Assembly: GCF_014701235.1 (NCBI RefSeq)
Contig: NZ_AP022873.1
Location: 1,674,001-1,738,000 of the forward strand
Length of the DNA: 64,000 bases
DNA from: Dissulfurispira thermophila
GTDB taxonomy: Bacteria > Nitrospirota > Thermodesulfovibrionia > Thermodesulfovibrionales > Dissulfurispiraceae
Direction: 5' to 3'
Shown here: piece after piece, positions 1 through 64,000 of the stretch
How positions within the stretch are numbered: position 1 is the stretch's first letter
Layout: each line of letters starts with the position of its first letter
Program-made: the position numbers and the translations under genes
Notes under the pieces: generated by a model
Databases searched by the model: none
What the model saw: the letters and a program-made list of their open reading frames with translations, nothing else
Told to the model about the DNA's origin: nothing

Positions 1-2273
1 CTGATGGTCGTGTAAAAATACTCGCACAGGGATTAAGCAAGGCAAAGGTGGTTAACTTCTCACAGCAGGAACCATTCTTTATGGCAAATATAGAGAAGAT
101 ATCAGAAGAAAAGCCTATAGAAATAACCCTTGAAACTGAAGCATTAATAAGAAATGTCAAAGAACAAATGGACAAGGCAGTATCACTTGGAAGAACCATT
201 CTGCCTGATGTAATGGTAGTCATAGAAAATATAGATGACCCGGGCAGGCTTGCTGATTTAATCGCATCAAATCTTGGACTAAAAACAGAACAGGCACAAG
301 AAATACTCGAGATGACAGACCCAATTGCAAGACTAAAAAAAATAAGCGAGATACTGACTCGAGAAATACAATTGCTAACCATACAGCAGAAGATTCAGAC
401 TGAGGCAAGAGGAGAGATTGACAAGACACAGAGGGAATACTTCCTGAGAGAGCAATTAAAGGCAATACAAAGAGAACTCGGCGATATAGATGAAAGAGGA
501 GAAGAAATCAGGGAGTTCAGGAAAAAAATAGAAGATGCAAAAATGCCTGAAAAAGTACAGAAAGAAGCAGAAAAACAGTTAAAGCGTCTTGAAAAGATGC
601 ATCCTGATAGTGCAGAGGCAGGAACAATAAGAACATATCTCGAATGGCTTACAGAACTGCCATGGTCTAAAAGCACAAAAGACCAGATTGATATAAAATT
701 AGCTGAAAAGGTTCTGAATGAAGACCATTATGACCTTGAAAAGGTCAAAGAAAGGATACTCGAATATCTCAGCGTCAGAAAACTCAAAGAAAAAATGAAG
801 GGGCCTATTTTGTGTTTTATTGGACCTCCTGGTGTGGGGAAGACATCTCTCGGGCGCTCAATAGCCCGATCACTCGGAAGGGAATTTGTAAGGATGTCAC
901 TCGGAGGTGTTAGAGACGAAGCAGAAATTAGAGGACACAGAAGAACATATGTAGGAGCACTCCCGGGAAGAATAATACAGGGGATAAAACAGGCAGGAAC
1001 AAATAATCCTGTATTTATGCTGGATGAAATAGATAAAATCGGAATGGATTTCAGAGGAGACCCTTCTTCTGCGCTTTTAGAGGTGCTTGACCCTGAACAG
1101 AATAATTCATTTATGGACCATTATTTATCTGTGCCATTTGACCTGTCGAATGTCATGTTTATAACAACAGGAAATCTTGCAGATACTATACCTGGACCAT
1201 TAAGAGATAGGATGGAGATACTTTATCTGTCTGGCTATACAGAGGAGGAGAAACTGGAGATTGCAAAAAAATATCTCATACCAAAACAACTCGACGAACA
1301 TGGTATAACTTCAAAGATATTGAAATTAAGCGACTCTGCTATCAAACAAATAATATCACACTACACGCGGGAGGCAGGGGTTAGAAATCTTGAACGTGAA
1401 ATAGCAAATCTCTGCAGAAAAGTAGCCAAACAGGTTGCAGAGGGTAAAGTAAGAAAGTTTAATATCACAGCAGATAATATCCAGAAATATCTTGGAGTTC
1501 CAAAATATCTTCCTGAAGAAGAGATGAAAAAAGATGAGGTTGGAGTCTCAACAGGCCTTGCATGGACAGAGTCAGGAGGAGATGTCATATATGTAGAAGC
1601 AACAACCATGAAAGGCAAAGGAAGTCTTACACTTACAGGGCAGCTTGGAGATGTCATGAAGGAGTCTGCACAGGCTGCATTGAGTTATGTAAGATCACGG
1701 GCAAAGCAACTGAACATAAGTGAAGACGCATTCTCAAAGGTTGACTTACATATACATGTCCCTGCGGGTGCAATACCAAAAGATGGGCCGTCAGCCGGAA
1801 TAACAATGGCAACCGCCATTGCATCAGCACTCACAGGAAAACCTGTGAGAAAAGATGTTGCTATGACAGGAGAAGTAACATTAAGAGGGAGGGTGCTTCC
1901 GATAGGGGGACTTAAGGAAAAAACATTAGCAGCAAAAAGGATGGGGATAAAAACTGTTATAATACCCCATAGAAACAAAAAGGATCTTGAAGACCTTCCA
2001 AAATATGTGAAGGAAGGAATGAATTTTATCCTTGTTGAAACAATGGATGATGTATTGGAAATAGCCCTAAGTAAAAACAAAAAGGTCACAGAAAAGAGAA
2101 AAACAGCAGTTGTTACAACAGGAGGTCCCCAAAAAATCGTAGAGGCAATAGCAGCCTCGCCTGCTAATAACAAAAGACTAATTAAAAAAACAGGGAAAAA
2201 ATCAGGCACAAAAAATGAAACTCCATCAAATAGGAGAATTAGGTCTTTTAAAAGAAATAAGAAAAAGGTTTAA
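1..2273 (+). CDS. lon: ATP-dependent protease Lon, 5' end outside the window
   Basis: Lon degrades misfolded and regulatory proteins in the cytoplasm. The frame is open from base 3 and reads [16 protein letters not shown], typical of the Lon N-terminal domain, so the GTG at 48 is internal and the true start lies upstream. Counting from base 48, the Walker A motif GPPGVGKT is near residues 259-266. The Ser-Lys dyad is Ser in PKDGPSAG (about 582) and the second Lys of GGLKEK (about 625). After the protease domain there is a Lys-rich tail of about 60 residues ([14 protein letters not shown]...FKRNKKKV), longer than in most Lon proteins. Its last 19 codons overlap thiL in another frame. Confidence 0.97.
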
Positions 2274-3291
2274 GTCCACAGATAGCAGCATTATCATTGG
2301 TATTGGTGATGATGCTGCTGCCATAACCCCTCAAAAAGAAAAGATCCTTGTCACAACAGATATGATGAATGAGGGAATCCATTTTGATCTGGGTTTTACC
2401 TCATCCTTTCATCTTGGTTTCAAACTGGTATCTGCTAATGCAAGTGATATATTTGCAATGGGAGGAAGACCAAGGTATCTGGTTCTGAATATTGCAATGA
2501 AAAAAGATACAGAGGAAGAATTTTTCTGGGACATGTATAAAGGCATCTTCGATGCAATGAATATTTATAGGGTAAGTTTAATTGGAGGAGACCTGTGCTC
2601 TTCCAAAAATGATATGGTTCTCTCTGCAACGGTAATTGGCACAGGCAATAAAATTATTACAAGATGTGGAGCATGTGTTGGAGATAAGATTTATGTAACA
2701 GGAACAATAGGCGATTCTGCATGTGGACTGGAAATACTGAAAAGGCTCACATACGAATCAAAGGAGATAATCAAAAATCTGGAATTTTGGAGTAATAATC
2801 ATAAAAATATTGGTGTATTGGAGTATTGGAATAATGAGTCAAAAAATACAATCGATTGGAACATTGCAAAACCTTTAATAAAAAGGCATCTCATGCCTAT
2901 AGCAAGAGATTCTCTTGATATTTCAAATTATGCCACTTCGATGATAGACATAAGCGATGGGTTATTTATTGACCTCTTAAGACTTTGTGATGAAAGCAAT
3001 GTAGGAGCAAAGATTTATCTTGATAAAATACCTCTATCAGATGAAATGAAAAAATTTGCAGAGATTATGGGACTGGATCCGATACACCTTGCAGCATCAG
3101 GAGGTGAAGACTATGAGCTTTTATTCACAGCACCACCTGAAATTAAATTCAAAATCCGAAACCTGAAATCCAAAATTTTAAAGACAACTTGCATAGGTGA
3201 AATCATAGAAAAAGACAGGGTTGTTATAGACAAATCAGGTAAAGAATCTGCCTTAAAGGCAGAGGGATACAGACACTTTGAAACAGGTTAA
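2215..3291 (+). CDS. thiL: Thiamine-monophosphate kinase ThiL
   Basis: ThiL phosphorylates thiamine monophosphate to the active diphosphate. The start [15 protein letters not shown] matches the usual family N-terminus, so the 58-bp overlap with the end of lon looks real. Visible motifs are GIGDDAA, the metal-binding [19 protein letters not shown], and the C-terminal MIDISDGL and [11 protein letters not shown]. Around residues 180-220 there is an extra low-complexity stretch ([24 protein letters not shown]) just before the conserved IKRHLMP segment. It is encoded by a quasi-repetitive GGAGTA/TGGAAT run and resembles small-repeat insertions in other genes here. thiD lies in the same window but not in the same operon. 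Confidence 0.95.
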
Positions 3292-3325
3292 AGCTAAATA
3301 GAGAACAAAACGGGGTATTAATACT

Positions 3326-3769
3326 TTGTCGATTCGAGATAAATTGGCAGCGATTTTCAGTATTAAGGATTCACCAAAAAAGATAGCAATATCCTTTGCA
3401 GTTGGGGTCTTTATCGGTATGTCGCCGATATTAGGACTGCATACAGCACTGGGTATTGCAGCAGCATGGATTTTTAGGCTTAATAAATTTGTGACCATTA
3501 TCGGCGTTTATGTGACTAATCCATGGACTATCGTGCCAATATACACATTTGCAACATGGTTTGGTGCAAAACTACTGGGAATAAAAAAAATAATACCCGC
3601 TATTGACTGGAATAATATAAGCTTCAGCTACATCTTAAATGAAATGGGGCATCTTTTATTGCCATTTGTCTTTGGAAGCACCTTACTCGGTCTTTTATCT
3701 GCAATAGCAGGCTATATAATAATCTATCAGGCAGTAATAAGAAGTAAACAGGAGCAAAAAGTTGACTAA
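3326..3769 (+). CDS. DUF2062 family inner-membrane protein
   Basis: This 147-residue protein carries the DUF2062 pattern: a basic start (MSIRDKLAAIF), a Gly-rich hydrophobic stretch FAVGVFIGMSPILGLHTALG, then TNPWTIVPIY and two further hydrophobic segments, so about three membrane spans. The start is TTG. It overlaps rimO by 8 bp and is probably co-transcribed with it and with thiL. The molecular function of DUF2062 is not established; some relatives are fused to glycosyltransferases. Confidence 0.85.
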   Translation: MSIRDKLAAIFSIKDSPKKIAISFAVGVFIGMSPILGLHTALGIAAAWIFRLNKFVTIIGVYVTNPWTIVPIYTFATWFGAKLLGIKKIIPAIDWNNISFSYILNEMGHLLLPFVFGSTLLGLLSAIAGYIIIYQAVIRSKQEQKVD

Positions 3770-5123
3770 AATTAACATCACAACCCTCGGCTGTCCGAAA
3801 AATATTGTTGATTCAGGACATCTGGCAAGAAGATTTGCATCAGAAAGATTTCTTTATGTGGATAATCCAAACAATGCTGACATTATCCTCATAAATACAT
3901 GCGGATTTATAAGAGATGCAAAGGAAGAATCCATAGAAGAGATACTAAAGCTTTCGAAGTTCAAAACCCAAAGTTCAAAAAGACTTATTGTCTTTGGGTG
4001 TCTTGCTAAGAGATACAAAGATGAACTCGTAAAAGAAATTCCGGAAATAGATGCGATCTTCGGGGTTGGAGAAGATAGCAGCATAATCGAATACTGTAAA
4101 GGTTTGGCAAGAGGCGAAAGACAAAATACAAAAGACAAAAAACAAAGTGCCTTTAGCCATGATCCTTTAACCATTAGCCATCCTCTATCTTATCGCCCAT
4201 CATCTATCGCCTCGTCTTATGCCTATCTCAAAATCGCTGAGGGATGTGATAAAAAATGTACATTCTGTGTTATACCATCCATCAGAGGAAGATTCAGAAG
4301 CATTCAGCCTGAAAAAATATTGAAAGAAGCAAGGGAACATATCAAGAACGGCATCAGAGAGTTGATAATTGTTGCTCAGGATATTACAAAATACGGAAAG
4401 GAATTTGAAAACTACAACCTTGTTTCTCTTCTTAAGGACATTGCTTCAATAAAAGGTGATTTCCGCATCAGACTCCTGTATCTTTATCCAACAGAGATAA
4501 CCGACGAATTACTGGAGCTTATAGCAAAAGAAGAAAAAATACAGAAATACCTCGATATACCACTTCAACATTCAGAAGATAAAATACTTCGAGCAATGGG
4601 TAGGAGAGGGACAAGAAGAGAGTACATAAAACTCATAAGAAATATCAGGCGCACAATCCCAGGGGTTGCCCTCAGAACCACATTCATACTGGGCTTTCCT
4701 GGCGAGACAGAAGAAGATTTTTACGGACTTGCTGATTTTATTGAAGAGATAAGATTCGATAGACTTGGGGTATTTAAATACTCAAGGGAAGAGGGGACAG
4801 TTGCTTCAAAATTAAAAGGACAAGTGCCAGAGAAGCTTAAAAATAGAAGGCTTGATGAAATAATGAGGAGGCAATCGCTTATATCTCTCGAAAAAAATAA
4901 AGAGCTTATAGGTAAAAGGTACGAGGCTATTATAGATGAAATAGATGACAATTTCGCTATTGCAAGGCTCTATTCTCATGCCCCTGAAATAGATGGGGTC
5001 GTGATCATAGAGAAGATAAAAGATAGAAGTCAGAAGTCAGAAATACGGATTGGAGACCTTGTGACTGTCGAGATCGTAGATGCCTTTGACTATGACTTGA
5101 AAGCTATCCTGACTCCTGAATAA
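3762..5123 (+). CDS. rimO: Ribosomal protein S12 methylthiotransferase RimO
   Basis: RimO is a radical-SAM enzyme that adds a methylthio group to an aspartate of ribosomal protein S12. The N-terminal MTTase domain begins TTLGCPKNIVDSGHL and holds its three cluster cysteines in GCPKN, NTCGFI and FGCLAKRY. The radical-SAM motif is CDKKCTFC, and a TRAM domain follows at the C-terminus. Between the first domain and the radical-SAM motif lies an unusual low-complexity linker, about residues 115-150 (QNTKDKKQSAFSHDPLTIS...), encoded by imperfect repeats. The start is TTG, 8 bp inside the upstream gene. The close paralogue MiaB is less likely given the GCPKN motif. Confidence 0.93.
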   Translation: MTKINITTLGCPKNIVDSGHLARRFASERFLYVDNPNNADIILINTCGFIRDAKEESIEEILKLSKFKTQSSKRLIVFGCLAKRYKDELVKEIPEIDAIFGVGEDSSIIEYCKGLARGERQNTKDKKQSAFSHDPLTISHPLSYRPSSIASSYAYLKIAEGCDKKCTFCVIPSIRGRFRSIQPEKILKEAREHIKNGIRELIIVAQDITKYGKEFENYNLVSLLKDIASIKGDFRIRLLYLYPTEITDELLELIAKEEKIQKYLDIPLQHSEDKILRAMGRRGTRREYIKLIRNIRRTIPGVALRTTFILGFPGETEEDFYGLADFIEEIRFDRLGVFKYSREEGTVASKLKGQVPEKLKNRRLDEIMRRQSLISLEKNKELIGKRYEAIIDEIDDNFAIARLYSHAPEIDGVVIIEKIKDRSQKSEIRIGDLVTVEIVDAFDYDLKAILTPE

Positions 5124-5129
5124 TTCGTT

Positions 5130-6395
5130 TTGTCTTATGATATAATTAAAAGCACCATGTTATACGATACAGGCGACAAATCTAAAATCGGCAGTATTCT
5201 TTTACAAAAGGATACTAGATTAACTGAAAAACTACAAAGAATCGTCGGCATCATTGCAGAACTTCTAAATGTTAAAAGATGCTCCATAATGATAGTCAAT
5301 CCTGATGACCTTACAATAGAAGTAAAGGCAGCCACAAATCCTGAGATAATTGGTTTTAAGAGAAAACTAAGTGATGTCTCAATTGCAACACGGACACTGA
5401 TAGACGAAAAGCCATTCTATGCAGATACAAAAAGGAGGACATTTTTCAAACCTCTTGAATCCTCTCGATATTATTCCGAAGATTCTCTCTCTATCCCCAT
5501 CAAATACTTCGATAAAAAACTTGGCGTTATAAACCTCACAGATTCAGAAGAAGGAAAGCCATTTACAGTAGAACAAGAGGTTATAGCAGCAGACATAGCC
5601 CAGCACCTGGCACCTTATATCTATGCAGAGCAGATGAAAGATGCACTCGAAAAAAAGGCAAAAAAACTCGAGGAAGCAAATAAACGGCTTTTGGAACTTG
5701 ATGAACTAAAAACAAATCTCACAAGCTTTATTGTGCATGACCTCAAAGGACCTATTACCACGGTTATGGCAAATCTGGATATGCTAAGTTATGAATCTCT
5801 TACTCCCGAGCAGTTTGAGTATGTTAATCTTGCTATGGAGGATATTCATAAAATGCAGAATATGGTAATGAATATCCTTGATGTGTTAAAAATAGAAGAA
5901 GGTAAGATAACAATATATAGAGAAGAAACAGATATTTACGCTCTGGCAAAACGGGAAATATCATCTCTAAAAAATATCCTGTCACGCAGAAATATTGAAC
6001 TCACACTCAAAGGGGATTCTCATATTTGCTATATAGATGAAAATCTCATAGGCAGGGTAATAACAAATCTTCTGAGAAATGCAATAGAGTATTCCCCTGA
6101 TGGCGGAAAGATCACGCTGAACATTCAATACAATGAAAATAAAAAAGAGACATTGGTTAGTGTGGTAGATCAAGGCAAAGGAGTCCCTGATGATATTAAA
6201 TTAAAAATATTCGATAAATTCTTTCAAGCAAAAGGAGAAACTCTTCAGAGAAAAACAAGTACAGGGCTTGGATTAACATTCTGCAAGCTTGTTATTGATG
6301 CACATGGTGGCAGAATCTGGGTAGAAGATGTCGAAGGTGGAGGTGCAAAATTTATTTTTACACTGCCTGACATTGTGATAAAGGAGATTGGCTGA
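5130..6395 (+). CDS. Soluble GAF-domain sensor histidine kinase
   Basis: A 421-residue kinase with no membrane segment. A GAF sensor domain spans about residues 30-165, a short coiled coil 170-198, and a HisKA domain follows with the H-box IVHDLKGPI (His about 203). The HATPase domain shows the N-box NLLRNAIEYSPDGG, DQGKGVPDD and GLGLTFCKL. The TTG at 5130 gives the longest frame; the ATG at 5157 is an equally plausible start. The stop shares one base with the start of the next gene, a response regulator, so the two form a translationally coupled cytoplasmic two-component pair. The signal is unknown. Confidence 0.9.
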   Translation: MSYDIIKSTMLYDTGDKSKIGSILLQKDTRLTEKLQRIVGIIAELLNVKRCSIMIVNPDDLTIEVKAATNPEIIGFKRKLSDVSIATRTLIDEKPFYADTKRRTFFKPLESSRYYSEDSLSIPIKYFDKKLGVINLTDSEEGKPFTVEQEVIAADIAQHLAPYIYAEQMKDALEKKAKKLEEANKRLLELDELKTNLTSFIVHDLKGPITTVMANLDMLSYESLTPEQFEYVNLAMEDIHKMQNMVMNILDVLKIEEGKITIYREETDIYALAKREISSLKNILSRRNIELTLKGDSHICYIDENLIGRVITNLLRNAIEYSPDGGKITLNIQYNENKKETLVSVVDQGKGVPDDIKLKIFDKFFQAKGETLQRKTSTGLGLTFCKLVIDAHGGRIWVEDVEGGGAKFIFTLPDIVIKEIG

Positions 6396-7576
6396 TGGCT
6401 ATTCCTATAGAATACTTGAACATAAATTGTCTTGTTGTAGATGACGAGGCATCAATGCGCAAGACAATAAGCAATATGCTGACAAGAATGGGTTTTAAAA
6501 GCATTATAACTGCAGTCGATGGAAAAGATGCCCTGACAATTATCCAGACATCGAAGATAGACCTAGTTATCTGCGACATTAATATGCCAGAGATGACAGG
6601 ACTCGAATTATTTAAAACAGTAAGGGAAAATAAAAAATATAATGACATAATTTTTATATTCGTTACAGCAGAGATAAAAAGGCATACAGTGGCAAGGGCA
6701 GCAGAAGAAGGGGGAGCTGGTTATATTATAAAGCCATTTGTCATGGCAACACTCGAAGATAAAATAGCAGGGGTATTGAACAAAAAATTCAAACCATCTT
6801 CAATTGAGATGCACCTGAAAAGCTTCGAGCAATATCTGGAAAGTAGAGAAATGCTTTCAGCAGAAAATGAACTCAAAAGGGCGCTCGAAATAGCACCTGA
6901 ATCACCAACGATTATCTATAGCTTTGGCAGATTTCATCTCATCAAAGGAGAGCCTGACAAGGCAATCGAATACTTCAAAGAGGCAATCGCAAAAAAACCC
7001 CTGTTTGTAAAGGCATACGATGCCATTGGAAAGATATATGAAGATATGGGCGATATACAGTCTGCAATCAAATATTACGAGGCAGCCCATGAGATAAGTT
7101 CTTCAAATACTGATAGGCTAATTACATTAAGCAAGCTTTACAGTAAAGCAGGAGAAATAAATAAAGCAGAGAGCATATTAAAAGATGCTGTATCAGATAT
7201 CAGACAAGATGTTTCAACATCAGGACATTTAATGGGAGAGATGTACCTTTCAAAAAACGAAAACGAAAAGGCACTCGAGATACTCATCAAGGCATACAAA
7301 AAGAATCCACTTGATACTTCCATAATGCAGAGCCTTGCAGAGGCATATAGAAAAGTGGGGCAGCCAGAAAAAGCAATAGAGATATATAAAGAAATACTAA
7401 AAATAAACAACAGCAATGCATTTGTATATTACAACATGGGCAAGACCTTCATTGAGATGGGCATTAAGGACAAGGCAATTGATGCAATTAAAAAGGCATG
7501 GGAACTAAATCCATTCTCAAAAGAGATAACAGCAGATCTAAAGGCACTTGCTGAAAGGGATAAGTTTGATATTTAA
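6395..7576 (+). CDS. Response regulator with C-terminal TPR repeats
   Basis: The receiver domain (residues 1-125) has the acidic pair VDDE, the phospho-acceptor Asp about 61 in ICDINMPEMTG, the conserved Thr in VTA and Lys in IIKPF. From about residue 140 to the end there are several TPR units (for example YSFGRFHLIKGEPDKAIEYFKEAI and YYNMGKTFIEMGIKDKAIDAIKKA). There is no DNA-binding or enzymatic output domain, so it probably acts through protein-protein contact. It starts one base inside the stop of the kinase gene and overlaps uppP by 29 bp, if uppP uses its first TTG. Confidence 0.9.
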   Translation: MAIPIEYLNINCLVVDDEASMRKTISNMLTRMGFKSIITAVDGKDALTIIQTSKIDLVICDINMPEMTGLELFKTVRENKKYNDIIFIFVTAEIKRHTVARAAEEGGAGYIIKPFVMATLEDKIAGVLNKKFKPSSIEMHLKSFEQYLESREMLSAENELKRALEIAPESPTIIYSFGRFHLIKGEPDKAIEYFKEAIAKKPLFVKAYDAIGKIYEDMGDIQSAIKYYEAAHEISSSNTDRLITLSKLYSKAGEINKAESILKDAVSDIRQDVSTSGHLMGEMYLSKNENEKALEILIKAYKKNPLDTSIMQSLAEAYRKVGQPEKAIEIYKEILKINNSNAFVYYNMGKTFIEMGIKDKAIDAIKKAWELNPFSKEITADLKALAERDKFDI

Positions 7577-8351
7577 GTCAATAATACTCGGCATTGTAGA
7601 AGGTGTTACAGAATTTCTACCTGTATCATCGACAGGACATCTTATCCTTGCTGGAGATATACTCAGTTTTACAGGTGATAATGCAAAAACATTTGAGATA
7701 TTCATCCAACTTGGTGCAATACTATCTGTTATATGGATGTATCGTGAGCGGATTTTTTCATCCATAAAGGAAATTGGCTCAGAAAAAAAATCAAATAAAT
7801 TTTTATTAAATATTTTCACTGCATTTTTACCTGCTGCATTTATTGGTCTGTTGACACATTCGTATATAAAACGATACTTATTCAACCCTTTGACTGTTTC
7901 CTTTGCCTTAATAGTAGGGGGTATCGCCATACTCGCTGTAGAAAAATTTGTCAAAAAACCTGTTGTATTTGATATTAATGCTCTCTCTCTAAAACATGCA
8001 TTTGGCATTGGCATGGCACAGGCATTAGCTCTTTTTCCCGGGGTCTCAAGAGCAGGTGCAACAATAATGGGTGCTATGTGTCTCGGTCTTGAACGAAAAA
8101 CAGCTACTGAATTTTCATTTTTTTTAGCAATACCAACCATGTTTGCTGCAACATCATATGATTTATTGAAAAACATTCATAATCTGAATTTATCTGATAT
8201 GCCTATTTTTGCAGTTGGATTTATTGTTTCTTTTTTATCTGCAATAATTGTCATAAAGGCATTTTTAGGATTTATTGCGAGACATACATTCAATTCTTTT
8301 GCAGTATATCGCATTGTCTTTGGCTTGATTATACTTTTCTACTATCTGTGA
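7548..8351 (+). CDS. uppP: Undecaprenyl-diphosphatase UppP/BacA
   Basis: UppP recycles the undecaprenyl lipid carrier for peptidoglycan synthesis and is a polytopic membrane enzyme. The two signature regions are present: EGVTEFLPVSSTGHLIL near the N-terminus and PGVSRAGATIMGAMCLGLERK around residue 165. There are about seven or eight hydrophobic segments, and 267 residues is the normal family length. The TTG at 7548 lies inside the response regulator gene; another TTG at 7563 is possible. Confidence 0.95.
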   Translation: MLKGISLIFKSIILGIVEGVTEFLPVSSTGHLILAGDILSFTGDNAKTFEIFIQLGAILSVIWMYRERIFSSIKEIGSEKKSNKFLLNIFTAFLPAAFIGLLTHSYIKRYLFNPLTVSFALIVGGIAILAVEKFVKKPVVFDINALSLKHAFGIGMAQALALFPGVSRAGATIMGAMCLGLERKTATEFSFFLAIPTMFAATSYDLLKNIHNLNLSDMPIFAVGFIVSFLSAIIVIKAFLGFIARHTFNSFAVYRIVFGLIILFYYL

Positions 8352-8437
8352 AAAAGAACAAGTTGAGGTTAAGATTAAATAGAGTCGAGAGCTTGATGCT
8401 CGACGCACGATGAATTACGCTTGACGCTTTTGGAGAG

Positions 8438-10498
8438 ATGCAAAAAGAGACTAACAAAAACAGACGGCTGCAAGAGATAGTAGGTGTTATTGCACTGCTT
8501 GGAGGTCTATACCTTGCTCTGTCACTTTTTACCTATCACAAATGGGACAGATCACTTCTTACATTTTCGATTACACCACCAAAAAATTATGGCGGCATTG
8601 TTGGGGCATATATCTCTGACATTATATTTTCTACTATAGGATTTTCAGGATTTTCAATACCTTTGTTTCTAATAATTTACGGAATTAAAAATATTATGGG
8701 AAAAGAAAAAAATAGAATCCATCTGCTTGGCGCACTTCTATTTTTACCATCTTTGTCAATGCTTTTACACCTTCTTGCTAAAACCATGGCATTAAAAATC
8801 GAACCACTAGGTGGATTCATAGGACTATTTTTATCAGATACCTTTGAAGGCCTACTTTCAAGCATCGGCGCATATATACTAAGTATTGCCATTATTATTG
8901 TCTCTATAATACTCATGAGTCCTATATCTATATTTTCATATTTTATTGATAAGAAAAAAGAAAAGATAGATAAAGAAAAATTAGAAGATGCAAATGATCA
9001 CAATTCAGGCATTATCATCAGTGAATCCTTGCACATCAGTGCACCATCTGTTAAAACACCCGTAGCACACAAACATTTGAAAGAAAAGCCTCTGCGCGAG
9101 ACCATAGGAAATTATAATATTCCACCTATTGACCTTTTAAAAAGTGCAGAAGGCATGTCAGGTCCAACAAAAGAAGAACTCAATATAGCAGCATCAGGAC
9201 TTGAAAAAAAACTCTCTGACTTTGGAGTCAATGGAAAAATAAGGCAGGCACATCCGGGTCCTGTAGTAACAATGTATGAATTTGAACCTGCTGCAGGGGT
9301 AAAGATAAATAGAATAGTATCTCTATCTGATGACCTTGCCCTTGCACTAAAAGCACCAAGTATAAGGATATATCCAATAGCAGGCAAAGCGACCATAGGA
9401 ATAGAGGTTCCAAACAATGAACGGGCTACTGTTTCTCTGAAAGAAATAATCTCATCTGAAATATTCCAGAGGAGTCATTCCCTTTTAACACTTGCACTTG
9501 GAAAAGATATATTTGGCAATCCAGTGGTTACAGACCTCGCAAGGATGCCGCATCTATTAGTAGCAGGTGCAACAGGTTCGGGTAAAAGTGTTTCTATAAA
9601 TGCAATGATAATAAGTCTGCTTTATAAGGCTACACCTGATGAAGTAAAAATGTTAATGATTGACCCCAAACTCCTTGAACTATCAGTATATAATGATATA
9701 CCTCATCTCATTGCACCAGTGATAACAGGTCCAAAAGAGGCATCTGATGCACTAAAAAAAATGGTATTTGAAATGGAAAGAAGATACAAACTTCTTGCAG
9801 AAAAAGGCGCTCGAAATATAGAAAACTATAATAAACAGGCATCTCAATCAGAAAGACTTCCATATATCGTAGTATTTATAGATGAACTCGCAGACCTTAT
9901 GTTCACTGCACCGAATGATGTAGAAAATGCTATTGCAAGACTTGCACAGATGGCAAGGGCATCAGGAATTCATCTTATTCTCGCAACCCAGAGGCCATCT
10001 GTTGATGTTATAACAGGTCTCATAAAAGCAAACTTCCCGGCAAGAATATCTTTTCAGGTAACATCAAAGATCGACTCAAGAACAATACTTGATGCACAGG
10101 GTGCTGAGCAGCTTCTTGGAATGGGCGATATGCTTTTTATGGTGCCTGGAGTTAAAATCATTAGAATTCACGGGGCATATATAAGTGATACAGAAGTTAA
10201 ATCTGTAACAGAATTTATAAAGGCACAGGGGGCACCTGACTACTCAGCCTTTGAGAATATTGTTGTAGCAGATGAAAAAGAAAAAGGCATAGATATATCA
10301 GGAGACAGAGACGAGATGTATCAAAGAGTAATAGAATTTGCAGAATCTGTAGGTGAAGTCTCAATATCCTCTATCCAGAGGAGATTTAAAATCGGCTATA
10401 ATAGGGCAGCAAGGATGATGGAACTCCTTGAGGAAGATGGTCTTGTGGGGCCACCAAAGGGTGCGGGAAAACCAAGGGATTTCTTAAGGAAAAGGTAG
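8438..10498 (+). CDS. ftsK: DNA translocase FtsK
   Basis: FtsK pumps chromosome termini through the closing septum. The N-terminus has four hydrophobic segments within residues 15-165, followed by a short linker; at 686 residues it is the compact SpoIIIE-like form. The motor has Walker A GATGSGKSVS (about residue 376), Walker B IVVFIDELADL, and the ILATQRPSVDVITGLIKANFPARI block. The C-terminal gamma winged helix (about 620-686) is present. The 86 bp upstream hold a short quasi-palindromic word run (GCTTGATGCTCGACGC...) of the dispersed type seen elsewhere here. Confidence 0.96.
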   Translation: MQKETNKNRRLQEIVGVIALLGGLYLALSLFTYHKWDRSLLTFSITPPKNYGGIVGAYISDIIFSTIGFSGFSIPLFLIIYGIKNIMGKEKNRIHLLGALLFLPSLSMLLHLLAKTMALKIEPLGGFIGLFLSDTFEGLLSSIGAYILSIAIIIVSIILMSPISIFSYFIDKKKEKIDKEKLEDANDHNSGIIISESLHISAPSVKTPVAHKHLKEKPLRETIGNYNIPPIDLLKSAEGMSGPTKEELNIAASGLEKKLSDFGVNGKIRQAHPGPVVTMYEFEPAAGVKINRIVSLSDDLALALKAPSIRIYPIAGKATIGIEVPNNERATVSLKEIISSEIFQRSHSLLTLALGKDIFGNPVVTDLARMPHLLVAGATGSGKSVSINAMIISLLYKATPDEVKMLMIDPKLLELSVYNDIPHLIAPVITGPKEASDALKKMVFEMERRYKLLAEKGARNIENYNKQASQSERLPYIVVFIDELADLMFTAPNDVENAIARLAQMARASGIHLILATQRPSVDVITGLIKANFPARISFQVTSKIDSRTILDAQGAEQLLGMGDMLFMVPGVKIIRIHGAYISDTEVKSVTEFIKAQGAPDYSAFENIVVADEKEKGIDISGDRDEMYQRVIEFAESVGEVSISSIQRRFKIGYNRAARMMELLEEDGLVGPPKGAGKPRDFLRKR

Positions 10499-10512
10499 AT
10501 TTAACATAAGTT

Positions 10513-10709
10513 AAGCAATTTTATGAGTCAGGCACTGCTCAAAGACTTTAAAAAGTGTTGATTTCAGTGTATATGAAAGATTACAAATACATCACTCAAC
10601 AAGTAACCACCGACGCTGATGACGGATACAAGATAAATGTATTTACAAGTGCGTGGTTTAAAGTCTTTTCGCAGCGCCTGACTCATATTTCTATAATTAG
10701 AATTGCTCA
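10513..10709. repeat. MITE-like element with long inverted arms
   Basis: The arms at 10523-10552 and 10657-10686 are inverted copies that match at 27 of 30 positions (ATGAGTCAGGC...AGACTTTAAA). Outside them, AGCAATT and AATTGCT extend the symmetry. The roughly 105-bp centre also has internal complementarity (GTTGATTTCAGTGTAT against ATACATCACTCAAC). It sits between ftsK and lolA with no convincing gene inside, so it could be a miniature mobile element or a structured RNA or terminator. Confidence 0.6.
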
Positions 10710-10722
10710 ATTTGGATTGAAG

Positions 10723-11337
10723 ATGCTGCTCTACTGCTCTACTGCCCTACTGCTCTACTGCAATTTCTGTTTTGCTTCACAGGTAGATGATGAAGTTGCA
10801 AGAATCCAGAAGGCATATGAGAACATAAAAGATATTAAGGGGAGTTTTATTCAGAAAAGCTATATCAAAGACCTAAAAAGGACGGATACTTATAAAGGTC
10901 AATTCTTTATAAAGTCTCCTAAAATGAGATGGGAATACAAAGGAGATAAGCCCCAGATTGTATATATCACTGGCGAAGATATAATAATTTACCAGAAAAA
11001 AGAAAAACAGGCATTCAAGACAAAATTTGACAAGGCAAGCTATGGACAGGCTCCAATAGCCCTTTTAAGTGGACTTGGAGATATAAAAAACGAATTTGAT
11101 GTCTCGGTGAAGTCAGAACAAAAACTTCTATTAAAACCCAAAAAACCTATGGGCAATATAGTCTCTGTTGAAATCACCACATCAAGCGAAGAGTTTCCAA
11201 TAGAATCTCTCTCCATCATTGATGCTTTATCCAACAGGATTGATATTTATCTAAAGGATGTAAAAATCAATACTGAGCTAAAAGACAGGCTTTTTGAATT
11301 CTCTCCTCCTGAAGGAGTGAATGTCTTACAGCAGTAG
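10723..11337 (+). CDS. lolA: Outer-membrane lipoprotein carrier protein LolA
   Basis: LolA carries lipoproteins across the periplasm from LolCDE to the outer membrane. The mature part matches the family: DEVARIQKAYENIKDIKGSFIQKS, then GQFFIKSPKMRWEYKG, and repeated beta strands. I place the start at the ATG at 10723, which gives a short signal peptide (MLLYCSTALLLYCNFCFASQ). The open frame extends back to 10555, but that part runs through an inverted-repeat element and has no LolA similarity. The signal peptide is encoded by tandem CTACTGCTC-type 9-mers, which suggests repeat DNA was recruited as a secretion signal. Confidence 0.85.
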   Translation: MLLYCSTALLLYCNFCFASQVDDEVARIQKAYENIKDIKGSFIQKSYIKDLKRTDTYKGQFFIKSPKMRWEYKGDKPQIVYITGEDIIIYQKKEKQAFKTKFDKASYGQAPIALLSGLGDIKNEFDVSVKSEQKLLLKPKKPMGNIVSVEITTSSEEFPIESLSIIDALSNRIDIYLKDVKINTELKDRLFEFSPPEGVNVLQQ

Positions 11338-11415
11338 GGGCAGATGTCTGCCATGATAAAATAGGTAGAACACATAAGTTTGTCCCTACTACATTTTTCG
11401 GGTTAATAGTGAATT

Positions 11416-12366
11416 ATGGCGACTATAAAAAAAATAGCAATAACAACAGGTGACCCGTCTGGCATAGGTCCTGAGATAGTTTTCAAGGCAATCATGTCAC
11501 ATGAAATTGCGGGATTATGTGAACCTATTATCATCGGGGACATCGCTGTCGTTGAGGAAGTAGCCGAGAAATTAAACATACAGGTAGACCTGAATAGTCT
11601 CAAGATAATAAATACCAATGAAATCAAAGATAGAAACTTTCAGAGGTGCCAATCCACTGCCCAAGGTGGCAAAGCGTGTGCTGCATATATAAAAAGGGCT
11701 GTAGAGCTTGCTTTAGATAAAGAGGTAGATGCGATTGTGACCGCACCTATTTCAAAGGAATCTCTGAAAATGGCTGGTCTTAAATGGCACGGGCATACTG
11801 AAATGCTTGCAGAATTAACTGATACAAAAGACTATGCAATGATGTTTTACAGCAATAAATTAAAACTAATCCTCGTAACTATCCATACTGCGATAAAAAA
11901 TGTCCCTGCGTTAATAACAAAGAATAGAGTATTAAAAACAATCAACCTTGCAAAAAAAGCGTGCTATATGATGGCTATAGAAAATCCCAGAATTGCAGTT
12001 GCTGGATTAAACCCGCATGCTGGAGAGACAGGCATATTCGGGGATGAAGAGATACGAGAAATCATTCCGGCAGTCAATGAAGCACAAAACATGGGAATTA
12101 GTGTTTCAGGTCCCTATCCTGCCGATACGTTATTCCACAGGGCGTATAATGGAGAATTTGATATAATAGTCTGCATGTATCACGACCAGGGGCTAATTCC
12201 TCTTAAGATGATAGCCTTTGACAAAGCCGTTAATGTTACAATAGGATTACCGATAATAAGGACATCTCCAGACCACGGAACAGCTTATGACATAGCATGG
12301 AAAGGGATTGCCAATCCATCAAGCATGATAGAAGCAATAAAACTTGCATTAAAACTCAGGAGGTAA
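11416..12366 (+). CDS. pdxA: 4-hydroxythreonine-4-phosphate dehydrogenase PdxA
   Basis: PdxA oxidises 4-phosphohydroxy-threonine in the DXP-dependent vitamin B6 pathway. The family start is clear (ITTGDPSGIGPEIVFKA). The metal-binding histidines are in WHGHTEMLAELT, FHRAYNGEFD and MYHDQGLIPLK, and there are AGLNPHAGE and TSPDHGTAYDIAWKG motifs. At 316 residues it is normal length. The stop lies 2 bp before the ATG of the next gene, so the two are probably one transcript. The upstream gap (11338-11415) holds a GGGGCAGATGTCTGCC palindrome. Confidence 0.95.
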   Translation: MATIKKIAITTGDPSGIGPEIVFKAIMSHEIAGLCEPIIIGDIAVVEEVAEKLNIQVDLNSLKIINTNEIKDRNFQRCQSTAQGGKACAAYIKRAVELALDKEVDAIVTAPISKESLKMAGLKWHGHTEMLAELTDTKDYAMMFYSNKLKLILVTIHTAIKNVPALITKNRVLKTINLAKKACYMMAIENPRIAVAGLNPHAGETGIFGDEEIREIIPAVNEAQNMGISVSGPYPADTLFHRAYNGEFDIIVCMYHDQGLIPLKMIAFDKAVNVTIGLPIIRTSPDHGTAYDIAWKGIANPSSMIEAIKLALKLRR

Positions 12367-12368
12367 AT

Positions 12369-13463
12369 ATGCTATTGGAATCATATAACCTGGCCGGAAT
12401 GGAACTTAAAAACCGTATCGTCCGCTCTGCAACATATGAAAAAAGAGCAGATGTGGACGGCTTTGTTACTGATGCCCTTATAGAATTCTATAAAGAACTC
12501 ACAAAAGGCGGGGTGGGACTTATAATCACAGGCAATGCCCTTATTCATATCTCTGGTCGTTCTGTGCCTCAGATGATATGCATACACAATGACCATTACA
12601 TAAACAGACTAAAGCAACTGACAGATGCTGTACATAAACTTGACGGCAAAATAGTAATCCAGCTTGTTCACGGGGGAAGACAATGTTTCCCCGCACTGCT
12701 CGGAGGTCTGCAGCCAATTGCACCATCTGAAGTTTATGACCCCTCAACTAAAATTACACCAAGAGAAATGACAAATGAAGAGATATGGGAAATAATCGAG
12801 GCATTTGGAGATGCTGCAAGAAGGGCAATGTATGCTGGCTTTGACGGCATCCAAATACATGGTGCTCATGGGTATCTTGTAAGTGAATTTCTATCTCCTC
12901 ATACAAATAGAAGAAATGATTACTGGGGTGGAGATGAGGAAAGAAGATTCCATTTTCTTGAAGAAATTTATAAAGCCATGAGAAAAGAAGTCGGAGATAA
13001 TTATCCAATACTGATAAAAATGAATGCTGATGACTATATAGAAGGCGGATTAAAACCTGAAGAGTCACTAAGGATTGCAAAAAGGCTTGAAGAAATAGGT
13101 ATTGATGCTATTGAGGTCAGCGGTGGGATGTATGAGTCTGGAATAAAAACAGCACAATTAAACATTACTAAAGAAGAACAAGAAGCATATTTTAGAGAAA
13201 ATTCAAGACTTTTCAAAACAAGATTAAATATCCCTATAATCCTTGTTGGTGGAATTCGTTCAAGAGCTGTAGCAGAAAATATTCTTAGAAAAAAAGATGC
13301 TGACCTTATATCTATATCAAGACCTCTTATTAGAGAACCCGATTTGCCAAATAAATTCAAGGAAGGTAAGGAAAAGGCTGACTGCATATCGTGTAACGGC
13401 TGCATGAGATTTCAAAAACTCGATATGGTCAAATGCACTCAGATTGACTCAATGGCTCAATGA
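12369..13463 (+). CDS. Old-yellow-enzyme family NADH:flavin oxidoreductase
   Basis: An FMN-dependent TIM-barrel reductase of the old yellow enzyme / 2,4-dienoyl-CoA reductase N-domain type. Motifs include AGMELKNRIVRSATYE, IQLVHGGRQ, AARRAMYAGFDGIQIHGAHGYLVSEFLSPHTNRR and DLISISRPLIREPDLP. The C-terminus carries CISCNGCMRF...VKC, a CxxCxxC-x(n)-C iron-sulphur pattern, but ends soon after it, so the flavoprotein domain of dienoyl-CoA reductases is absent. I chose the ATG at 12369, which follows AGGT; the longer frame from 12297 lies inside pdxA. The substrate cannot be told from sequence. Confidence 0.88.
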   Translation: MLLESYNLAGMELKNRIVRSATYEKRADVDGFVTDALIEFYKELTKGGVGLIITGNALIHISGRSVPQMICIHNDHYINRLKQLTDAVHKLDGKIVIQLVHGGRQCFPALLGGLQPIAPSEVYDPSTKITPREMTNEEIWEIIEAFGDAARRAMYAGFDGIQIHGAHGYLVSEFLSPHTNRRNDYWGGDEERRFHFLEEIYKAMRKEVGDNYPILIKMNADDYIEGGLKPEESLRIAKRLEEIGIDAIEVSGGMYESGIKTAQLNITKEEQEAYFRENSRLFKTRLNIPIILVGGIRSRAVAENILRKKDADLISISRPLIREPDLPNKFKEGKEKADCISCNGCMRFQKLDMVKCTQIDSMAQ

Positions 13464-13481
13464 CCTTTATTATATTAATCT

Positions 13482-14690
13482 ATGCTTTCGCCAGAAAGAC
13501 AATTCGAAATAATAAAGAGAGGCACTGTTGAGATAATCCTCGAAAAAGAGCTTCTTCATAAACTGGAGAAGTCTGTTAAAGAAAAGCGTCCATTAAAGAT
13601 TAAAGCGGGATTTGATCCCACGGCACCAGACATCCATCTCGGACATACAGTGCTTCTTGAAAAGATGAGGCAGTTTCAGGAACTTGGTCACGAAATCATA
13701 TTTTTAATAGGTGATTTCACAGGCATGATTGGTGACCCCACTGGAAGATCAGAGACAAGAAAGCCCCTGACAAAAGAAGAGGTGCTTAAAAATGCAGAAA
13801 CATACAAAGAGCAAGTATTTAAAATCCTCGACCCTCAAAAAACTAAAATAGTATTCAACAGCGAATGGTTTGAAAAAATGAGCGCAATGGAAGTCGTAAG
13901 GCTCGGAGCTATGAAGACAGTGGCGAGGATGCTCGAAAGAGAAGATTTCAAAAATAGATTCCAGAATAAGCAAGAGATAACCATACTCGAGTTTTATTAT
14001 CCTCTATTTCAGGCATATGACTCTGTTCATCTTAAGGCTGATATAGAAATTGGCGGAACAGACCAAAAATTCAATCTCTTAATGGGAAGAGAACTTCAAG
14101 AGCATTATGGTCAAAAACCACAATCATTAGTAATAATGCCACTTCTTGAAGGACTTGATGGTATAAAAAAAATGTCAAAAAGCCTTGGTAACTATATTGG
14201 GATATCAGAACCACCCAATGATATGTATGGAAAGCTTATGTCTATCAGTGACGAATTGATGATCAAATATTATGAGTTGCTCAGTCATATTAGCATTGAA
14301 GAGTTCAATGCCCTTAAGAATGACCTGAAATCAGGCATTGTCCATCCAAAGAAGGCAAAGGAAAATCTGGCAACAGAGATTGTAGAGAGATACTGGGGCA
14401 AAGATGCAGCACTGCATGCAAAAGAGGAATTCAACCGCATATTCAAAGAAAAAGGGATACCTGATGAAATATCTACTTTTGAGCTAACATGGGAAGAAGA
14501 AATGTGGCTCCCTAAAATTATGAAACTGTCAGGCATTACACCAAGCACAGGAGAGGCCATAAGACTTATTAAGCAAGGGGCAGTAAGTATTGATAACCAA
14601 AAAGTCACTGACCCCCAAAAAACTCTTAAAAAAGGGGATTATCTGATTAAAGCTGGAAAAAGAAAGTTTGCTAAAATTATTGCAAAATAA
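13482..14690 (+). CDS. tyrS: Tyrosyl-tRNA synthetase
   Basis: A class I aminoacyl-tRNA synthetase that charges tRNA-Tyr. It has the HIGH-type motif HLGHTVLL after FDPTAPDI, the KMSKS motif in KKMSKSLGN, and a C-terminal S4 RNA-binding domain (about residues 340-402, ending [11 protein letters not shown]). The 402-residue length and the [17 protein letters not shown]-like block (here [15 protein letters not shown]) fit the TyrRZ/TyrS2 subgroup. It ends only 12 bp from the convergent gene on the other strand, with no obvious terminator between them. Confidence 0.96.
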
Positions 14691-14702
14691 GCAATCAGAT
14701 AT

Positions 14703-15821
14703 TCATGCGGCAGCAACAGATAGCTTTCCTGTCAACTCTTCCATTAATACCTTCACAGAGACTATGCTGTCAATCCTTGATGCATTTATCCCTACAGTGT
14801 AAAGAGGCTCTTCCTTATCCCGATTATAACCTGCAGAGCTCAAAAGTCCGTTGCATATGCAGAAGTGATGATTGTTACTTTCCTTTGCGGGGCATATAGT
14901 AAATTTGCCTTCTTTATCTTTCAAAAGCACATAGCCCTTATCGCATTTGGGATCCCTTAGTTTCCTAAGTGCAGAAACATACATTGGTGATTGCCTTATT
15001 ACTCTAAACGGCATGCCGCATGGAGAACCAGGGTCATAAGCAACAATAATATCCTCTTGTTTTGCATTAACTACAGCCTGTTTGTACTCATCTGATGCAC
15101 TACTCTCCTCGGTTGCAAGAAATCTCGTTCCCATCTGCACACCATCAGCACCCATCTTAATAAATCTTAATATATCATCATGTGTGTAAATCCCACCTGC
15201 AACTATTACTGGAAAATCTCCATACTTCTTTGCAACATCTTTAACATGAGGCAAGAGATTTTCAAGTTTATTTGCTTCTATATCCATTTGATCAATTTTA
15301 AACCCAAGATGCCCTCCGGCAAGAGGACCTTCGAGCACTACAGCATCAGGTCTATAGCCAAGTTTTTCCCATTTCTTACATATTATTTCAAGTGCCCTTG
15401 CAGAAGACACTATGGGAATAAGAGCTGTATCTTTGGGTGATTGAATAGCTGGGAGCGTAAGGGGCAGTCCAGCACCTGAAATAATAGCATCAGCCCCTGC
15501 ATCCAATGCACCTCTGACTGAATCATTATAATCCCTTACCAGTGCACCCATTATATTAATACCTGCATAACCACCCTCTGACTTAGCCAGTGAGACCTCT
15601 TCATATGCAGCTTCATAGGAATTGTATTTTTTACCTGTCCTCTTTGAAACAAGCCTGTCAAGACATGCACTCGAAACAATACCAAGTCCGCCCTCTTTAG
15701 CAACAGCACTTGCAAGTGGATAAAGAGAGACCCCAACCCCCATACCGCCCTGGACAATAGGCACCTTTATTCTCTTCCCTTTAATTATAAGTTTAGGCAA
15801 TTCAAATTCTGAATAAAACAT
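14703..15821 (-). CDS. Nitronate monooxygenase-like FMN protein
   Basis: A TIM-barrel flavoprotein of the nitronate monooxygenase / 2-nitropropane dioxygenase family, related to FabK enoyl-ACP reductase. Visible are the N-terminal PIVQGGMGVGVS, the FMN-binding GGHLGF and VAGGIYTHDDILRFIKMGADGVQMGTRFLATEE. The last about 90 residues are Cys-rich (CGMPFRVI, KCDKGYV, FTICPAKE, HHFCICNGL), a feature of a bacterial subgroup whose substrate is unknown. It is transcribed toward tyrS. Role in nitronate detoxification versus fatty-acid synthesis cannot be decided here. Confidence 0.85.
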   Translation of the reverse strand: MFYSEFELPKLIIKGKRIKVPIVQGGMGVGVSLYPLASAVAKEGGLGIVSSACLDRLVSKRTGKKYNSYEAAYEEVSLAKSEGGYAGINIMGALVRDYNDSVRGALDAGADAIISGAGLPLTLPAIQSPKDTALIPIVSSARALEIICKKWEKLGYRPDAVVLEGPLAGGHLGFKIDQMDIEANKLENLLPHVKDVAKKYGDFPVIVAGGIYTHDDILRFIKMGADGVQMGTRFLATEESSASDEYKQAVVNAKQEDIIVAYDPGSPCGMPFRVIRQSPMYVSALRKLRDPKCDKGYVLLKDKEGKFTICPAKESNNHHFCICNGLLSSAGYNRDKEEPLYTVGINASRIDSIVSVKVLMEELTGKLSVAAA

Positions 15822-15837
15822 CTTGTTGACCCCTTTT

Positions 15838-16376
15838 AAAAGTTGTAAGGTAAAAAACGATTACATAATTGAGTGGCGTGCAATTGAACAATTGAGCAAT
15901 TAATATTTATATTACCGTTTTTAACTCTTTACTTATAATCACTTATTGAGAGGTATTTTATCAAGACCATGATAGATAAAAGCATTTAGACCCCGACACC
16001 TTGACACTTTTAAATCCTTTACCACTTCACCTCCTATCCTTATCTTATTTTTGTGGGTTTCACGAAATTCGTAATCCATTGATATTATTATTTATTTGAC
16101 CTATTGTTTTTAGGCTTGCCCTCCTATCAAGATTTTCATTTATTTTCAATTAGTTATATGTCTAAAAATCTCCCTTTCACCCCATTTTTTATAGGCTGAA
16201 GGCTGAAGATTAGGCTGAAGATAAAATCCAATCTTGAATTTTAAATCTTATTTATCCCCTTCAGCCTAAAGCCTTAAGCCTATTTTCCCTCTCCCCAAAA
16301 GGGAGAGGGAATTTTTTAATTTTGTGAAACCCTATTATCTTATTTTTATTAAACTACATCAGGGGACATCAGACAA
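15838..16376. repeat. 539-bp gene-free region with a MITE-like inverted-repeat unit (16055-16332)
   Basis: No gene is visible. GGGTTTCACGAAATT at 16055-16069 and AATTTTGTGAAACCC at 16318-16332 are inverted copies (14 of 15 match) and bracket about 278 bp. Nested inside are two facing runs of the dispersed GGCTGAA/GGCTTAA word (about 16193-16228 and 16260-16283) that can pair, and a strong hairpin CCCTCTCCC-caaaa-GGGAGAGGG (16286-16309) followed by a T-rich run. That hairpin looks like a rho-independent terminator on the plus strand, though no plus-strand gene ends nearby. Confidence 0.55.
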
Positions 16377-16712
16377 TTAGTGATGACCACCTTCAGAATG
16401 CCCACCAGCAATAACATAAATAGCATCAGACATACCTTTATTCTCAAGAAAACATTCGTGATCTCCTACAATATGAAATGCAGTCCCTTCCTTTAATGTC
16501 CCAGAATAATATCCCTCAACTTCAACATCTCCTTTGACAATAAGGACAATTTCCTCATGTCCGACTCCTGGCTTTATCACCCTATTTTTTTCACCAGGTC
16601 TCAAGATCCCATATATCATATAACAGGCATGGCTTTTGGTTTCTTCAAAACCAATAATGTATTCTCCATCTCTTGAATTTAGGGCTTTATTTTTCAATTC
16701 AAAAATTTTCAT
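16377..16712 (-). CDS. Small single-domain cupin
   Basis: A 111-residue beta-barrel protein with the two cupin motifs in short form: GVGHEEIVLIVKGDVEVEG and GTAFHIVGDHECFLENKG. Histidines in GHEE and HIVGDHE could bind a metal. The C-terminus ends in GGHSEGGHH, a small His-rich tail that might bind metal too. It lies 34 bp downstream of argJ on the same strand and may share its transcript. No specific substrate is indicated. Confidence 0.75.
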   Translation of the reverse strand: MKIFELKNKALNSRDGEYIIGFEETKSHACYMIYGILRPGEKNRVIKPGVGHEEIVLIVKGDVEVEGYYSGTLKEGTAFHIVGDHECFLENKGMSDAIYVIAGGHSEGGHH

Positions 16713-16746
16713 AACTCTGTAAATACATTATCTGGGTTCACTGTTT

Positions 16747-17958
16747 TTATGTCCTATACTCTGCGTTTATCTTTACATAATCCTCTGTTAAATCACACGT
16801 AAGCACTTTTGCTGCATATCTTCCAAGATGCAAATCAACAACTATCTTTAGCTCTTTACCTTTAAGTCTTTTATTTGCCTGTTTATCCTTGCCCATTCCC
16901 ATACCGCAGTTGACTATTTTAAGTCCATTCAAAAATATGTCTATCTTTTCCTCTTTTATGGCTATACCTGAATATCCGAGGGCTGCCATTATGCGCCCCC
17001 AGTTTGCATCATTACCGTATATAGCCGTTTTAACGAGCATTGAATTGGCAATAGCAAAAGCGCCCTTCTCAGCATCTTCCTCATTCCTTGCATTTTTCAC
17101 TTCTATCTCAACAAGTTTTGTTGCACCCTCCCCATCCTTTACAATCATCCTACCCAGTTCATAAGTTATATCAGAGAGTGCATTTGCAAATCTATCAAAC
17201 TCCTTTGAGTTCTTCTCAATCAATGCATTGCCAGCCAAACCGTTTGCCATGATCAAAACAGTGTCATTCGTTGACATATCACCGTCAATAGTTATTCGGT
17301 TAAATGACCTTTGCACAGCCTTTTTTAAGGCATTATCAAGGGCTGATTTATCTATATTAGCATCAGTAACAATAAAGCAGAGCATCGTTGCCATGTTTGG
17401 ACATATCATGCCCGCGCCCTTGCATATAGCTGAAATAGTAACAGTCTTGCTGTCAATCCTTATCCTTTTGCTTACAACTTTTGGAAATGTATCAGTTGTC
17501 ATAATTGCAGTAGCTACATCATTGATACTATTCTTCCCTAAATTATCTGCGAGCTCTTTAATCTTCGGTCTTATCCTTTCCATTGGCAATAGAGTGCCTA
17601 TAACCCCTGTAGAACATACATAAACCATGCCTGTCTTAATACCAAGTGCATTAGCAGTCATTTCTGCCATCTCCATAGCATCCATTAATCCCTGCCTACC
17701 TGTGCATGCATTAGCATTGCCGCTGTTTATAATAATAGCTTGTCCCTTACCTGATTTAATGCGCTTCATATCAAGCTTCACAGGGGCTGCCTTAATATTA
17801 TTTGTTGTAAACATACCTGAAATAACAGACTCTATTTCAGAAAAGATAAGTGCAAGGTCTTTTCTGCCGGGCTTTTTTATCGCAGCCTCAACAGCAGAAA
17901 AGAGAAAACCTTTGGGTTGGAATATTATATCTTTCCTCATAGTCTTCATGATGTTCAT
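16747..17958 (-). CDS. argJ: Bifunctional ornithine acetyltransferase / N-acetylglutamate synthase ArgJ
   Basis: ArgJ transfers the acetyl group from acetylornithine to glutamate, making the arginine pathway cyclic. It is made as a proenzyme that cleaves itself before a Thr; here this is Thr about 191 in ICPNMATML. Other motifs are NSGNANACTG, DGDMSTNDTV and VKDGEGATKLVEI. Length (403 residues) is normal. It overlaps argC by 4 bp, giving the operon argC-argJ(-cupin). Several ATG codons near the start (17958, 17949, 17943) leave the exact N-terminus open. Confidence 0.95.
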   Translation of the reverse strand: MNIMKTMRKDIIFQPKGFLFSAVEAAIKKPGRKDLALIFSEIESVISGMFTTNNIKAAPVKLDMKRIKSGKGQAIIINSGNANACTGRQGLMDAMEMAEMTANALGIKTGMVYVCSTGVIGTLLPMERIRPKIKELADNLGKNSINDVATAIMTTDTFPKVVSKRIRIDSKTVTISAICKGAGMICPNMATMLCFIVTDANIDKSALDNALKKAVQRSFNRITIDGDMSTNDTVLIMANGLAGNALIEKNSKEFDRFANALSDITYELGRMIVKDGEGATKLVEIEVKNARNEEDAEKGAFAIANSMLVKTAIYGNDANWGRIMAALGYSGIAIKEEKIDIFLNGLKIVNCGMGMGKDKQANKRLKGKELKIVVDLHLGRYAAKVLTCDLTEDYVKINAEYRT

Positions 17959-18995
17959 GGAAACACCGCCAATGACTCAAGTGCCGTTGTCTCCTTAATG
18001 CCCATTATTATATTCATATTCTGCACAGCCTGTCCTGATGCACCCTTTACAAGATTGTCTATTGCAGAGACAATAATCAGTGTATTTGTACGATTATTTA
18101 CCTTAAGACCTATCTCAACAAAGTTACTGCCTCGGACATTCTTTGCATTTGGATAAACACCCTCGTTGAGAACATTCACAAAAGGCTCTGCATCGTAGTA
18201 TTTTTTGTAAATCGAGATTACCTCAGCAGTCTCCACCTTTTTTAACATCTTTGCATACATCGTTGAGATAATCCCCCTATCCATTGGAACAAGGTGTGGC
18301 GTAAAATTTATTTTTATCCCTCTACCTGCAATTGCTGATAATTCCTGCTCTATCTCAGGTGTATGGCGGTGGCTAACAATTCCATATGCCTTAAATCCTT
18401 CATTCACTTCGCAATATGAAAAACCAATATCAGCCTTTCTGCCAGCACCCGATGTCCCTGATTTTGCATCAATAATAATACTTTCAACATCAATAATGCC
18501 TTCCTTTATTGAAGGGTACAATCCTAAAATAGCAGCAGTAGGATAACAGCCTGGATTAGCAATAAGGCTTGATTGTTTGATTTCCTCGCGATGGATCTCT
18601 GGAAGACCATAAACAGCATTTCTCAATGTATCAGCATAATTATGAGGCGTCTTATACCATTCTTCATAGACTGCTGTATCTGACAAACGATAGTCAGCAG
18701 AGAGGTCTATAACCTTTTTGCCTTTCTTAAAAAAATAATCTACTGCCTCCTGAGACGCTGCATGAGGTAGTGCCATAAAGAATACATCTGCCTTATTCAA
18801 GATCTCTTTTTTATCCAATGGCTCATAAATAAGGTAAGAATACTTGTGAAGATGCGGAAAAAGGTCTGTAACCTTCTTGCCTGCTGATTTTTCTGAGGTA
18901 ACAGTAGTTATCTCAACTCCATGATGTCCTGAAAGAATGCGCAAAAGTTCAGCGCCTGTATATCCGCTACCACCGCAAATCGCTACTTTTATCAT
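17955..18995 (-). CDS. argC: N-acetyl-gamma-glutamyl-phosphate reductase ArgC
   Basis: ArgC reduces N-acetylglutamyl phosphate to the semialdehyde with NADPH in arginine synthesis. The start MIKVAICGGSGYTGAELLRIL places the Rossmann motif at the very N-terminus, so I use the ATG at 18995, 7 codons inside the longest frame. The active Cys is in ANPGCYPTAAILGLYP, and a conserved block HRHTPEIEQELS follows. It lies directly downstream of the rpsI terminator and is coupled to argJ by a 4-bp overlap. Confidence 0.96.
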   Translation of the reverse strand: MIKVAICGGSGYTGAELLRILSGHHGVEITTVTSEKSAGKKVTDLFPHLHKYSYLIYEPLDKKEILNKADVFFMALPHAASQEAVDYFFKKGKKVIDLSADYRLSDTAVYEEWYKTPHNYADTLRNAVYGLPEIHREEIKQSSLIANPGCYPTAAILGLYPSIKEGIIDVESIIIDAKSGTSGAGRKADIGFSYCEVNEGFKAYGIVSHRHTPEIEQELSAIAGRGIKINFTPHLVPMDRGIISTMYAKMLKKVETAEVISIYKKYYDAEPFVNVLNEGVYPNAKNVRGSNFVEIGLKVNNRTNTLIIVSAIDNLVKGASGQAVQNMNIIMGIKETTALESLAVFP

Positions 18996-19013
18996 ATCCT
19001 CACCACCTAAAAA

Positions 19014-19041
19014 CAAAGCCCGTTCAAAGAACGGGCTTTCC
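19014..19041 (-). terminator. Rho-independent terminator of rplM-rpsI
   Basis: AAAGCCCGTTC and GAACGGGCTTT form a perfect stem around a 3-nt loop. On the minus strand the stem is followed by GTTTTTAGG, a T-tract. It sits between rpsI and argC, so it should end the ribosomal-protein transcript before the arginine genes. Confidence 0.85.
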
Positions 19042-19067
19042 TATTATCACAACCATTAAACTGCTTA

Positions 19068-19460
19068 TTATCTCTTGGAGAACTGGAATCTTCTCCTTGC
19101 GCCCCTTAATCCATACTTCTTCCTCTCAACCTCTCTTGGGTCTCTTGTCAAAAGCCCTTCTCTCTTAAGCTTTGGCTTGAGATCAGCATCAACATTAACC
19201 AATGCCCTTGCAATACCATGCCTTAATGCACCGGCCTGACCACTTAAACCGCCTCCCGTAACATTAGCTACAACATCATACTTGCCAACTACACCTGCAA
19301 CCTGAAAAGGCTGCTTTATAATCATTCTAAGGGTCTCCCTCGGAAAGTAGTTTTCGAACTCTCTGTTATTTACTGTAATCTTACCTTTGCCGGGAAGCAA
19401 TGTTACCCTCGCCACTGATCTCTTTCTTCTGCCTGTTGCATTATATTGTATGGAAGCCAT
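19068..19460 (-). CDS. rpsI: 30S ribosomal protein S9
   Basis: The 130-residue protein has the S9 pattern: [70 protein letters not shown]. The basic C-terminal tail ending in SKR reaches the P-site tRNA in known ribosomes. It lies 9 bp after rplM, the usual L13-S9 operon. Confidence 0.98.
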
Positions 19461-19469
19461 TTCTACTCC

Positions 19470-19907
19470 TTATTTTGTAATTTTTATTAATTCTGGTTTC
19501 TGTGCAGTATGCTCATGTTCGGGTCCGCTGAAAACTTTTAACTTTTTAATCATTTTCCTGCCAAGCCTGTTTTTTGGAAGCATACCCCACACCGCATCTC
19601 TTATTACATTTTCAGGCTCTTCTTTTATCCTGTCTTTAAGTGCCTTTGCCTTTATACTTCCAATATAACCTGTATGATGATAATAGACCTTATCTGTCAT
19701 CTTTTTACCTGTGACCTTAATCTTGTCTGCATTAATCACTATCACAAAATCCCCTGTATCCACATTTGGTGTAAACACAGGCTTATGTTTGCCACGAAGA
19801 TATGATGCAATCTGTGAACACAGTCTGCCTAATATCTGATCCTTTGCATCAACAACATACCATTTGCGTTCAATCTCTTCCTTTTTTGCGAACTTTGTTG
19901 TTTTCAT
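19470..19907 (-). CDS. rplM: 50S ribosomal protein L13
   Basis: The 145-residue protein matches L13: KWYVVDAKDQILGRLCSQIASYLRGKHKPVFTPNVDTGDFVIVINADKI, then VYYHHTGY and the AVWGMLPKNRLGRKMIKKLKVF block. It is the first gene of the rplM-rpsI operon, with a strong promoter-like sequence about 50 bp upstream. Confidence 0.98.
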   Translation of the reverse strand: MKTTKFAKKEEIERKWYVVDAKDQILGRLCSQIASYLRGKHKPVFTPNVDTGDFVIVINADKIKVTGKKMTDKVYYHHTGYIGSIKAKALKDRIKEEPENVIRDAVWGMLPKNRLGRKMIKKLKVFSGPEHEHTAQKPELIKITK

Positions 19908-19956
19908 CTATGCACCTTCCCTAAAGCCTTTGAATTCTGACAAATTAAGACTAAAT

Positions 19957-19986
19957 AAGATAATAGAAATCATATAGATTTGTCAA
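19957..19986 (-). promoter_or_regulatory. Predicted promoter of rplM-rpsI
   Basis: On the minus strand a consensus -35 TTGACA (19981-19986) is followed after 15-17 nt by TATTAT/TTATCT, a fair -10. This lies about 50 bp before rplM. The same hexamer read on the other strand serves as a -35-like element for thiD. Confidence 0.6.
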
Positions 19987-20009
19987 CATTCACATATGCC
20001 TGATATAAT
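19980..20009 (+). promoter_or_regulatory. Predicted promoter of thiD, probably leaderless
   Basis: TTGTCA (19980-19985) and a perfect TATAAT (20004-20009) are separated by 18 nt. The ATG at 20017 is only 7 nt after the -10 box, about where transcription would start, which points to a leaderless mRNA and supports that ATG over the upstream one at 19996. Confidence 0.55.
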
Positions 20010-20016
20010 ACATCTC

Positions 20017-20796
20017 ATGAAGACAGCCCTTACAATAGCGGGATCAGACCCAACATGTGGAGCCGGATTGCAAGCAGATATCAGGGTTTTCAACCACTTT
20101 GGAGTTTACGGCATTTCTGCAGTCTCTGCACTTACAGCGCAGAATACTTATGAGATGAACGTTATTTTAAAAATTGATGGCAAATTTTTAGAAACCCAAC
20201 TTAATACCCTTATAAGTGACATTAGACCTAATGCATTAAAAACAGGGATGCTTTTTTCAATAGATATTGTAAAGGCAGTAGCAAAAATCATAAAAGGATA
20301 TGACCTCGAAAACTTAGTAATAGACCCTGTGACCATATCCTCCACAGGTATGAGCATGATGGAAAATGGTGTCCTTGATGCACTCAAAGAAGGGCTTTTT
20401 CCCCTTGCAAAGGTCATAACACCCAATATTTATGAGGCAACTGCCATTTCAGGAATAAGCATAATAAATGAAAAAGACATGGAAATGGCTGCAATAGAAT
20501 TAAAAAAATTAGGACCTGATATAGTAATCATAACCGGAGGGCATTTCGAGGGACTCAAAAATAAGGGAGAAACATTAGACTTAATATATGACGGAGAAAA
20601 ATTTCATCGCCTAATTGGCAAAAGGAGAAAAGGTGAATATCATGGGACAGGCTGTGCATTTTCTGCAGCAATAACTGCCTGCCTTGCAAAGGGCATGTCT
20701 GTTATAGATGCTGTTAGAAAGGCAAAGGAGTTTGTAGATATTGCTATAAAAAATGCATATAGATTAGGAAAAGGCATGAGGCTATTAAATGTCTAA
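20017..20796 (+). CDS. thiD: Hydroxymethylpyrimidine/phosphomethylpyrimidine kinase ThiD
   Basis: ThiD phosphorylates HMP and HMP-P for thiamine synthesis. The start MKTALTIAGSDPTCGAGLQADIRVF is the family N-terminus, with GAGLQADI binding the substrate. The ribokinase-fold C-terminal signature is YHGTGCAFSAAITACLAKG. Seven extra codons upstream (from 19996) cover the promoter and are not used in my view. It overlaps radA by 8 bp. Confidence 0.94.
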   Translation: MKTALTIAGSDPTCGAGLQADIRVFNHFGVYGISAVSALTAQNTYEMNVILKIDGKFLETQLNTLISDIRPNALKTGMLFSIDIVKAVAKIIKGYDLENLVIDPVTISSTGMSMMENGVLDALKEGLFPLAKVITPNIYEATAISGISIINEKDMEMAAIELKKLGPDIVIITGGHFEGLKNKGETLDLIYDGEKFHRLIGKRRKGEYHGTGCAFSAAITACLAKGMSVIDAVRKAKEFVDIAIKNAYRLGKGMRLLNV

Positions 20797-22177
20797 GATA
20801 AAAACTGTTTTTCAATGTCAGGCATGTGGGTATGCAAGTCCAAAATGGCTTGGTAAATGTCCTGATTGCGGTGCATGGAATAGTTTTTCAGAGGAAAAAC
20901 AGAGTCCAATATCTTTGAAATCCTTCGCTGTAGCAGAGCCGCAGTGTTTGAGCAAAATCATAGGCGGTAAAGAAAAAAGGACTCCAATAGGAATAAACGA
21001 GTTCGATAGAGTATTAGGCGGAGGACTTGTAAACGGTGCAATAATACTCATAGGCGGTGACCCGGGTATCGGAAAATCAACCCTATTGCTTCAAGCAGTA
21101 GCAAAGATAACAAAAGACAAAGAAAAGGCAACACCCCACAGTCCACAGAAGACAAAAGACAAAACTGTTTTATATGTCTCTGGCGAAGAGTCCCCAGAGC
21201 AGATAAAATTACGCGCAGAGCGTCTTTCAATAAACTCTGACAATATCTTGCTCTTGTCAGAAACACTGGTTGAGAATATCATAAAGACTGCCGAGGATTT
21301 AAAACCTGCGGCATTAGTTGTTGACTCTATACAGACCATTTACACAGAAGAACTCACATCAGCACCCGGCTCTGTTGGACAGATTAGAGAGTCTGCAGCA
21401 AAGCTCATGTTCTTTGCAAAAAGGTCAGAAATCCCCGTATTCCTGATAGGTCATGTAACAAAAGAAGGAGCTATTGCCGGACCAAGAGTGCTCGAACATC
21501 TTGTTGACACAGTACTTTATTTTGAAGGAGACAGGGGACATCCTTATCGCATATTAAGAACAATCAAAAACAGATTTGGCTCAACAAATGAGATTGGCGT
21601 CTTTGAGATGACAGACGAGGGGCTCATGGAGATAACCAATCCATCTGAATTATTCATGTCAGAAAGACCATTGGGTGTATCAGGCTCAACAGTGATTGCA
21701 ACAATAGAAGGCACACGGCCTTTATTGGTTGAATTACAAGCACTCGTATCACCAACAACCTTTGGCATGCCAAGAAGGACAAGCATGGGAGTTGATTTCA
21801 ATAGGGTAAATTTATTGATAGCAGTCCTCGAGAAAAAGGCAGAAATACACCTTGGTGGAATGGATGTATTTATAAATGTTGTTGGAGGCTTAAAAATATT
21901 CGAACCAGCAGCAGACATAGGTATAATATCAGCCATTGTGTCATCATTCAGAGAAATACCTGTAGATGCAAAGACATTTCTCTTTGGTGAGGTTGGATTA
22001 TCAGGAGAAGTTAGGGCAGTTGCTCATGCAGATGCAAGACTAAAAGAAGCAGCAAAGATAGGCTTCAAAAAGGCAATAATACCCAAAAACAATGCAGAAA
22101 GACTAAAAAATGATCTTGGTTTAACCATTGTTGGAGTTAAAGATGTGGAAGAGGTTATTGAGAATATTAGAATATAA
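20789..22177 (+). CDS. radA: DNA repair protein RadA
   Basis: RadA (Sms) is a RecA-like branch-migration helicase. The N-terminal zinc finger is CQACGYASPKWLGKCPDCG. Walker A is GGDPGIGKST, followed after a short distance by an unusual insert (TKDKEKATPHSPQKTKDK, about residues 108-125) before the conserved VLYVSGEES. The RadA-specific KNRFGSTNEIGVFEM and the Lon-like C-terminal domain with DAKTFLFGEVGLSGEVRAV are present. The insert is encoded by AAAGACAAA-type words, the same style as the inserts in rimO and thiL. Confidence 0.96.
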   Translation: MSKIKTVFQCQACGYASPKWLGKCPDCGAWNSFSEEKQSPISLKSFAVAEPQCLSKIIGGKEKRTPIGINEFDRVLGGGLVNGAIILIGGDPGIGKSTLLLQAVAKITKDKEKATPHSPQKTKDKTVLYVSGEESPEQIKLRAERLSINSDNILLLSETLVENIIKTAEDLKPAALVVDSIQTIYTEELTSAPGSVGQIRESAAKLMFFAKRSEIPVFLIGHVTKEGAIAGPRVLEHLVDTVLYFEGDRGHPYRILRTIKNRFGSTNEIGVFEMTDEGLMEITNPSELFMSERPLGVSGSTVIATIEGTRPLLVELQALVSPTTFGMPRRTSMGVDFNRVNLLIAVLEKKAEIHLGGMDVFINVVGGLKIFEPAADIGIISAIVSSFREIPVDAKTFLFGEVGLSGEVRAVAHADARLKEAAKIGFKKAIIPKNNAERLKNDLGLTIVGVKDVEEVIENIRI

Positions 22178-23021
22178 AAGACAGAAGGCAGAAGACAAGA
22201 GACAGATTTTTATAAGGCTAAAGGCTGAAGGCTTAAGGCTGAAGTTATTTTTGATTTTTTACCTTAAGCATTCAGTCTTCAGCCTTCAGCCTATATTCTG
22301 TCTTCTGTTCTCTGCCTTTTATATCCTGTCTTCTGTCTCTTGCACTCCAAAACATGTGGAAACACCCTCTTACGAGGGAATTCCCCTTGAACATGCCCTT
22401 TCAGAGCTTAAAAACATCAAATCCATTGAAGCTATATTATCTGTAGAATATGAGAGAAATAACAATGCAGATGTTAATACAATGAGTGGTGAGGCACTAC
22501 TTAATGTATCAGAAGATAAGCTCAATCTGAGGCTATATTATCTTGGCTTTCTTGCTGGCGAAGTAAACGAAGAGGGAGGCATTATCAAAAGCAAGCCAAA
22601 ATTAGACAAAAACAAAAGCACAATACTTATTGATGGCATTAAAAACAGCTTCTTCTGGTGGAATATAAAAGACTACACACTACAAGAAAAGGGAGACTTG
22701 TATGAATTAAAAAACCCTTTCAGGAAATTACTAATCAGCAAAAAAACATTACTGCCGATCCAGCAGACCATCGAGCTCAATGATGGAGAAGAGTTAAAGA
22801 TATTTTATGATGCACCTAATAAGACAGACAGTAATGAGTCTGCTGCAACAAATAATAAAAAGTCTGATAGCAACCAATTATCGATAGTTAGTAGCCAGAA
22901 CAACTCACCACCTGCTACTCATCACTCATCACTATCATTATGGTATAACTCACGAATGAAGATAGAATTTAAAAACTATATTGTGAAAATAAAGGTAAAA
23001 TCGTATTCGGTTGTGCGATAA
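22128..23021 (+). CDS. Putative DUF4292-type lipoprotein
   Basis: The likely lipobox LSSVSC (Cys about 72) precedes a periplasmic domain that resembles LolB/DUF4292 proteins (IEAILSVEYE, GEALLNVSEDKLNLRLYYLGFLAGEV). The N-region is long and odd: about 35 basic residues followed by a hydrophobic core. Nearly all of this part, 22160-22345, is a hairpin built from the dispersed GGCTGAA/CTTCAGC words. A second low-complexity stretch (SNQLSIVSSQNNSPPATHHSSLS) lies near the C-terminus. The frame overlaps radA by 50 bp and the true start is uncertain. Confidence 0.65.
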   Translation: MLELKMWKRLLRILEYKRQKAEDKRQIFIRLKAEGLRLKLFLIFYLKHSVFSLQPIFCLLFSAFYILSSVSCTPKHVETPSYEGIPLEHALSELKNIKSIEAILSVEYERNNNADVNTMSGEALLNVSEDKLNLRLYYLGFLAGEVNEEGGIIKSKPKLDKNKSTILIDGIKNSFFWWNIKDYTLQEKGDLYELKNPFRKLLISKKTLLPIQQTIELNDGEELKIFYDAPNKTDSNESAATNNKKSDSNQLSIVSSQNNSPPATHHSSLSLWYNSRMKIEFKNYIVKIKVKSYSVVR

Positions 23022-23322
23022 CAAATAAATAGTTAAATTAAACAAATAGTTTAATGGGAAGTAAAAAAGGAAAATTTCCTTAATTCCTGATTATATCAAA
23101 AACTATCGCTCTCTGCCCCCAAAAGTCTACAACTTTCTGAGGACACCATCTGTAGCACTATCGATCTGATATATCCCACATAGTTCAGATGAAAATCGGA
23201 TGATAATAAATGAAAGAGGTAATACTTCCTTTCGGTAATCTCTGAGGCTGCAAGGAGGCTGCAGAAAAGGCTTCAATCCTTTCGAGGAGAAGATAAAGCC
23301 ATTAAGGAAGTTAGTACTGGCA
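23022..23322. other. Degenerate phage/CRISPR boundary region, no intact gene
   Basis: Contains one degenerate CRISPR repeat (23167-23195) and, after it, a broken small frame. MKEVILPFGNL (from 23210) meets a stop, while the neighbouring frame reads EAARRLQKRLQSFRGEDKAIKEVSTGNA up to 23330. A single-base change around 23243 would join them into one short protein. It directly precedes the 50-residue frame at 23323, as small tail-assembly genes do in Mu-like phages. Confidence 0.4.
23167..23195 (-). repeat. Degenerate CRISPR repeat, oldest end of the array
   Basis: ATATCCCACATAGTTCAGATGAAA matches the main repeat except for one A for G and a changed first few bases. It is the leftmost copy, about 24.5 kb from the leader. 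Decay at the leader-distal end is usual for CRISPR arrays. Confidence 0.65.
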
Positions 23323-23475
23323 ATGCTTAAGCTCGGATTCAGATACGATGAGGTTATGACTATGACAGAAGCAGAAATAGGAGGCTATCTCAATACCTAC
23401 GAGGAGATTATTAACCCTGAAAAGACAAAGACCTATGTTGTAAAAAAAGGCAAAGGCAGAGGAAAGACCAGATGA
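23323..23475 (+). CDS. Small phage tail-assembly-like protein
   Basis: A 50-residue frame (MLKLGFRYDEVMTMTEAEIGGYLNTYEE...KGKGRGKTR). Its start overlaps the stop of the broken frame before it (ATGCTTAA). Position before a tape-measure start and the MTEAEIGGYL pattern fit the small proteins encoded just before the tape measure in Mu-like phages. No function can be proved from sequence alone. Confidence 0.5.
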   Translation: MLKLGFRYDEVMTMTEAEIGGYLNTYEEIINPEKTKTYVVKKGKGRGKTR

Positions 23476-23656
23476 TAGCACCTATAGCCAAAGAAAAAAT
23501 TCCAAATATCTGCCATAGGGTAAGATATGCAAACAAGGCAGATAAAGACAGACCTGCAATAAAGATGATAGAGGCAATCAGTTGATGCCATTTGATCCTT
23601 ACAAAAAAATACACAAGCACTATGCCAATCACAACGCATATGTAAGGGGCAGCCAT
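23411..23656 (-). CDS. Possible small membrane protein
   Basis: An 81-residue frame starting MAAPYICVVIGIVLVYFFV with three hydrophobic segments (also SIIFIAGLSLSALFAYL and GIFSLAIGAIIWSFL). It runs antisense to the end of the previous small gene and its start overlaps the tape-measure start. It could be a phage membrane protein or a chance frame; the coherent membrane pattern is the only support. Confidence 0.3.
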   Translation of the reverse strand: MAAPYICVVIGIVLVYFFVRIKWHQLIASIIFIAGLSLSALFAYLTLWQIFGIFSLAIGAIIWSFLCLCLFLQHRSLSFQG

Positions 23657-23883
23657 GTCTAATGTCATGAACCTTGCCATCCAGATCACCGCCATTGATA
23701 TGCTCAGCGGGATAGCATCCCGCGTTAAGAACTCTATCTTAAGTTTAGGGGCTGCAGGGCAGAAAGTCAAGAATGACTTCGAGCAGATGCAAAACTCCAT
23801 CACAAAGGGGCTTAAGGCAATTGCGGTGAGTTCTTACGCGATGCATAAGGCATTGCCCGGGGTGAAGGCTGCAAGCGATTTGC
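23655..23883 (+). pseudogene. Tape-measure protein, N-terminal fragment
   Basis: The frame MSNVMNLAIQITAIDMLSGIASRVKNSILSLGAAGQKV has the amphipathic start of phage tail tape-measure proteins (Mu gp42-like), which normally run to 600 or more residues. Here it keeps about 75. Near 23880 the sequence joins DNA whose reading direction is reversed (MSDLDKAIKAAVL from 23929 on the minus strand), so an inversion or recombination has cut the gene. Confidence 0.6.
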
Positions 23884-23924
23884 AACCCTAAGAACTGCTG
23901 CCTTTATTGCCTTATCTAAATCAC

Positions 23925-24296
23925 TCATCCTTCCATCACCTCTTTTATCCTCTCAAGTATGCCTATTAAATCAACATTTTTGAGGGTCTTTAAGACATTC
24001 CCTGTGTCTTCATCTATTATCTCAACCGTATCAAACTTCTCTTCTGCCGAAGGATGCAGGTCAGAGGCTATGGTGAAGATGTCTTCTTGCACACTCTTTG
24101 CGCCCATGCCAAGTCCGCCTTCATATAGATAGACAAGCCTGCCTTGCTCATCTACTAAATAAAAGGGATACATATAATCCCAGAGTTCAGGCGCAAGGTT
24201 TGTATATTGCCAGCGCCTATGCTTGTCCCTGTTATAAAGATCTGTCTTTATCGTGTAAATGGTTGAATTAATATACGCTTTAGCCGTTCTGCCCAT
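23925..24296 (-). CDS. Hypothetical phage protein
   Basis: A 123-residue acidic protein (MGRTAKAYINSTIYTIKTDLYNRDKHRRWQYTNL...LKNVDLIGILERIKEVMEG). I do not recognise the family. It overlaps the upstream minus-strand gene by 49 bp and the cut MSDLDKAIKAAVL frame by a few bases, so the three look like one phage operon. It lies in the fragment between the degenerate repeat and the repeat at 24627. Confidence 0.5.
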   Translation of the reverse strand: MGRTAKAYINSTIYTIKTDLYNRDKHRRWQYTNLAPELWDYMYPFYLVDEQGRLVYLYEGGLGMGAKSVQEDIFTIASDLHPSAEEKFDTVEIIDEDTGNVLKTLKNVDLIGILERIKEVMEG

Positions 24297-24571
24297 TTTT
24301 TTAACCTCCCTTTTGAGACATCTTTAAAATATCCCTTTCTTTCAGGGATGAATGCGTTATACACAACATTATCCCTGAAAGCCAAAAATACGCCATTTTG
24401 CGACATTGTGACAAGCTGCCCTTTTGACTCAGGCAAAATGCTTTCTCTGTATTGCTTGCGGCTTCTCATCGCTGCTATAAGCTTTTCTTTAGACAATTTT
24501 GAAAGTCTGACAGCATCCTCTGTCAACATCAGCTCCCTGCCATATTCCCTGCCAAAGTGTCTGTATAACAC
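24248..24571 (-). CDS. Hypothetical phage protein
   Basis: A 107-residue basic protein (MLYRHFGREYGRELMLTEDAVRLSKLSKEKLIAAMRSRKQ...). No family is recognised. It is first in the small minus-strand phage operon. The 55 bp between its start and the CRISPR repeat at 24627 resemble several array spacers (AT-rich, ...TCTCCTCTCCTAAC), so this upstream region may itself be a target site. Confidence 0.45.
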   Translation of the reverse strand: MLYRHFGREYGRELMLTEDAVRLSKLSKEKLIAAMRSRKQYRESILPESKGQLVTMSQNGVFLAFRDNVVYNAFIPERKGYFKDVSKGRLKKWAERLKRILIQPFTR

Positions 24572-24626
24572 CTTCTGTTTCCTTGTCTTATTGCTGTCAA
24601 AGTATTAATATGTCTCCTCTCCTAAC

Positions 24627-24653
24627 CTTTATATCCCACATGGTTCAGATGAA
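24627..24653 (-). repeat. Lone CRISPR repeat between two phage fragments
   Basis: Matches the main 29-nt repeat over its first 27 bases; the final AT is lost and phage DNA follows at once (TTCGGCGCTG). It has phage sequence on both sides instead of spacers. The repeat's frame runs straight into the MuF-type fragment. Confidence 0.85.
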
Positions 24654-24665
24654 TTCGGCGCTGAA

Positions 24666-25034
24666 ATGGATAAGCCTGTTGTATTTAGGGATGTAATTAA
24701 CGACCCTGTCGTAATTTCTGAGGAACTTTTTAAAGACCGTTCAAAAGGAGGCTTTAAAGTTCTCAAGGCAGACCGTGAGATATACCTGCTTATGCTTGCA
24801 GATACCATAAAAGACCCTGCCGAGATATGGCTCACATGGGTACAGGGCAAAGACAAAGTAAGGCTCTGTAAAAGATATATAGCTGTATATAAAGACATTA
24901 AGGGCAAGGTTGGCGGCTATGCTGTCTTTGATCTTATAGATGATGTATGGCAGGGAACTACGGCATTTAAGCCTGCAAACATGAAGTACCTTGATTCTAT
25001 GAGAGAAGGGACTTTATTGTATGTCAGAAAGTAA
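24666..25034 (+). pseudogene. MuF-type toxin domain (PBECR2-like nuclease), 5'-truncated
   Basis: The 122 residues resemble the phage-Barnase-EndoU-ColicinE5/D-RelE-like nuclease domain found at the C-terminus of Mu F-like head proteins: FKDRSKGGFKVLKADREIYLLMLADTIKDPAEIWLTW, then KVRLCKRYIAVYKD and WQGTTAF. No head-morphogenesis domain precedes it; the frame runs back into the CRISPR repeat at 24627. I read it as the severed tail of a minor head protein. The family call is from memory of the pattern, so moderate. Confidence 0.6.
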
Positions 25035-25145
25035 GCTTGTATCCAGTCAGCGAATACAAACAAGCATATATAAGAATAGGCTGACTCCCCGCTATATGCC
25101 TCTCTCTGACATTTCTATAATTATTATACCACAAAAAGGAGGATG

Positions 25146-25280
25146 TCAAGACTTGTTTGGCTGTATCTCTATAGCTGGGTTCCCATCGCCATACTGTCCA
25201 TATTTATCAGACTTAGGCGTAGGCTCTTTGCTTGGAGGTGGAGGGATTTGTACAGGTGAGTCCTTTTTCTTTTCAGACAT
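25146..25280 (-). CDS. Small Pro/Lys-rich phage protein
   Basis: From the ATG at 25280 it reads MSEKKKDSPVQIPPPPSKEPTPKSDKYGQYGDGNPAIEIQPNKS, 44 residues, hydrophilic. It starts inside the end of the membrane-protein gene upstream, so the two are probably coupled. No known function. Confidence 0.45.
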   Translation of the reverse strand: MSEKKKDSPVQIPPPPSKEPTPKSDKYGQYGDGNPAIEIQPNKS

Positions 25281-25788
25281 TAAAAAACCTCGCAACGATA
25301 GCCGCGCAAAGACACAAAAAGGAGACAAACAGACATGGAGCTGATATTCTTAATATTCTTACTTTCTTCCTATTGGATTGTATGCAGGTCTCATTAGCCT
25401 CTGAAATGCCGTTTATTAACCCTCCGTATATAGTATGGTATGGTTTGCCTGCCATCAACTGCTCATATGCAAAATCAGCCATATTAATCGGTCTTAACAC
25501 AGAACTATTTACATATCCACGCCCCCACAGCACCCATAAAGACAATGCGCATGACGCCAGGCCAAAGACAATGGCAAAAAGCAAAGCCCATCTTGACCAC
25601 TGCATCAGCCCTATATCTTTAATCAAAAACACGCTTACCGCACCTATTGCAGAAGATGTCCACAGATACGTCCTTGCCACATCTATAATCATGCTGACGC
25701 TCTGGTGTATAACATACCAATGCGATTGCCATGAGGCGTCTAATATCTTAACAAGAGCCTGCTTGTATTCATCATGGTCAAACTGCAT
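25273..25788 (-). CDS. Hypothetical phage membrane protein
   Basis: A 171-residue protein with an N-terminal soluble part (MQFDHDEYKQALVKILDASWQSHWYVIHQ), two hydrophobic segments around residues 45-85 and one at the C-terminus (ISAPCLFVSFLCLCAAIVARFF). It diverges from the gpG fragment 15 bp away. I do not recognise a family; a holin or spanin role cannot be claimed. Confidence 0.5.
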   Translation of the reverse strand: MQFDHDEYKQALVKILDASWQSHWYVIHQSVSMIIDVARTYLWTSSAIGAVSVFLIKDIGLMQWSRWALLFAIVFGLASCALSLWVLWGRGYVNSSVLRPINMADFAYEQLMAGKPYHTIYGGLINGISEANETCIQSNRKKVRILRISAPCLFVSFLCLCAAIVARFFNV

Positions 25789-25802
25789 GGTATAATTATA
25801 AC

Positions 25803-26008
25803 ATGATTAAAATCACAGTTGACAACAAAGAAGTAAAGACGCTGCTTAATAACCTCTCCGCTAAGGTCAAGAACATGCGGCCTGTCATGCGCCAAATCGC
25901 AGGCATCATGCACGATGCTGTTGAGGAAAATTTTGCGCAGGAAGGACGGCCAAAGTGGAAGCCCTCAAAGCGGGCAATGAAGCAGGGAGGGAAAACACTT
26001 CAAGACAC
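25803..26008 (+). pseudogene. Mu gpG-like virion morphogenesis protein, cut by a CRISPR repeat
   Basis: The first 68 residues (MIKITVDNKEVKTLLNNLSAKVKNMRPVMRQIAGIMHDAVEENFAQEGRPKWKPSKRAMKQGGKTLQDT) align with the intact gpG-like gene at 26845. The sequence then changes, without spacing, into a perfect CRISPR repeat at 26009. About 75 C-terminal residues are missing. Confidence 0.8.
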
Positions 26009-26303
26009 CTTTATATCCCACATGGTTCAGATGAAATCCCACATCTTGTCCCAGCTGGCTTTGGCAACCTTACTTTATATCCCACATGGTTCAGATGAAA
26101 TGATATTTGCCCCTGACTGTTGCGATAATATCACGATCGAACTTTATATCCCACATGGTTCAGATGAAATTCATAATGAATAGTAATTTTATTGATCACT
26201 TCATGAAGCTTTATATCCCACATGGTTCAGATGAAATTATGCCCAAAGACTTGAAGAACTCAAGAAAAAAGAAGCTTTATATCCCACATGGTTCAGATGA
26301 AAT
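26009..26303 (-). CRISPR. Five-repeat CRISPR island inside phage DNA
   Basis: Five intact copies of the main 29-nt repeat start at 26009, 26073, 26142, 26209 and 26275, with four ordinary spacers of 35-40 nt. Left of it is the truncated gpG gene; right of it is the upstream region of a Mor-like gene with no spacer-repeat boundary. Same orientation as the main array, so it is a displaced piece of it. Confidence 0.95.
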
Positions 26304-26311
26304 ATAATAAT

Positions 26312-26602
26312 ATGGATTGGCTCAGAGACTTCTCAGAAGAGGAACTGTCCAGCATGTTACGAGGGGATCTATTGCTAATATACTCGCTATGCGGACTGGA
26401 AGTATTACAGGCAATATGCGAAAATTTAATGGGGTTAAATCTATATATTAGCACCAAATCACTAAGAGAAGCGATGAAGGTGTATGCGATCAGGAACTTT
26501 GACGGCACTAATCACAAAGAACTTGCGGTTAAGTTAGGGGTCAGCGAAAAGTGCATATATGATTTCATACAAGAGGCAAGGTATGATAAAGATAGAGGTT
26601 GA
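26312..26602 (+). CDS. Mor-family transcription activator
   Basis: From the ATG at 26312 the 96-residue protein has the Mor/C activator layout of Mu-like phages: an N-terminal dimerisation part (MLRGDLLLIYSLCGLEVLQAICENLMGLNLYI) and a C-terminal helix-turn-helix (FDGTNHKELAVKLGVSEKCIYDFIQEA). In Mu, Mor turns on middle transcription; here it is separated from any early genes. The 8 extra upstream codons in the frame come from the CRISPR repeat. Confidence 0.75.
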   Translation: MDWLRDFSEEELSSMLRGDLLLIYSLCGLEVLQAICENLMGLNLYISTKSLREAMKVYAIRNFDGTNHKELAVKLGVSEKCIYDFIQEARYDKDRG

Positions 26603-26639
26603 TGATAGAAAATTCAAAAGGCAGGGGAAGGATGTAAAT

Positions 26640-26792
26640 ATGAGAGATGTTTGCACAGAAGGCGAGTGGATAAATGGGGAATTGTATTGCCTATACTTTG
26701 ATTCTGGGTTTATTAGATGTTCTGATGTCATAGAATGCCCAGCAGGTTATGATGACGAATGTGATGATTATGAATGTGATGATGATGAATAG
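26640..26792 (+). CDS. Small acidic Cys-containing phage protein
   Basis: A 50-residue frame MRDVCTEGEWINGELYCLYFDSGFIRCSDVIECPAGYDDECDDYECDDDE with six cysteines and an acidic tail; cysteine spacing could bind a metal. It is also open upstream through a duplicated gpG start (MIKIEVDDRKFK, 26583). Function unknown. Confidence 0.4.
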   Translation: MRDVCTEGEWINGELYCLYFDSGFIRCSDVIECPAGYDDECDDYECDDDE

Positions 26793-26844
26793 GTTTTCAA
26801 ACCGCATGTGTTGAGGGAGGAAAATGTAGTAGAGGGTTTAGAGT

Positions 26845-27288
26845 ATGATAAAGATAGAGATTGATGATAGAAAATTCAAAGCGGAGATGGAAGAATTAAT
26901 AAGGCGTGTTACTGACAGAAGGGCTTTGATGAGGCAGATAGCAGGCATAATGCACTATGCTGTGGAAGAAAACTTTGCAGAGCAGGGGCGCCCGAGATGG
27001 TTGCCCCTGAGCCCAAAAACAATTGCCATGAGGCAAAAGAAAGGATACTGGCCCGGGAAGATACTTCAGATGAGGGGTGAGCTTGCGGCATCAATTACTC
27101 AGCAGAGTGACAATGATTCTGCGATAGTAGGGACAAACAAGGTATATGCAGCAATACATCAGTTTGGCGGAAAGGCAGGCAGGGGAAAGAAGGTGGATAT
27201 CCCGGCGAGGCCTTTTCTGAAGCTTACGGACGAGGATTTAGAAGAGATTAAAAGGGCGGTTGTGGAGTATTTGAAAGGAGGAGGGTAA
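26845..27288 (+). CDS. Mu gpG-like phage virion morphogenesis protein
   Basis: A 147-residue member of the phage virion morphogenesis family (Mu gpG, tail completion). Diagnostic parts: MRQIAGIMHYAVEENFAEQGRPRWLPLSPKTIAMR, KILQMRGELAASI, and VYAAIHQFGGKAGRGKKVDIPARPFLKLTDEDLEEI. It appears full length, unlike the copy at 25803. It lies next to the MuF gene but on the opposite strand, so the natural Mu order has been inverted here. Confidence 0.85.
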   Translation: MIKIEIDDRKFKAEMEELIRRVTDRRALMRQIAGIMHYAVEENFAEQGRPRWLPLSPKTIAMRQKKGYWPGKILQMRGELAASITQQSDNDSAIVGTNKVYAAIHQFGGKAGRGKKVDIPARPFLKLTDEDLEEIKRAVVEYLKGGG

Positions 27289-27289
27289 G

Positions 27290-27607
27290 ATGAAAAGAGA
27301 AAAAATAATTGAAAGGCTTGAAAGAGAAGGAATAGTTTCAAGGTTTGAAACTGAACTTGTTCAAATCAAAAAATTAAAATTTTTTTATAAGAATGGTTAT
27401 GAACCACCTTGCTGGAAATGTGTCCATTTTGATCTTGATGCATGGCTTGAAAAAGATGTAAAGAGGTGTGATGCCTTTGAAGATATTCCCGAAGAGATTT
27501 GGCAAGGTAAAAACGACCACAAAGAAGCATACCCAGGAGATAATGGCATACAATATCTGTCTTGGTATGATTATTCTCGACTTAAAACCGGACATAATAA
27601 AGATTAA
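27290..27607 (+). CDS. Hypothetical protein next to MuF, possible immunity candidate
   Basis: 105 residues with the pattern CWKCVHF...RCDAFEDIPEEIWQGKNDHKEAYPGDNGIQY. A similar C..C..AFP-GIP..I..G..H..P-GD-GI arrangement occurs in small phage proteins near head-morphogenesis genes, as I recall. It starts 2 bp after gpG and ends 25 bp inside the 3' end of the MuF gene, convergent with it. It may neutralise the MuF C-terminal domain, but this is only positional inference. Confidence 0.5.
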   Translation: MKREKIIERLEREGIVSRFETELVQIKKLKFFYKNGYEPPCWKCVHFDLDAWLEKDVKRCDAFEDIPEEIWQGKNDHKEAYPGDNGIQYLSWYDYSRLKTGHNKD

Positions 27608-28886
27608 GGATCCTTGCTAAGCGTGTCCAGATCTCATGGTGATGGTTTAACTCTGCGTATTCAACTGTAATTTCTTTATTCTTAATTTTTGTTTCAAATT
27701 CTTTTCTTACCTCAGCATTTAATTTTTCATATAGAGGCATAATTTTCATTTCAAAAAATTCCATATTAAGCTTATCATCTGGAATCTTCATAATATAAGT
27801 ATATTTGGAGCTAACCGCTCTCATTTCTTTAATCTTGTAATCACATGTAAATTTTATATCCTCAAGTGAAAAAGCACGCCTACCCGGATGATTGTGTGTA
27901 AAAACTGAGGCATTGCGAATTATAACTCCCTCAGAGTTATCATCAAAAATAATCTGAGATTCTTGCCCACTTTTAGAAAAAACAATACCTTCATTATTAA
28001 AAACATAACATTTTTCGTATTTTAAATTTTTAATTTCCTCTTCTTTTTCACTTATTAGCTTTCTTAAGGCCTCTTCTTTTTTGACGATTTTCTTTATTTT
28101 TTTATCATACTTATCCAGATCAGGCAACCATGCAGCTTTGCCCGGATTATAGCTCCAGCCCACATCGGTTGGTATCTTCATGCCTGTAAAAGTATCACGA
28201 TATACAGCAACAGTCTGAAGCTCACCAGTTTTTTTGCTTACAAGGGCATCTTCCCATGTGATTCTGCCCTGTGACGATTCTACGGTAAGCCCCTTTTTGC
28301 CTAAATCCCTCTGGCTCAATGCCCGTACCCTGCACCTGCAGTTAAACCCGAGGGGAGGGTAATGGGTGTCCCAGAAGGGGTCATCATACCGGAAGACCTT
28401 GCCGTTTAATGCTGCGTGTGCTGGCCTCGTGCGGGAGTCTATTACAGCGACATACTGCCAGTAGGGGCGGTTATCCACATCTTCCATCTGGGCCTTGTAT
28501 CTTCCCGCCATGTATGCGGTCTGCATGTTGGTTCTATAGATGGTTTTTAGCCTCCAGGGCGAGCCTTCAAGGATCCTTTCCACCCTGCCATCAGGATACC
28601 CGACAAACTTATATCCCCACCAGCCCTTTGCCTTTAGTCTTGGTTCAAGCTCCTTTTTGAACTGCTCAACAGTGATGCCTTCATCAAGTGCCTTCTGCAC
28701 CATATCCCTTATATCTTGGAGAACGTCCATACGCATGACTTTTGCAACGGTGAAGGCCTTGGCATGGGCCTCTTGCCAGAGGTCATACCAGTTCCATGTG
28801 AGTTTGTAGCCCTTGCTCTTGAAGTATTCTATAGCCTTTTCTGGCGGGAGTTTTATGGCATAGGAAAGGTCAATCTTTTCTGGCAT
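27582..28886 (-). CDS. Phage MuF minor head protein with C-terminal JAMM-like domain
   Basis: 434 residues. The head-morphogenesis (Mu F / SPP1 gp7) region spans about 50-230: YRTNMQTAYMAGRYKAQ, WQYVAVIDSRTRPAHAALNGKVF, DPFWDTHYPPLGFNCRCRVRALS. The C-terminal part is a separate module with FTHNHPGRRAFSLEDIKF (His about 331 and 333, Ser 340, Asp 343), close to the HxHP..S..D metal site of JAMM/RadC proteins but one residue shorter than the classic spacing. Such variable C-termini on MuF proteins are often polymorphic toxins or peptidases. It overlaps the portal gene by 17 bp. Confidence 0.8.
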   Translation of the reverse strand: MPEKIDLSYAIKLPPEKAIEYFKSKGYKLTWNWYDLWQEAHAKAFTVAKVMRMDVLQDIRDMVQKALDEGITVEQFKKELEPRLKAKGWWGYKFVGYPDGRVERILEGSPWRLKTIYRTNMQTAYMAGRYKAQMEDVDNRPYWQYVAVIDSRTRPAHAALNGKVFRYDDPFWDTHYPPLGFNCRCRVRALSQRDLGKKGLTVESSQGRITWEDALVSKKTGELQTVAVYRDTFTGMKIPTDVGWSYNPGKAAWLPDLDKYDKKIKKIVKKEEALRKLISEKEEEIKNLKYEKCYVFNNEGIVFSKSGQESQIIFDDNSEGVIIRNASVFTHNHPGRRAFSLEDIKFTCDYKIKEMRAVSSKYTYIMKIPDDKLNMEFFEMKIMPLYEKLNAEVRKEFETKIKNKEITVEYAELNHHHEIWTRLARILNLYYVRF

Positions 28887-29967
28887 TCAGCATCCCCCAG
28901 AGTTCAGTGACAAATATTGCCCTCTGAAGCATCTGCTCCACCTGAGAGGCATCCACATCTGGAAAGGTCTCCACGAGCCTTTCCATGATCTCTTCGTATG
29001 AATCTCCCTGCTGGATCAGGTCCACAATTGGCTTAAGCACCCCTTCCATCTGCTTTTGTAGCTCCTCAGCAGATAGAGACTCTCCTGCATCATCAATAGC
29101 CTGCTGGTCTGGAAATGCTGGAAATGCTGGTTTTTGAGGACTTTCTGAAAACTGCTGAGTGCCCTCAGCAGAGGGGGTCTGCTCAAAGTCTTCATCCTCA
29201 AGCCCATATACCTTCTGGAAGTAGCGTTTGCTAAGCTTTAGACCTGACAATTGAAGTATATTGGCAAGTTTTTCATCTCTTTCAGCCAGATCCTTATCAA
29301 TATCCTCTTCTTCATACATACTGAACACAGGCAGTTCACCGTCTGGGAAGTTAATCTCGTATATCCACCGGATTAGCTGGTTCATTGCCTTTTCAATCAT
29401 CTTTTTGTCACTATCAATAAGGTCTTTTCTGACCTGCATATGTGTCTGAGCTGCTGCATAACTTCCAGATTGAACTGATGTTGTGAGGTTCTGTCCCAGG
29501 ATAGCGATTGCGATCTCCTGGTCGCAGTATTCAAGAAGTTCTCTGTATATAGCAGAGGATGCGGATTTTCCACCCGCCTCCATAATCTCTACAGATGAAT
29601 CATCAGGGATTACAGCGATTGCATCCTGTATCATAGATTCAAGCATATTTGCGAGCTTGTCAGTCTCTTCTTTTGATGTCCCCCTGGGGTGCTTGCCAAT
29701 CATAAAGGGCATGCCGTATTTTTCTGTGAAGATTACCCAGAACTTTAGCCCGCCTCTTTTGAATGTAACTGGCCAGAAACATTTAGCAAGGCTGGGATCA
29801 CCATATGGGTTATGGTATGTTGCATTGTGCTGGATGAGCAGGAACTTATATTCTGGCAGGCTTTCACCATAGACATTGTCTTTGGTTCTTAGCTTTAGCT
29901 TATTTTCTTCATCAAAGACAAACCAGTTTTGAGGCTTGGAAACTACTTTTTCCTTTATATCCCACAT
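28870..29967 (-). pseudogene. Mu gp29-like portal protein (DUF935), N-terminally truncated
   Basis: The visible part reads WFVFDEENKLKLRTKDN...LPEYKFLLIQHNATYHNPYGDPSLAKCFWPVTFKRGGLKFWVIFTEKYGMPFMIGKHP, then AIAILGQNLTTSVQSGSYAAAQTHMQVR, typical of DUF935 portals. These proteins are normally about 500 residues; here the first 100-150 are missing. Phage sequence starts at 29952, directly against a perfect CRISPR repeat, whose minus strand supplies ATGTGGGATATAAAG as an accidental in-frame start. Confidence 0.8.
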
Positions 29968-29981
29968 GGTTCAGATGAAAT
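29953..29981 (-). repeat. CRISPR repeat joining phage portal fragment to the array
   Basis: An intact repeat. On its left is the cut portal gene; on its right a 36-nt spacer that is itself split by the first IS21-family copy (13 nt at 29982-29994, the rest at 32449-32471 after the insertion). Confidence 0.9.
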
Positions 29982-30106
29982 CAGCTAAATTTGTTGTAGA
30001 TTGTCAACACATTTGACCCCTTTTATGCAAATAAAATTGACCCCCTTTTGCCGTTAAAAATGGCACTATTTGATTTCTTAACTTTTCTGCCCTTCTTCCA
30101 ATCCAT

Positions 30107-30855
30107 TCAATTTGCCTTCTTCAATTTGTTCTTCAGTCTGTAGCTTTCTCCACTTATATAGAATATGCTTGCATGATGCACAACTCTGTCTATTATGGCT
30201 GAGGCTACAACAGGGTCTTCAAATACCTTTCCCCATTCGTCAAAGTTGTAGTTGCTTGTAAGGATTATTGAGCCTTTTTCGTATCTCATTGAGATGAGTT
30301 GAAACAGGAGATTTGCCTGCTCTCTCGTTATCGGCATGTAGCCCAGTTCATCTATTATCAGCAGGTGGAGCCTTGAGTAAAGAGGAGTCTTTCTACAAGG
30401 TTTCCCTGTCTCTTTGAGAGCATGAGGTCTTCTATGAGTCCCTGGGCTGTCATAAAGAGCACCCTGAGCCTTGCTGTGCATGCCTTTATGGCAAGCCCTA
30501 CGGAGAGATGGGTTTTGCCTTACCCCGGAGGACCGAGGAATATCACATTTGCCTTTTGAGCTATGAATTCAAGGCTGCTGAGCTTTATTACTTCTTTGTC
30601 TCTGAGGCCCGGCTGGAAGCTGAAGTCAAATTCCTCAATGGTCTTTATGTAGGGAAGTCTGCTCTTTGCCATCTTTGCCTTTATTGAGCTTTCTGTCTTC
30701 CTCTTTACCTCTGCCTCAAGTAACAGGGCAAGGTATTCTTCATATCTGAGGTTGCTCTTTGATGCCCTCTCTGAGAGGTCTCTGTAGGCAGTTATCATGC
30801 CTTTGAGCTTCAATGACCTCATGTGACTCTCTATCTGTCTGTTCAGCTCTGTCAT
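30107..30855 (-). pseudogene. istB: IstB helper ATPase, frameshifted
   Basis: IstB is the AAA+ partner that delivers target DNA to the IS21 transposase. The N-terminal part (MTELNRQIESHMRSLKLKGMITAYRDLSERAS...) and the Walker A start GPPG are in one frame. The rest (LHLLIIDELGYMPITREQANLLFQLISMRYEKGSIILTSNYNF) is in another. Comparison with copy 2 shows a misplaced base pair run near 30522 (CTTACCCCGG against CTACCCCGGG) and a one-base difference near 30382. Confidence 0.85.
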
Positions 30856-30906
30856 GCCAGAACCTCCTTTTCCATAACCCTGTATGCTGAAAGGGGTCTC
30901 GTTATG

Positions 30907-32341
30907 TTAATGGATCGTGCAATACAGGGGTTGTTTATGTTCTCTATTAGAGGTTCTCCAGGGTCTTGCTTTTAGAAGCCTCTTTATGCTGTTTTTGTGG
31001 TATGAGTCGCATTCAATGCACTCCTTCATGGCGGCTGTTATGTCCTCGGCAGTGTAAATCTCTGTGAGTTTCAGTATCTCTTCTATATGCCAATACATGT
31101 TGGCACTGACTGTCTTCTTTAAGCCTTCTATGAAGACCTCTCCCTGCTGTTTGAATGCCTCTTTGAATCTTTTAAGAGTTTCAGACCTGTATGCCCCTTT
31201 CCTCTCCCTATATTCCCTGTTGAGCTGTTCATGTTCTGGATATACAGGCCTTTTGTGCCTGTCACTTACCCTTATGTCATGTTCTGCTATGATACTGCCA
31301 TCCATTGAATAGACCTTAAGGGTCTTTCCAAAAAGGGTCTCTATCTTTACCTGCCTGAGACAATGCTTCATGGGCACAGGGTATAATGCACCAGCCCAGC
31401 TTATGTAGCCGTCATTCGTTACGCTCCGTATCTCCTTCGGGAAGATTTCAGCAGGCTCTACCTCAGGTATCGGTCTTAGAAGAGGTTTTTCATCACGCAT
31501 GAACCTCTCTTCAGGGCTCTCTCCGAGGTCACTGTGTGTCCTTTTATTGTATCTTTCTGTAAAGTCATACAGAAGTCCATCAAACCGTGCAATGCCTTCT
31601 ACCTCAAGCCCCTTGAGAAGATGCTCCTGAATGTAATAAAAGGGCCTCTCTACCTTCCCCTTTGTCCTTGCCCGATAGGGTCTGCACGGGACTGTATCAA
31701 TACCATAAAGTCCGCAGAACCTCAAAAACTCATCGTTATACCGAATAACACCGTTGTTGTTGTGAGCAATGACCATCTGTCTGGGATTGTCTATAACAAT
31801 CTCTTCAGCAATGCCCCCAAAATACTCTATTGCACTCGCTATCGCCCTGATTATATCCGCTGTGGTGATGCTTAAGGAACTGCAATAATATTTCTTCCTG
31901 CTGTAGCTTAAGATTATCTCATGGATGTAGACCTTTACAGGTCTGCCATTTACAGGAAGCATCCATTCCTTCCAGTCATACTGCATCTGTTTGCCAGTGG
32001 AGGTCTCTACCCTCGTTGTTGCAGGGTCTTGACCCGTTCTCCTTCCCTTATCCCTGACAGATAACGATGCACAGAGCAAAGAGAGCCTCCGTAGCCCTGT
32101 TCCTTGAGCTCATTGTATATCCTCGTGCCAATGAAGCCCTTTTGAGCATCTCCTTTATCACTTCCTCATAAGGGTCAAGTAGCCTTTCATACTGCCTTGC
32201 TTTGAATTGCGGAGGTTCATCCTTCCTCAGATACTTCCTCACCGTGTTCCTCGATAGCTTCAACTGCCTCGCTATCCCCTTAATGGTCTCACCCTTCTGC
32301 CTTAATACCCTTACCTGCTGCCACTTATACATGCTTATCAC
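30907..32341 (-). pseudogene. istA: IstA transposase, frameshifted
   Basis: The HTH start (IKGIARQLKLSRNTVRKYLRK) is in the frame beginning at 32341. The catalytic core follows in the frame open from 32079: MQYDWKEWM, EIVIDNPRQMV and the Glu in KGKVERPFYYIQ. Between them a third frame carries GFIGTRIYNELKEQGYGG..., so two indels are needed to restore the protein. The first, at an AAAAGGG run, is shared by both copies. Confidence 0.85.
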
Positions 32342-32471
32342 CCCTTCTTCTCCTTTCCCTGTTTATTTGAAAGGAGATTATAGTATTGCAGGGGGTCATT
32401 TTTATATGCCGATCAGGGGTCAATTGTATTTTACGATCTACAATTTGTTGCTGCATCTGCAAAAGCTGCAG

Positions 32472-32566
32472 CTTTATATCCCACATGGTTCAGATGAAAT
32501 GGTATAAATTTGTTAAAATTGTTCGTGAAAATGCACTCTTTATATCCCACATGGTTCAGATGAAAT
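32472..32566 (-). CRISPR. CRISPR array segment between IS21 copy 1 and the IS110 element
   Basis: Two intact repeats (32472-32500 and 32538-32566) with one 37-nt spacer between them and a 36-nt spacer after the second. That spacer (TCCATAGTAAAG...) resembles those at 37163 and 37428, all AT-rich and ending in CTCCTT-like sequence. Confidence 0.95.
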
Positions 32567-32602
32567 TCCATAGTAAAGATATATCATATCAACTCCTCTT
32601 CT

Positions 32603-34190
32603 AACGAAGTTTGTCAAGTATAAAGTTACAATCTGTTAAAGTTGTGGTGTTCTTCCAGCCTTTAGTCCCTTTATCTAACCTCTTTTGTTCTACGAGCCTT
32701 TACGCCCAACTTACCTTATGCAAATCTAAAGGGCGGTGGAAGTCGACCAAGCTGTTTCGTTCAGGCCTAATGCCTACGAGGTGCTGCGATCCTCCTTCCA
32801 CCACAACTGTTTATTCCTTATGCCGCTAATGCCAATGCAGGCGCTTTAGCGGTAAACATTCTATTGTCTCTTAGCAGCGCAAATATCACTTTTATCAGTT
32901 TTATGGCCACCGCACATATCGCTTCTTTTTCTTTAATGGCTGCCCAAATCGATTGCTGCTCTTTAACTTGCTATAATAATATTCACTGAAAAACTTGCTC
33001 CGATGTATAGCTCTCATGCTCATAAAATAGAGATATTTCCTCAGCATCCAGCGCCCCTTCTTTGATATCCTCTTTCTCCCTATGCTTTGTCCAGAATCGT
33101 TCTCCCGAGGATCATATCCAGCGTATTTGATTATCTGTTTAGGGCTCTTAAAGTTAGAAGGATTCCCCAGTTCTCCCAAAAACACTGCACAGGATAAAAC
33201 TCCTACACCGGAATCGACAGTATGTTCTTTGCACAGGGGACTTCTCCTAACAGTTTCTTCATCTCTTCCTCTATGTCTTTCAGTTGCGCCTCCGAACGCT
33301 TTACTTCCTCCAAATACATCTTTAATCTGTAACGATCTGCTATGCCTATCTGTTTAAGTCCAACTGTTTCTTTTGCTGCATGGTAAAGCTCCGCAACCTT
33401 CTTTGCTGCTGAGCCTTTGCGTCGTGTGCTCTTTGCTATAAGCTCTGTCAACTCCTTTTGTCCAAGCCTTTTTACGTCTTCGGGAAATGGACAGTTCTCC
33501 AGCACTGCCCATAAACCTTTAGACTTCATTGACCAGAAGATTCCATTTAGCTCAGGGAAATAATCATCTAATACTGCTCTCAATGCATGCTTTGAACCTG
33601 TGTTGTATCTCTGTATCCGTTCCATACATGGGCTAATGTCCTTAGTTGCCTAAATACGCCGTCTTCTATAACGGTGTCTATATACTTGCCCTCTCTCGTT
33701 ATGTTGGCTATTGTTACCGCATCCCTGATGTCGCTCTTGGCCGAGGAACTTTCGTCAAGCTCTCTTTGATGTCTTAACGCCGTTGTCCTGACAAACCTAA
33801 CTTCATACCCCTTGTCTTTACCAAAATAAGCTATCTTCCTCCAATAATGTCCTGTCGGCTCCATGCCTATTAACACATCCTTGAATCCTTTTTTCTTTTT
33901 CATCGCTTCTATTATCTTTGAGAAAAAGTTAAAACCTTTCCTGCTGTTGTATATACGGGAATACTTGCCCAATACCTCTCCGTCTTTGTTCATCAGACAC
34001 ATTGCATTAAATTCGTTCCCTATGTCCATCCCAATCACCAGTGTCGTCCTCTTTACTCTTTGACGCTTTGCTATCTGCTTGTTATAATTTTTCCCATGCA
34101 TGACAATTACCTCCTCTGTTAGGTTTTTCTTGGTCGATTACCTTAACAGATTGTAATTGTCATGCTCTACTTTAGCTCACTCCCTTATAG
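32603..34190 (-). mobile_element. IS110-family (IS1111-like) element inside the array
   Basis: About 1.6 kb between array segments, bounds approximate. Subterminal inverted repeats TTACAATCTGTTAA (about 32625-32640) and TTAACAGATTGTAA (about 34143-34156) are perfect over 14 bp, a trait of the IS1111 group. The transposase is on the minus strand; about 290 bp lie beyond its 3' end (32605-32900) with no gene, and that is where IS1111-type elements are expected to encode their guide (bridge) RNA. No clear target duplication is seen, as usual for the family. Confidence 0.75.
32901..34101 (-). pseudogene. IS110-family transposase, two frameshifts
   Basis: The N-terminal DEDD domain (GMDIGNEFNAMCL, GMEPTGHYWR, SAKSDIRDAVTIANI) spans 33580-34101. 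A middle piece (ERIQRYNTGSKHALRAVLDDYFPE...ILSIPV) spans 33203-33625. The C-terminal transposase_20 domain (FLGELGNPSNFKSPKQIIKYAGYDP...DSGQSIGRKRISKKG, with the likely catalytic Ser) spans 32901-33185. One base is off near 33615 and one G is missing near 33207. The pieces would join into about 400 residues, the family's normal size. Confidence 0.85.
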
Positions 34191-34202
34191 TAAGCTGATT
34201 AA

Positions 34203-37200
34203 CTTTATATCCCACATGGTTCAGATGAAATCTAATGCACCTATCACAGTGAACAGGAGACGTCCTGCCTTTATATCCCACATGGTTCAGATGAAATCTC
34301 TCATCAGCTTCTTGCAGTCCCTGTAATTGCTCCTTTATATCCCACATGGTTCAGATGAAATTTTTGAAAAGGTATTCTATATTATTAACGAGTGAAGCTT
34401 TATATCCCACATGGTTCAGATGAAATCTCTCTGGACATATCCTGTGCTTTGCCTTTGGGTATCTTTATATCCCACATGGTTCAGATGAAATCTACAGAAT
34501 AGTTCGTTCTATGCTCAAAAGGTAGTTTCTTTATATCCCACATGGTTCAGATGAAATGCAATTCCTCTTTTGCTTTTTCCCAATCTGCTTGGCCTTTATA
34601 TCCCACATGGTTCAGATGAAATTTACTGCTTGAACGCATCTCCTTACAATCCTCTTCCTTTATATCCCACATGGTTCAGATGAAATAGATTATCCTCTGC
34701 TAATGCTGATTGCTTATCCTCCTTTATATCCCACATGGTTCAGATGAAATCTTACACCTATGCCGTGATGTTACCAGTCGATCTTAACTTTATATCCCAC
34801 ATGGTTCAGATGAAATCCCGACAAGTGGGGCGACAAACCAGCTTATTTCGAGCTTTATATCCCACATGGTTCAGATGAAATGCTATGAGACGAGTTGGTA
34901 TGATTACAAGCGTTCCCTTTATATCCCACATGGTTCAGATGAAATCATCTGTCGAGCATTTGTCAATTATTGCAGTTTCAACTTTATATCCCACATGGTT
35001 CAGATGAAATATGTGTTTACTTTTTAGTGATAAAGACTATGCTGTCTTTATATCCCACATGGTTCAGATGAAATATTGCAAAGTCTACAAATCGACGCCT
35101 CGAGACGCTTCTTTATATCCCACATGGTTCAGATGAAATATTTTGAAATTCCTGAAGATGTTATATCTTCTTTTACTTTATATCCCACATGGTTCAGATG
35201 AAATTTTTGATTAAATTTTCTCTTTTTGTGCCTTGTCATTCTTTATATCCCACATGGTTCAGATGAAATGCTTTTTCTTGATTACATTTTTGTTTCTCAT
35301 TGTCTTTATATCCCACATGGTTCAGATGAAATATACCTCCTCCTAACTCTTAATTTTGCCCAGAAATTTCCTTTATATCCCACATGGTTCAGATGAAATT
35401 ACTCGTCGTCGGCATTGCTACATTTGCAATACGTGGCTTTATATCCCACATGGTTCAGATGAAATATACCAACTCGTCTCATAGCCCCAGCCGAAGGAAT
35501 GCTTTATATCCCACATGGTTCAGATGAAATAAATCATCTCTTGAGATATAGCACCATCGTTTTTCCTCTTTATATCCCACATGGTTCAGATGAAATTCAG
35601 CATAGAACGAACTATTCTGTAGCCCGTGATAGCTTTATATCCCACATGGTTCAGATGAAATGTTGTTCGGGAAGGAGCACTTGGGTGTGATACAAACTTT
35701 ATATCCCACATGGTTCAGATGAAATTATGTTAGAAAGAGATTTGTTAGTAAAGGTTTATGAACTTTATATCCCACATGGTTCAGATGAAATGTGTGCTTG
35801 AGGGCATCTGAGACCATCTCTCGTATTGCTTTATATCCCACATGGTTCAGATGAAATAACTGCTCACTCGCATTTATGCAGTGAGCAGTTGACCTTTATA
35901 TCCCACATGGTTCAGATGAAATCCCCATAAGCCCTGTCCCTCCTGTGCCTGTCCTTGGCCTTTATATCCCACATGGTTCAGATGAAATACCCCTTAAGAC
36001 CTGACCCTCCCATGTCCTGCATTGTCTTTATATCCCACATGGTTCAGATGAAATTCACAAAACAAAAAAAATGAAATAAAAAAACATACTTTATATCCCA
36101 CATGGTTCAGATGAAATGATTGCACGAGCTGCCTCTATTACATCTGCAAGCATCTTTATATCCCACATGGTTCAGATGAAATCATATATCTCTATGAGCG
36201 CCTGCATCTGAAGACCACTCTTTATATCCCACATGGTTCAGATGAAATTCAATATTAGTATAGACTTTGCGTTTTTGTCTCAAAGCCTTTATATCCCACA
36301 TGGTTCAGATGAAATTTTAATTCTCTTAATCATAATAACTTAATCCGCACCCCCTTTATATCCCACATGGTTCAGATGAAATTTGATGTATTGCATTGGC
36401 TTGAGAGATTTTCAGACACTTTATATCCCACATGGTTCAGATGAAATTCTAAAATCTCATACTTGCTTAGCAAGGATCTTGCGCTTTATATCCCACATGG
36501 TTCAGATGAAATCAATCTCAGATTTTTACAGCCGAAAGATTTGTCGGACTTTATATCCCACATGGTTCAGATGAAATTTGGCTCTGACGATAGAGATATG
36601 TCTTCAGGCTTAACTTTATATCCCACATGGTTCAGATGAAATCAATTGGGTGTCAACCTCAATTGGCTTCTGACCGGCGCTTTATATCCCACATGGTTCA
36701 GATGAAATAAGGCACGGTGTCCCGATCAACAAAGAATATTGGACTTTATATCCCACATGGTTCAGATGAAATAAAGGGCAAAGTGTTTAAAAAGGAACAG
36801 TTAGCAACTTTATATCCCACATGGTTCAGATGAAATGCTATTATCGATGCACGTCGTGCTTGCACACTTGAACTTTATATCCCACATGGTTCAGATGAAA
36901 TTTCCATAGCAAGTATCATGCCAACCTGTCTTAAAACTTTATATCCCACATGGTTCAGATGAAATTTGATAATGCTGAGAAGATTAACGATTCAAGAAAA
37001 CCTTTATATCCCACATGGTTCAGATGAAATGGGGAGACATGCATTGTCATTAACGGGTCATTACCTATCTTTATATCCCACATGGTTCAGATGAAATGCC
37101 ACATGATTGTGGGCAGTGCTACTGCAAAGGTTTTCTTTATATCCCACATGGTTCAGATGAAATTTGCCATAGTATAAGTATATCATATTAGCTCCTTATG

Positions 37201-40200
37201 AGCTTTATATCCCACATGGTTCAGATGAAATGCAGCGGGGCACTGGCTGCACGGCTTATAGTCGTACTTTATATCCCACATGGTTCAGATGAAATCATAG
37301 TAAATCCTGACAAAGCTGTTCCTGTCAATCCCTTTATATCCCACATGGTTCAGATGAAATATGTGCCTTTTTCTGTTGCCGTGTCAAGTCCTGTCTTTCT
37401 TTATATCCCACATGGTTCAGATGAAATGATATATCATATTAGCTCCTTTTAGCTCCTTATCAACTTTATATCCCACATGGTTCAGATGAAATTTCACAAC
37501 CTCCGCCAGCCCAGAGATAACCACACTCCTTTATATCCCACATGGTTCAGATGAAATGAGATAACCACACTCAGGGCAACAGACACTTTCAAACTTTATA
37601 TCCCACATGGTTCAGATGAAATTTGCCTCCTTTCTTTGTTTTTTATTGCATCCGCACTTTATATCCCACATGGTTCAGATGAAATGAAAACTGGAGATTA
37701 TGCTTGTTCTGCTTGAAAAGTGCCTTTATATCCCACATGGTTCAGATGAAATATGAGCTACCCTGTCAGGAATAACCTTCTCTGCAAGCTTTATATCCCA
37801 CATGGTTCAGATGAAATCTGTCCATGTCGGCACATCCGTATCTGTGAGAGTATCTTTATATCCCACATGGTTCAGATGAAATGTAATTGGGATAATGATA
37901 AATATTACACTTTTTCATACTTTATATCCCACATGGTTCAGATGAAATGATTAATGTTAGAGTGCGTTTTTATAGTCCTCGTGCTTTATATCCCACATGG
38001 TTCAGATGAAATTGCGCGGGATGTATCAAAATCACCCATTCCAAATGTCTTTATATCCCACATGGTTCAGATGAAATTTCATGTGGTAGTAGTGCTTTGC
38101 CCTTGCAATCATTGTCTTTATATCCCACATGGTTCAGATGAAATAAGCCTTGAGGAAAGCATAGACACCAGCACACCAGCCTTTATATCCCACATGGTTC
38201 AGATGAAATGCCAAGCTTGGAGGAGCGAAGGCACGAGCTTGCCTCCTTTATATCCCACATGGTTCAGATGAAATGAGACTGCAATCAGAAAATGTATGTC
38301 ATGAAGTATAACTTTATATCCCACATGGTTCAGATGAAATTCCTTTACTTGCATCAAAAAATCTTTCTATTTCCTTTATATCCCACATGGTTCAGATGAA
38401 ATAGGGCGCAGGAAGGAACAACAGCAAAGGCTTGGAACGCCTTTATATCCCACATGGTTCAGATGAAATCGGGCTATTTGCCTGCTAATGTCGAGCCAGC
38501 AAAACTTTATATCCCACATGGTTCAGATGAAATATCTATTATCAGTTCTGTCTGTATATTTTTTTGTCTTTATATCCCACATGGTTCAGATGAAATATGA
38601 GGCAGATACTACCTCTGAATATGCTGTTGATGCTTTATATCCCACATGGTTCAGATGAAATCTTGGGTGGCTGTCTGATTGGATTATGTTTGTTCTTCCT
38701 TTATATCCCACATGGTTCAGATGAAATCGGCTGGGGCGTTGGCTGCACGGCTTATAGTCGATACTTTATATCCCACATGGTTCAGATGAAATTTATTGCT
38801 GCAGCAACCCCGAGAAGTGCAAGCCCGACCTTTATATCCCACATGGTTCAGATGAAATGCTTTTGCAACATTGCATCACTTGCAAAAGCTGGCTCTTTAT
38901 ATCCCACATGGTTCAGATGAAATAGATGAAAGCGAAACTCAAACAATACCTCGAAGAACTTTATATCCCACATGGTTCAGATGAAATACAGATACCTTAT
39001 CGCTTTCATTGCAAGCTCCATACTTTATATCCCACATGGTTCAGATGAAATAGTTTGGTATGCTTGAAGGATCTTCGACATATACGCCTTTATATCCCAC
39101 ATGGTTCAGATGAAATTTGATGGCGGAGAAGATTTTTTCAACTCCCCTCGGCTTTATATCCCACATGGTTCAGATGAAATTACCCTCGTTGATGTTGAGC
39201 ACTCACTTTTTGCCACTTTATATCCCACATGGTTCAGATGAAATGCTGATGTGTTCACTCTTTTAGTGATAAAGATTACTTTATATCCCACATGGTTCAG
39301 ATGAAATTGTTATATAACAAGTATCATGCCAAGTTGTTTAAAACTTTATATCCCACATGGTTCAGATGAAATAAAGATGGAGGCGTGGGTACTGTCACAG
39401 CCAAAGAGCCTTTATATCCCACATGGTTCAGATGAAATGATGCAAAACAAAGTGAGATTGTATCAATGATGCCGTCTTTATATCCCACATGGTTCAGATG
39501 AAATGACACATAGAGTGGTCGAAGTCAAAGATATACAGACCTTTATATCCCACATGGTTCAGATGAAATTGTTGCATCAAGGATTCTACCGCTATACCCC
39601 CATTGCTTTATATCCCACATGGTTCAGATGAAATCCGCCTCTGCCATCAGGGACAAGCTCATCACAATATGCTTTATATCCCACATGGTTCAGATGAAAT
39701 TTTCCGAACATACTCCGAACAAACGCCGTCCGTGACCTTTATATCCCACATGGTTCAGATGAAATCCGAACATACTCCGAACAAACGCCGTCCACGATTG
39801 GCTTTATATCCCACATGGTTCAGATGAAATAGATTTTAGACCTTGCGAGGAGCATTGGTGACATAGCTTTATATCCCACATGGTTCAGATGAAATCTGAA
39901 ATGGAAATCTCTTTTAACTCTCCTCAACCACCTTTATATCCCACATGGTTCAGATGAAATTTCATTTAGCGGTTCGGGAATCGGTTGGTTATTACCTTTA
40001 TATCCCACATGGTTCAGATGAAATCTCCAGGAACAGTCATAGGCTATGTGCATCCCCACTCTTTATATCCCACATGGTTCAGATGAAATTGATACAGAGA
40101 TGTTTGTTTCTGCACTTCTTCAATGCTTTATATCCCACATGGTTCAGATGAAATCAATCAGGGATGTAAGGACTGATAGCTATGATTTCTCTTTATATCC

Positions 40201-43200
40201 CACATGGTTCAGATGAAATCTTACAGACCTGTTGACCGTTGATAGTCTTGCAGGACTTTATATCCCACATGGTTCAGATGAAATCTCAATGCTTGATAGC
40301 CAAAAATCAGGTATAAAACTCTTTATATCCCACATGGTTCAGATGAAATAAAACTGGAAAGCAGGATATTTGGGATGACCTTATCTTTATATCCCACATG
40401 GTTCAGATGAAATTCTTTCTCTTCTGTCAAAGACAGATGAGAGAGAATCCTTTATATCCCACATGGTTCAGATGAAATATTGCTTGAGATTGATGAGTTT
40501 ACACAAGAGAGGATAGCTTTATATCCCACATGGTTCAGATGAAATATGTCATATGCAATGCAACAGTTTGGGGCACAGTTATACTTTATATCCCACATGG
40601 TTCAGATGAAATAATAGTTGATAATGCGTATTATCGTTATAGTTATCACTTTATATCCCACATGGTTCAGATGAAATCTTTTCGAGTTGATGTCAATACA
40701 ACTGTAAAATCTCCCTTTATATCCCACATGGTTCAGATGAAATTGGCTGGGGCTATGAAACAACATGGTATGATTACAAGCTTTATATCCCACATGGTTC
40801 AGATGAAATTTCCTGATGTTTTGCAAAATTTTCAATATCCTGATACTTTATATCCCACATGGTTCAGATGAAATCAAGCGATGGGCATTCTTGCTTCTGC
40901 GTTTTCAGTGCTTTATATCCCACATGGTTCAGATGAAATAGCAGCAGCGGGGCACTGGCAGCGAGACTTATTGTCTTTATATCCCACATGGTTCAGATGA
41001 AATATGCAAAACAAAGTGAGATTGTATCAATGATGCCGTCTTTATATCCCACATGGTTCAGATGAAATTTATAAATTTGTCAAGGTTGTTCGGGAGTCTG
41101 CACTCTTTATATCCCACATGGTTCAGATGAAATATGCAAAACAAAGTGAGATTGTATCAATGATTCCGTCTTTATATCCCACATGGTTCAGATGAAATAA
41201 CTGCTCACTCGCATTTATGCAGTGAGCAGTTGACCTTTATATCCCACATGGTTCAGATGAAATTTTGACTTGGATAATATACTCGTAGAAAAAACAGAAA
41301 ACTTTATATCCCACATGGTTCAGATGAAATGCGATGTTGTAACGGGAGACGTTGTTAAAGACTTTATAGCTTTATATCCCACATGGTTCAGATGAAATAG
41401 GATTAGAACTAAATGCAAATACAAGCTGGGCTAAACTTTATATCCCACATGGTTCAGATGAAATGAACAGGTTAGAAGTTTATAACGATGCGGTTCTTCA
41501 TCTTTATATCCCACATGGTTCAGATGAAATACAAAGCTGTTCCTGTCAATCCTGATAATACTCAAACCTTTATATCCCACATGGTTCAGATGAAATGGGG
41601 TAGGAGGTAGAAAAATGGGTAGAGGAAAAACCTTTATATCCCACATGGTTCAGATGAAATCCCTGATCCTTTCATGCCTGTCTGACAGGCTGAGCTTTAT
41701 ATCCCACATGGTTCAGATGAAATGTTCCTGTCAATCCTAATGATAATAACACTACTCAAACCTTTATATCCCACATGGTTCAGATGAAATACCGTTACGC
41801 AAAACATCAAGAGCATCTTGTAAAACCCTTTATATCCCACATGGTTCAGATGAAATCAATGAAAATCTTGATTTCGTTTATCGTCATACTTCCTTTATAT
41901 CCCACATGGTTCAGATGAAATACTGCTCACTCGCATTTATGCAGTGAGCAGTTGACACTTTATATCCCACATGGTTCAGATGAAATCAAGGCACGGCTAA
42001 ATTCGTTGCTGCGTCGGCAAAAGCTTTATATCCCACATGGTTCAGATGAAATCGCGATGGCCGCCATACCATACCTCTGTTACTCTATCTTTATATCCCA
42101 CATGGTTCAGATGAAATATGACACAATAGAAATAAAAACAGTCGCAAATGCACCCTTTATATCCCACATGGTTCAGATGAAATACGCATCTGTCGAGCGT
42201 TTGTTAACTATTGTAATTTTAACTTTATATCCCACATGGTTCAGATGAAATACTGCTCACTCGCATTTATGCAGTGAGCAGTTGACACTATATCCCACAT
42301 GGTTCAGATGAAATCATTCGCTAATCTACAAATCGAAGACTCAAGGCGTTTCTTTATATCCCACATGGTTCAGATGAAATGAGGTATTGAGATGTAATAA
42401 TGGAATTTATCCAATCCTTTATATCCCACATGGTTCAGATGAAATGATAGAGCAGAAATATCCTTCCGAGCCTCTGTTTATCTTTATATCCCACATGGTT
42501 CAGATGAAATTTCAGGTGGTGGATGCGTATACCATGTAGGTTTTCACTTTATATCCCACATGGTTCAGATGAAATTTTCTTGGGCGTTGTCTGCGGGGTT
42601 GTCTTTCTTCACTTTATATCCCACATGGTTCAGATGAAATAGATGCTGATAGGTAGAGGGTCTGAAGGAGAAAGCAACTTTATATCCCACATGGTTCAGA
42701 TGAAATCGAACATTTCTGACGGTGTTTGTTCGGAGTATGTTCTTTATATCCCACATGGTTCAGATGAAATCCGATGCGGGGTTTCTGGGCAATTCACTAA
42801 TCGATTTCTTTATATCCCACATGGTTCAGATGAAATCAGGTTTTACAAGATGCTCTTGATACACTTCGCAACTTTATATCCCACATGGTTCAGATGAAAT
42901 CACACTCAAACGGCTTGGTTATCGTATTGTAGAAACTTTATATCCCACATGGTTCAGATGAAATATGAAATCAACGCAAAGATTGCAGAGCTTGACACAA
43001 CTTTATATCCCACATGGTTCAGATGAAATTTCACAACCTCCGCCAGCCCAGAGATAACCACACTCCTTTATATCCCACATGGTTCAGATGAAATTGCAAT
43101 CGCTGCTTGAGTATTAGATTTGTCAGAGTGCTTTATATCCCACATGGTTCAGATGAAATCATCTGTCGAGCATTTGTTAATTATTGCAATTTCAGCTTTA

Positions 43201-43219
43201 TATCCCACATGGTTCAGAT
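34203..43219 (-). CRISPR. Main CRISPR array block, about 138 repeats
   Basis: A 29-nt repeat (plus strand CTTTATATCCC...CAGATGAAAT) recurs every 64-67 nt with spacers of 35-39 nt. Nearly all copies are identical; one at 42288 has lost two T. Read on the minus strand the repeat begins ATTTCATC and ends ATATAAAG, like the AAAG-ending handles of several I-B systems. The cas genes and leader on the right agree with that direction. Count is from spacing, not one by one. The last repeat is cut at 43219 by IS21 copy 2. Confidence 0.97.
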
Positions 43220-43331
43220 TGTAGATTGTCAACACATTTGACCCCTTTTATGCAAATAAAATTGACCCCCTTTTGCCGTTAAAAACGGCACTATTTGATT
43301 TCTTAACTTTTCTGCCCTTCTTCCAATCCAT

Positions 43332-44080
43332 TCAATTTGCCTTCTTCAATTTGTTCTTCAGTCTGTAGCTTTCTCCACTTATATAGAATATGCTTGCATG
43401 ATGCACAACTCTGTCTATTATGGCTGAGGCTACAACAGGGTCTTCAAATACCTTTCCCCATTCGTCAAAGTTGTAGTTGCTTGTAAGGATTATTGAGCCT
43501 TTTTCGTATCTCATTGAGATGAGTTGAAACAGGAGATTTGCCTGCTCTCTCGTTATCGGCATGTAGCCCAGTTCATCTATTATCAGCAGGTGGAGCCTTG
43601 AGTAAAAGAGGAGTCTTTCTACAAGGTTTCCCTGTCTCTTTGAGAGCATGAGGTCTTCTATGAGTCCTGGGCTGTCATAAAGAGCACCCTGAGCCTTGCT
43701 GTGCATGCCTTTATGGCAAGCCCTACGGAGAGATGGGTTTTGCCTACCCCGGGAGGACCGAGGAATATCACATTTGCCTTTTGAGCTATGAATTCAAGGC
43801 TGCTGAGCTTTATTACTTCTTTGTCTCTGAGGCCCGGCTGGAAGCTGAAGTCAAATTCCTCAATGGTCTTTATGTAGGGAAGTCTGCTCTTTGCCATCTT
43901 TGCCTTTATTGAGCTTTCTGTCTTCCTCTTTACCTCTGCCTCAAGTAACAGGGCAAGGTATTCTTCATATCTGAGGTTGCTCTTTGATGCCCTCTCTGAG
44001 AGGTCTCTGTAGGCAGTTATCATGCCTTTGAGCTTCAATGACCTCATGTGACTCTCTATCTGTCTGTTCAGCTCTGTCAT
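43332..44080 (-). pseudogene. istB: IstB, copy 2, frameshifted
   Basis: The N-terminal 140 residues include an intact Walker A ([31 protein letters not shown]). The frame then breaks at 43669, where one G is missing compared with copy 1, and continues as GLIEDLMLSKRQGNLVERLLFYSRLHLLIIDELGYM in the next frame. The defect differs from that in copy 1, so the copies decayed separately. Confidence 0.85.
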
Positions 44081-44171
44081 GCCAGAACCTCCTTTTCCAT
44101 AACCCTGTATGCTGAAAGGGGTCTCGTTATGTTAATGGAGCGTGCAATACAGGGGTTGTTTATGTTCTCTA

Positions 44172-45564
44172 TTAGAGGTTCTCCAGGGGTCTTGCTTTTA
44201 GAAGCCTCTTTATGCTGTTTTTGTGGTATGAGCCGCATTCAATGCACTCCTTCATGGCGGCTGTTATGTCCTCGGCAGTGTAAATCTCTGTGAGTTTCAG
44301 TATCTCTTCTATATGCCAATACATGTTGGCACTGACTGTCTTCTTTAAGCCTTCTATGAAGACCTCTCCCTGCTGTTTGAATGCCTCTTTGAATCTTTTA
44401 AGAGTTTCAGACCTGTATGCCCCTTTCCTCTCCCTATATTCCCTGTTGAGCTGTTCATGTTCTGGATGTACAGGCCTTTTGTGCCTGTCACTTACCCTTA
44501 TGTCATGTTCTGCTATGATACTGCCATCCATTGAATAGACCTTAAGGGTCTTTCCAAAAGGGTCTCTATCTTTACCTGCCTGAGACAATGCTTCATGGGC
44601 ACAGGGTATAATGCACCAGCCCAGCTTATGTAGCCGTCATTCGTTACGCTCCGTATCTCCTTCGGGAAGATTTCAGCAGGCTCTACCTCAGGTATCGGTC
44701 TTAGAAGAGGTTTTTCATCACGCATGAACCTCTCTTCAGGGCTCTCTCCGAGGTCACTGTGTGTCCTTTTATTGTATCTTTCTGTAAAGTCATACAGAAG
44801 CCCATCAAACCGTGCAATGCCTTCTACCTCAAGTCCCTTGAGAAGATGCTCCTGAATGTAATAAAGGGCCTCTCTACCTTCCCCTTTGTCCTTGCCCGAT
44901 AGGGTCTGCACGGGACTGTATCAATACCATAAAGTCCGCAGAACCTCAAAAACTCATCGTTATACCGAATAACACCGTTGTTGTTGTGAGCAATGACCAT
45001 CTGTCTGGGATTGTCTATAACAATCTCTTCAGCAATGCCCCCAAAATACTCTATTGCACTCGCTATCGCCCTGATTATATCCGCTGTGGTGATGCTTAAG
45101 GAACTGCAATAATATTTCTTCCTGCTGTAGCTTAAGATTATCTCATGGATGTAGACCTTTACAGGTCTGCCATTTACAGGAAGCATCCATTCCTTCCAGT
45201 CATACTGCATCTGTTTGCCAGGGAGGTCTCTACCCTCGTTGTTGCAGGGTCTTGACCCGTTCTCCTTCCCTTATCCCTGACAGATAACGATGCACAGAGC
45301 AAAGAGAGCCTCCGTAGCCCTGTTCCTTGAGCTCATTGTATATCCTCGTGCCAATGAAGCCCTTTTGAGCATCTCCTTTATCACTTCCTCATAAGGGTCA
45401 AGTAGCCTTTCATACTGCCTTGCTTTGAATTGCGGAGGTTCATCCTTCCTCAGATACTTCCTCACCGTGTTCCTCGATAGCTTCAACTGCCTCGCTATCC
45501 CCTTAATGGTCTCACCCTTCTGCCTTAATACCCTTACCTGCTGCCACTTATACATGCTTATCAC
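44172..45564 (-). pseudogene. istA: IstA, copy 2, multiply frameshifted
   Basis: Pieces are the HTH part (45271-45564), the core with MQYDWKEWM and EIVIDNPRQMV (44824-45210), a middle part with LLKGLEVEGIARFDGLLYDFTERYNKRTHSDLG (44513-44911) and the C-terminal part (44172-44588). It shares the AAAAGGG indel with copy 1 and adds three more one-base losses. Confidence 0.85.
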
Positions 45565-45665
45565 CCCTTCTTCTCCTTTCCCTGTTTATTTGAAAGGAGA
45601 TTATAGTATTGCAGGGGGTCATTTTTATATGCCGATCAGGGGTCAATTGTATTTTACGATCTACA

Positions 45666-47704
45666 GTTCAGATGAAATTAGAGATATAGTAACTGCGTTC
45701 AGATTTCTTGTTTCTTTATATCCCACATGGTTCAGATGAAATCAAGCTGGGCTAAATGGACATTAGAAAAAAGATACGGCTTTATATCCCACATGGTTCA
45801 GATGAAATATCAATATTAGTGTAAACCTTACGCCCTTGCCATACTTTATATCCCACATGGTTCAGATGAAATAAATACCCAGTTTGTCGGTCAGCCAGCC
45901 GAACATTGCTTTATATCCCACATGGTTCAGATGAAATAAAAATTGATGAAATCAACGCAAAGATTGCAGAGCTTACTTTATATCCCACATGGTTCAGATG
46001 AAATCTACAGAAGGAGGTGATGCCTATAGAGCAAGCAAATGCTTTATATCCCACATGGTTCAGATGAAATCTCCCATAACAAGTCGAACAACAGCTATAC
46101 GCCCCACTTTATATCCCACATGGTTCAGATGAAATACAGGTGTTTCACTGTCCCGTTTCACTTGTTTCAGCGCTTTATATCCCACATGGTTCAGATGAAA
46201 TACATCACGAGCCGCATCCACCCAAAACTTGTCTTGCCTTTATATCCCACATGGTTCAGATGAAATTAATAATAATAGTAACAATAATAACAGAAATGAG
46301 ACTTTATATCCCACATGGTTCAGATGAAATTAATAATAATAGTAACAATAATAACAGAAATGAGACTTTATATCCCACATGGTTCAGATGAAATCGGCTA
46401 AATTCGTTGCTGCAAGCGCAAAAGCAGCAGCTTTATATCCCACATGGTTCAGATGAAATAAGAAATTACTGCAACTGTAAATGTCTTCGTTGCGTCTTTA
46501 TATCCCACATGGTTCAGATGAAATTTGGCATGTCTGATGTGTTCTGTCTCTTTTCTGATACTTTATATCCCACATGGTTCAGATGAAATTGGTATGATTA
46601 CAAGCGGTCATGGACAAGTTGTTCCTTTATATCCCACATGGTTCAGATGAAATTGCAAAACAAAGTGAGATTATATCAATGATGCCATCCTTTATATCCC
46701 ACATGGTTCAGATGAAATCGATGCGGGCTTTCTGGGTAACTCCTTGATAGATTCTTTATATCCCACATGGTTCAGATGAAATTACCATGTTGTTTCATAG
46801 CCCCAGCCTGAAGAATGCTTTATATCCCACATGGTTCAGATGAAATTGAACGAACATAATCCAATCCGACAGCCAGCCGAAACTTTATATCCCACATGGT
46901 TCAGATGAAATTCATACCATGTTGTTTCATAGCCCCAGCCAAAACTATGCTTTATATCCCACATGGTTCAGATGAAATTCACAATCAGGCAAACAGGTTC
47001 AGGAGAGTTGTTGTACTTTATATCCCACATGGTTCAGATGAAATGTGATACGGGCTCTCAAACAGGCGGTAATACTCAAACCTTTATATCCCACATGGTT
47101 CAGATGAAATTAAGTAAGATCATAAAGGCATTGCAAAGGATGAAAGAGCTTTATATCCCACATGGTTCAGATGAAATAAAGCATATAATCACGAGTTCGC
47201 ATGTTCACAGTATTCTTTATATCCCACATGGTTCAGATGAAATTTGCATGGCAAGTGAGATTAAAAAGCACTCAATCAATACTTTATATCCCACATGGTT
47301 CAGATGAAATGAGGAGTTCTCTGACATTCCTTGCTAACCTTGCAAGTTCTTTATATCCCACATGGTTCAGATGAAATGACGGTTTGGTCTGGTTTGCAAA
47401 AGTTTGTAAACTCTCTTTATATCCCACATGGTTCAGATGAAATCAGGTTCCGACACTCAGGTATTTCAAGAACAAGCACTTTATATCCCACATGGTTCAG
47501 ATGAAATTACCTGAAGAGCATATAGATGAAGTAAGAAGACTGCTTTATATCCCACATGGTTCAGATGAAATTTTCCAACGGCTGTTGAATAACAGATGTT
47601 GTAGCAGACTTTATATCCCACATGGTTCAGATGAAATGACCTCCAAATGACTTTGAGGCATTGAGTTCTATTATCCTTTATATCCCACATGGTTCAGATG
47701 AAAT
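45666..47704 (-). CRISPR. Leader-proximal CRISPR block, about 31 repeats
   Basis: Starts with the right half of the repeat split by IS21 copy 2 (45666-45678), then full repeats from 45714 to the last at 47676-47704. Repeats are identical to the main block. This part is next to the leader and should hold the newest spacers. Two adjacent spacers (46267-46301 and 46331-46365) are identical. Confidence 0.97.
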
Positions 47705-47987
47705 CCAGTTGTCAAAGAGCTATAGAGATATCCCCCAAAGCTTTTATTTACAACTATCTTAACAGTTTTTGATCCTGATGTAAACAGCTCTGAAATGAAG
47801 TTTTTTGCATCAATCCTTTAATCGTGTTTTTAGATTTCGGTAAAAAACACCTTCAAATCCTTGCCTGACAAGCATATCAGCCTCATATGATCAACATCAG
47901 GTTTGATGCAATGCAAAATTAAATGCAATTTCCTTGCCTATTACCTACTATTTTTTTGCCTTTTGCCTCTCGCCTTCAGCCTTTAGC
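47705..47987 (-). promoter_or_regulatory. CRISPR leader
   Basis: The 283 bp between cas2 and the first repeat hold no gene and are AT-rich. Read on the minus strand, TTGTAA and TATCTC 17 nt apart form a weak promoter-like pair ending about 30 nt before the first repeat. Part of the region near cas2 is filled with TTTTGCC/CTTCAGCC dispersed words. Confidence 0.7.
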
Positions 47988-48254
47988 CTATAATATATTC
48001 CCTGTCAACTCCTTTTCAACGCCCATAACAGTCTTCCGATAATTCAGGCGATTCTCAAGGCTGTAGAAGTAGATGGAATCCTCCTCTTTATTGATAACCT
48101 GCTCTAATTCAAGCCTGCATTTCATAAGCTTCCCCTCGGTAATGTCTCCTTCAAAAACCGAGTTCTGCACCCATGTAAAATACTTCTTCAAAATCTTTCT
48201 GACCTTATTGACCCTATCCTCTCCAATATCATAAGTAACAATCAGATATGCCAT
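47988..48254 (-). CDS. cas2: CRISPR adaptation protein Cas2
   Basis: An 88-residue ferredoxin-like protein that dimerises and bridges Cas1 dimers during spacer integration. The start MAYLIVTYDIGEDRVNKVRKILKKYFTWVQNSVFEGDI is typical, with Asp 9 as the conserved residue. It is the last cas gene before the leader; 45 bp of dispersed-word sequence separate it from cas1. Confidence 0.96.
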   Translation of the reverse strand: MAYLIVTYDIGEDRVNKVRKILKKYFTWVQNSVFEGDITEGKLMKCRLELEQVINKEEDSIYFYSLENRLNYRKTVMGVEKELTGNIL

Positions 48255-48299
48255 TCTTTTCTTACCTTTTGCCTTTCGCCTTCAGCCTTCAGCCTATTT

Positions 48300-49280
48300 T
48301 TACCACCACGCCTTAAATGGGGTATAAAGCTCATCCCCTATCAAGTGTTTGATAAGCTTATAGCACTCAAGCCTTATAAGCGTCCTGTATGAGACATTCC
48401 GCTTGAGCTTTCTATGCTTGATTGTAGTAGTAAGCTTCTGGTCAAACTCTTTGAGAAACTTCTTTCTTCCCGTCTCATTCATATAACAGCAATTCACATC
48501 CTCATCAAAATCCTCAAGCCTTATCATGTTATTATTCACAAGTTTGAAAATAACGGGGTCTGCAATCAGTGGCTTGAATATTTCAGCAATATCAAGGCTC
48601 AACGAATATCGCCTTTCCCTCGGTTCATGCAGATAGCTTATCGTCGGATTAAGTTGCGTATGATATATCTCTGAAAGCACAGTTGAATAAATCATAGAGT
48701 TGGCAAATGATATAAGGGCATTTACCGGATTTCCGGGAGGGCGCTTCTCTCTCTTTTCAATACTGAAGCCATTATTGAGAATGGTATTAAACGCCTGATA
48801 ATATGCATCCCTTGCCCGTCCCTCGCATCCCATTAATTCGTTGATGCTTTTTGTCTCTGAGGCATTGGCAAGCTCTGTTTTTATCTTTTCCTGAAATTCC
48901 AGAGTATCTTTATATTCTCTCAGATTCCTGATCATGTGAAACATCGCTCCTTCAACGAATGAAAAGGCAATAAAAAAGCGGCGCTCAGGGTCAAGGTAAT
49001 GCTCAACCTGCCGCACTGTCAATTCGCCAGATACATTCCTATCCCTCGGCATAAAACTGCCCGCATAAAAGCCGTAATAGTTATAGACATGGACGATCTT
49101 GTTCTGCTGAGAAAGGAAGTTCAAAAGCTTTGTGTTGAGGTCAACCTCTCCGTAAAGATGAATGGTATCTATGTCCTCAACCGGAATCGCCTTTTTATCC
49201 CCATTTTCATTCTCTATATAAACGGTGTTTTCTTTTCGTTTAATCCTGCCGTTTGAAAATATGTAATAAGGTCTTCCCAT
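48300..49280 (-). CDS. cas1: CRISPR integrase Cas1, type I-B
   Basis: The metal-dependent integrase that inserts new spacers at the leader end. The N-terminal beta domain starts PYYIFSNGRIKRKENTVYIEN. Catalytic residues are Glu in GCEGRARDAYYQAF, His in YLHEPRERRYSLSLDIAE and Asp in the same segment. The 326-residue length and the sequence fit the I-B Cas1 subgroup. Confidence 0.97.
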   Translation of the reverse strand: MGRPYYIFSNGRIKRKENTVYIENENGDKKAIPVEDIDTIHLYGEVDLNTKLLNFLSQQNKIVHVYNYYGFYAGSFMPRDRNVSGELTVRQVEHYLDPERRFFIAFSFVEGAMFHMIRNLREYKDTLEFQEKIKTELANASETKSINELMGCEGRARDAYYQAFNTILNNGFSIEKREKRPPGNPVNALISFANSMIYSTVLSEIYHTQLNPTISYLHEPRERRYSLSLDIAEIFKPLIADPVIFKLVNNNMIRLEDFDEDVNCCYMNETGRKKFLKEFDQKLTTTIKHRKLKRNVSYRTLIRLECYKLIKHLIGDELYTPFKAWW

Positions 49281-49315
49281 TCCTACTCCTATTGCCTACT
49301 ACCTTCAGTCTATTG

Positions 49316-49834
49316 TCATCCCCAACAAAATTCGTAATAAGCGCACTTTGTGCAATATGGCTTTCTCTGCAACTGCGGCGGCTTATTTAGCATCAATATC
49401 TCTTTCACGCGCATCAGAGCTATCTCAACCTCTCTTTCGGCTTCCGATGTAAGAGCTATCTCCTCCCGCTTCCTCATCTTAGGATAGTTAATAACGCCTC
49501 TCTTTTCAATGCCAAGCTGCTTGAGATAATAAAGATAGTAAAGAATCTGAATTCTATCAGCGTGGGCAAGGCGATTGCTATATTTGACTTCTCTAATCTC
49601 ATCATCACCCACTATATCTATGTTTATGAGATTATCAATGAGTATCTCTTTCTTATCTTCCCTCAAATAAGAGTTATCGCCAAGCAGCTTCCCCATCAAC
49701 ACCTTATCGGACCTCGATTCCATCTGAATGCCCCTGTCAAAGAGCCACAGCTTTCGTTCACAGACATAGAGATAGTTGACCTTGATGCCGGTGGTTTTAA
49801 GGTTATTAAAGTCTATGTCTATATTGGCATTCAT
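49316..49834 (-). CDS. cas4: Cas4 exonuclease
   Basis: A RecB-like Fe-S nuclease that helps select PAM-containing prespacers for Cas1-Cas2. Iron-sulphur cysteines are one in YVCERKLWLF and three in PYCTKCAYYEFC; the nuclease motif is VGDDEIREVKYSNR. At 172 residues it is a normal I-B Cas4. Confidence 0.95.
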   Translation of the reverse strand: MNANIDIDFNNLKTTGIKVNYLYVCERKLWLFDRGIQMESRSDKVLMGKLLGDNSYLREDKKEILIDNLINIDIVGDDEIREVKYSNRLAHADRIQILYYLYYLKQLGIEKRGVINYPKMRKREEIALTSEAEREVEIALMRVKEILMLNKPPQLQRKPYCTKCAYYEFCWG

Positions 49835-49836
49835 AA

Positions 49837-51030
49837 TTAGAACAATATGCTAATAGGCACAGCAAAAAGATTATTGCCAAAAGGCAGTATCCGTTTCCCC
49901 ATATATAAAATATAACCTGATTTAAGGTTATGGGCGCTGTTTTTCAGATAAGTAATATGCCTGAAATCGTCCTTTGTTACTGTCTGAGAAAATTTAACCT
50001 CAACGGCAATGATATTCTTCCCGCGCTCAATAATAAAATCTATTTCTTTCCTGTCAAATGACCTGTAAAAGAAAATGTTTGAAGGCTTTTCCGAATATTT
50101 CACAGCCTTCAAAATTTCGGAAAAGACAAATGTTTCAAAAATATTGCCTTTATATGAAGACGCCATAAAATCCTCATTTGTGGATATTCCAAGCAGATGA
50201 GACAGTATGCCACTGTCAGTAAAGAATAACTTCTCTGTTTCCGCAAATCTCTTGCCAATGTTTCTACTGCAAGGTTTCAGTAGATATATCTGATATACCA
50301 TCTTAAGCAGTTCCAGATAGTTGTCAAGAGTCTTTACATCTATTGCTGCATCACGCGCAATGTCCGATTTATTTAGCATATTTCCTGAGCGAGGGGCAAG
50401 TATATTATACATTTTGATAAACTTATCAATGTCCCTCACATCCCTTTCGATATATGTGCGTATATAAGAACTAAACCACAAGTATTTCCCCCTCGGCGTG
50501 TCTATTTTCTGCGATTCTGGATACCCTCCGTTTATAATCTGATTGATTATCCTTTTGTTATCCACAGAAGCGAGAGAAATATCCTTTAGATTGCCGCTAA
50601 AAAAAATATCTATAACATTTTCCGATTTTGCTGTAATTTCTTTGCAGCTTAATGGCAAAAGCTCAAAAATCGCAATCCGCCCAGCAAGTGTATCCGCCAT
50701 ATCTTTATATGCCAGAATATTTGCGGAACCTGTCAAAAGATAACTGCCGTTAATCCTTTTTCTGTCCACATCAATCTTGATTGCATTTAGGAGTTCAGTC
50801 GCTTTTTGTATTTCATCTATGACAATCGGCTTTTTAAGGCTCTCTATAAACAATCAGGGGTCTGCCTTTGCAGAGGAGTATGCCGCAATATCGTCAAGGG
50901 TTATGTAATTATCCATCACCGCTAATGCAAGGGTGGACTTACCAACCTGCCTCGCCCCGGTCAGAAGAACAACAGAAAAATGTTTCATGGCATCCAGAAT
51001 TTGAGAAAAAACAATTCGTGGATAAAGCAT
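49837..51030 (-). pseudogene. DUF4143-type AAA+ ATPase with in-frame stop, inside cas operon
   Basis: From the ATG at 51030 the protein reads MLYPRIVFSQILDAMKHFSVVLLTGARQVGKSTLALAV, with a good Walker A, up to SSAKADP. There an in-frame TGA (50854-50856) replaces what is normally a Gly-like codon before FIESLKKPIVIDEIQK. The remaining 338 residues are open and include GSYLLTGSANIL, the DUF4143 winged-helix part and the restriction-like end EIDFIIERGKNIIAVEVKFSQTV. These ATPases are widespread and of unclear role; they are not a known Cas component. The gene lies between cas3 and cas4. Confidence 0.85.
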
Positions 51031-51403
51031 ATATACTCCCTAATATTTTGGTATCATACTACCATAATTTAAGGACTCATGCAATATGATTTTCAATCTG
51101 CTGTAGTAGGTATTATCAATTCACCTATGGTATTTCATATTATTTAGATTAGGGAACTTTTCACTATTAACAGATTCAAGGATGATAAAGGGTGGTAGTC
51201 ACTTTACAGATTTAATAATTCCAAGAAGGTATGACATCAATTTTAGCTTGGATATCCTCTTTTTTCATAACCTTGCAAGTCTCCTCTTGTAGCCTTCGAA
51301 ATAGTAATTATTCATAAATCTAAGGGTCGGTTCAAAATCACAGTAATCAGAAATGACCTTTGCGACAAATTTTATTCTGAAATCGAGATCAGCGCATTAT
51401 ATC
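51031..51403. other. 373-bp gap between cas3 and the ATPase, short gene remnant
   Basis: On the minus strand 51265-51393 reads ADLDFRIKFVAKVISDYCDF followed by EPTLRFMNNYYFEGYKRRLARL and a stop, which looks like the 3' end of a lost gene; upstream of it the frame is closed. Otherwise I see nothing but AT-rich sequence. Confidence 0.3.
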
Positions 51404-53602
51404 TTACATTACAAAGACCCCTTCTTCGGTCCTATCAGTTAATTGCAGCCCTTTTTCAAAGGAGTAGATTACATCGTTTATTATCATAATGTTGTGCCTC
51501 TTACAATATTTAGAGTCTGCAACAGAAGTCAAAGAGTTTAGAGCATTAAAAATTTGAATAGGGATAGTAAATTCCTTTAACTTGCTCTTTGCCTGAATGC
51601 GTTGCATCCTTTCAGCATTTTTATTGTCTATTACCCTTATGAGATAGCTTATCTCTTTTTCATTTTCATCATACACAGATCGCGGGATAACACAATAATT
51701 AAAGGCTATGTTTCTGAATAACTGTTCTGCCTCTCCTCTGGACTCCGCCCTAAAGCCAAGTTCGAGAAGGTCTTTATTTCTCTTATACTTCTGATAGTAT
51801 TTTGTTTTTTCAATCTCGCTGAATACCTCATTTATCGCCATCTGCTTGTCATACTCTGTCATTATCTTACCGTTGAAATTATCATAAAGCAGTTCGTAGG
51901 TCCTACTCAGCAAATAGTTGTCATACCCCTTAAATGGCTCTGCTTTAAAAATATTGATATTAGGGGTTTCCTCACAGTACTCCCGCTTCCGGTAGCATCG
52001 TCCAAATCTCTGGAGAAGGCTGTCTATAGGAGAACATTCTGTAAACAATACATCAAAATCTAAATCAAGGCTTGCCTCTACAACCTGCGTTGCAATCCAG
52101 ATTATAGGTGGATGTTGGTGATTATTCACACTCATTATTCCTGTATCTTTGCTTTCCTTCCTCTGTCTGTCTCTAAGTATAAACCTCGAGTGTATCAATG
52201 AGGGATTAAGATTAAGATTTTGCAAAAGGTCATACATCTCTTGGGCTTTTTTAACAGTATTGCACACAATCAATATTTTTTTACCTTTTTTGAACTGTGC
52301 ATCAATCATTGCCAATGATAGAGAACTGTCAATCGCCTCATCATATACAGATATCCTATGCCTTTTGGTTGACAAGAGTTCAGGTTCAGGAAATTCCACA
52401 TTCTCCAGTTCTTTCAACTCATCCTTAATAAAAGGTGGCAGTGTTGCTGTCATCAAAAGAAATTTACCGCCAAGCCTATGAATTTCTTTCAGGAAAACCA
52501 TTATTGCGGCTATGGAATCAGGCGAGAAACTCTGAATCTCATCAACCACTATCTTTGAATAAGACGCTGTGAGATATGGTAGTTCAAATCCATTATATTT
52601 AAAAACTGCTGTTACAAGCTGATCTGCTGTCGCAATAGTTATTGGGGCGCAAAGTTTTCTGGCTGTCTCTATCCTTTCAATATAGCTTTCATCTGTATCG
52701 TCCTGTTCTATGACATAGCTGATTTCACCATGCAAAAGGGCCACATTATCAGTGAAGATGTTTCTAAACCTTCTGTACATCTCATTCACAGCCGTCCGCA
52801 AGCCCAAAAGATAAAATGCCTTTTGTCCATTTAGCCAATTCATGGAATACTCTGTTTTTCCTGAACCTGTTGATGCTATTAAAACAACATTTTTATCTGA
52901 GAGTGTTCTTGCCTTGCATTGAAACGGTTTAAGCGTCCACCCTTTTTGAGACAACCAATTATTAAAGTCAGCCTCATAGCTACCCTCATAGACCTTTTCA
53001 GGCTCTATATCCGCAGAAGCTGTATAATCGCATTTATGCAAAATGCCTTTTAAAAAGACCAATAACTCAAAGTAATTTTTGAAGTTCCTCTGAGAGTCAA
53101 TTTTCTGTTTTATGTCCTTAAATATGTCATAGTCATTGTTTAAAGGATAATCAATACCCAACAGATGTTTATTTTTCTCAAGGTCAAAACGAATAATCAT
53201 CTCAAGGTGTTTTTTATCAAAAGGCTTTGACCTTGTATGATGAAATGCAATGCAGTATTGAACAAGGTCAGCAAAGCGAATTCCTTCTTCGCTGAATTTG
53301 TGAAAATATCTCTTGTCTTCTTTTGAGATAAACGCAAGGGACAGCCATTCATGAGGTATTTCAATTTCAGAAGAATCTTTTAGTTCAGGGATTATGACCC
53401 TTGCTGATAAGCCAAGCTTGTTTTGGAATTTATAATTCAGTTTACCAAGATCATGGTAGTAAAGGATTTTTCTAATCACCTTATCATACTTTTTGACTTT
53501 TTTCGGATCAAGAAAATTATTCAGCTTTTCATAATTTTCAAGCAGCTTCATATTGTGTTCTTCAATAGTTTCAGGAGGCTTTGATTTAGCGTAAACAGCC
53601 AT
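51404..53602 (-). CDS. cas3: Cas3 nuclease-helicase
   Basis: Cas3 is recruited by Cascade to unwind and degrade target DNA. The N-terminal HD nuclease domain shows HNMKLLENY, YHDLGKLNYKF and HEWLSLAF. The helicase has motif I ASTGSGKTEYS, motif II VDEIQSF, TATLP, and motif VI QRFGRCYRKR. At 732 residues it is the fused HD-helicase form. Its start overlaps cas5 by 17 bp. Confidence 0.96.
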   Translation of the reverse strand: MAVYAKSKPPETIEEHNMKLLENYEKLNNFLDPKKVKKYDKVIRKILYYHDLGKLNYKFQNKLGLSARVIIPELKDSSEIEIPHEWLSLAFISKEDKRYFHKFSEEGIRFADLVQYCIAFHHTRSKPFDKKHLEMIIRFDLEKNKHLLGIDYPLNNDYDIFKDIKQKIDSQRNFKNYFELLVFLKGILHKCDYTASADIEPEKVYEGSYEADFNNWLSQKGWTLKPFQCKARTLSDKNVVLIASTGSGKTEYSMNWLNGQKAFYLLGLRTAVNEMYRRFRNIFTDNVALLHGEISYVIEQDDTDESYIERIETARKLCAPITIATADQLVTAVFKYNGFELPYLTASYSKIVVDEIQSFSPDSIAAIMVFLKEIHRLGGKFLLMTATLPPFIKDELKELENVEFPEPELLSTKRHRISVYDEAIDSSLSLAMIDAQFKKGKKILIVCNTVKKAQEMYDLLQNLNLNPSLIHSRFILRDRQRKESKDTGIMSVNNHQHPPIIWIATQVVEASLDLDFDVLFTECSPIDSLLQRFGRCYRKREYCEETPNINIFKAEPFKGYDNYLLSRTYELLYDNFNGKIMTEYDKQMAINEVFSEIEKTKYYQKYKRNKDLLELGFRAESRGEAEQLFRNIAFNYCVIPRSVYDENEKEISYLIRVIDNKNAERMQRIQAKSKLKEFTIPIQIFNALNSLTSVADSKYCKRHNIMIINDVIYSFEKGLQLTDRTEEGVFVM

Positions 53603-54314
53603 TTTTGATTGACAAAAAACTTACCAGATTGCCATCGCTGTCAATAATAACATCCGAATACTGGATTTTATTGCCCTTTGCTATATAGACAGCATCAACA
53701 TACCTGAATATCCTTTTGTCGTTAAATGAGCTAACAGGCTCATAATAAAACGGAAGCCTATAATGAGTTCCTTCCAATTGCTCATTTCTGCAAATTTCTG
53801 GATTGAGATATATGCTATATGGAAGCCTGTATTCATTGTTAGAGGACAAGATGTCTACAAGATTTGTGCCCTCAAAGTCCACTTGGGCAATATCTTCATT
53901 TCTGCCAAGGACAACGGTTTTCCGTCTTACCGCCTCAAGAAGTTGTTCATTTAAATTGTCTTCATCAAAAGAAATATGCAGCATGAGTTCCATATCAACT
54001 ATTTCATCTACAAACATGACGCCATGCATAGCGGTTTTATTAGCATTTCCCACAATCACATCATATGGATTATTAGGTCTTGAAGCCCTGTCGCGGTCAA
54101 ACTTATAAACCTTCTGCATATTCGTTACTACAGATGAATAGTTACCCTGTATGGATATTTTAAGATTGTGGTATTTATCCAGATTAAGCAGACCGTGAGC
54201 CATGCCTTTTATCATTGAGGGAGTTGGCAACGGATATGTCTGCACATAGCCAAAGCTCAACTCCCTTCTATAATTCACCATATTCTGATATAGCTTTATC
54301 CTGACTGCTCTCAT
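53586..54314 (-). CDS. cas5: Cas5, Tneap/I-B type
   Basis: Cas5 caps the 5' handle of crRNA in Cascade. The 242-residue protein starts MRAVRIKLYQNMVNYRRELSFGYVQTYPLPTPSMIKGMAHGLL, the Cas5 N-terminal RAMP fold with the conserved TYPLPTPS...GMAH segment. It overlaps cas7 by 4 bp and cas3 by 17 bp, so the interference genes are coupled. Confidence 0.93.
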   Translation of the reverse strand: MRAVRIKLYQNMVNYRRELSFGYVQTYPLPTPSMIKGMAHGLLNLDKYHNLKISIQGNYSSVVTNMQKVYKFDRDRASRPNNPYDVIVGNANKTAMHGVMFVDEIVDMELMLHISFDEDNLNEQLLEAVRRKTVVLGRNEDIAQVDFEGTNLVDILSSNNEYRLPYSIYLNPEICRNEQLEGTHYRLPFYYEPVSSFNDKRIFRYVDAVYIAKGNKIQYSDVIIDSDGNLVSFLSIKNGCLR

Positions 54315-55210
54315 TTTTTGTCCATATAGAAATTGTCAATCTTTTCATCGAGATTTCCGAAAAATTCTTCTATAGATAATTTATCAGAAACACTAATATC
54401 ACCTATATTGGAGAATTCCCCATCAATATAACCTAACATGCTCTGCTCCCCAACAGTCTTTTCCAGTGTCTTTATAGCGAGGGTGCTGTTGATAAGCTTC
54501 TCATTGAGTAATATCTTATCTTTTGTGAATGAGAGTTTTACCCTGTTATAAAAGAATGGGTTACCTACATCATACAGTCCTCCGATCACAAAAAGAGGTG
54601 AGAGGTTTTCCCTCTTGCCTCTTATGTCCCTATTGAGGAGTTTGATAACATTTAGCAGTCTCTTGATTCTCTCGGCTTTTTCAGTATTATCAATCGTGAT
54701 TTTGTAAACGGGATCTGTTCCAATCTCCTCAAGATTGCATGTTACGGTGTAGCAATAATATGAGCGATGGATTTCAGCCTGAAAAATATCATTGCCCGTA
54801 TTATTAGGAATCCTATCTGCAAGCCCTTTATTAGTCCCAAATTCAAGCTCATTATTGAATGGCTCAAGGCTAACAGCATCAGTTAGTCTGACAACTGCCT
54901 TTCTGATTTTGTTGCCGTCTTTGGTTTTCATATAGCCGAAAAAATCTATTTCTGGGAATTCTCTTATGGTGGAGTTTTCTGCAAACTGGATGACGCCTGC
55001 GTCTTTATTCACATCTGCAGGTTTGTATCCATAAAGCTCGTCAAGCATCCTCACAATGTCAAAGCGCAATGCCTGTCTGCTAATATAAGAGTAGTTTTTA
55101 CCTTCTGTAGTTACTTTTTTAAGAGTCAGAATATTTCCCACTCCTTCGCCATAATTCAAATTTGATGCCTTAAAGATTACTGCCAAATGAAGATATTTAC
55201 TATTTGACAT
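54311..55210 (-). CDS. cas7: Cas7 (Cst2/DevR family)
   Basis: Cas7 forms the backbone along the crRNA spacer. The start LHLAVIFKASNLNYGEGVGNILTLKKVTTEGKNYSYISRQALRFDIVRML is typical of the Cst2/DevR group, which is autoregulatory in some bacteria. 299 residues. It starts 2 bp after cas8b ends. Confidence 0.94.
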   Translation of the reverse strand: MSNSKYLHLAVIFKASNLNYGEGVGNILTLKKVTTEGKNYSYISRQALRFDIVRMLDELYGYKPADVNKDAGVIQFAENSTIREFPEIDFFGYMKTKDGNKIRKAVVRLTDAVSLEPFNNELEFGTNKGLADRIPNNTGNDIFQAEIHRSYYCYTVTCNLEEIGTDPVYKITIDNTEKAERIKRLLNVIKLLNRDIRGKRENLSPLFVIGGLYDVGNPFFYNRVKLSFTKDKILLNEKLINSTLAIKTLEKTVGEQSMLGYIDGEFSNIGDISVSDKLSIEEFFGNLDEKIDNFYMDKK

Positions 55211-55211
55211 A

Positions 55212-56846
55212 TTAATTGCCCTCCTCTATTGAATTGTCTATTACTGCTGCCTCATAAGCATTTTCCTTGCTCATCAACCCATTGATAAATGAGTACCCGA
55301 ATTGCAAGAAATAGTCATCATCAAGCATCTCGTCCTTGCCAAAATAATTTGGCAGATTATGAGACATTATTATCCTGATATACTTGTCAAGAAATTTCTC
55401 TCTATCAGCTATCTTCAAGTCATTTAAAAAACCGTAAACCAAGCCGTTAATCTGATTTTCCTTATTCTTCTTTAAAAGCTCGTTGCGAAGGTTAATTCCA
55501 CTTATAAAACCCTTGTTCACTATCTTTTGACTTTTTTCCATATTTTCACCCCTTATCCATTGTATGTATTTGACTACAAAGGCTGTTACTTTATTAAGAT
55601 TGAATCTTGGATTATATCTTTCAGGAAATAAAGCATAAACATAGTATCTGTAGAGGGCTGAATAACCAAGCTGTTGTTCAATGGTGAGTTTCAAAAGCTC
55701 CTCTTCAATACTGTAATAAGTATTCTTTATCACATAAGACCCTCGAGGAATACTATCAGCACTAAACTGCATGTCAAGAAACCTTGCTATGTCATAACTT
55801 ATATTGTAATTGTAGATATTATAGCCCTTTGAACTTTGCCCGGCTAATATTGGATTGTCTGCAATCTCAATAAAATTAATATTCTCTGCAATATTATTTG
55901 ACTGTTTTGCTGCTATATGCCTGATCGTCTGCCTGATCATTGCATAAAGGAGGTTGCTGTTGTCTTCAATATTATCAAGCATGAGATTAAATGCCATTAC
56001 AGCCTCAAAGAGGCTGCTTACCTTTGTGTTCTCATTTGGAAAATAAAAATAGTTTAGATACTCTCCATCAACTGATTTTAAGACATAAGCAAACGACGCA
56101 AAGGCACAGTTATAGATAATCGCACAGAGCGGACATATTTTCAGTTTTGATGGTTTGAATCCCCATATCCAATTGGAATTATCCTTATTAAATCCTATGA
56201 TATTGGATATTGCATTATTAAACTCGTATTCCGCCTTTCGTTCCTGACATGATAGGCATAGGTCATTATTTTTCAATTTCTTTGACTGGTTTGTAGACTT
56301 CATCTTGTTTATATATTCTGAAATATTGTCAGAGGAACAAATGCCCTTAAACCTCCAGCTTATGAAATTCTGCAGTGACGCCCTCCCTTCAGGACTGCTG
56401 CTTAATATTTTAAAAATCTGTTCTTTAGGTAAGGCTTTTATAGTATTCTTCGCATTTTCAAGATTGTTAATAAAGTCCTCAACACTTTTATACTCCGAGA
56501 TTGGTATATTCAATAGTTTCAAAAAATCTTTATAGGGTGACTTTTCAATCTCCTCTATCTTTTTTAGCATCTGCTCAGGTTTTATCTTTGTCTTTTTATC
56601 GGTCACCTCTTTTTGAGCTTTTTGTAATCTCTGAACATATGCCTGAACATTGAAAAACTTTATAAAGGCATATTTAATAAACTTTTCTTCAAAGCCTTCA
56701 AAAATATCATTCTCAAACTCGATGAAGTTTTCGTTAATGGATAAAGATGAAATGCTGTCAAGCCCCCTGCCGTCAGCAGCAATGGTCAGAAATCCTATTA
56801 TTCCCGCATTAAAATACCAGTCTCGTAGGTAAATCTTATGTTTCAT
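55212..56846 (-). CDS. cas8b: Cas8b (Cst1-type) large subunit
   Basis: The large Cascade subunit that recognises the PAM. The 544-residue protein begins MKHKIYLRDWYFNAGIIGFLTIA and carries a CLSC...CPLC pair (about residues 198-240), the CXXC-CXXC zinc site that defines Cst1 proteins of the Tneap subtype. With Cst2-type Cas7 it assigns the system to subtype I-B. Confidence 0.92.
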   Translation of the reverse strand: MKHKIYLRDWYFNAGIIGFLTIAADGRGLDSISSLSINENFIEFENDIFEGFEEKFIKYAFIKFFNVQAYVQRLQKAQKEVTDKKTKIKPEQMLKKIEEIEKSPYKDFLKLLNIPISEYKSVEDFINNLENAKNTIKALPKEQIFKILSSSPEGRASLQNFISWRFKGICSSDNISEYINKMKSTNQSKKLKNNDLCLSCQERKAEYEFNNAISNIIGFNKDNSNWIWGFKPSKLKICPLCAIIYNCAFASFAYVLKSVDGEYLNYFYFPNENTKVSSLFEAVMAFNLMLDNIEDNSNLLYAMIRQTIRHIAAKQSNNIAENINFIEIADNPILAGQSSKGYNIYNYNISYDIARFLDMQFSADSIPRGSYVIKNTYYSIEEELLKLTIEQQLGYSALYRYYVYALFPERYNPRFNLNKVTAFVVKYIQWIRGENMEKSQKIVNKGFISGINLRNELLKKNKENQINGLVYGFLNDLKIADREKFLDKYIRIIMSHNLPNYFGKDEMLDDDYFLQFGYSFINGLMSKENAYEAAVIDNSIEEGN

Positions 56847-57004
56847 CTCCCTACTCCACCTCCACCATCCCGCCTTCTTGCAATTTAATCACTACCTCCC
56901 CCTAAATGTGTTCCGGTCATTTAACCTCCGATTCGCTCATGTCCCCCTGCTTTCTCCCAAATCCTGTCTTCAGCTTTTTAGGCTCATAATTTACGGCACA
57001 AATA

Positions 57005-57412
57005 TCATGGCTCTATTCGCTTAATCCCGCCTATTGTGTCAAAATCGCTGTCATAAGAATAGATATTGCTTGTGCTATGGTGTTTCATAAACACTGAGTT
57101 ATAGGCATCTATATAGTCAATATTTTTCCTGCTGTAGATGATAAGGGCTTCTGCTATAATACCGCTATTTGGAATGATAAGATTTGGAGTGCTTATTACA
57201 ACAGTTATCTTTTCAATAACTTCATCTTTTGCAACTTTATAAAATGACTGAAGCGTCCATATCAATTCGGCAATAACCATCTCCGAAGTTAGCAGAGATA
57301 CTTTCCCATTAACGGCGCGATTGAACAGTTCTCTGCACTTTTCATATTTTATAGGGTCATCTGCCGTAAGGTAACGAAGGAAGATATTGGTGTCAACAAA
57401 TACTGTCTTCAT
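57005..57412 (-). CDS. VapC-like PIN-domain toxin
   Basis: A 135-residue PIN ribonuclease. The acidic residues are Asp in VFVDTNIFLRYL, Glu in SEMVIAELIW, and Asp in NIDYIDAYNSVFM and YSYDSDFD. It overlaps the antitoxin gene by 4 bp. The pair lies between cas6 and cas8b in the same direction, so it is carried inside the cas operon. Confidence 0.9.
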   Translation of the reverse strand: MKTVFVDTNIFLRYLTADDPIKYEKCRELFNRAVNGKVSLLTSEMVIAELIWTLQSFYKVAKDEVIEKITVVISTPNLIIPNSGIIAEALIIYSRKNIDYIDAYNSVFMKHHSTSNIYSYDSDFDTIGGIKRIEP

Positions 57413-57669
57413 TTGCCTTCACCAGCAGCATGTTCTGCGATTTTTCTGAGCGTCTCTTTCCGCACCTTCTTGAAGTCTATGGGCTTTTCTTTTGCTGACA
57501 ACTTGACTGATGCTCCTATGTCAAGGATGTTTCCCCTTATGGGTTTAATTATGGCTACGCCTTCTTCAGCAACTATAGCTACTTTATTGTTCTGCTTTAA
57601 GTGAAGTGCCTCCCTTATTTCCTTGGGTATTGTTATCTGCCCCTTTGAAGTTATTGTTGCTACGGGCAT
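57409..57669 (-). CDS. AbrB-family antitoxin (VapB-like)
   Basis: 86 residues with an N-terminal SpoVT/AbrB swapped-hairpin domain (ATITSKGQITIPKEIREALHLKQNNKVAIVAEEGVAIIKPI) that binds DNA as a dimer, and a C-terminal tail (KPIDFKKVRKETLRKIAEHAAGEGK) that should hold the toxin. A strong ribosome site GAGGAGGTAAGG precedes the start. Confidence 0.92.
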   Translation of the reverse strand: MPVATITSKGQITIPKEIREALHLKQNNKVAIVAEEGVAIIKPIRGNILDIGASVKLSAKEKPIDFKKVRKETLRKIAEHAAGEGK

Positions 57670-57689
57670 ATCCTTACCTCCTCGACATA

Positions 57690-57735
57690 TTTAGAATTAT
57701 TTCATTTCTCCTTACATTATACTATAATTCCAAAC
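57690..57735 (-). promoter_or_regulatory. Possible promoter/operator of the toxin-antitoxin pair
   Basis: On the minus strand GGAATTATAGTATAATGTAAGGAG contains a TATAAT box and lies about 50 bp before the antitoxin start, directly after the end of cas6. The ATTATAGTATAAT run is nearly symmetric and would suit an AbrB-type operator. It could drive the downstream cas genes as well. Confidence 0.4.
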
Positions 57736-58539
57736 TTATACCACTTCCACCATCCCAAATCCCTGTCCTGTTCTCAAGCCAATGCCTATCTGATAGAGCA
57801 TTTGCAAATCTCTTGGGTCACCTTTGAGCCTGAAACATCCTTCAAAACATGTAAGTGTCATGTATGGTTTACCTGTCTTTTCTCTGAAACCCTTCAAGGT
57901 GTGTTTAACAACCTGCTTTCTGATCTTCAGAGGCTCAAACTCCATCTCTCTCTTTAGTCCTTCTCCTCTTATATCCTTTAAAATCCTGTTGTGAATCGCA
58001 TTAATGTGTTCATTAAAATGCTCGATCTTTGATGCCGAAGGGAGTATCGGATGTCCTTCTTTGTCCTCAATGAGTATGGGCGAGTTTGTTCTGAATATTA
58101 CTTCATCCATCTTTATTTTGCCCTCATTGAGCATAAACACCCTCTCCAGTTTAAGTGTTATGCCGTTTCCAAAGTCAAAGTCTTTTATCTCAAGAAGTCC
58201 ATTGTAAAGACACACCATGAATTCATAGTCATAGGAGCTTATATAAAAAGAAAGGCTGCTGTTTTGTGGAAAGTGAAAAACAGCATCTTCGATCTCAACT
58301 CCTTCGTCAATAATGATTTTTTCTTTTTTAGTTGTCCTGCCCGAGGGCATCGATACACTGAAGCAGAATGGTTTTGGTATCTTTGATTTTTCAGAATTTC
58401 TAACGGGATATAGGCTTTCTTTATAGACAGCATCCGAGATAGATAGTGACTCCTTTATCAGTGACATAAACCTGTGCCTGTAAAGGATTGGAAGTTTGTC
58501 AGCTTTGAATGTTACTTTGACCCTCATAAAACTATTCAA
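57736..58539 (-). CDS. cas6: Cas6 crRNA endonuclease
   Basis: Cas6 cuts the long array transcript in each repeat to give mature crRNAs. The 267-residue protein has the two RAMP folds; the Gly-rich signature at the end is YQIGIGLRTGQGFGMVEVV, and a likely catalytic His is in LPILYRHRFMSLIK. It is first in the cas operon. An alternative start is the Met 5 codons in (MRVKVTFKAD), the family's usual N-terminus. Confidence 0.92.
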   Translation of the reverse strand: MNSFMRVKVTFKADKLPILYRHRFMSLIKESLSISDAVYKESLYPVRNSEKSKIPKPFCFSVSMPSGRTTKKEKIIIDEGVEIEDAVFHFPQNSSLSFYISSYDYEFMVCLYNGLLEIKDFDFGNGITLKLERVFMLNEGKIKMDEVIFRTNSPILIEDKEGHPILPSASKIEHFNEHINAIHNRILKDIRGEGLKREMEFEPLKIRKQVVKHTLKGFREKTGKPYMTLTCFEGCFRLKGDPRDLQMLYQIGIGLRTGQGFGMVEVV

Positions 58540-58676
58540 TAGCTCAGAAGCTCAAAAGTTTTTTTAAAGAAAAAATTTCTTCCATAATTTGACTTACGCA
58601 CTTCCGAGTTTGGGTATAATACCATAAAACAAGCAAAAATTTTCAAAATCAAAAAAACCATTCAAATGAATGAACA

Positions 58677-61182
<2,506 letters not shown>

Positions 61183-61253
61183 CCATTCATCTCTTAAAGA
61201 TTAAGACTGTTAACTTTAAAAATATCATAAAACAATATAAAATATAATTCCAT

Positions 61254-62087
61254 ATGCCAAAAAAACACCTCGGGCAAAACTTTCTCTTTGACCCTTCGAT
61301 TCTACATAAAATCATCGAGGCTGCTAATATCAGGTCTGATGACATAATTGTAGAGATTGGTCCTGGTCACGGAACACTTACCAAATTGCTTGCAGAAAGG
61401 GCAAAGAAAGTAATAGCCATTGAACTTGACCACGAACTCTATATGAAATTAAGAAACGAAATTGACAATCTAAAATCCCATTATCCCTCTAACATACAAC
61501 TCATCCACGGAGATGCACTAAGATACCCTTACGAAGAACTTGAGCCATTCAAAGTAGTTGCAAACATTCCATATTACATAACCACACCCATAATATTTAG
61601 ACTCATTGAGGCAAAAAAAAATCTTAAATCCATGACCCTTACAATACAAAAGGAAGTAGCTCAGAGAATTGTTGCAAAGCCAGGCACAAAAGACTATGGC
61701 GTTCTTTCCATTGCTATTCAGTATTACGGAAAACCAAGATTGAGATTCGTAATACCTAAAGGAGCATTCAGACCAGTGCCCAAAGTGGATTCTGCTGTAA
61801 TACATATAGAAATGCTTGATAAGCCAATAGCAATGGTAACAGATGAAAAATTATTCTTCAGGATAGTAAAAACAGCATTTGCACAGCGAAGAAAAACCCT
61901 ATCAAATTCATTAAAATCAATTTCAAAGGATATTAGAGAAATCTTGGTTAATGCTAAAATCGACCCCAATAGAAGGGCAGAGACATTAAGCATTGAAGAA
62001 TTTGCAAGACTTGCTAATTTGATAAAAACAAAAGGGCTGAAAGGTGAAGATCAGGCTGAAGGCTTAAGATTAGGCTCAAGGCATTAG
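61254..62087 (+). CDS. rsmA: 16S rRNA dimethyladenosine transferase RsmA/KsgA
   Basis: RsmA dimethylates two adenines near the 3' end of 16S rRNA. Start PKKHLGQNFLFDPSILHKI, SAM site VEIGPGHGTLTKLLAERAKKVIAIELD and catalytic NIPYYITTPI are present. The last about 15 residues (GEDQAEGLRLGSRH) are encoded by GGCTGAAGGCTTAAG repeat words and replace the normal end. It is divergent from pncC-ligA. Confidence 0.96.
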   Translation: MPKKHLGQNFLFDPSILHKIIEAANIRSDDIIVEIGPGHGTLTKLLAERAKKVIAIELDHELYMKLRNEIDNLKSHYPSNIQLIHGDALRYPYEELEPFKVVANIPYYITTPIIFRLIEAKKNLKSMTLTIQKEVAQRIVAKPGTKDYGVLSIAIQYYGKPRLRFVIPKGAFRPVPKVDSAVIHIEMLDKPIAMVTDEKLFFRIVKTAFAQRRKTLSNSLKSISKDIREILVNAKIDPNRRAETLSIEEFARLANLIKTKGLKGEDQAEGLRLGSRH

Positions 62088-62436
62088 GTCTGATGTTTTT
62101 TTAAGACTATTTTATGTCCTTCAGCCTAAAGCCTATTTACCCCCTTCACCCCTTCACCATCATTTAACCCATTTTATCCTTGTTTTAATAGAAATAGCAT
62201 TTAAACATTGTAGGGGCGAACCTATGTGTTCGCCCATTTCACTTGCCAATTATAATATCCATAGCACAACTAATTGTTCAGGATAAAGAAAACACCTTTG
62301 TTTTTCTCTGTATAAATGGTCAAATATTCTATGTAGCTATAAAATCAACTAAAACAAGTAAAACTAATTTCATCACATCATTACGATTGGCAAAAAAAAG
62401 AAGATGTCCAAAAAATAATTAAAAAAGGAAAGATAA
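62088..62436. repeat. Gene-free stretch with dispersed hairpin repeats
   Basis: The GGCTGAA words at the rsmA end (62050-62085) can pair with CCTTCAGCCTAAAGCC (62119-62134), and may act as a terminator. A separate palindrome GGGGCGAAC-ctatgt-GTTCGCCC lies at 62213-62235; a related GGGGCAGA...CTGCC form occurs at 11336. The rest is AT-rich with no frame of interest. Confidence 0.5.
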
Positions 62437-62456
62437 TAAAAAAACGAATTATAGAT

Positions 62457-62477
62457 AGGGCTGCGCCTGGTAGCCCT
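62457..62477 (-). terminator. Possible terminator of the small ORF transcript
   Basis: AGGGCT and AGCCCT pair around a 9-nt loop. On the minus strand a run of seven T follows 12 nt later, so it is a weak rho-independent candidate. Confidence 0.45.
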
Positions 62478-62484
62478 GTGGGAC

Positions 62485-62622
62485 CTATGCAGCGAACTCC
62501 CCGTCCTCGCTAAAAGAAGTTAACATTAAAGTTAACTTCTGTGGATCTGCATCCATAAGGATTTCAATCCCCTTTTTGAGAGCCAGGCACTCTCTCAGCC
62601 TTTCGCCGGGAGATTTTTCCAT
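62485..62622 (-). CDS. Unrecognised 45-residue protein
   Basis: The frame MEKSPGERLRECLALKKGIEILMDADPQKLTLMLTSFSEDGEFAA is helical and charged, with good codon use, an AAGGA ribosome site 3 nt before the ATG, a structured region upstream and a possible terminator downstream. I do not recognise the family. The alternative is that the whole stretch is a non-coding RNA. Confidence 0.5.
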   Translation of the reverse strand: MEKSPGERLRECLALKKGIEILMDADPQKLTLMLTSFSEDGEFAA

Positions 62623-62629
62623 GGGTCCT

Positions 62630-62745
62630 TATCTAAATAAGATAAAAGCAACAGTGGAGATGGCAACCTCCATGAACTCATCTCCTGCTTAAAGCAGAAG
62701 GTTCAGCCAGCCTGACCTGTTGCTCCGTTTCAGTCCCGCGAACGG
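62630..62745 (-). promoter_or_regulatory. Structured leader before the small ORF
   Basis: Read on the minus strand, GAGCAACAG and CTGTTGCTT close a multi-branch fold. Within it CTGCTT-AAGCAG is a short hairpin, GGAGATG pairs with CATCTCC, and GGTCAG pairs with CTGAACC with a bulge. The GC content is higher than the surroundings. It does not match the riboswitch consensus sequences I know. Confidence 0.45.
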
Positions 62746-63123
62746 TCAGAAGATTAGGCTATAGACTGAAGGCTTAAGATTTGATTTTTGAAGGCTCCAT
62801 AATAACTTACCCACTTCTTCTATTATCGCCATTAATTCCTTTATGGTTGCCTCATCTATATAATCTAAATCAACAGAGAATTCTAAAAGATATTACACTT
62901 CTGCTATTGAACCAAGGGCTATGTCTATAAAATGAATAAACTCTTTCTTGCTCTTTCTGTTGTAGCCTTCAACTATGTTTGTTGGAATTGATAAAACTGC
63001 CCTCCTTATTTGAGAGGTTAATGCGTATTGTTCATGCCTTGGAAAACTTTCAATTAATCTATAAACCATCAATGCAAGCTGATGAGCCTTTTGCCAGACA
63101 ATAAGGTTTTTATAATTAGCCAT
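62746..63123 (-). pseudogene. Four-helix-bundle (S23-type) protein with in-frame stop
   Basis: The frame starts MANYKNLIVWQKAHQLALMVYRL and continues IRRAVLSIPTNIVEGYNRKSKKEFIHFIDIALGSIAEV, the family first seen as 23S rRNA intervening-sequence proteins. A TAA then stands where a Glu codon is usual; beyond it YLLEFSVDLDYIDEATIKELMAIIEEVGKLLWSLQK continues in frame. The end is again dispersed-word sequence. Confidence 0.8.
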
Positions 63124-63297
63124 CTAATGTTATACCATTTTCTTCAGCCTTTAGCCTAAAGCCTAAAGCCTGCCTTTTACTCGCAATCCCTTCAGCCCAG
63201 CAAGGCTGGAGTGAAAGATAGGCTGGAGTGAAAGATAAAGTGAAATAAAGTCCATTGCTCCTTTTCACTTTATCTTTGGCTCCGCCGTAGGCGGGCT

Positions 63298-63890
63298 GTC
63301 GCAGTCCCTTCTAAATGAGGTCTTCTTTCCTATCGGTGGGCAGTATAGATACACTGAAAAATATACCAAGTCGCAGTCCCTTCTAAATGAGGTCTTCTTT
63401 CCTATGGATAAAGGAGTAAAGAAGTTCACCCTCAGGTCGCAGTCCCTTCTAAATGAGGTCTTCTTTCCTATAAAGGGAGACTCTTTATCACCTTGACCCC
63501 TCAGGTCGCAGTCCCTTCTAAATGAGGTCTTCTTTCCTATGGTATGAGGTGATAATAGAATAATCGGGGCTCGGGTCGCAGTCCCTTCTAAATGAGGTCT
63601 TCTTTCCTATATTGATGTAAAAGAAATATACGGCGGAGAAACGTCGCAGTCCCTTCTAAATGAGGTCTTCTTTCCTATGAACTTAAGGATATTTAAAAGT
63701 GGTGACATAGTGTCGCAGTCCCTTCTAAATGAGGTCTTCTTTCCTATGAATATAGAGCTGAAGTTATAGCATAACCCCATAAGAGTCGCAATCCCTTCTA
63801 AATGAGGTCTTCTTTCCTATATCTAATAGAATTATATCCTTAATTAGGATGCACGTCGCAGTCCCTTCTAAATGAGGTCTTCTTTCCTAT
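63298..63890. CRISPR. Second CRISPR array, nine 36-nt repeats
   Basis: Repeats (GTCGCAGTCCCTT...TCTTTCCTAT) start at 63298, 63370, 63436, 63505, 63575, 63643, 63712, 63785 and 63855, with spacers of 30-37 nt. The copy at 63785 has A for G (GTCGCAATCC). The repeat is unlike that of the I-B array in length and sequence. No cas genes for it lie in the window; its orientation and type cannot be fixed. Confidence 0.96.
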
Positions 63891-64000
63891 AGCACCCCCT
63901 GAAATTATCCCTATATTTCAATAGGTTACAAAGAGGGTTGTTGACATTTTCTGTCACTGCTATAGTAAGTGAAAAAATATTTCTAAAATGTTTTAGGATC
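63891..64000. other. Flank of the second array, no gene seen
   Basis: AT-rich sequence with TTGACA (63942-63947) and TATAGT 17-18 nt later. It may be a leader or a promoter for a gene outside the window. Confidence 0.3.

Follow-up and report, generated by a model that had tools for sequence, protein, structure and literature searches.

A repeat hairpin at the start of a lipoprotein gene

The window, i.e., the whole stretch of 64,000 nucleotides of Dissulfurispira thermophila that we analysed, corresponds to positions 1674001-1738000 of a single contig of 2,370,875 bases. It encodes radA at positions 20789-22177 (an open reading frame with the RadA-type Pfam domains KaiC ATPase, LapB Zn ribbon, and Lon_C). 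The 3' end of radA overlaps a lipoprotein gene at 22143-23021, and both genes, like the other features of this locus, are on the + strand. In most orthologues of the host family, the overlapping ATG is found at about -34 relative to the radA stop. In the window, this ATG lies 6 nt downstream of a GGAG motif resembling a Shine-Dalgarno site (22133-22136), and GGAGT precedes the overlapping ATG in many orthologues too.

The region 22169-22342 consists of two nested inverted repeats of 7-nt words with a T-rich loop at the centre (22248-22259). AAGACAG words face TTCTGTC words in the outer pair, and AAGGCTG words face CTTCAGC words in the inner one. Repeat searches and TRF place the purine-rich outer 5' arm at 22169-22206 (translated as KRQKAEDKRQ), the inner 5' arm at 22214-22247 (IRLKAEGLRLK), the inner 3' arm at 22260-22292 (HSVFSLQP), and the outer 3' arm at 22296-22342 (FCLLFSAFYILSSVS). 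The inverted-repeat search gave inner arms of 33 nt that are 82% complementary and 12 nt apart (22215-22247 and 22260-22292) and outer arms of 29 nt that are 83% complementary (22169-22197 and 22299-22327); TRF reported period-7 arrays at 22178-22206, 22214-22244, 22262-22292, and 22296-22338. In the segment that separates the radA stop from the Cys codon, none of 300 dinucleotide shuffles reached the tandem score, and none reached the inverted score. The predicted RNA fold of 22165-22350 has an energy of -72.2 kcal/mol, for a shuffle mean of -40.6 (z -8.3). The facing runs and the T-rich loop quoted in an earlier note on this DNA are thus present, as nested inverted arrays of 7-mers. A search against Rfam gave 14 matches to microRNA models, all far under the gathering scores, which we took as chance hairpin matches.

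When translated from the ATG at 22143, inside radA, the hairpin DNA makes up most of a predicted signal peptide of 66 codons (22143-22340, MWKRLLRILEYKRQKAEDKRQIFIRLKAEGLRLKLFLIFYLKHSVFSLQPIFCLLFSAFYILSSVS); the translation up to the mature part is MWKRLLRILEYKRQKAEDKRQIFIRLKAEGLRLKLFLIFYLKHSVFSLQPIFCLLFSAFYILSSVSC. The TGC codon of the lipobox Cys, at the end of LSSVSC, is at 22341-22343, and SCAP is found at the equivalent place in three congeners. Bacterial lipoprotein signals have a basic n-region, an uncharged hydrophobic h-region, and a lipobox ending in Cys. The predicted signal has this composition (basic n-region MWKRLL..., FCLLFSAFYILSSVSC), with an unusually long n-region. The earlier note took the hairpin as the start of the gene. 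It is part of the coding sequence, as translated, but the ATG and the GGAG motif are both upstream of it. A standard signal from a downstream start was not found either: past the radA stop, the sole in-frame ATG, GTG, or TTG codon before the Cys (TTG 22251) would still give a repeat-coded core.

The protein had been named as a member of DUF4292, which we could not confirm. It has no match in Pfam or NCBIfam, and there was no DUF4292 match among five relatives scanned with Pfam. For relatives, all family matches were sub-threshold, and they included LolB (L024, E 0.0034) and LolA_like (L030, E 0.0058; L024, E 0.029).

The lipoprotein gene also has a second inserted stretch near the C-terminus (22830-22940, around NQLSIVSSQNNSPPATHHSSLSLWY), with ACTCATC 7-mers at 22917-22937; seven relatives align to the protein in two pieces, omitting query residues ~163 to ~195-200. 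Just past the gene, at 23160-23200, there is a degenerate copy of a CRISPR-like repeat, CTTTATATCCCACATGGTTCAGATGAAAT, that forms many short arrays at 34853-46981. Phage-type genes follow soon after (24666-26183), with a PBECR2 nuclease domain and a member of the Phage_tail_S family. Further away, matching features recur at a distance of ~13.2 kb in the regions 30106-32438 and 43331-45661, which hints at a long direct duplication, and 63370-63890 is a repeat array with a unit of ~69 nt (GTCGCAGTCCCTTCTAAATGAGGTCTTCTTTCC).

Orthologues keep the reading frame and differ in their words

Searching 60 genomes, the host among them, with the mature part of the lipoprotein gave orthologues in 48 and none in the other 12. 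The upstream DNA was taken for all 48 loci. Of these, 44 had a measurable spacer (radA stop to Cys codon), 26 from the host family and 18 from outside, after dropping three loci that failed the lipobox pattern and one without radA. Calling arrays of periods 6-9 at p<=0.01 by shuffling, we found them in 16 of the 26 host-family spacers, or 15 if the T-rich L032 is set aside. Outside the family, 2 of the 18 have them (L024 and L026, both from family f2), the remaining 16 being array-free. Among these 18 loci, 11 have compact array-free signals of 19-28 residues, most of which start in the radA overlap (e.g., MLKNLLKLFSISIFLVFFSC in L030); the other seven signals are longer, and two of the seven have arrays. 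Because these 11 orthologues are compact and array-free, the repeat-built core of the window lipoprotein looks derived. Several orthologues have a long signal and no detected array (L013, L016, L018, L022, L028, L029, L033, L042, L043), and signal length alone is therefore no proof of repeats.

The words differ even between close relatives. Among four congeners, the window has AAGACAG with AAGGCTG, L003 has CTGGCTA with GGTCAGG, L004 has TACTGCT, and L002 has a weaker 9-nt pattern. Other orthologues show CATTACTC, ACAGAAG, AAGTCAG, GATACAG, and others. The n-region MWKRLLRILEY corresponds to the part overlapping radA and is common to relatives; none of the 48 loci keeps the core while lacking the repeats. 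The earlier note proposed that one repeat insertion replaced the original signal. The derived look of the core, in frame with radA, fits part of this proposal, but a single replacement of the whole signal does not: the n-region is shared, the core words change from species to species, and the pattern recurs in BamA, LolA, LptD, and other proteins.

The length of the spacer is 1 mod 3 in 42 of the 44 measured loci, and the two exceptions (L025 and L027) lack a start codon within the overlap with radA. All 18 loci with arrays of period 6-9 at p<=0.01, including the T-rich L032, have this length class. Since the array units are of 7 and 8 nt and the frame is nevertheless kept, this speaks for the translation of the arrays. 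Over the 130 nt that precede the mature part, tandem repeats of period 7 or 8 reached p<0.01 in 15 of the 48 lipoprotein loci (13 of the 26 in the family, L002 not being one of them), for 0/48 in each of two control stretches, and inverted repeats reached p<0.01 in 6/48. Pooling the controls of the lipoprotein, LolA, and BamA loci (the last two described below), there were 0/214 tandem and 2/214 inverted cases.

These data bear on the hypothesis that the hairpin is an untranslated intergenic element, such as a terminator, an attenuator, or a REP-like sequence, that the protein starts downstream, and that the open frame is accidental. The strength of the RNA hairpin would fit such an element, as would the in-frame GTG at 22356, after the Cys codon, and the fact that 22 of the 75 arrays of our genome sample (see below) are intergenic. 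Yet, the frame relative to radA is kept in nearly all measured orthologues in spite of the 7-/8-nt units. The GGAG motif and the ATG upstream, the SC[AT]P that ends the spacer in the four congeners, and the lack of any terminator-like site in 21900-22600 argue in the same direction, and we regard an untranslated element as improbable.

Repeat-built signals in other exported proteins

A second repeat-built export signal is predicted in the window, at 10723-10776 on the + strand, in a gene for LolA (Pfam LolA, E 7.2e-23). Its core, MLLYCSTALLLYCNFCFA, is coded by an array of the 8-mer CTGCTCTA (10726-10761) that has no hairpin partner. Three LolA congeners have words of the AGGCAAA and CCTTTTGCC types at the signal site. 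Of 40 genomes, 38 had a match to LolA and 36 a match to BamA; we analysed 30 loci of each among the matches listed, one BamA locus being then excluded for a run of N (n=29). Tandem repeats of period 7 or 8 (p<0.01) were found in the signals of 10/30 listed LolA loci (controls 0/60) and 6/29 listed BamA loci (controls 0/58). Inverted repeats (p<0.01) were found in 1/30 and 6/29 of these loci, respectively, and in none of the LolA and BamA controls.

In 864 kb of the host genome, visual inspection singled out ten exported proteins whose signal contains an array, nine from the array scan and one from the scan for inverted pairs. They are the window lipoprotein, LolA, BamA, LptD, an outer-membrane efflux protein, an AMIN/Amidase_3 amidase, an SLT-LysM protein, a TPR protein, an HlyD-type lipoprotein, and the lipoprotein of L057, which is the one from the pair scan (MNKTGKRQWAIGNRLK...LLPIAFCLFLISC). 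For the nine from the array scan, names are from Pfam, except for the window lipoprotein; the near-pure-T arrays of L136 and L151 were excluded. A rough signal predictor recovered 8 of the 10. Some N-termini of array-bearing proteins may start downstream of the arrays, e.g., that of a TolC-like protein with a possible start at MSLALALILASPVFA.

Arrays across the genome

The sample of 864 kb (36% of the host genome) contains 75 arrays of period 7 or 8 with a score of at least 12, which we assigned to genes called with a simple hexamer model: 22 are intergenic, 19 are in the first 80 codons, 32 are internal, and two are C-terminal. Their density is highest in intergenic DNA (0.26 per kb) and lower in the first 80 codons (0.09) and in internal regions (0.056). 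No array was left after shuffling the first 464 kb in blocks of 60 bases.

The words themselves are dispersed. There are 23 matches to CTTCAGCCTTCAGCC in genome G000, against none for the reversed control, and eight matches to TACTGCTTACTGCTT in G001, against none in G000. A search of 295 genomes of the phylum for three copies of CTTCTGT gave 38 matches in 14 of them; the reversed control is uninformative here, because reversing this word only rotates it. By eye, among 12 listed loci (one per genome), four signal-like N-termini (L179, L180, L186, L187) have CTTCTGT in the pyrimidine sense. The word is purine-sense in the internal inserts of four other loci (L182-L185, where the shorter opposite frames of L183 and L184 were taken as shadows) and in the n-region of L181, with three loci left unlabelled (L188-L190). 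Two of them overlap our earlier counts, since L184 is from the host genome and L186 is the BamA of G005.

Arrays are also found within soluble enzymes. The RimO-type protein at 3762-5123 of the window has two repeat-derived inserts, RGERQNTKDKKQ and KIKDRSQKSE, that differ from one relative to another in both length and sequence (alignment of 21 of 22, L169 being left out); several of the relatives have similar words. As a separate observation, L137 (8520-9959) encodes an AroA-like enzyme, judging from its sequence, with two repeat hairpins within the coding sequence.

Strand use and polarity of the arrays

The sense strand of the arrays depends on their place in the protein. The hydrophobic strand is sense in 8/8 signal-core arrays, a figure that is partly circular because the core label was assigned by eye. 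In internal arrays, the hydrophilic strand is sense in 24 of 31 cases (the 32nd is the signal core of the amidase), and the GRAVY values of the two groups differ (Mann-Whitney, p 1e-6).

Inverted pairs with array arms also have a polarity: 25 are purine-first, four pyrimidine-first, and six neutral. Pairs in genes are purine-first rather than pyrimidine-first by 18 to 4, against 30 to 56 for plain inverted repeats (p 9e-5). Between genes, the difference between array pairs (20 purine-first, two pyrimidine-first, 11 neutral) and plain inverted repeats (32, 13, and 57, respectively) is weak (Fisher, p 0.12), so that the claim of a polarity rests on the pairs in genes.

We also considered that a purine-first hairpin might be a ready-made signal. 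When 13 intergenic purine-first hairpins were read in six frames each, 2/78 readings were charged then hydrophobic, against 79/2340 in random intergenic sequences and 87/2340 in shuffled hairpins, and swapping the halves of the hairpins gave 0/78. The hairpins are also open throughout less often (9/78 vs 536/2340). We thus rejected this idea: hairpins are not ready-made signals, and selection must therefore filter the word, the frame, and the stops.

Could the arrays be a defined mobile palindromic element that a transposase inserts, of the type of MITEs or Rickettsia palindromic elements? They are dispersed, partly paired, and in frame within genes too, as such an element might be. However, we saw no constant sequence beyond the 7-8-nt words, the congeners differ in their words at one and the same site, and the length varies, which makes this origin unlikely. 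Another possibility is that the replication machinery slipped locally within a T-rich core and that the upstream complement is coincidental. This would fit the pyrimidine richness of hydrophobic codons, the weak tandem scores of some signal regions (matched by 30/300 shuffles in L013 and 47/300 in L016), and the description of heptanucleotides, in the available text of PMC4679880, as the most abundant of the 5-11-nt repeats in most surveyed genomes, with polymerase slippage as the proposed cause. We consider it very unlikely, since the same words form arrays elsewhere in the genome (both of the two words tested), mostly with the opposite strand sense inside other proteins and also as paired arms, and the tandem controls from the same loci are all negative.

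Comparison with known repeats

Several described systems share part of these traits, as far as the accessible portions of the sources go. Rickettsia palindromic elements are sequences of ~150 bp, with a conserved peptide, found in frame in many unrelated protein genes (as summarised in PMC10969869). The repeats described here are likewise palindromic and in frame in protein genes, but there is no conserved element or peptide of that size; instead, they have 7-8-nt words and variable arms, with the hydrophobic strand in signal cores. Geobacter metallireducens has tandem heptamers, of which the MTYCTGA class occurs in opposite-strand pairs and the GGGACCG type within and between genes, interpreted as regulator sites or RNA elements (PMC2700814). 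Our tandem heptamers also form inverted pairs. Their words, such as AAGGCTG and AAGACAG, differ from the Geobacter consensus (TTCTGTC is near MTYCTGA, not equal), and the available description makes no mention of signal peptides. Enterobacterial RU repeats, e.g., RU-2 in Yersinia YPO1552, occur in predicted signal peptides (PMC2759123); these are a few predicted cases involving fixed elements of 103-168 bp, whereas here short species-specific words recur in core envelope proteins.

More distant likenesses are found, in the parts of the sources available, with PARCEL (PMC2996958), which is palindromic, translated, repeated DNA but has 75-nt units encoding a 25-residue amphipathic domain, not signals; with the TAACTGA heptamers of marine Beggiatoaceae (PMC4679880), which are short arrays near gene starts but involve one word, nearly all direct and mostly intergenic, with 10 sets within ORFs in reverse orientation; and with the tandem repeats of Bacillus (PMC8161180), which have a constant unit size and variable, species-specific sequences but units of 20-21 or 52 nt. 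Translated palindromes, paired tandem heptamers, heptamers in and between genes, and repeats in predicted signals are thus already in print, judging from these partial texts. Among the papers listed by word matching in one collection of the open literature, we found no description of recurrent species-by-species rewriting of signals by 7-8-nt arrays in core envelope proteins.

Turnover of export signals

We conclude that the hairpin is probably a repeat-derived, translated, and most likely functional predicted signal, an example of how export signals would be turned over repeatedly through dispersed 7-/8-nt arrays. At the sequence level, this reading draws on the arrays, the conservation of the frame, the differences in words between species, and the strand bias. 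The signals would function in export, and the arrays would have entered by insertion or copying, followed by selection. The earlier note was broadly right, yet the phenomenon is recurrent and genome-wide.

In the model we favour, the host and its relatives would carry dispersed families of 7-/8-nt tandem arrays, part of them as inverted pairs with the purine-rich arm first. The arrays would persist at tolerant sites, namely in intergenic spacers, in signal peptides, and within some proteins, where they probably occupy loops. At the lipoprotein locus, the reading frame crosses the spacer because the start codon is inside radA, and an array would therefore be retained only when its length leaves the frame intact and the strand read as sense is suitable, i.e., if the charged n-region is kept and a hydrophobic core follows. 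Pyrimidine-rich words such as CTTCTGT may act as the core, giving LLSSVFC in every frame (the frames read alike because each 7-nt copy shifts the frame), and the complement, which reads TEDRRQK, may make the charged part.

More speculatively, an active process might write species-specific words of 7-8 nt, often as purine-first inverted pairs, at tolerant sites, and so remake the signals that export core envelope proteins (BamA, LptD, LolA, lipoproteins), a possibility that we hold with much less confidence. If this is true, signal peptides would be a renewable product of repeat DNA instead of inherited sequence, which raises the question of what generates the words. Annotators should be aware that repeats can be the source of N-termini and inserts in these genomes. 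In this group of little-known bacteria, short repeated words, often in hairpins, appear to have rewritten the export tags of outer-membrane proteins again and again, which would be an unusual instance of repeat DNA turning into protein. This would be a natural repeated experiment in the origin of new export signals: one protein has unrelated repeat-made signals in related species, as expected if signals need little beyond charge followed by hydrophobicity.
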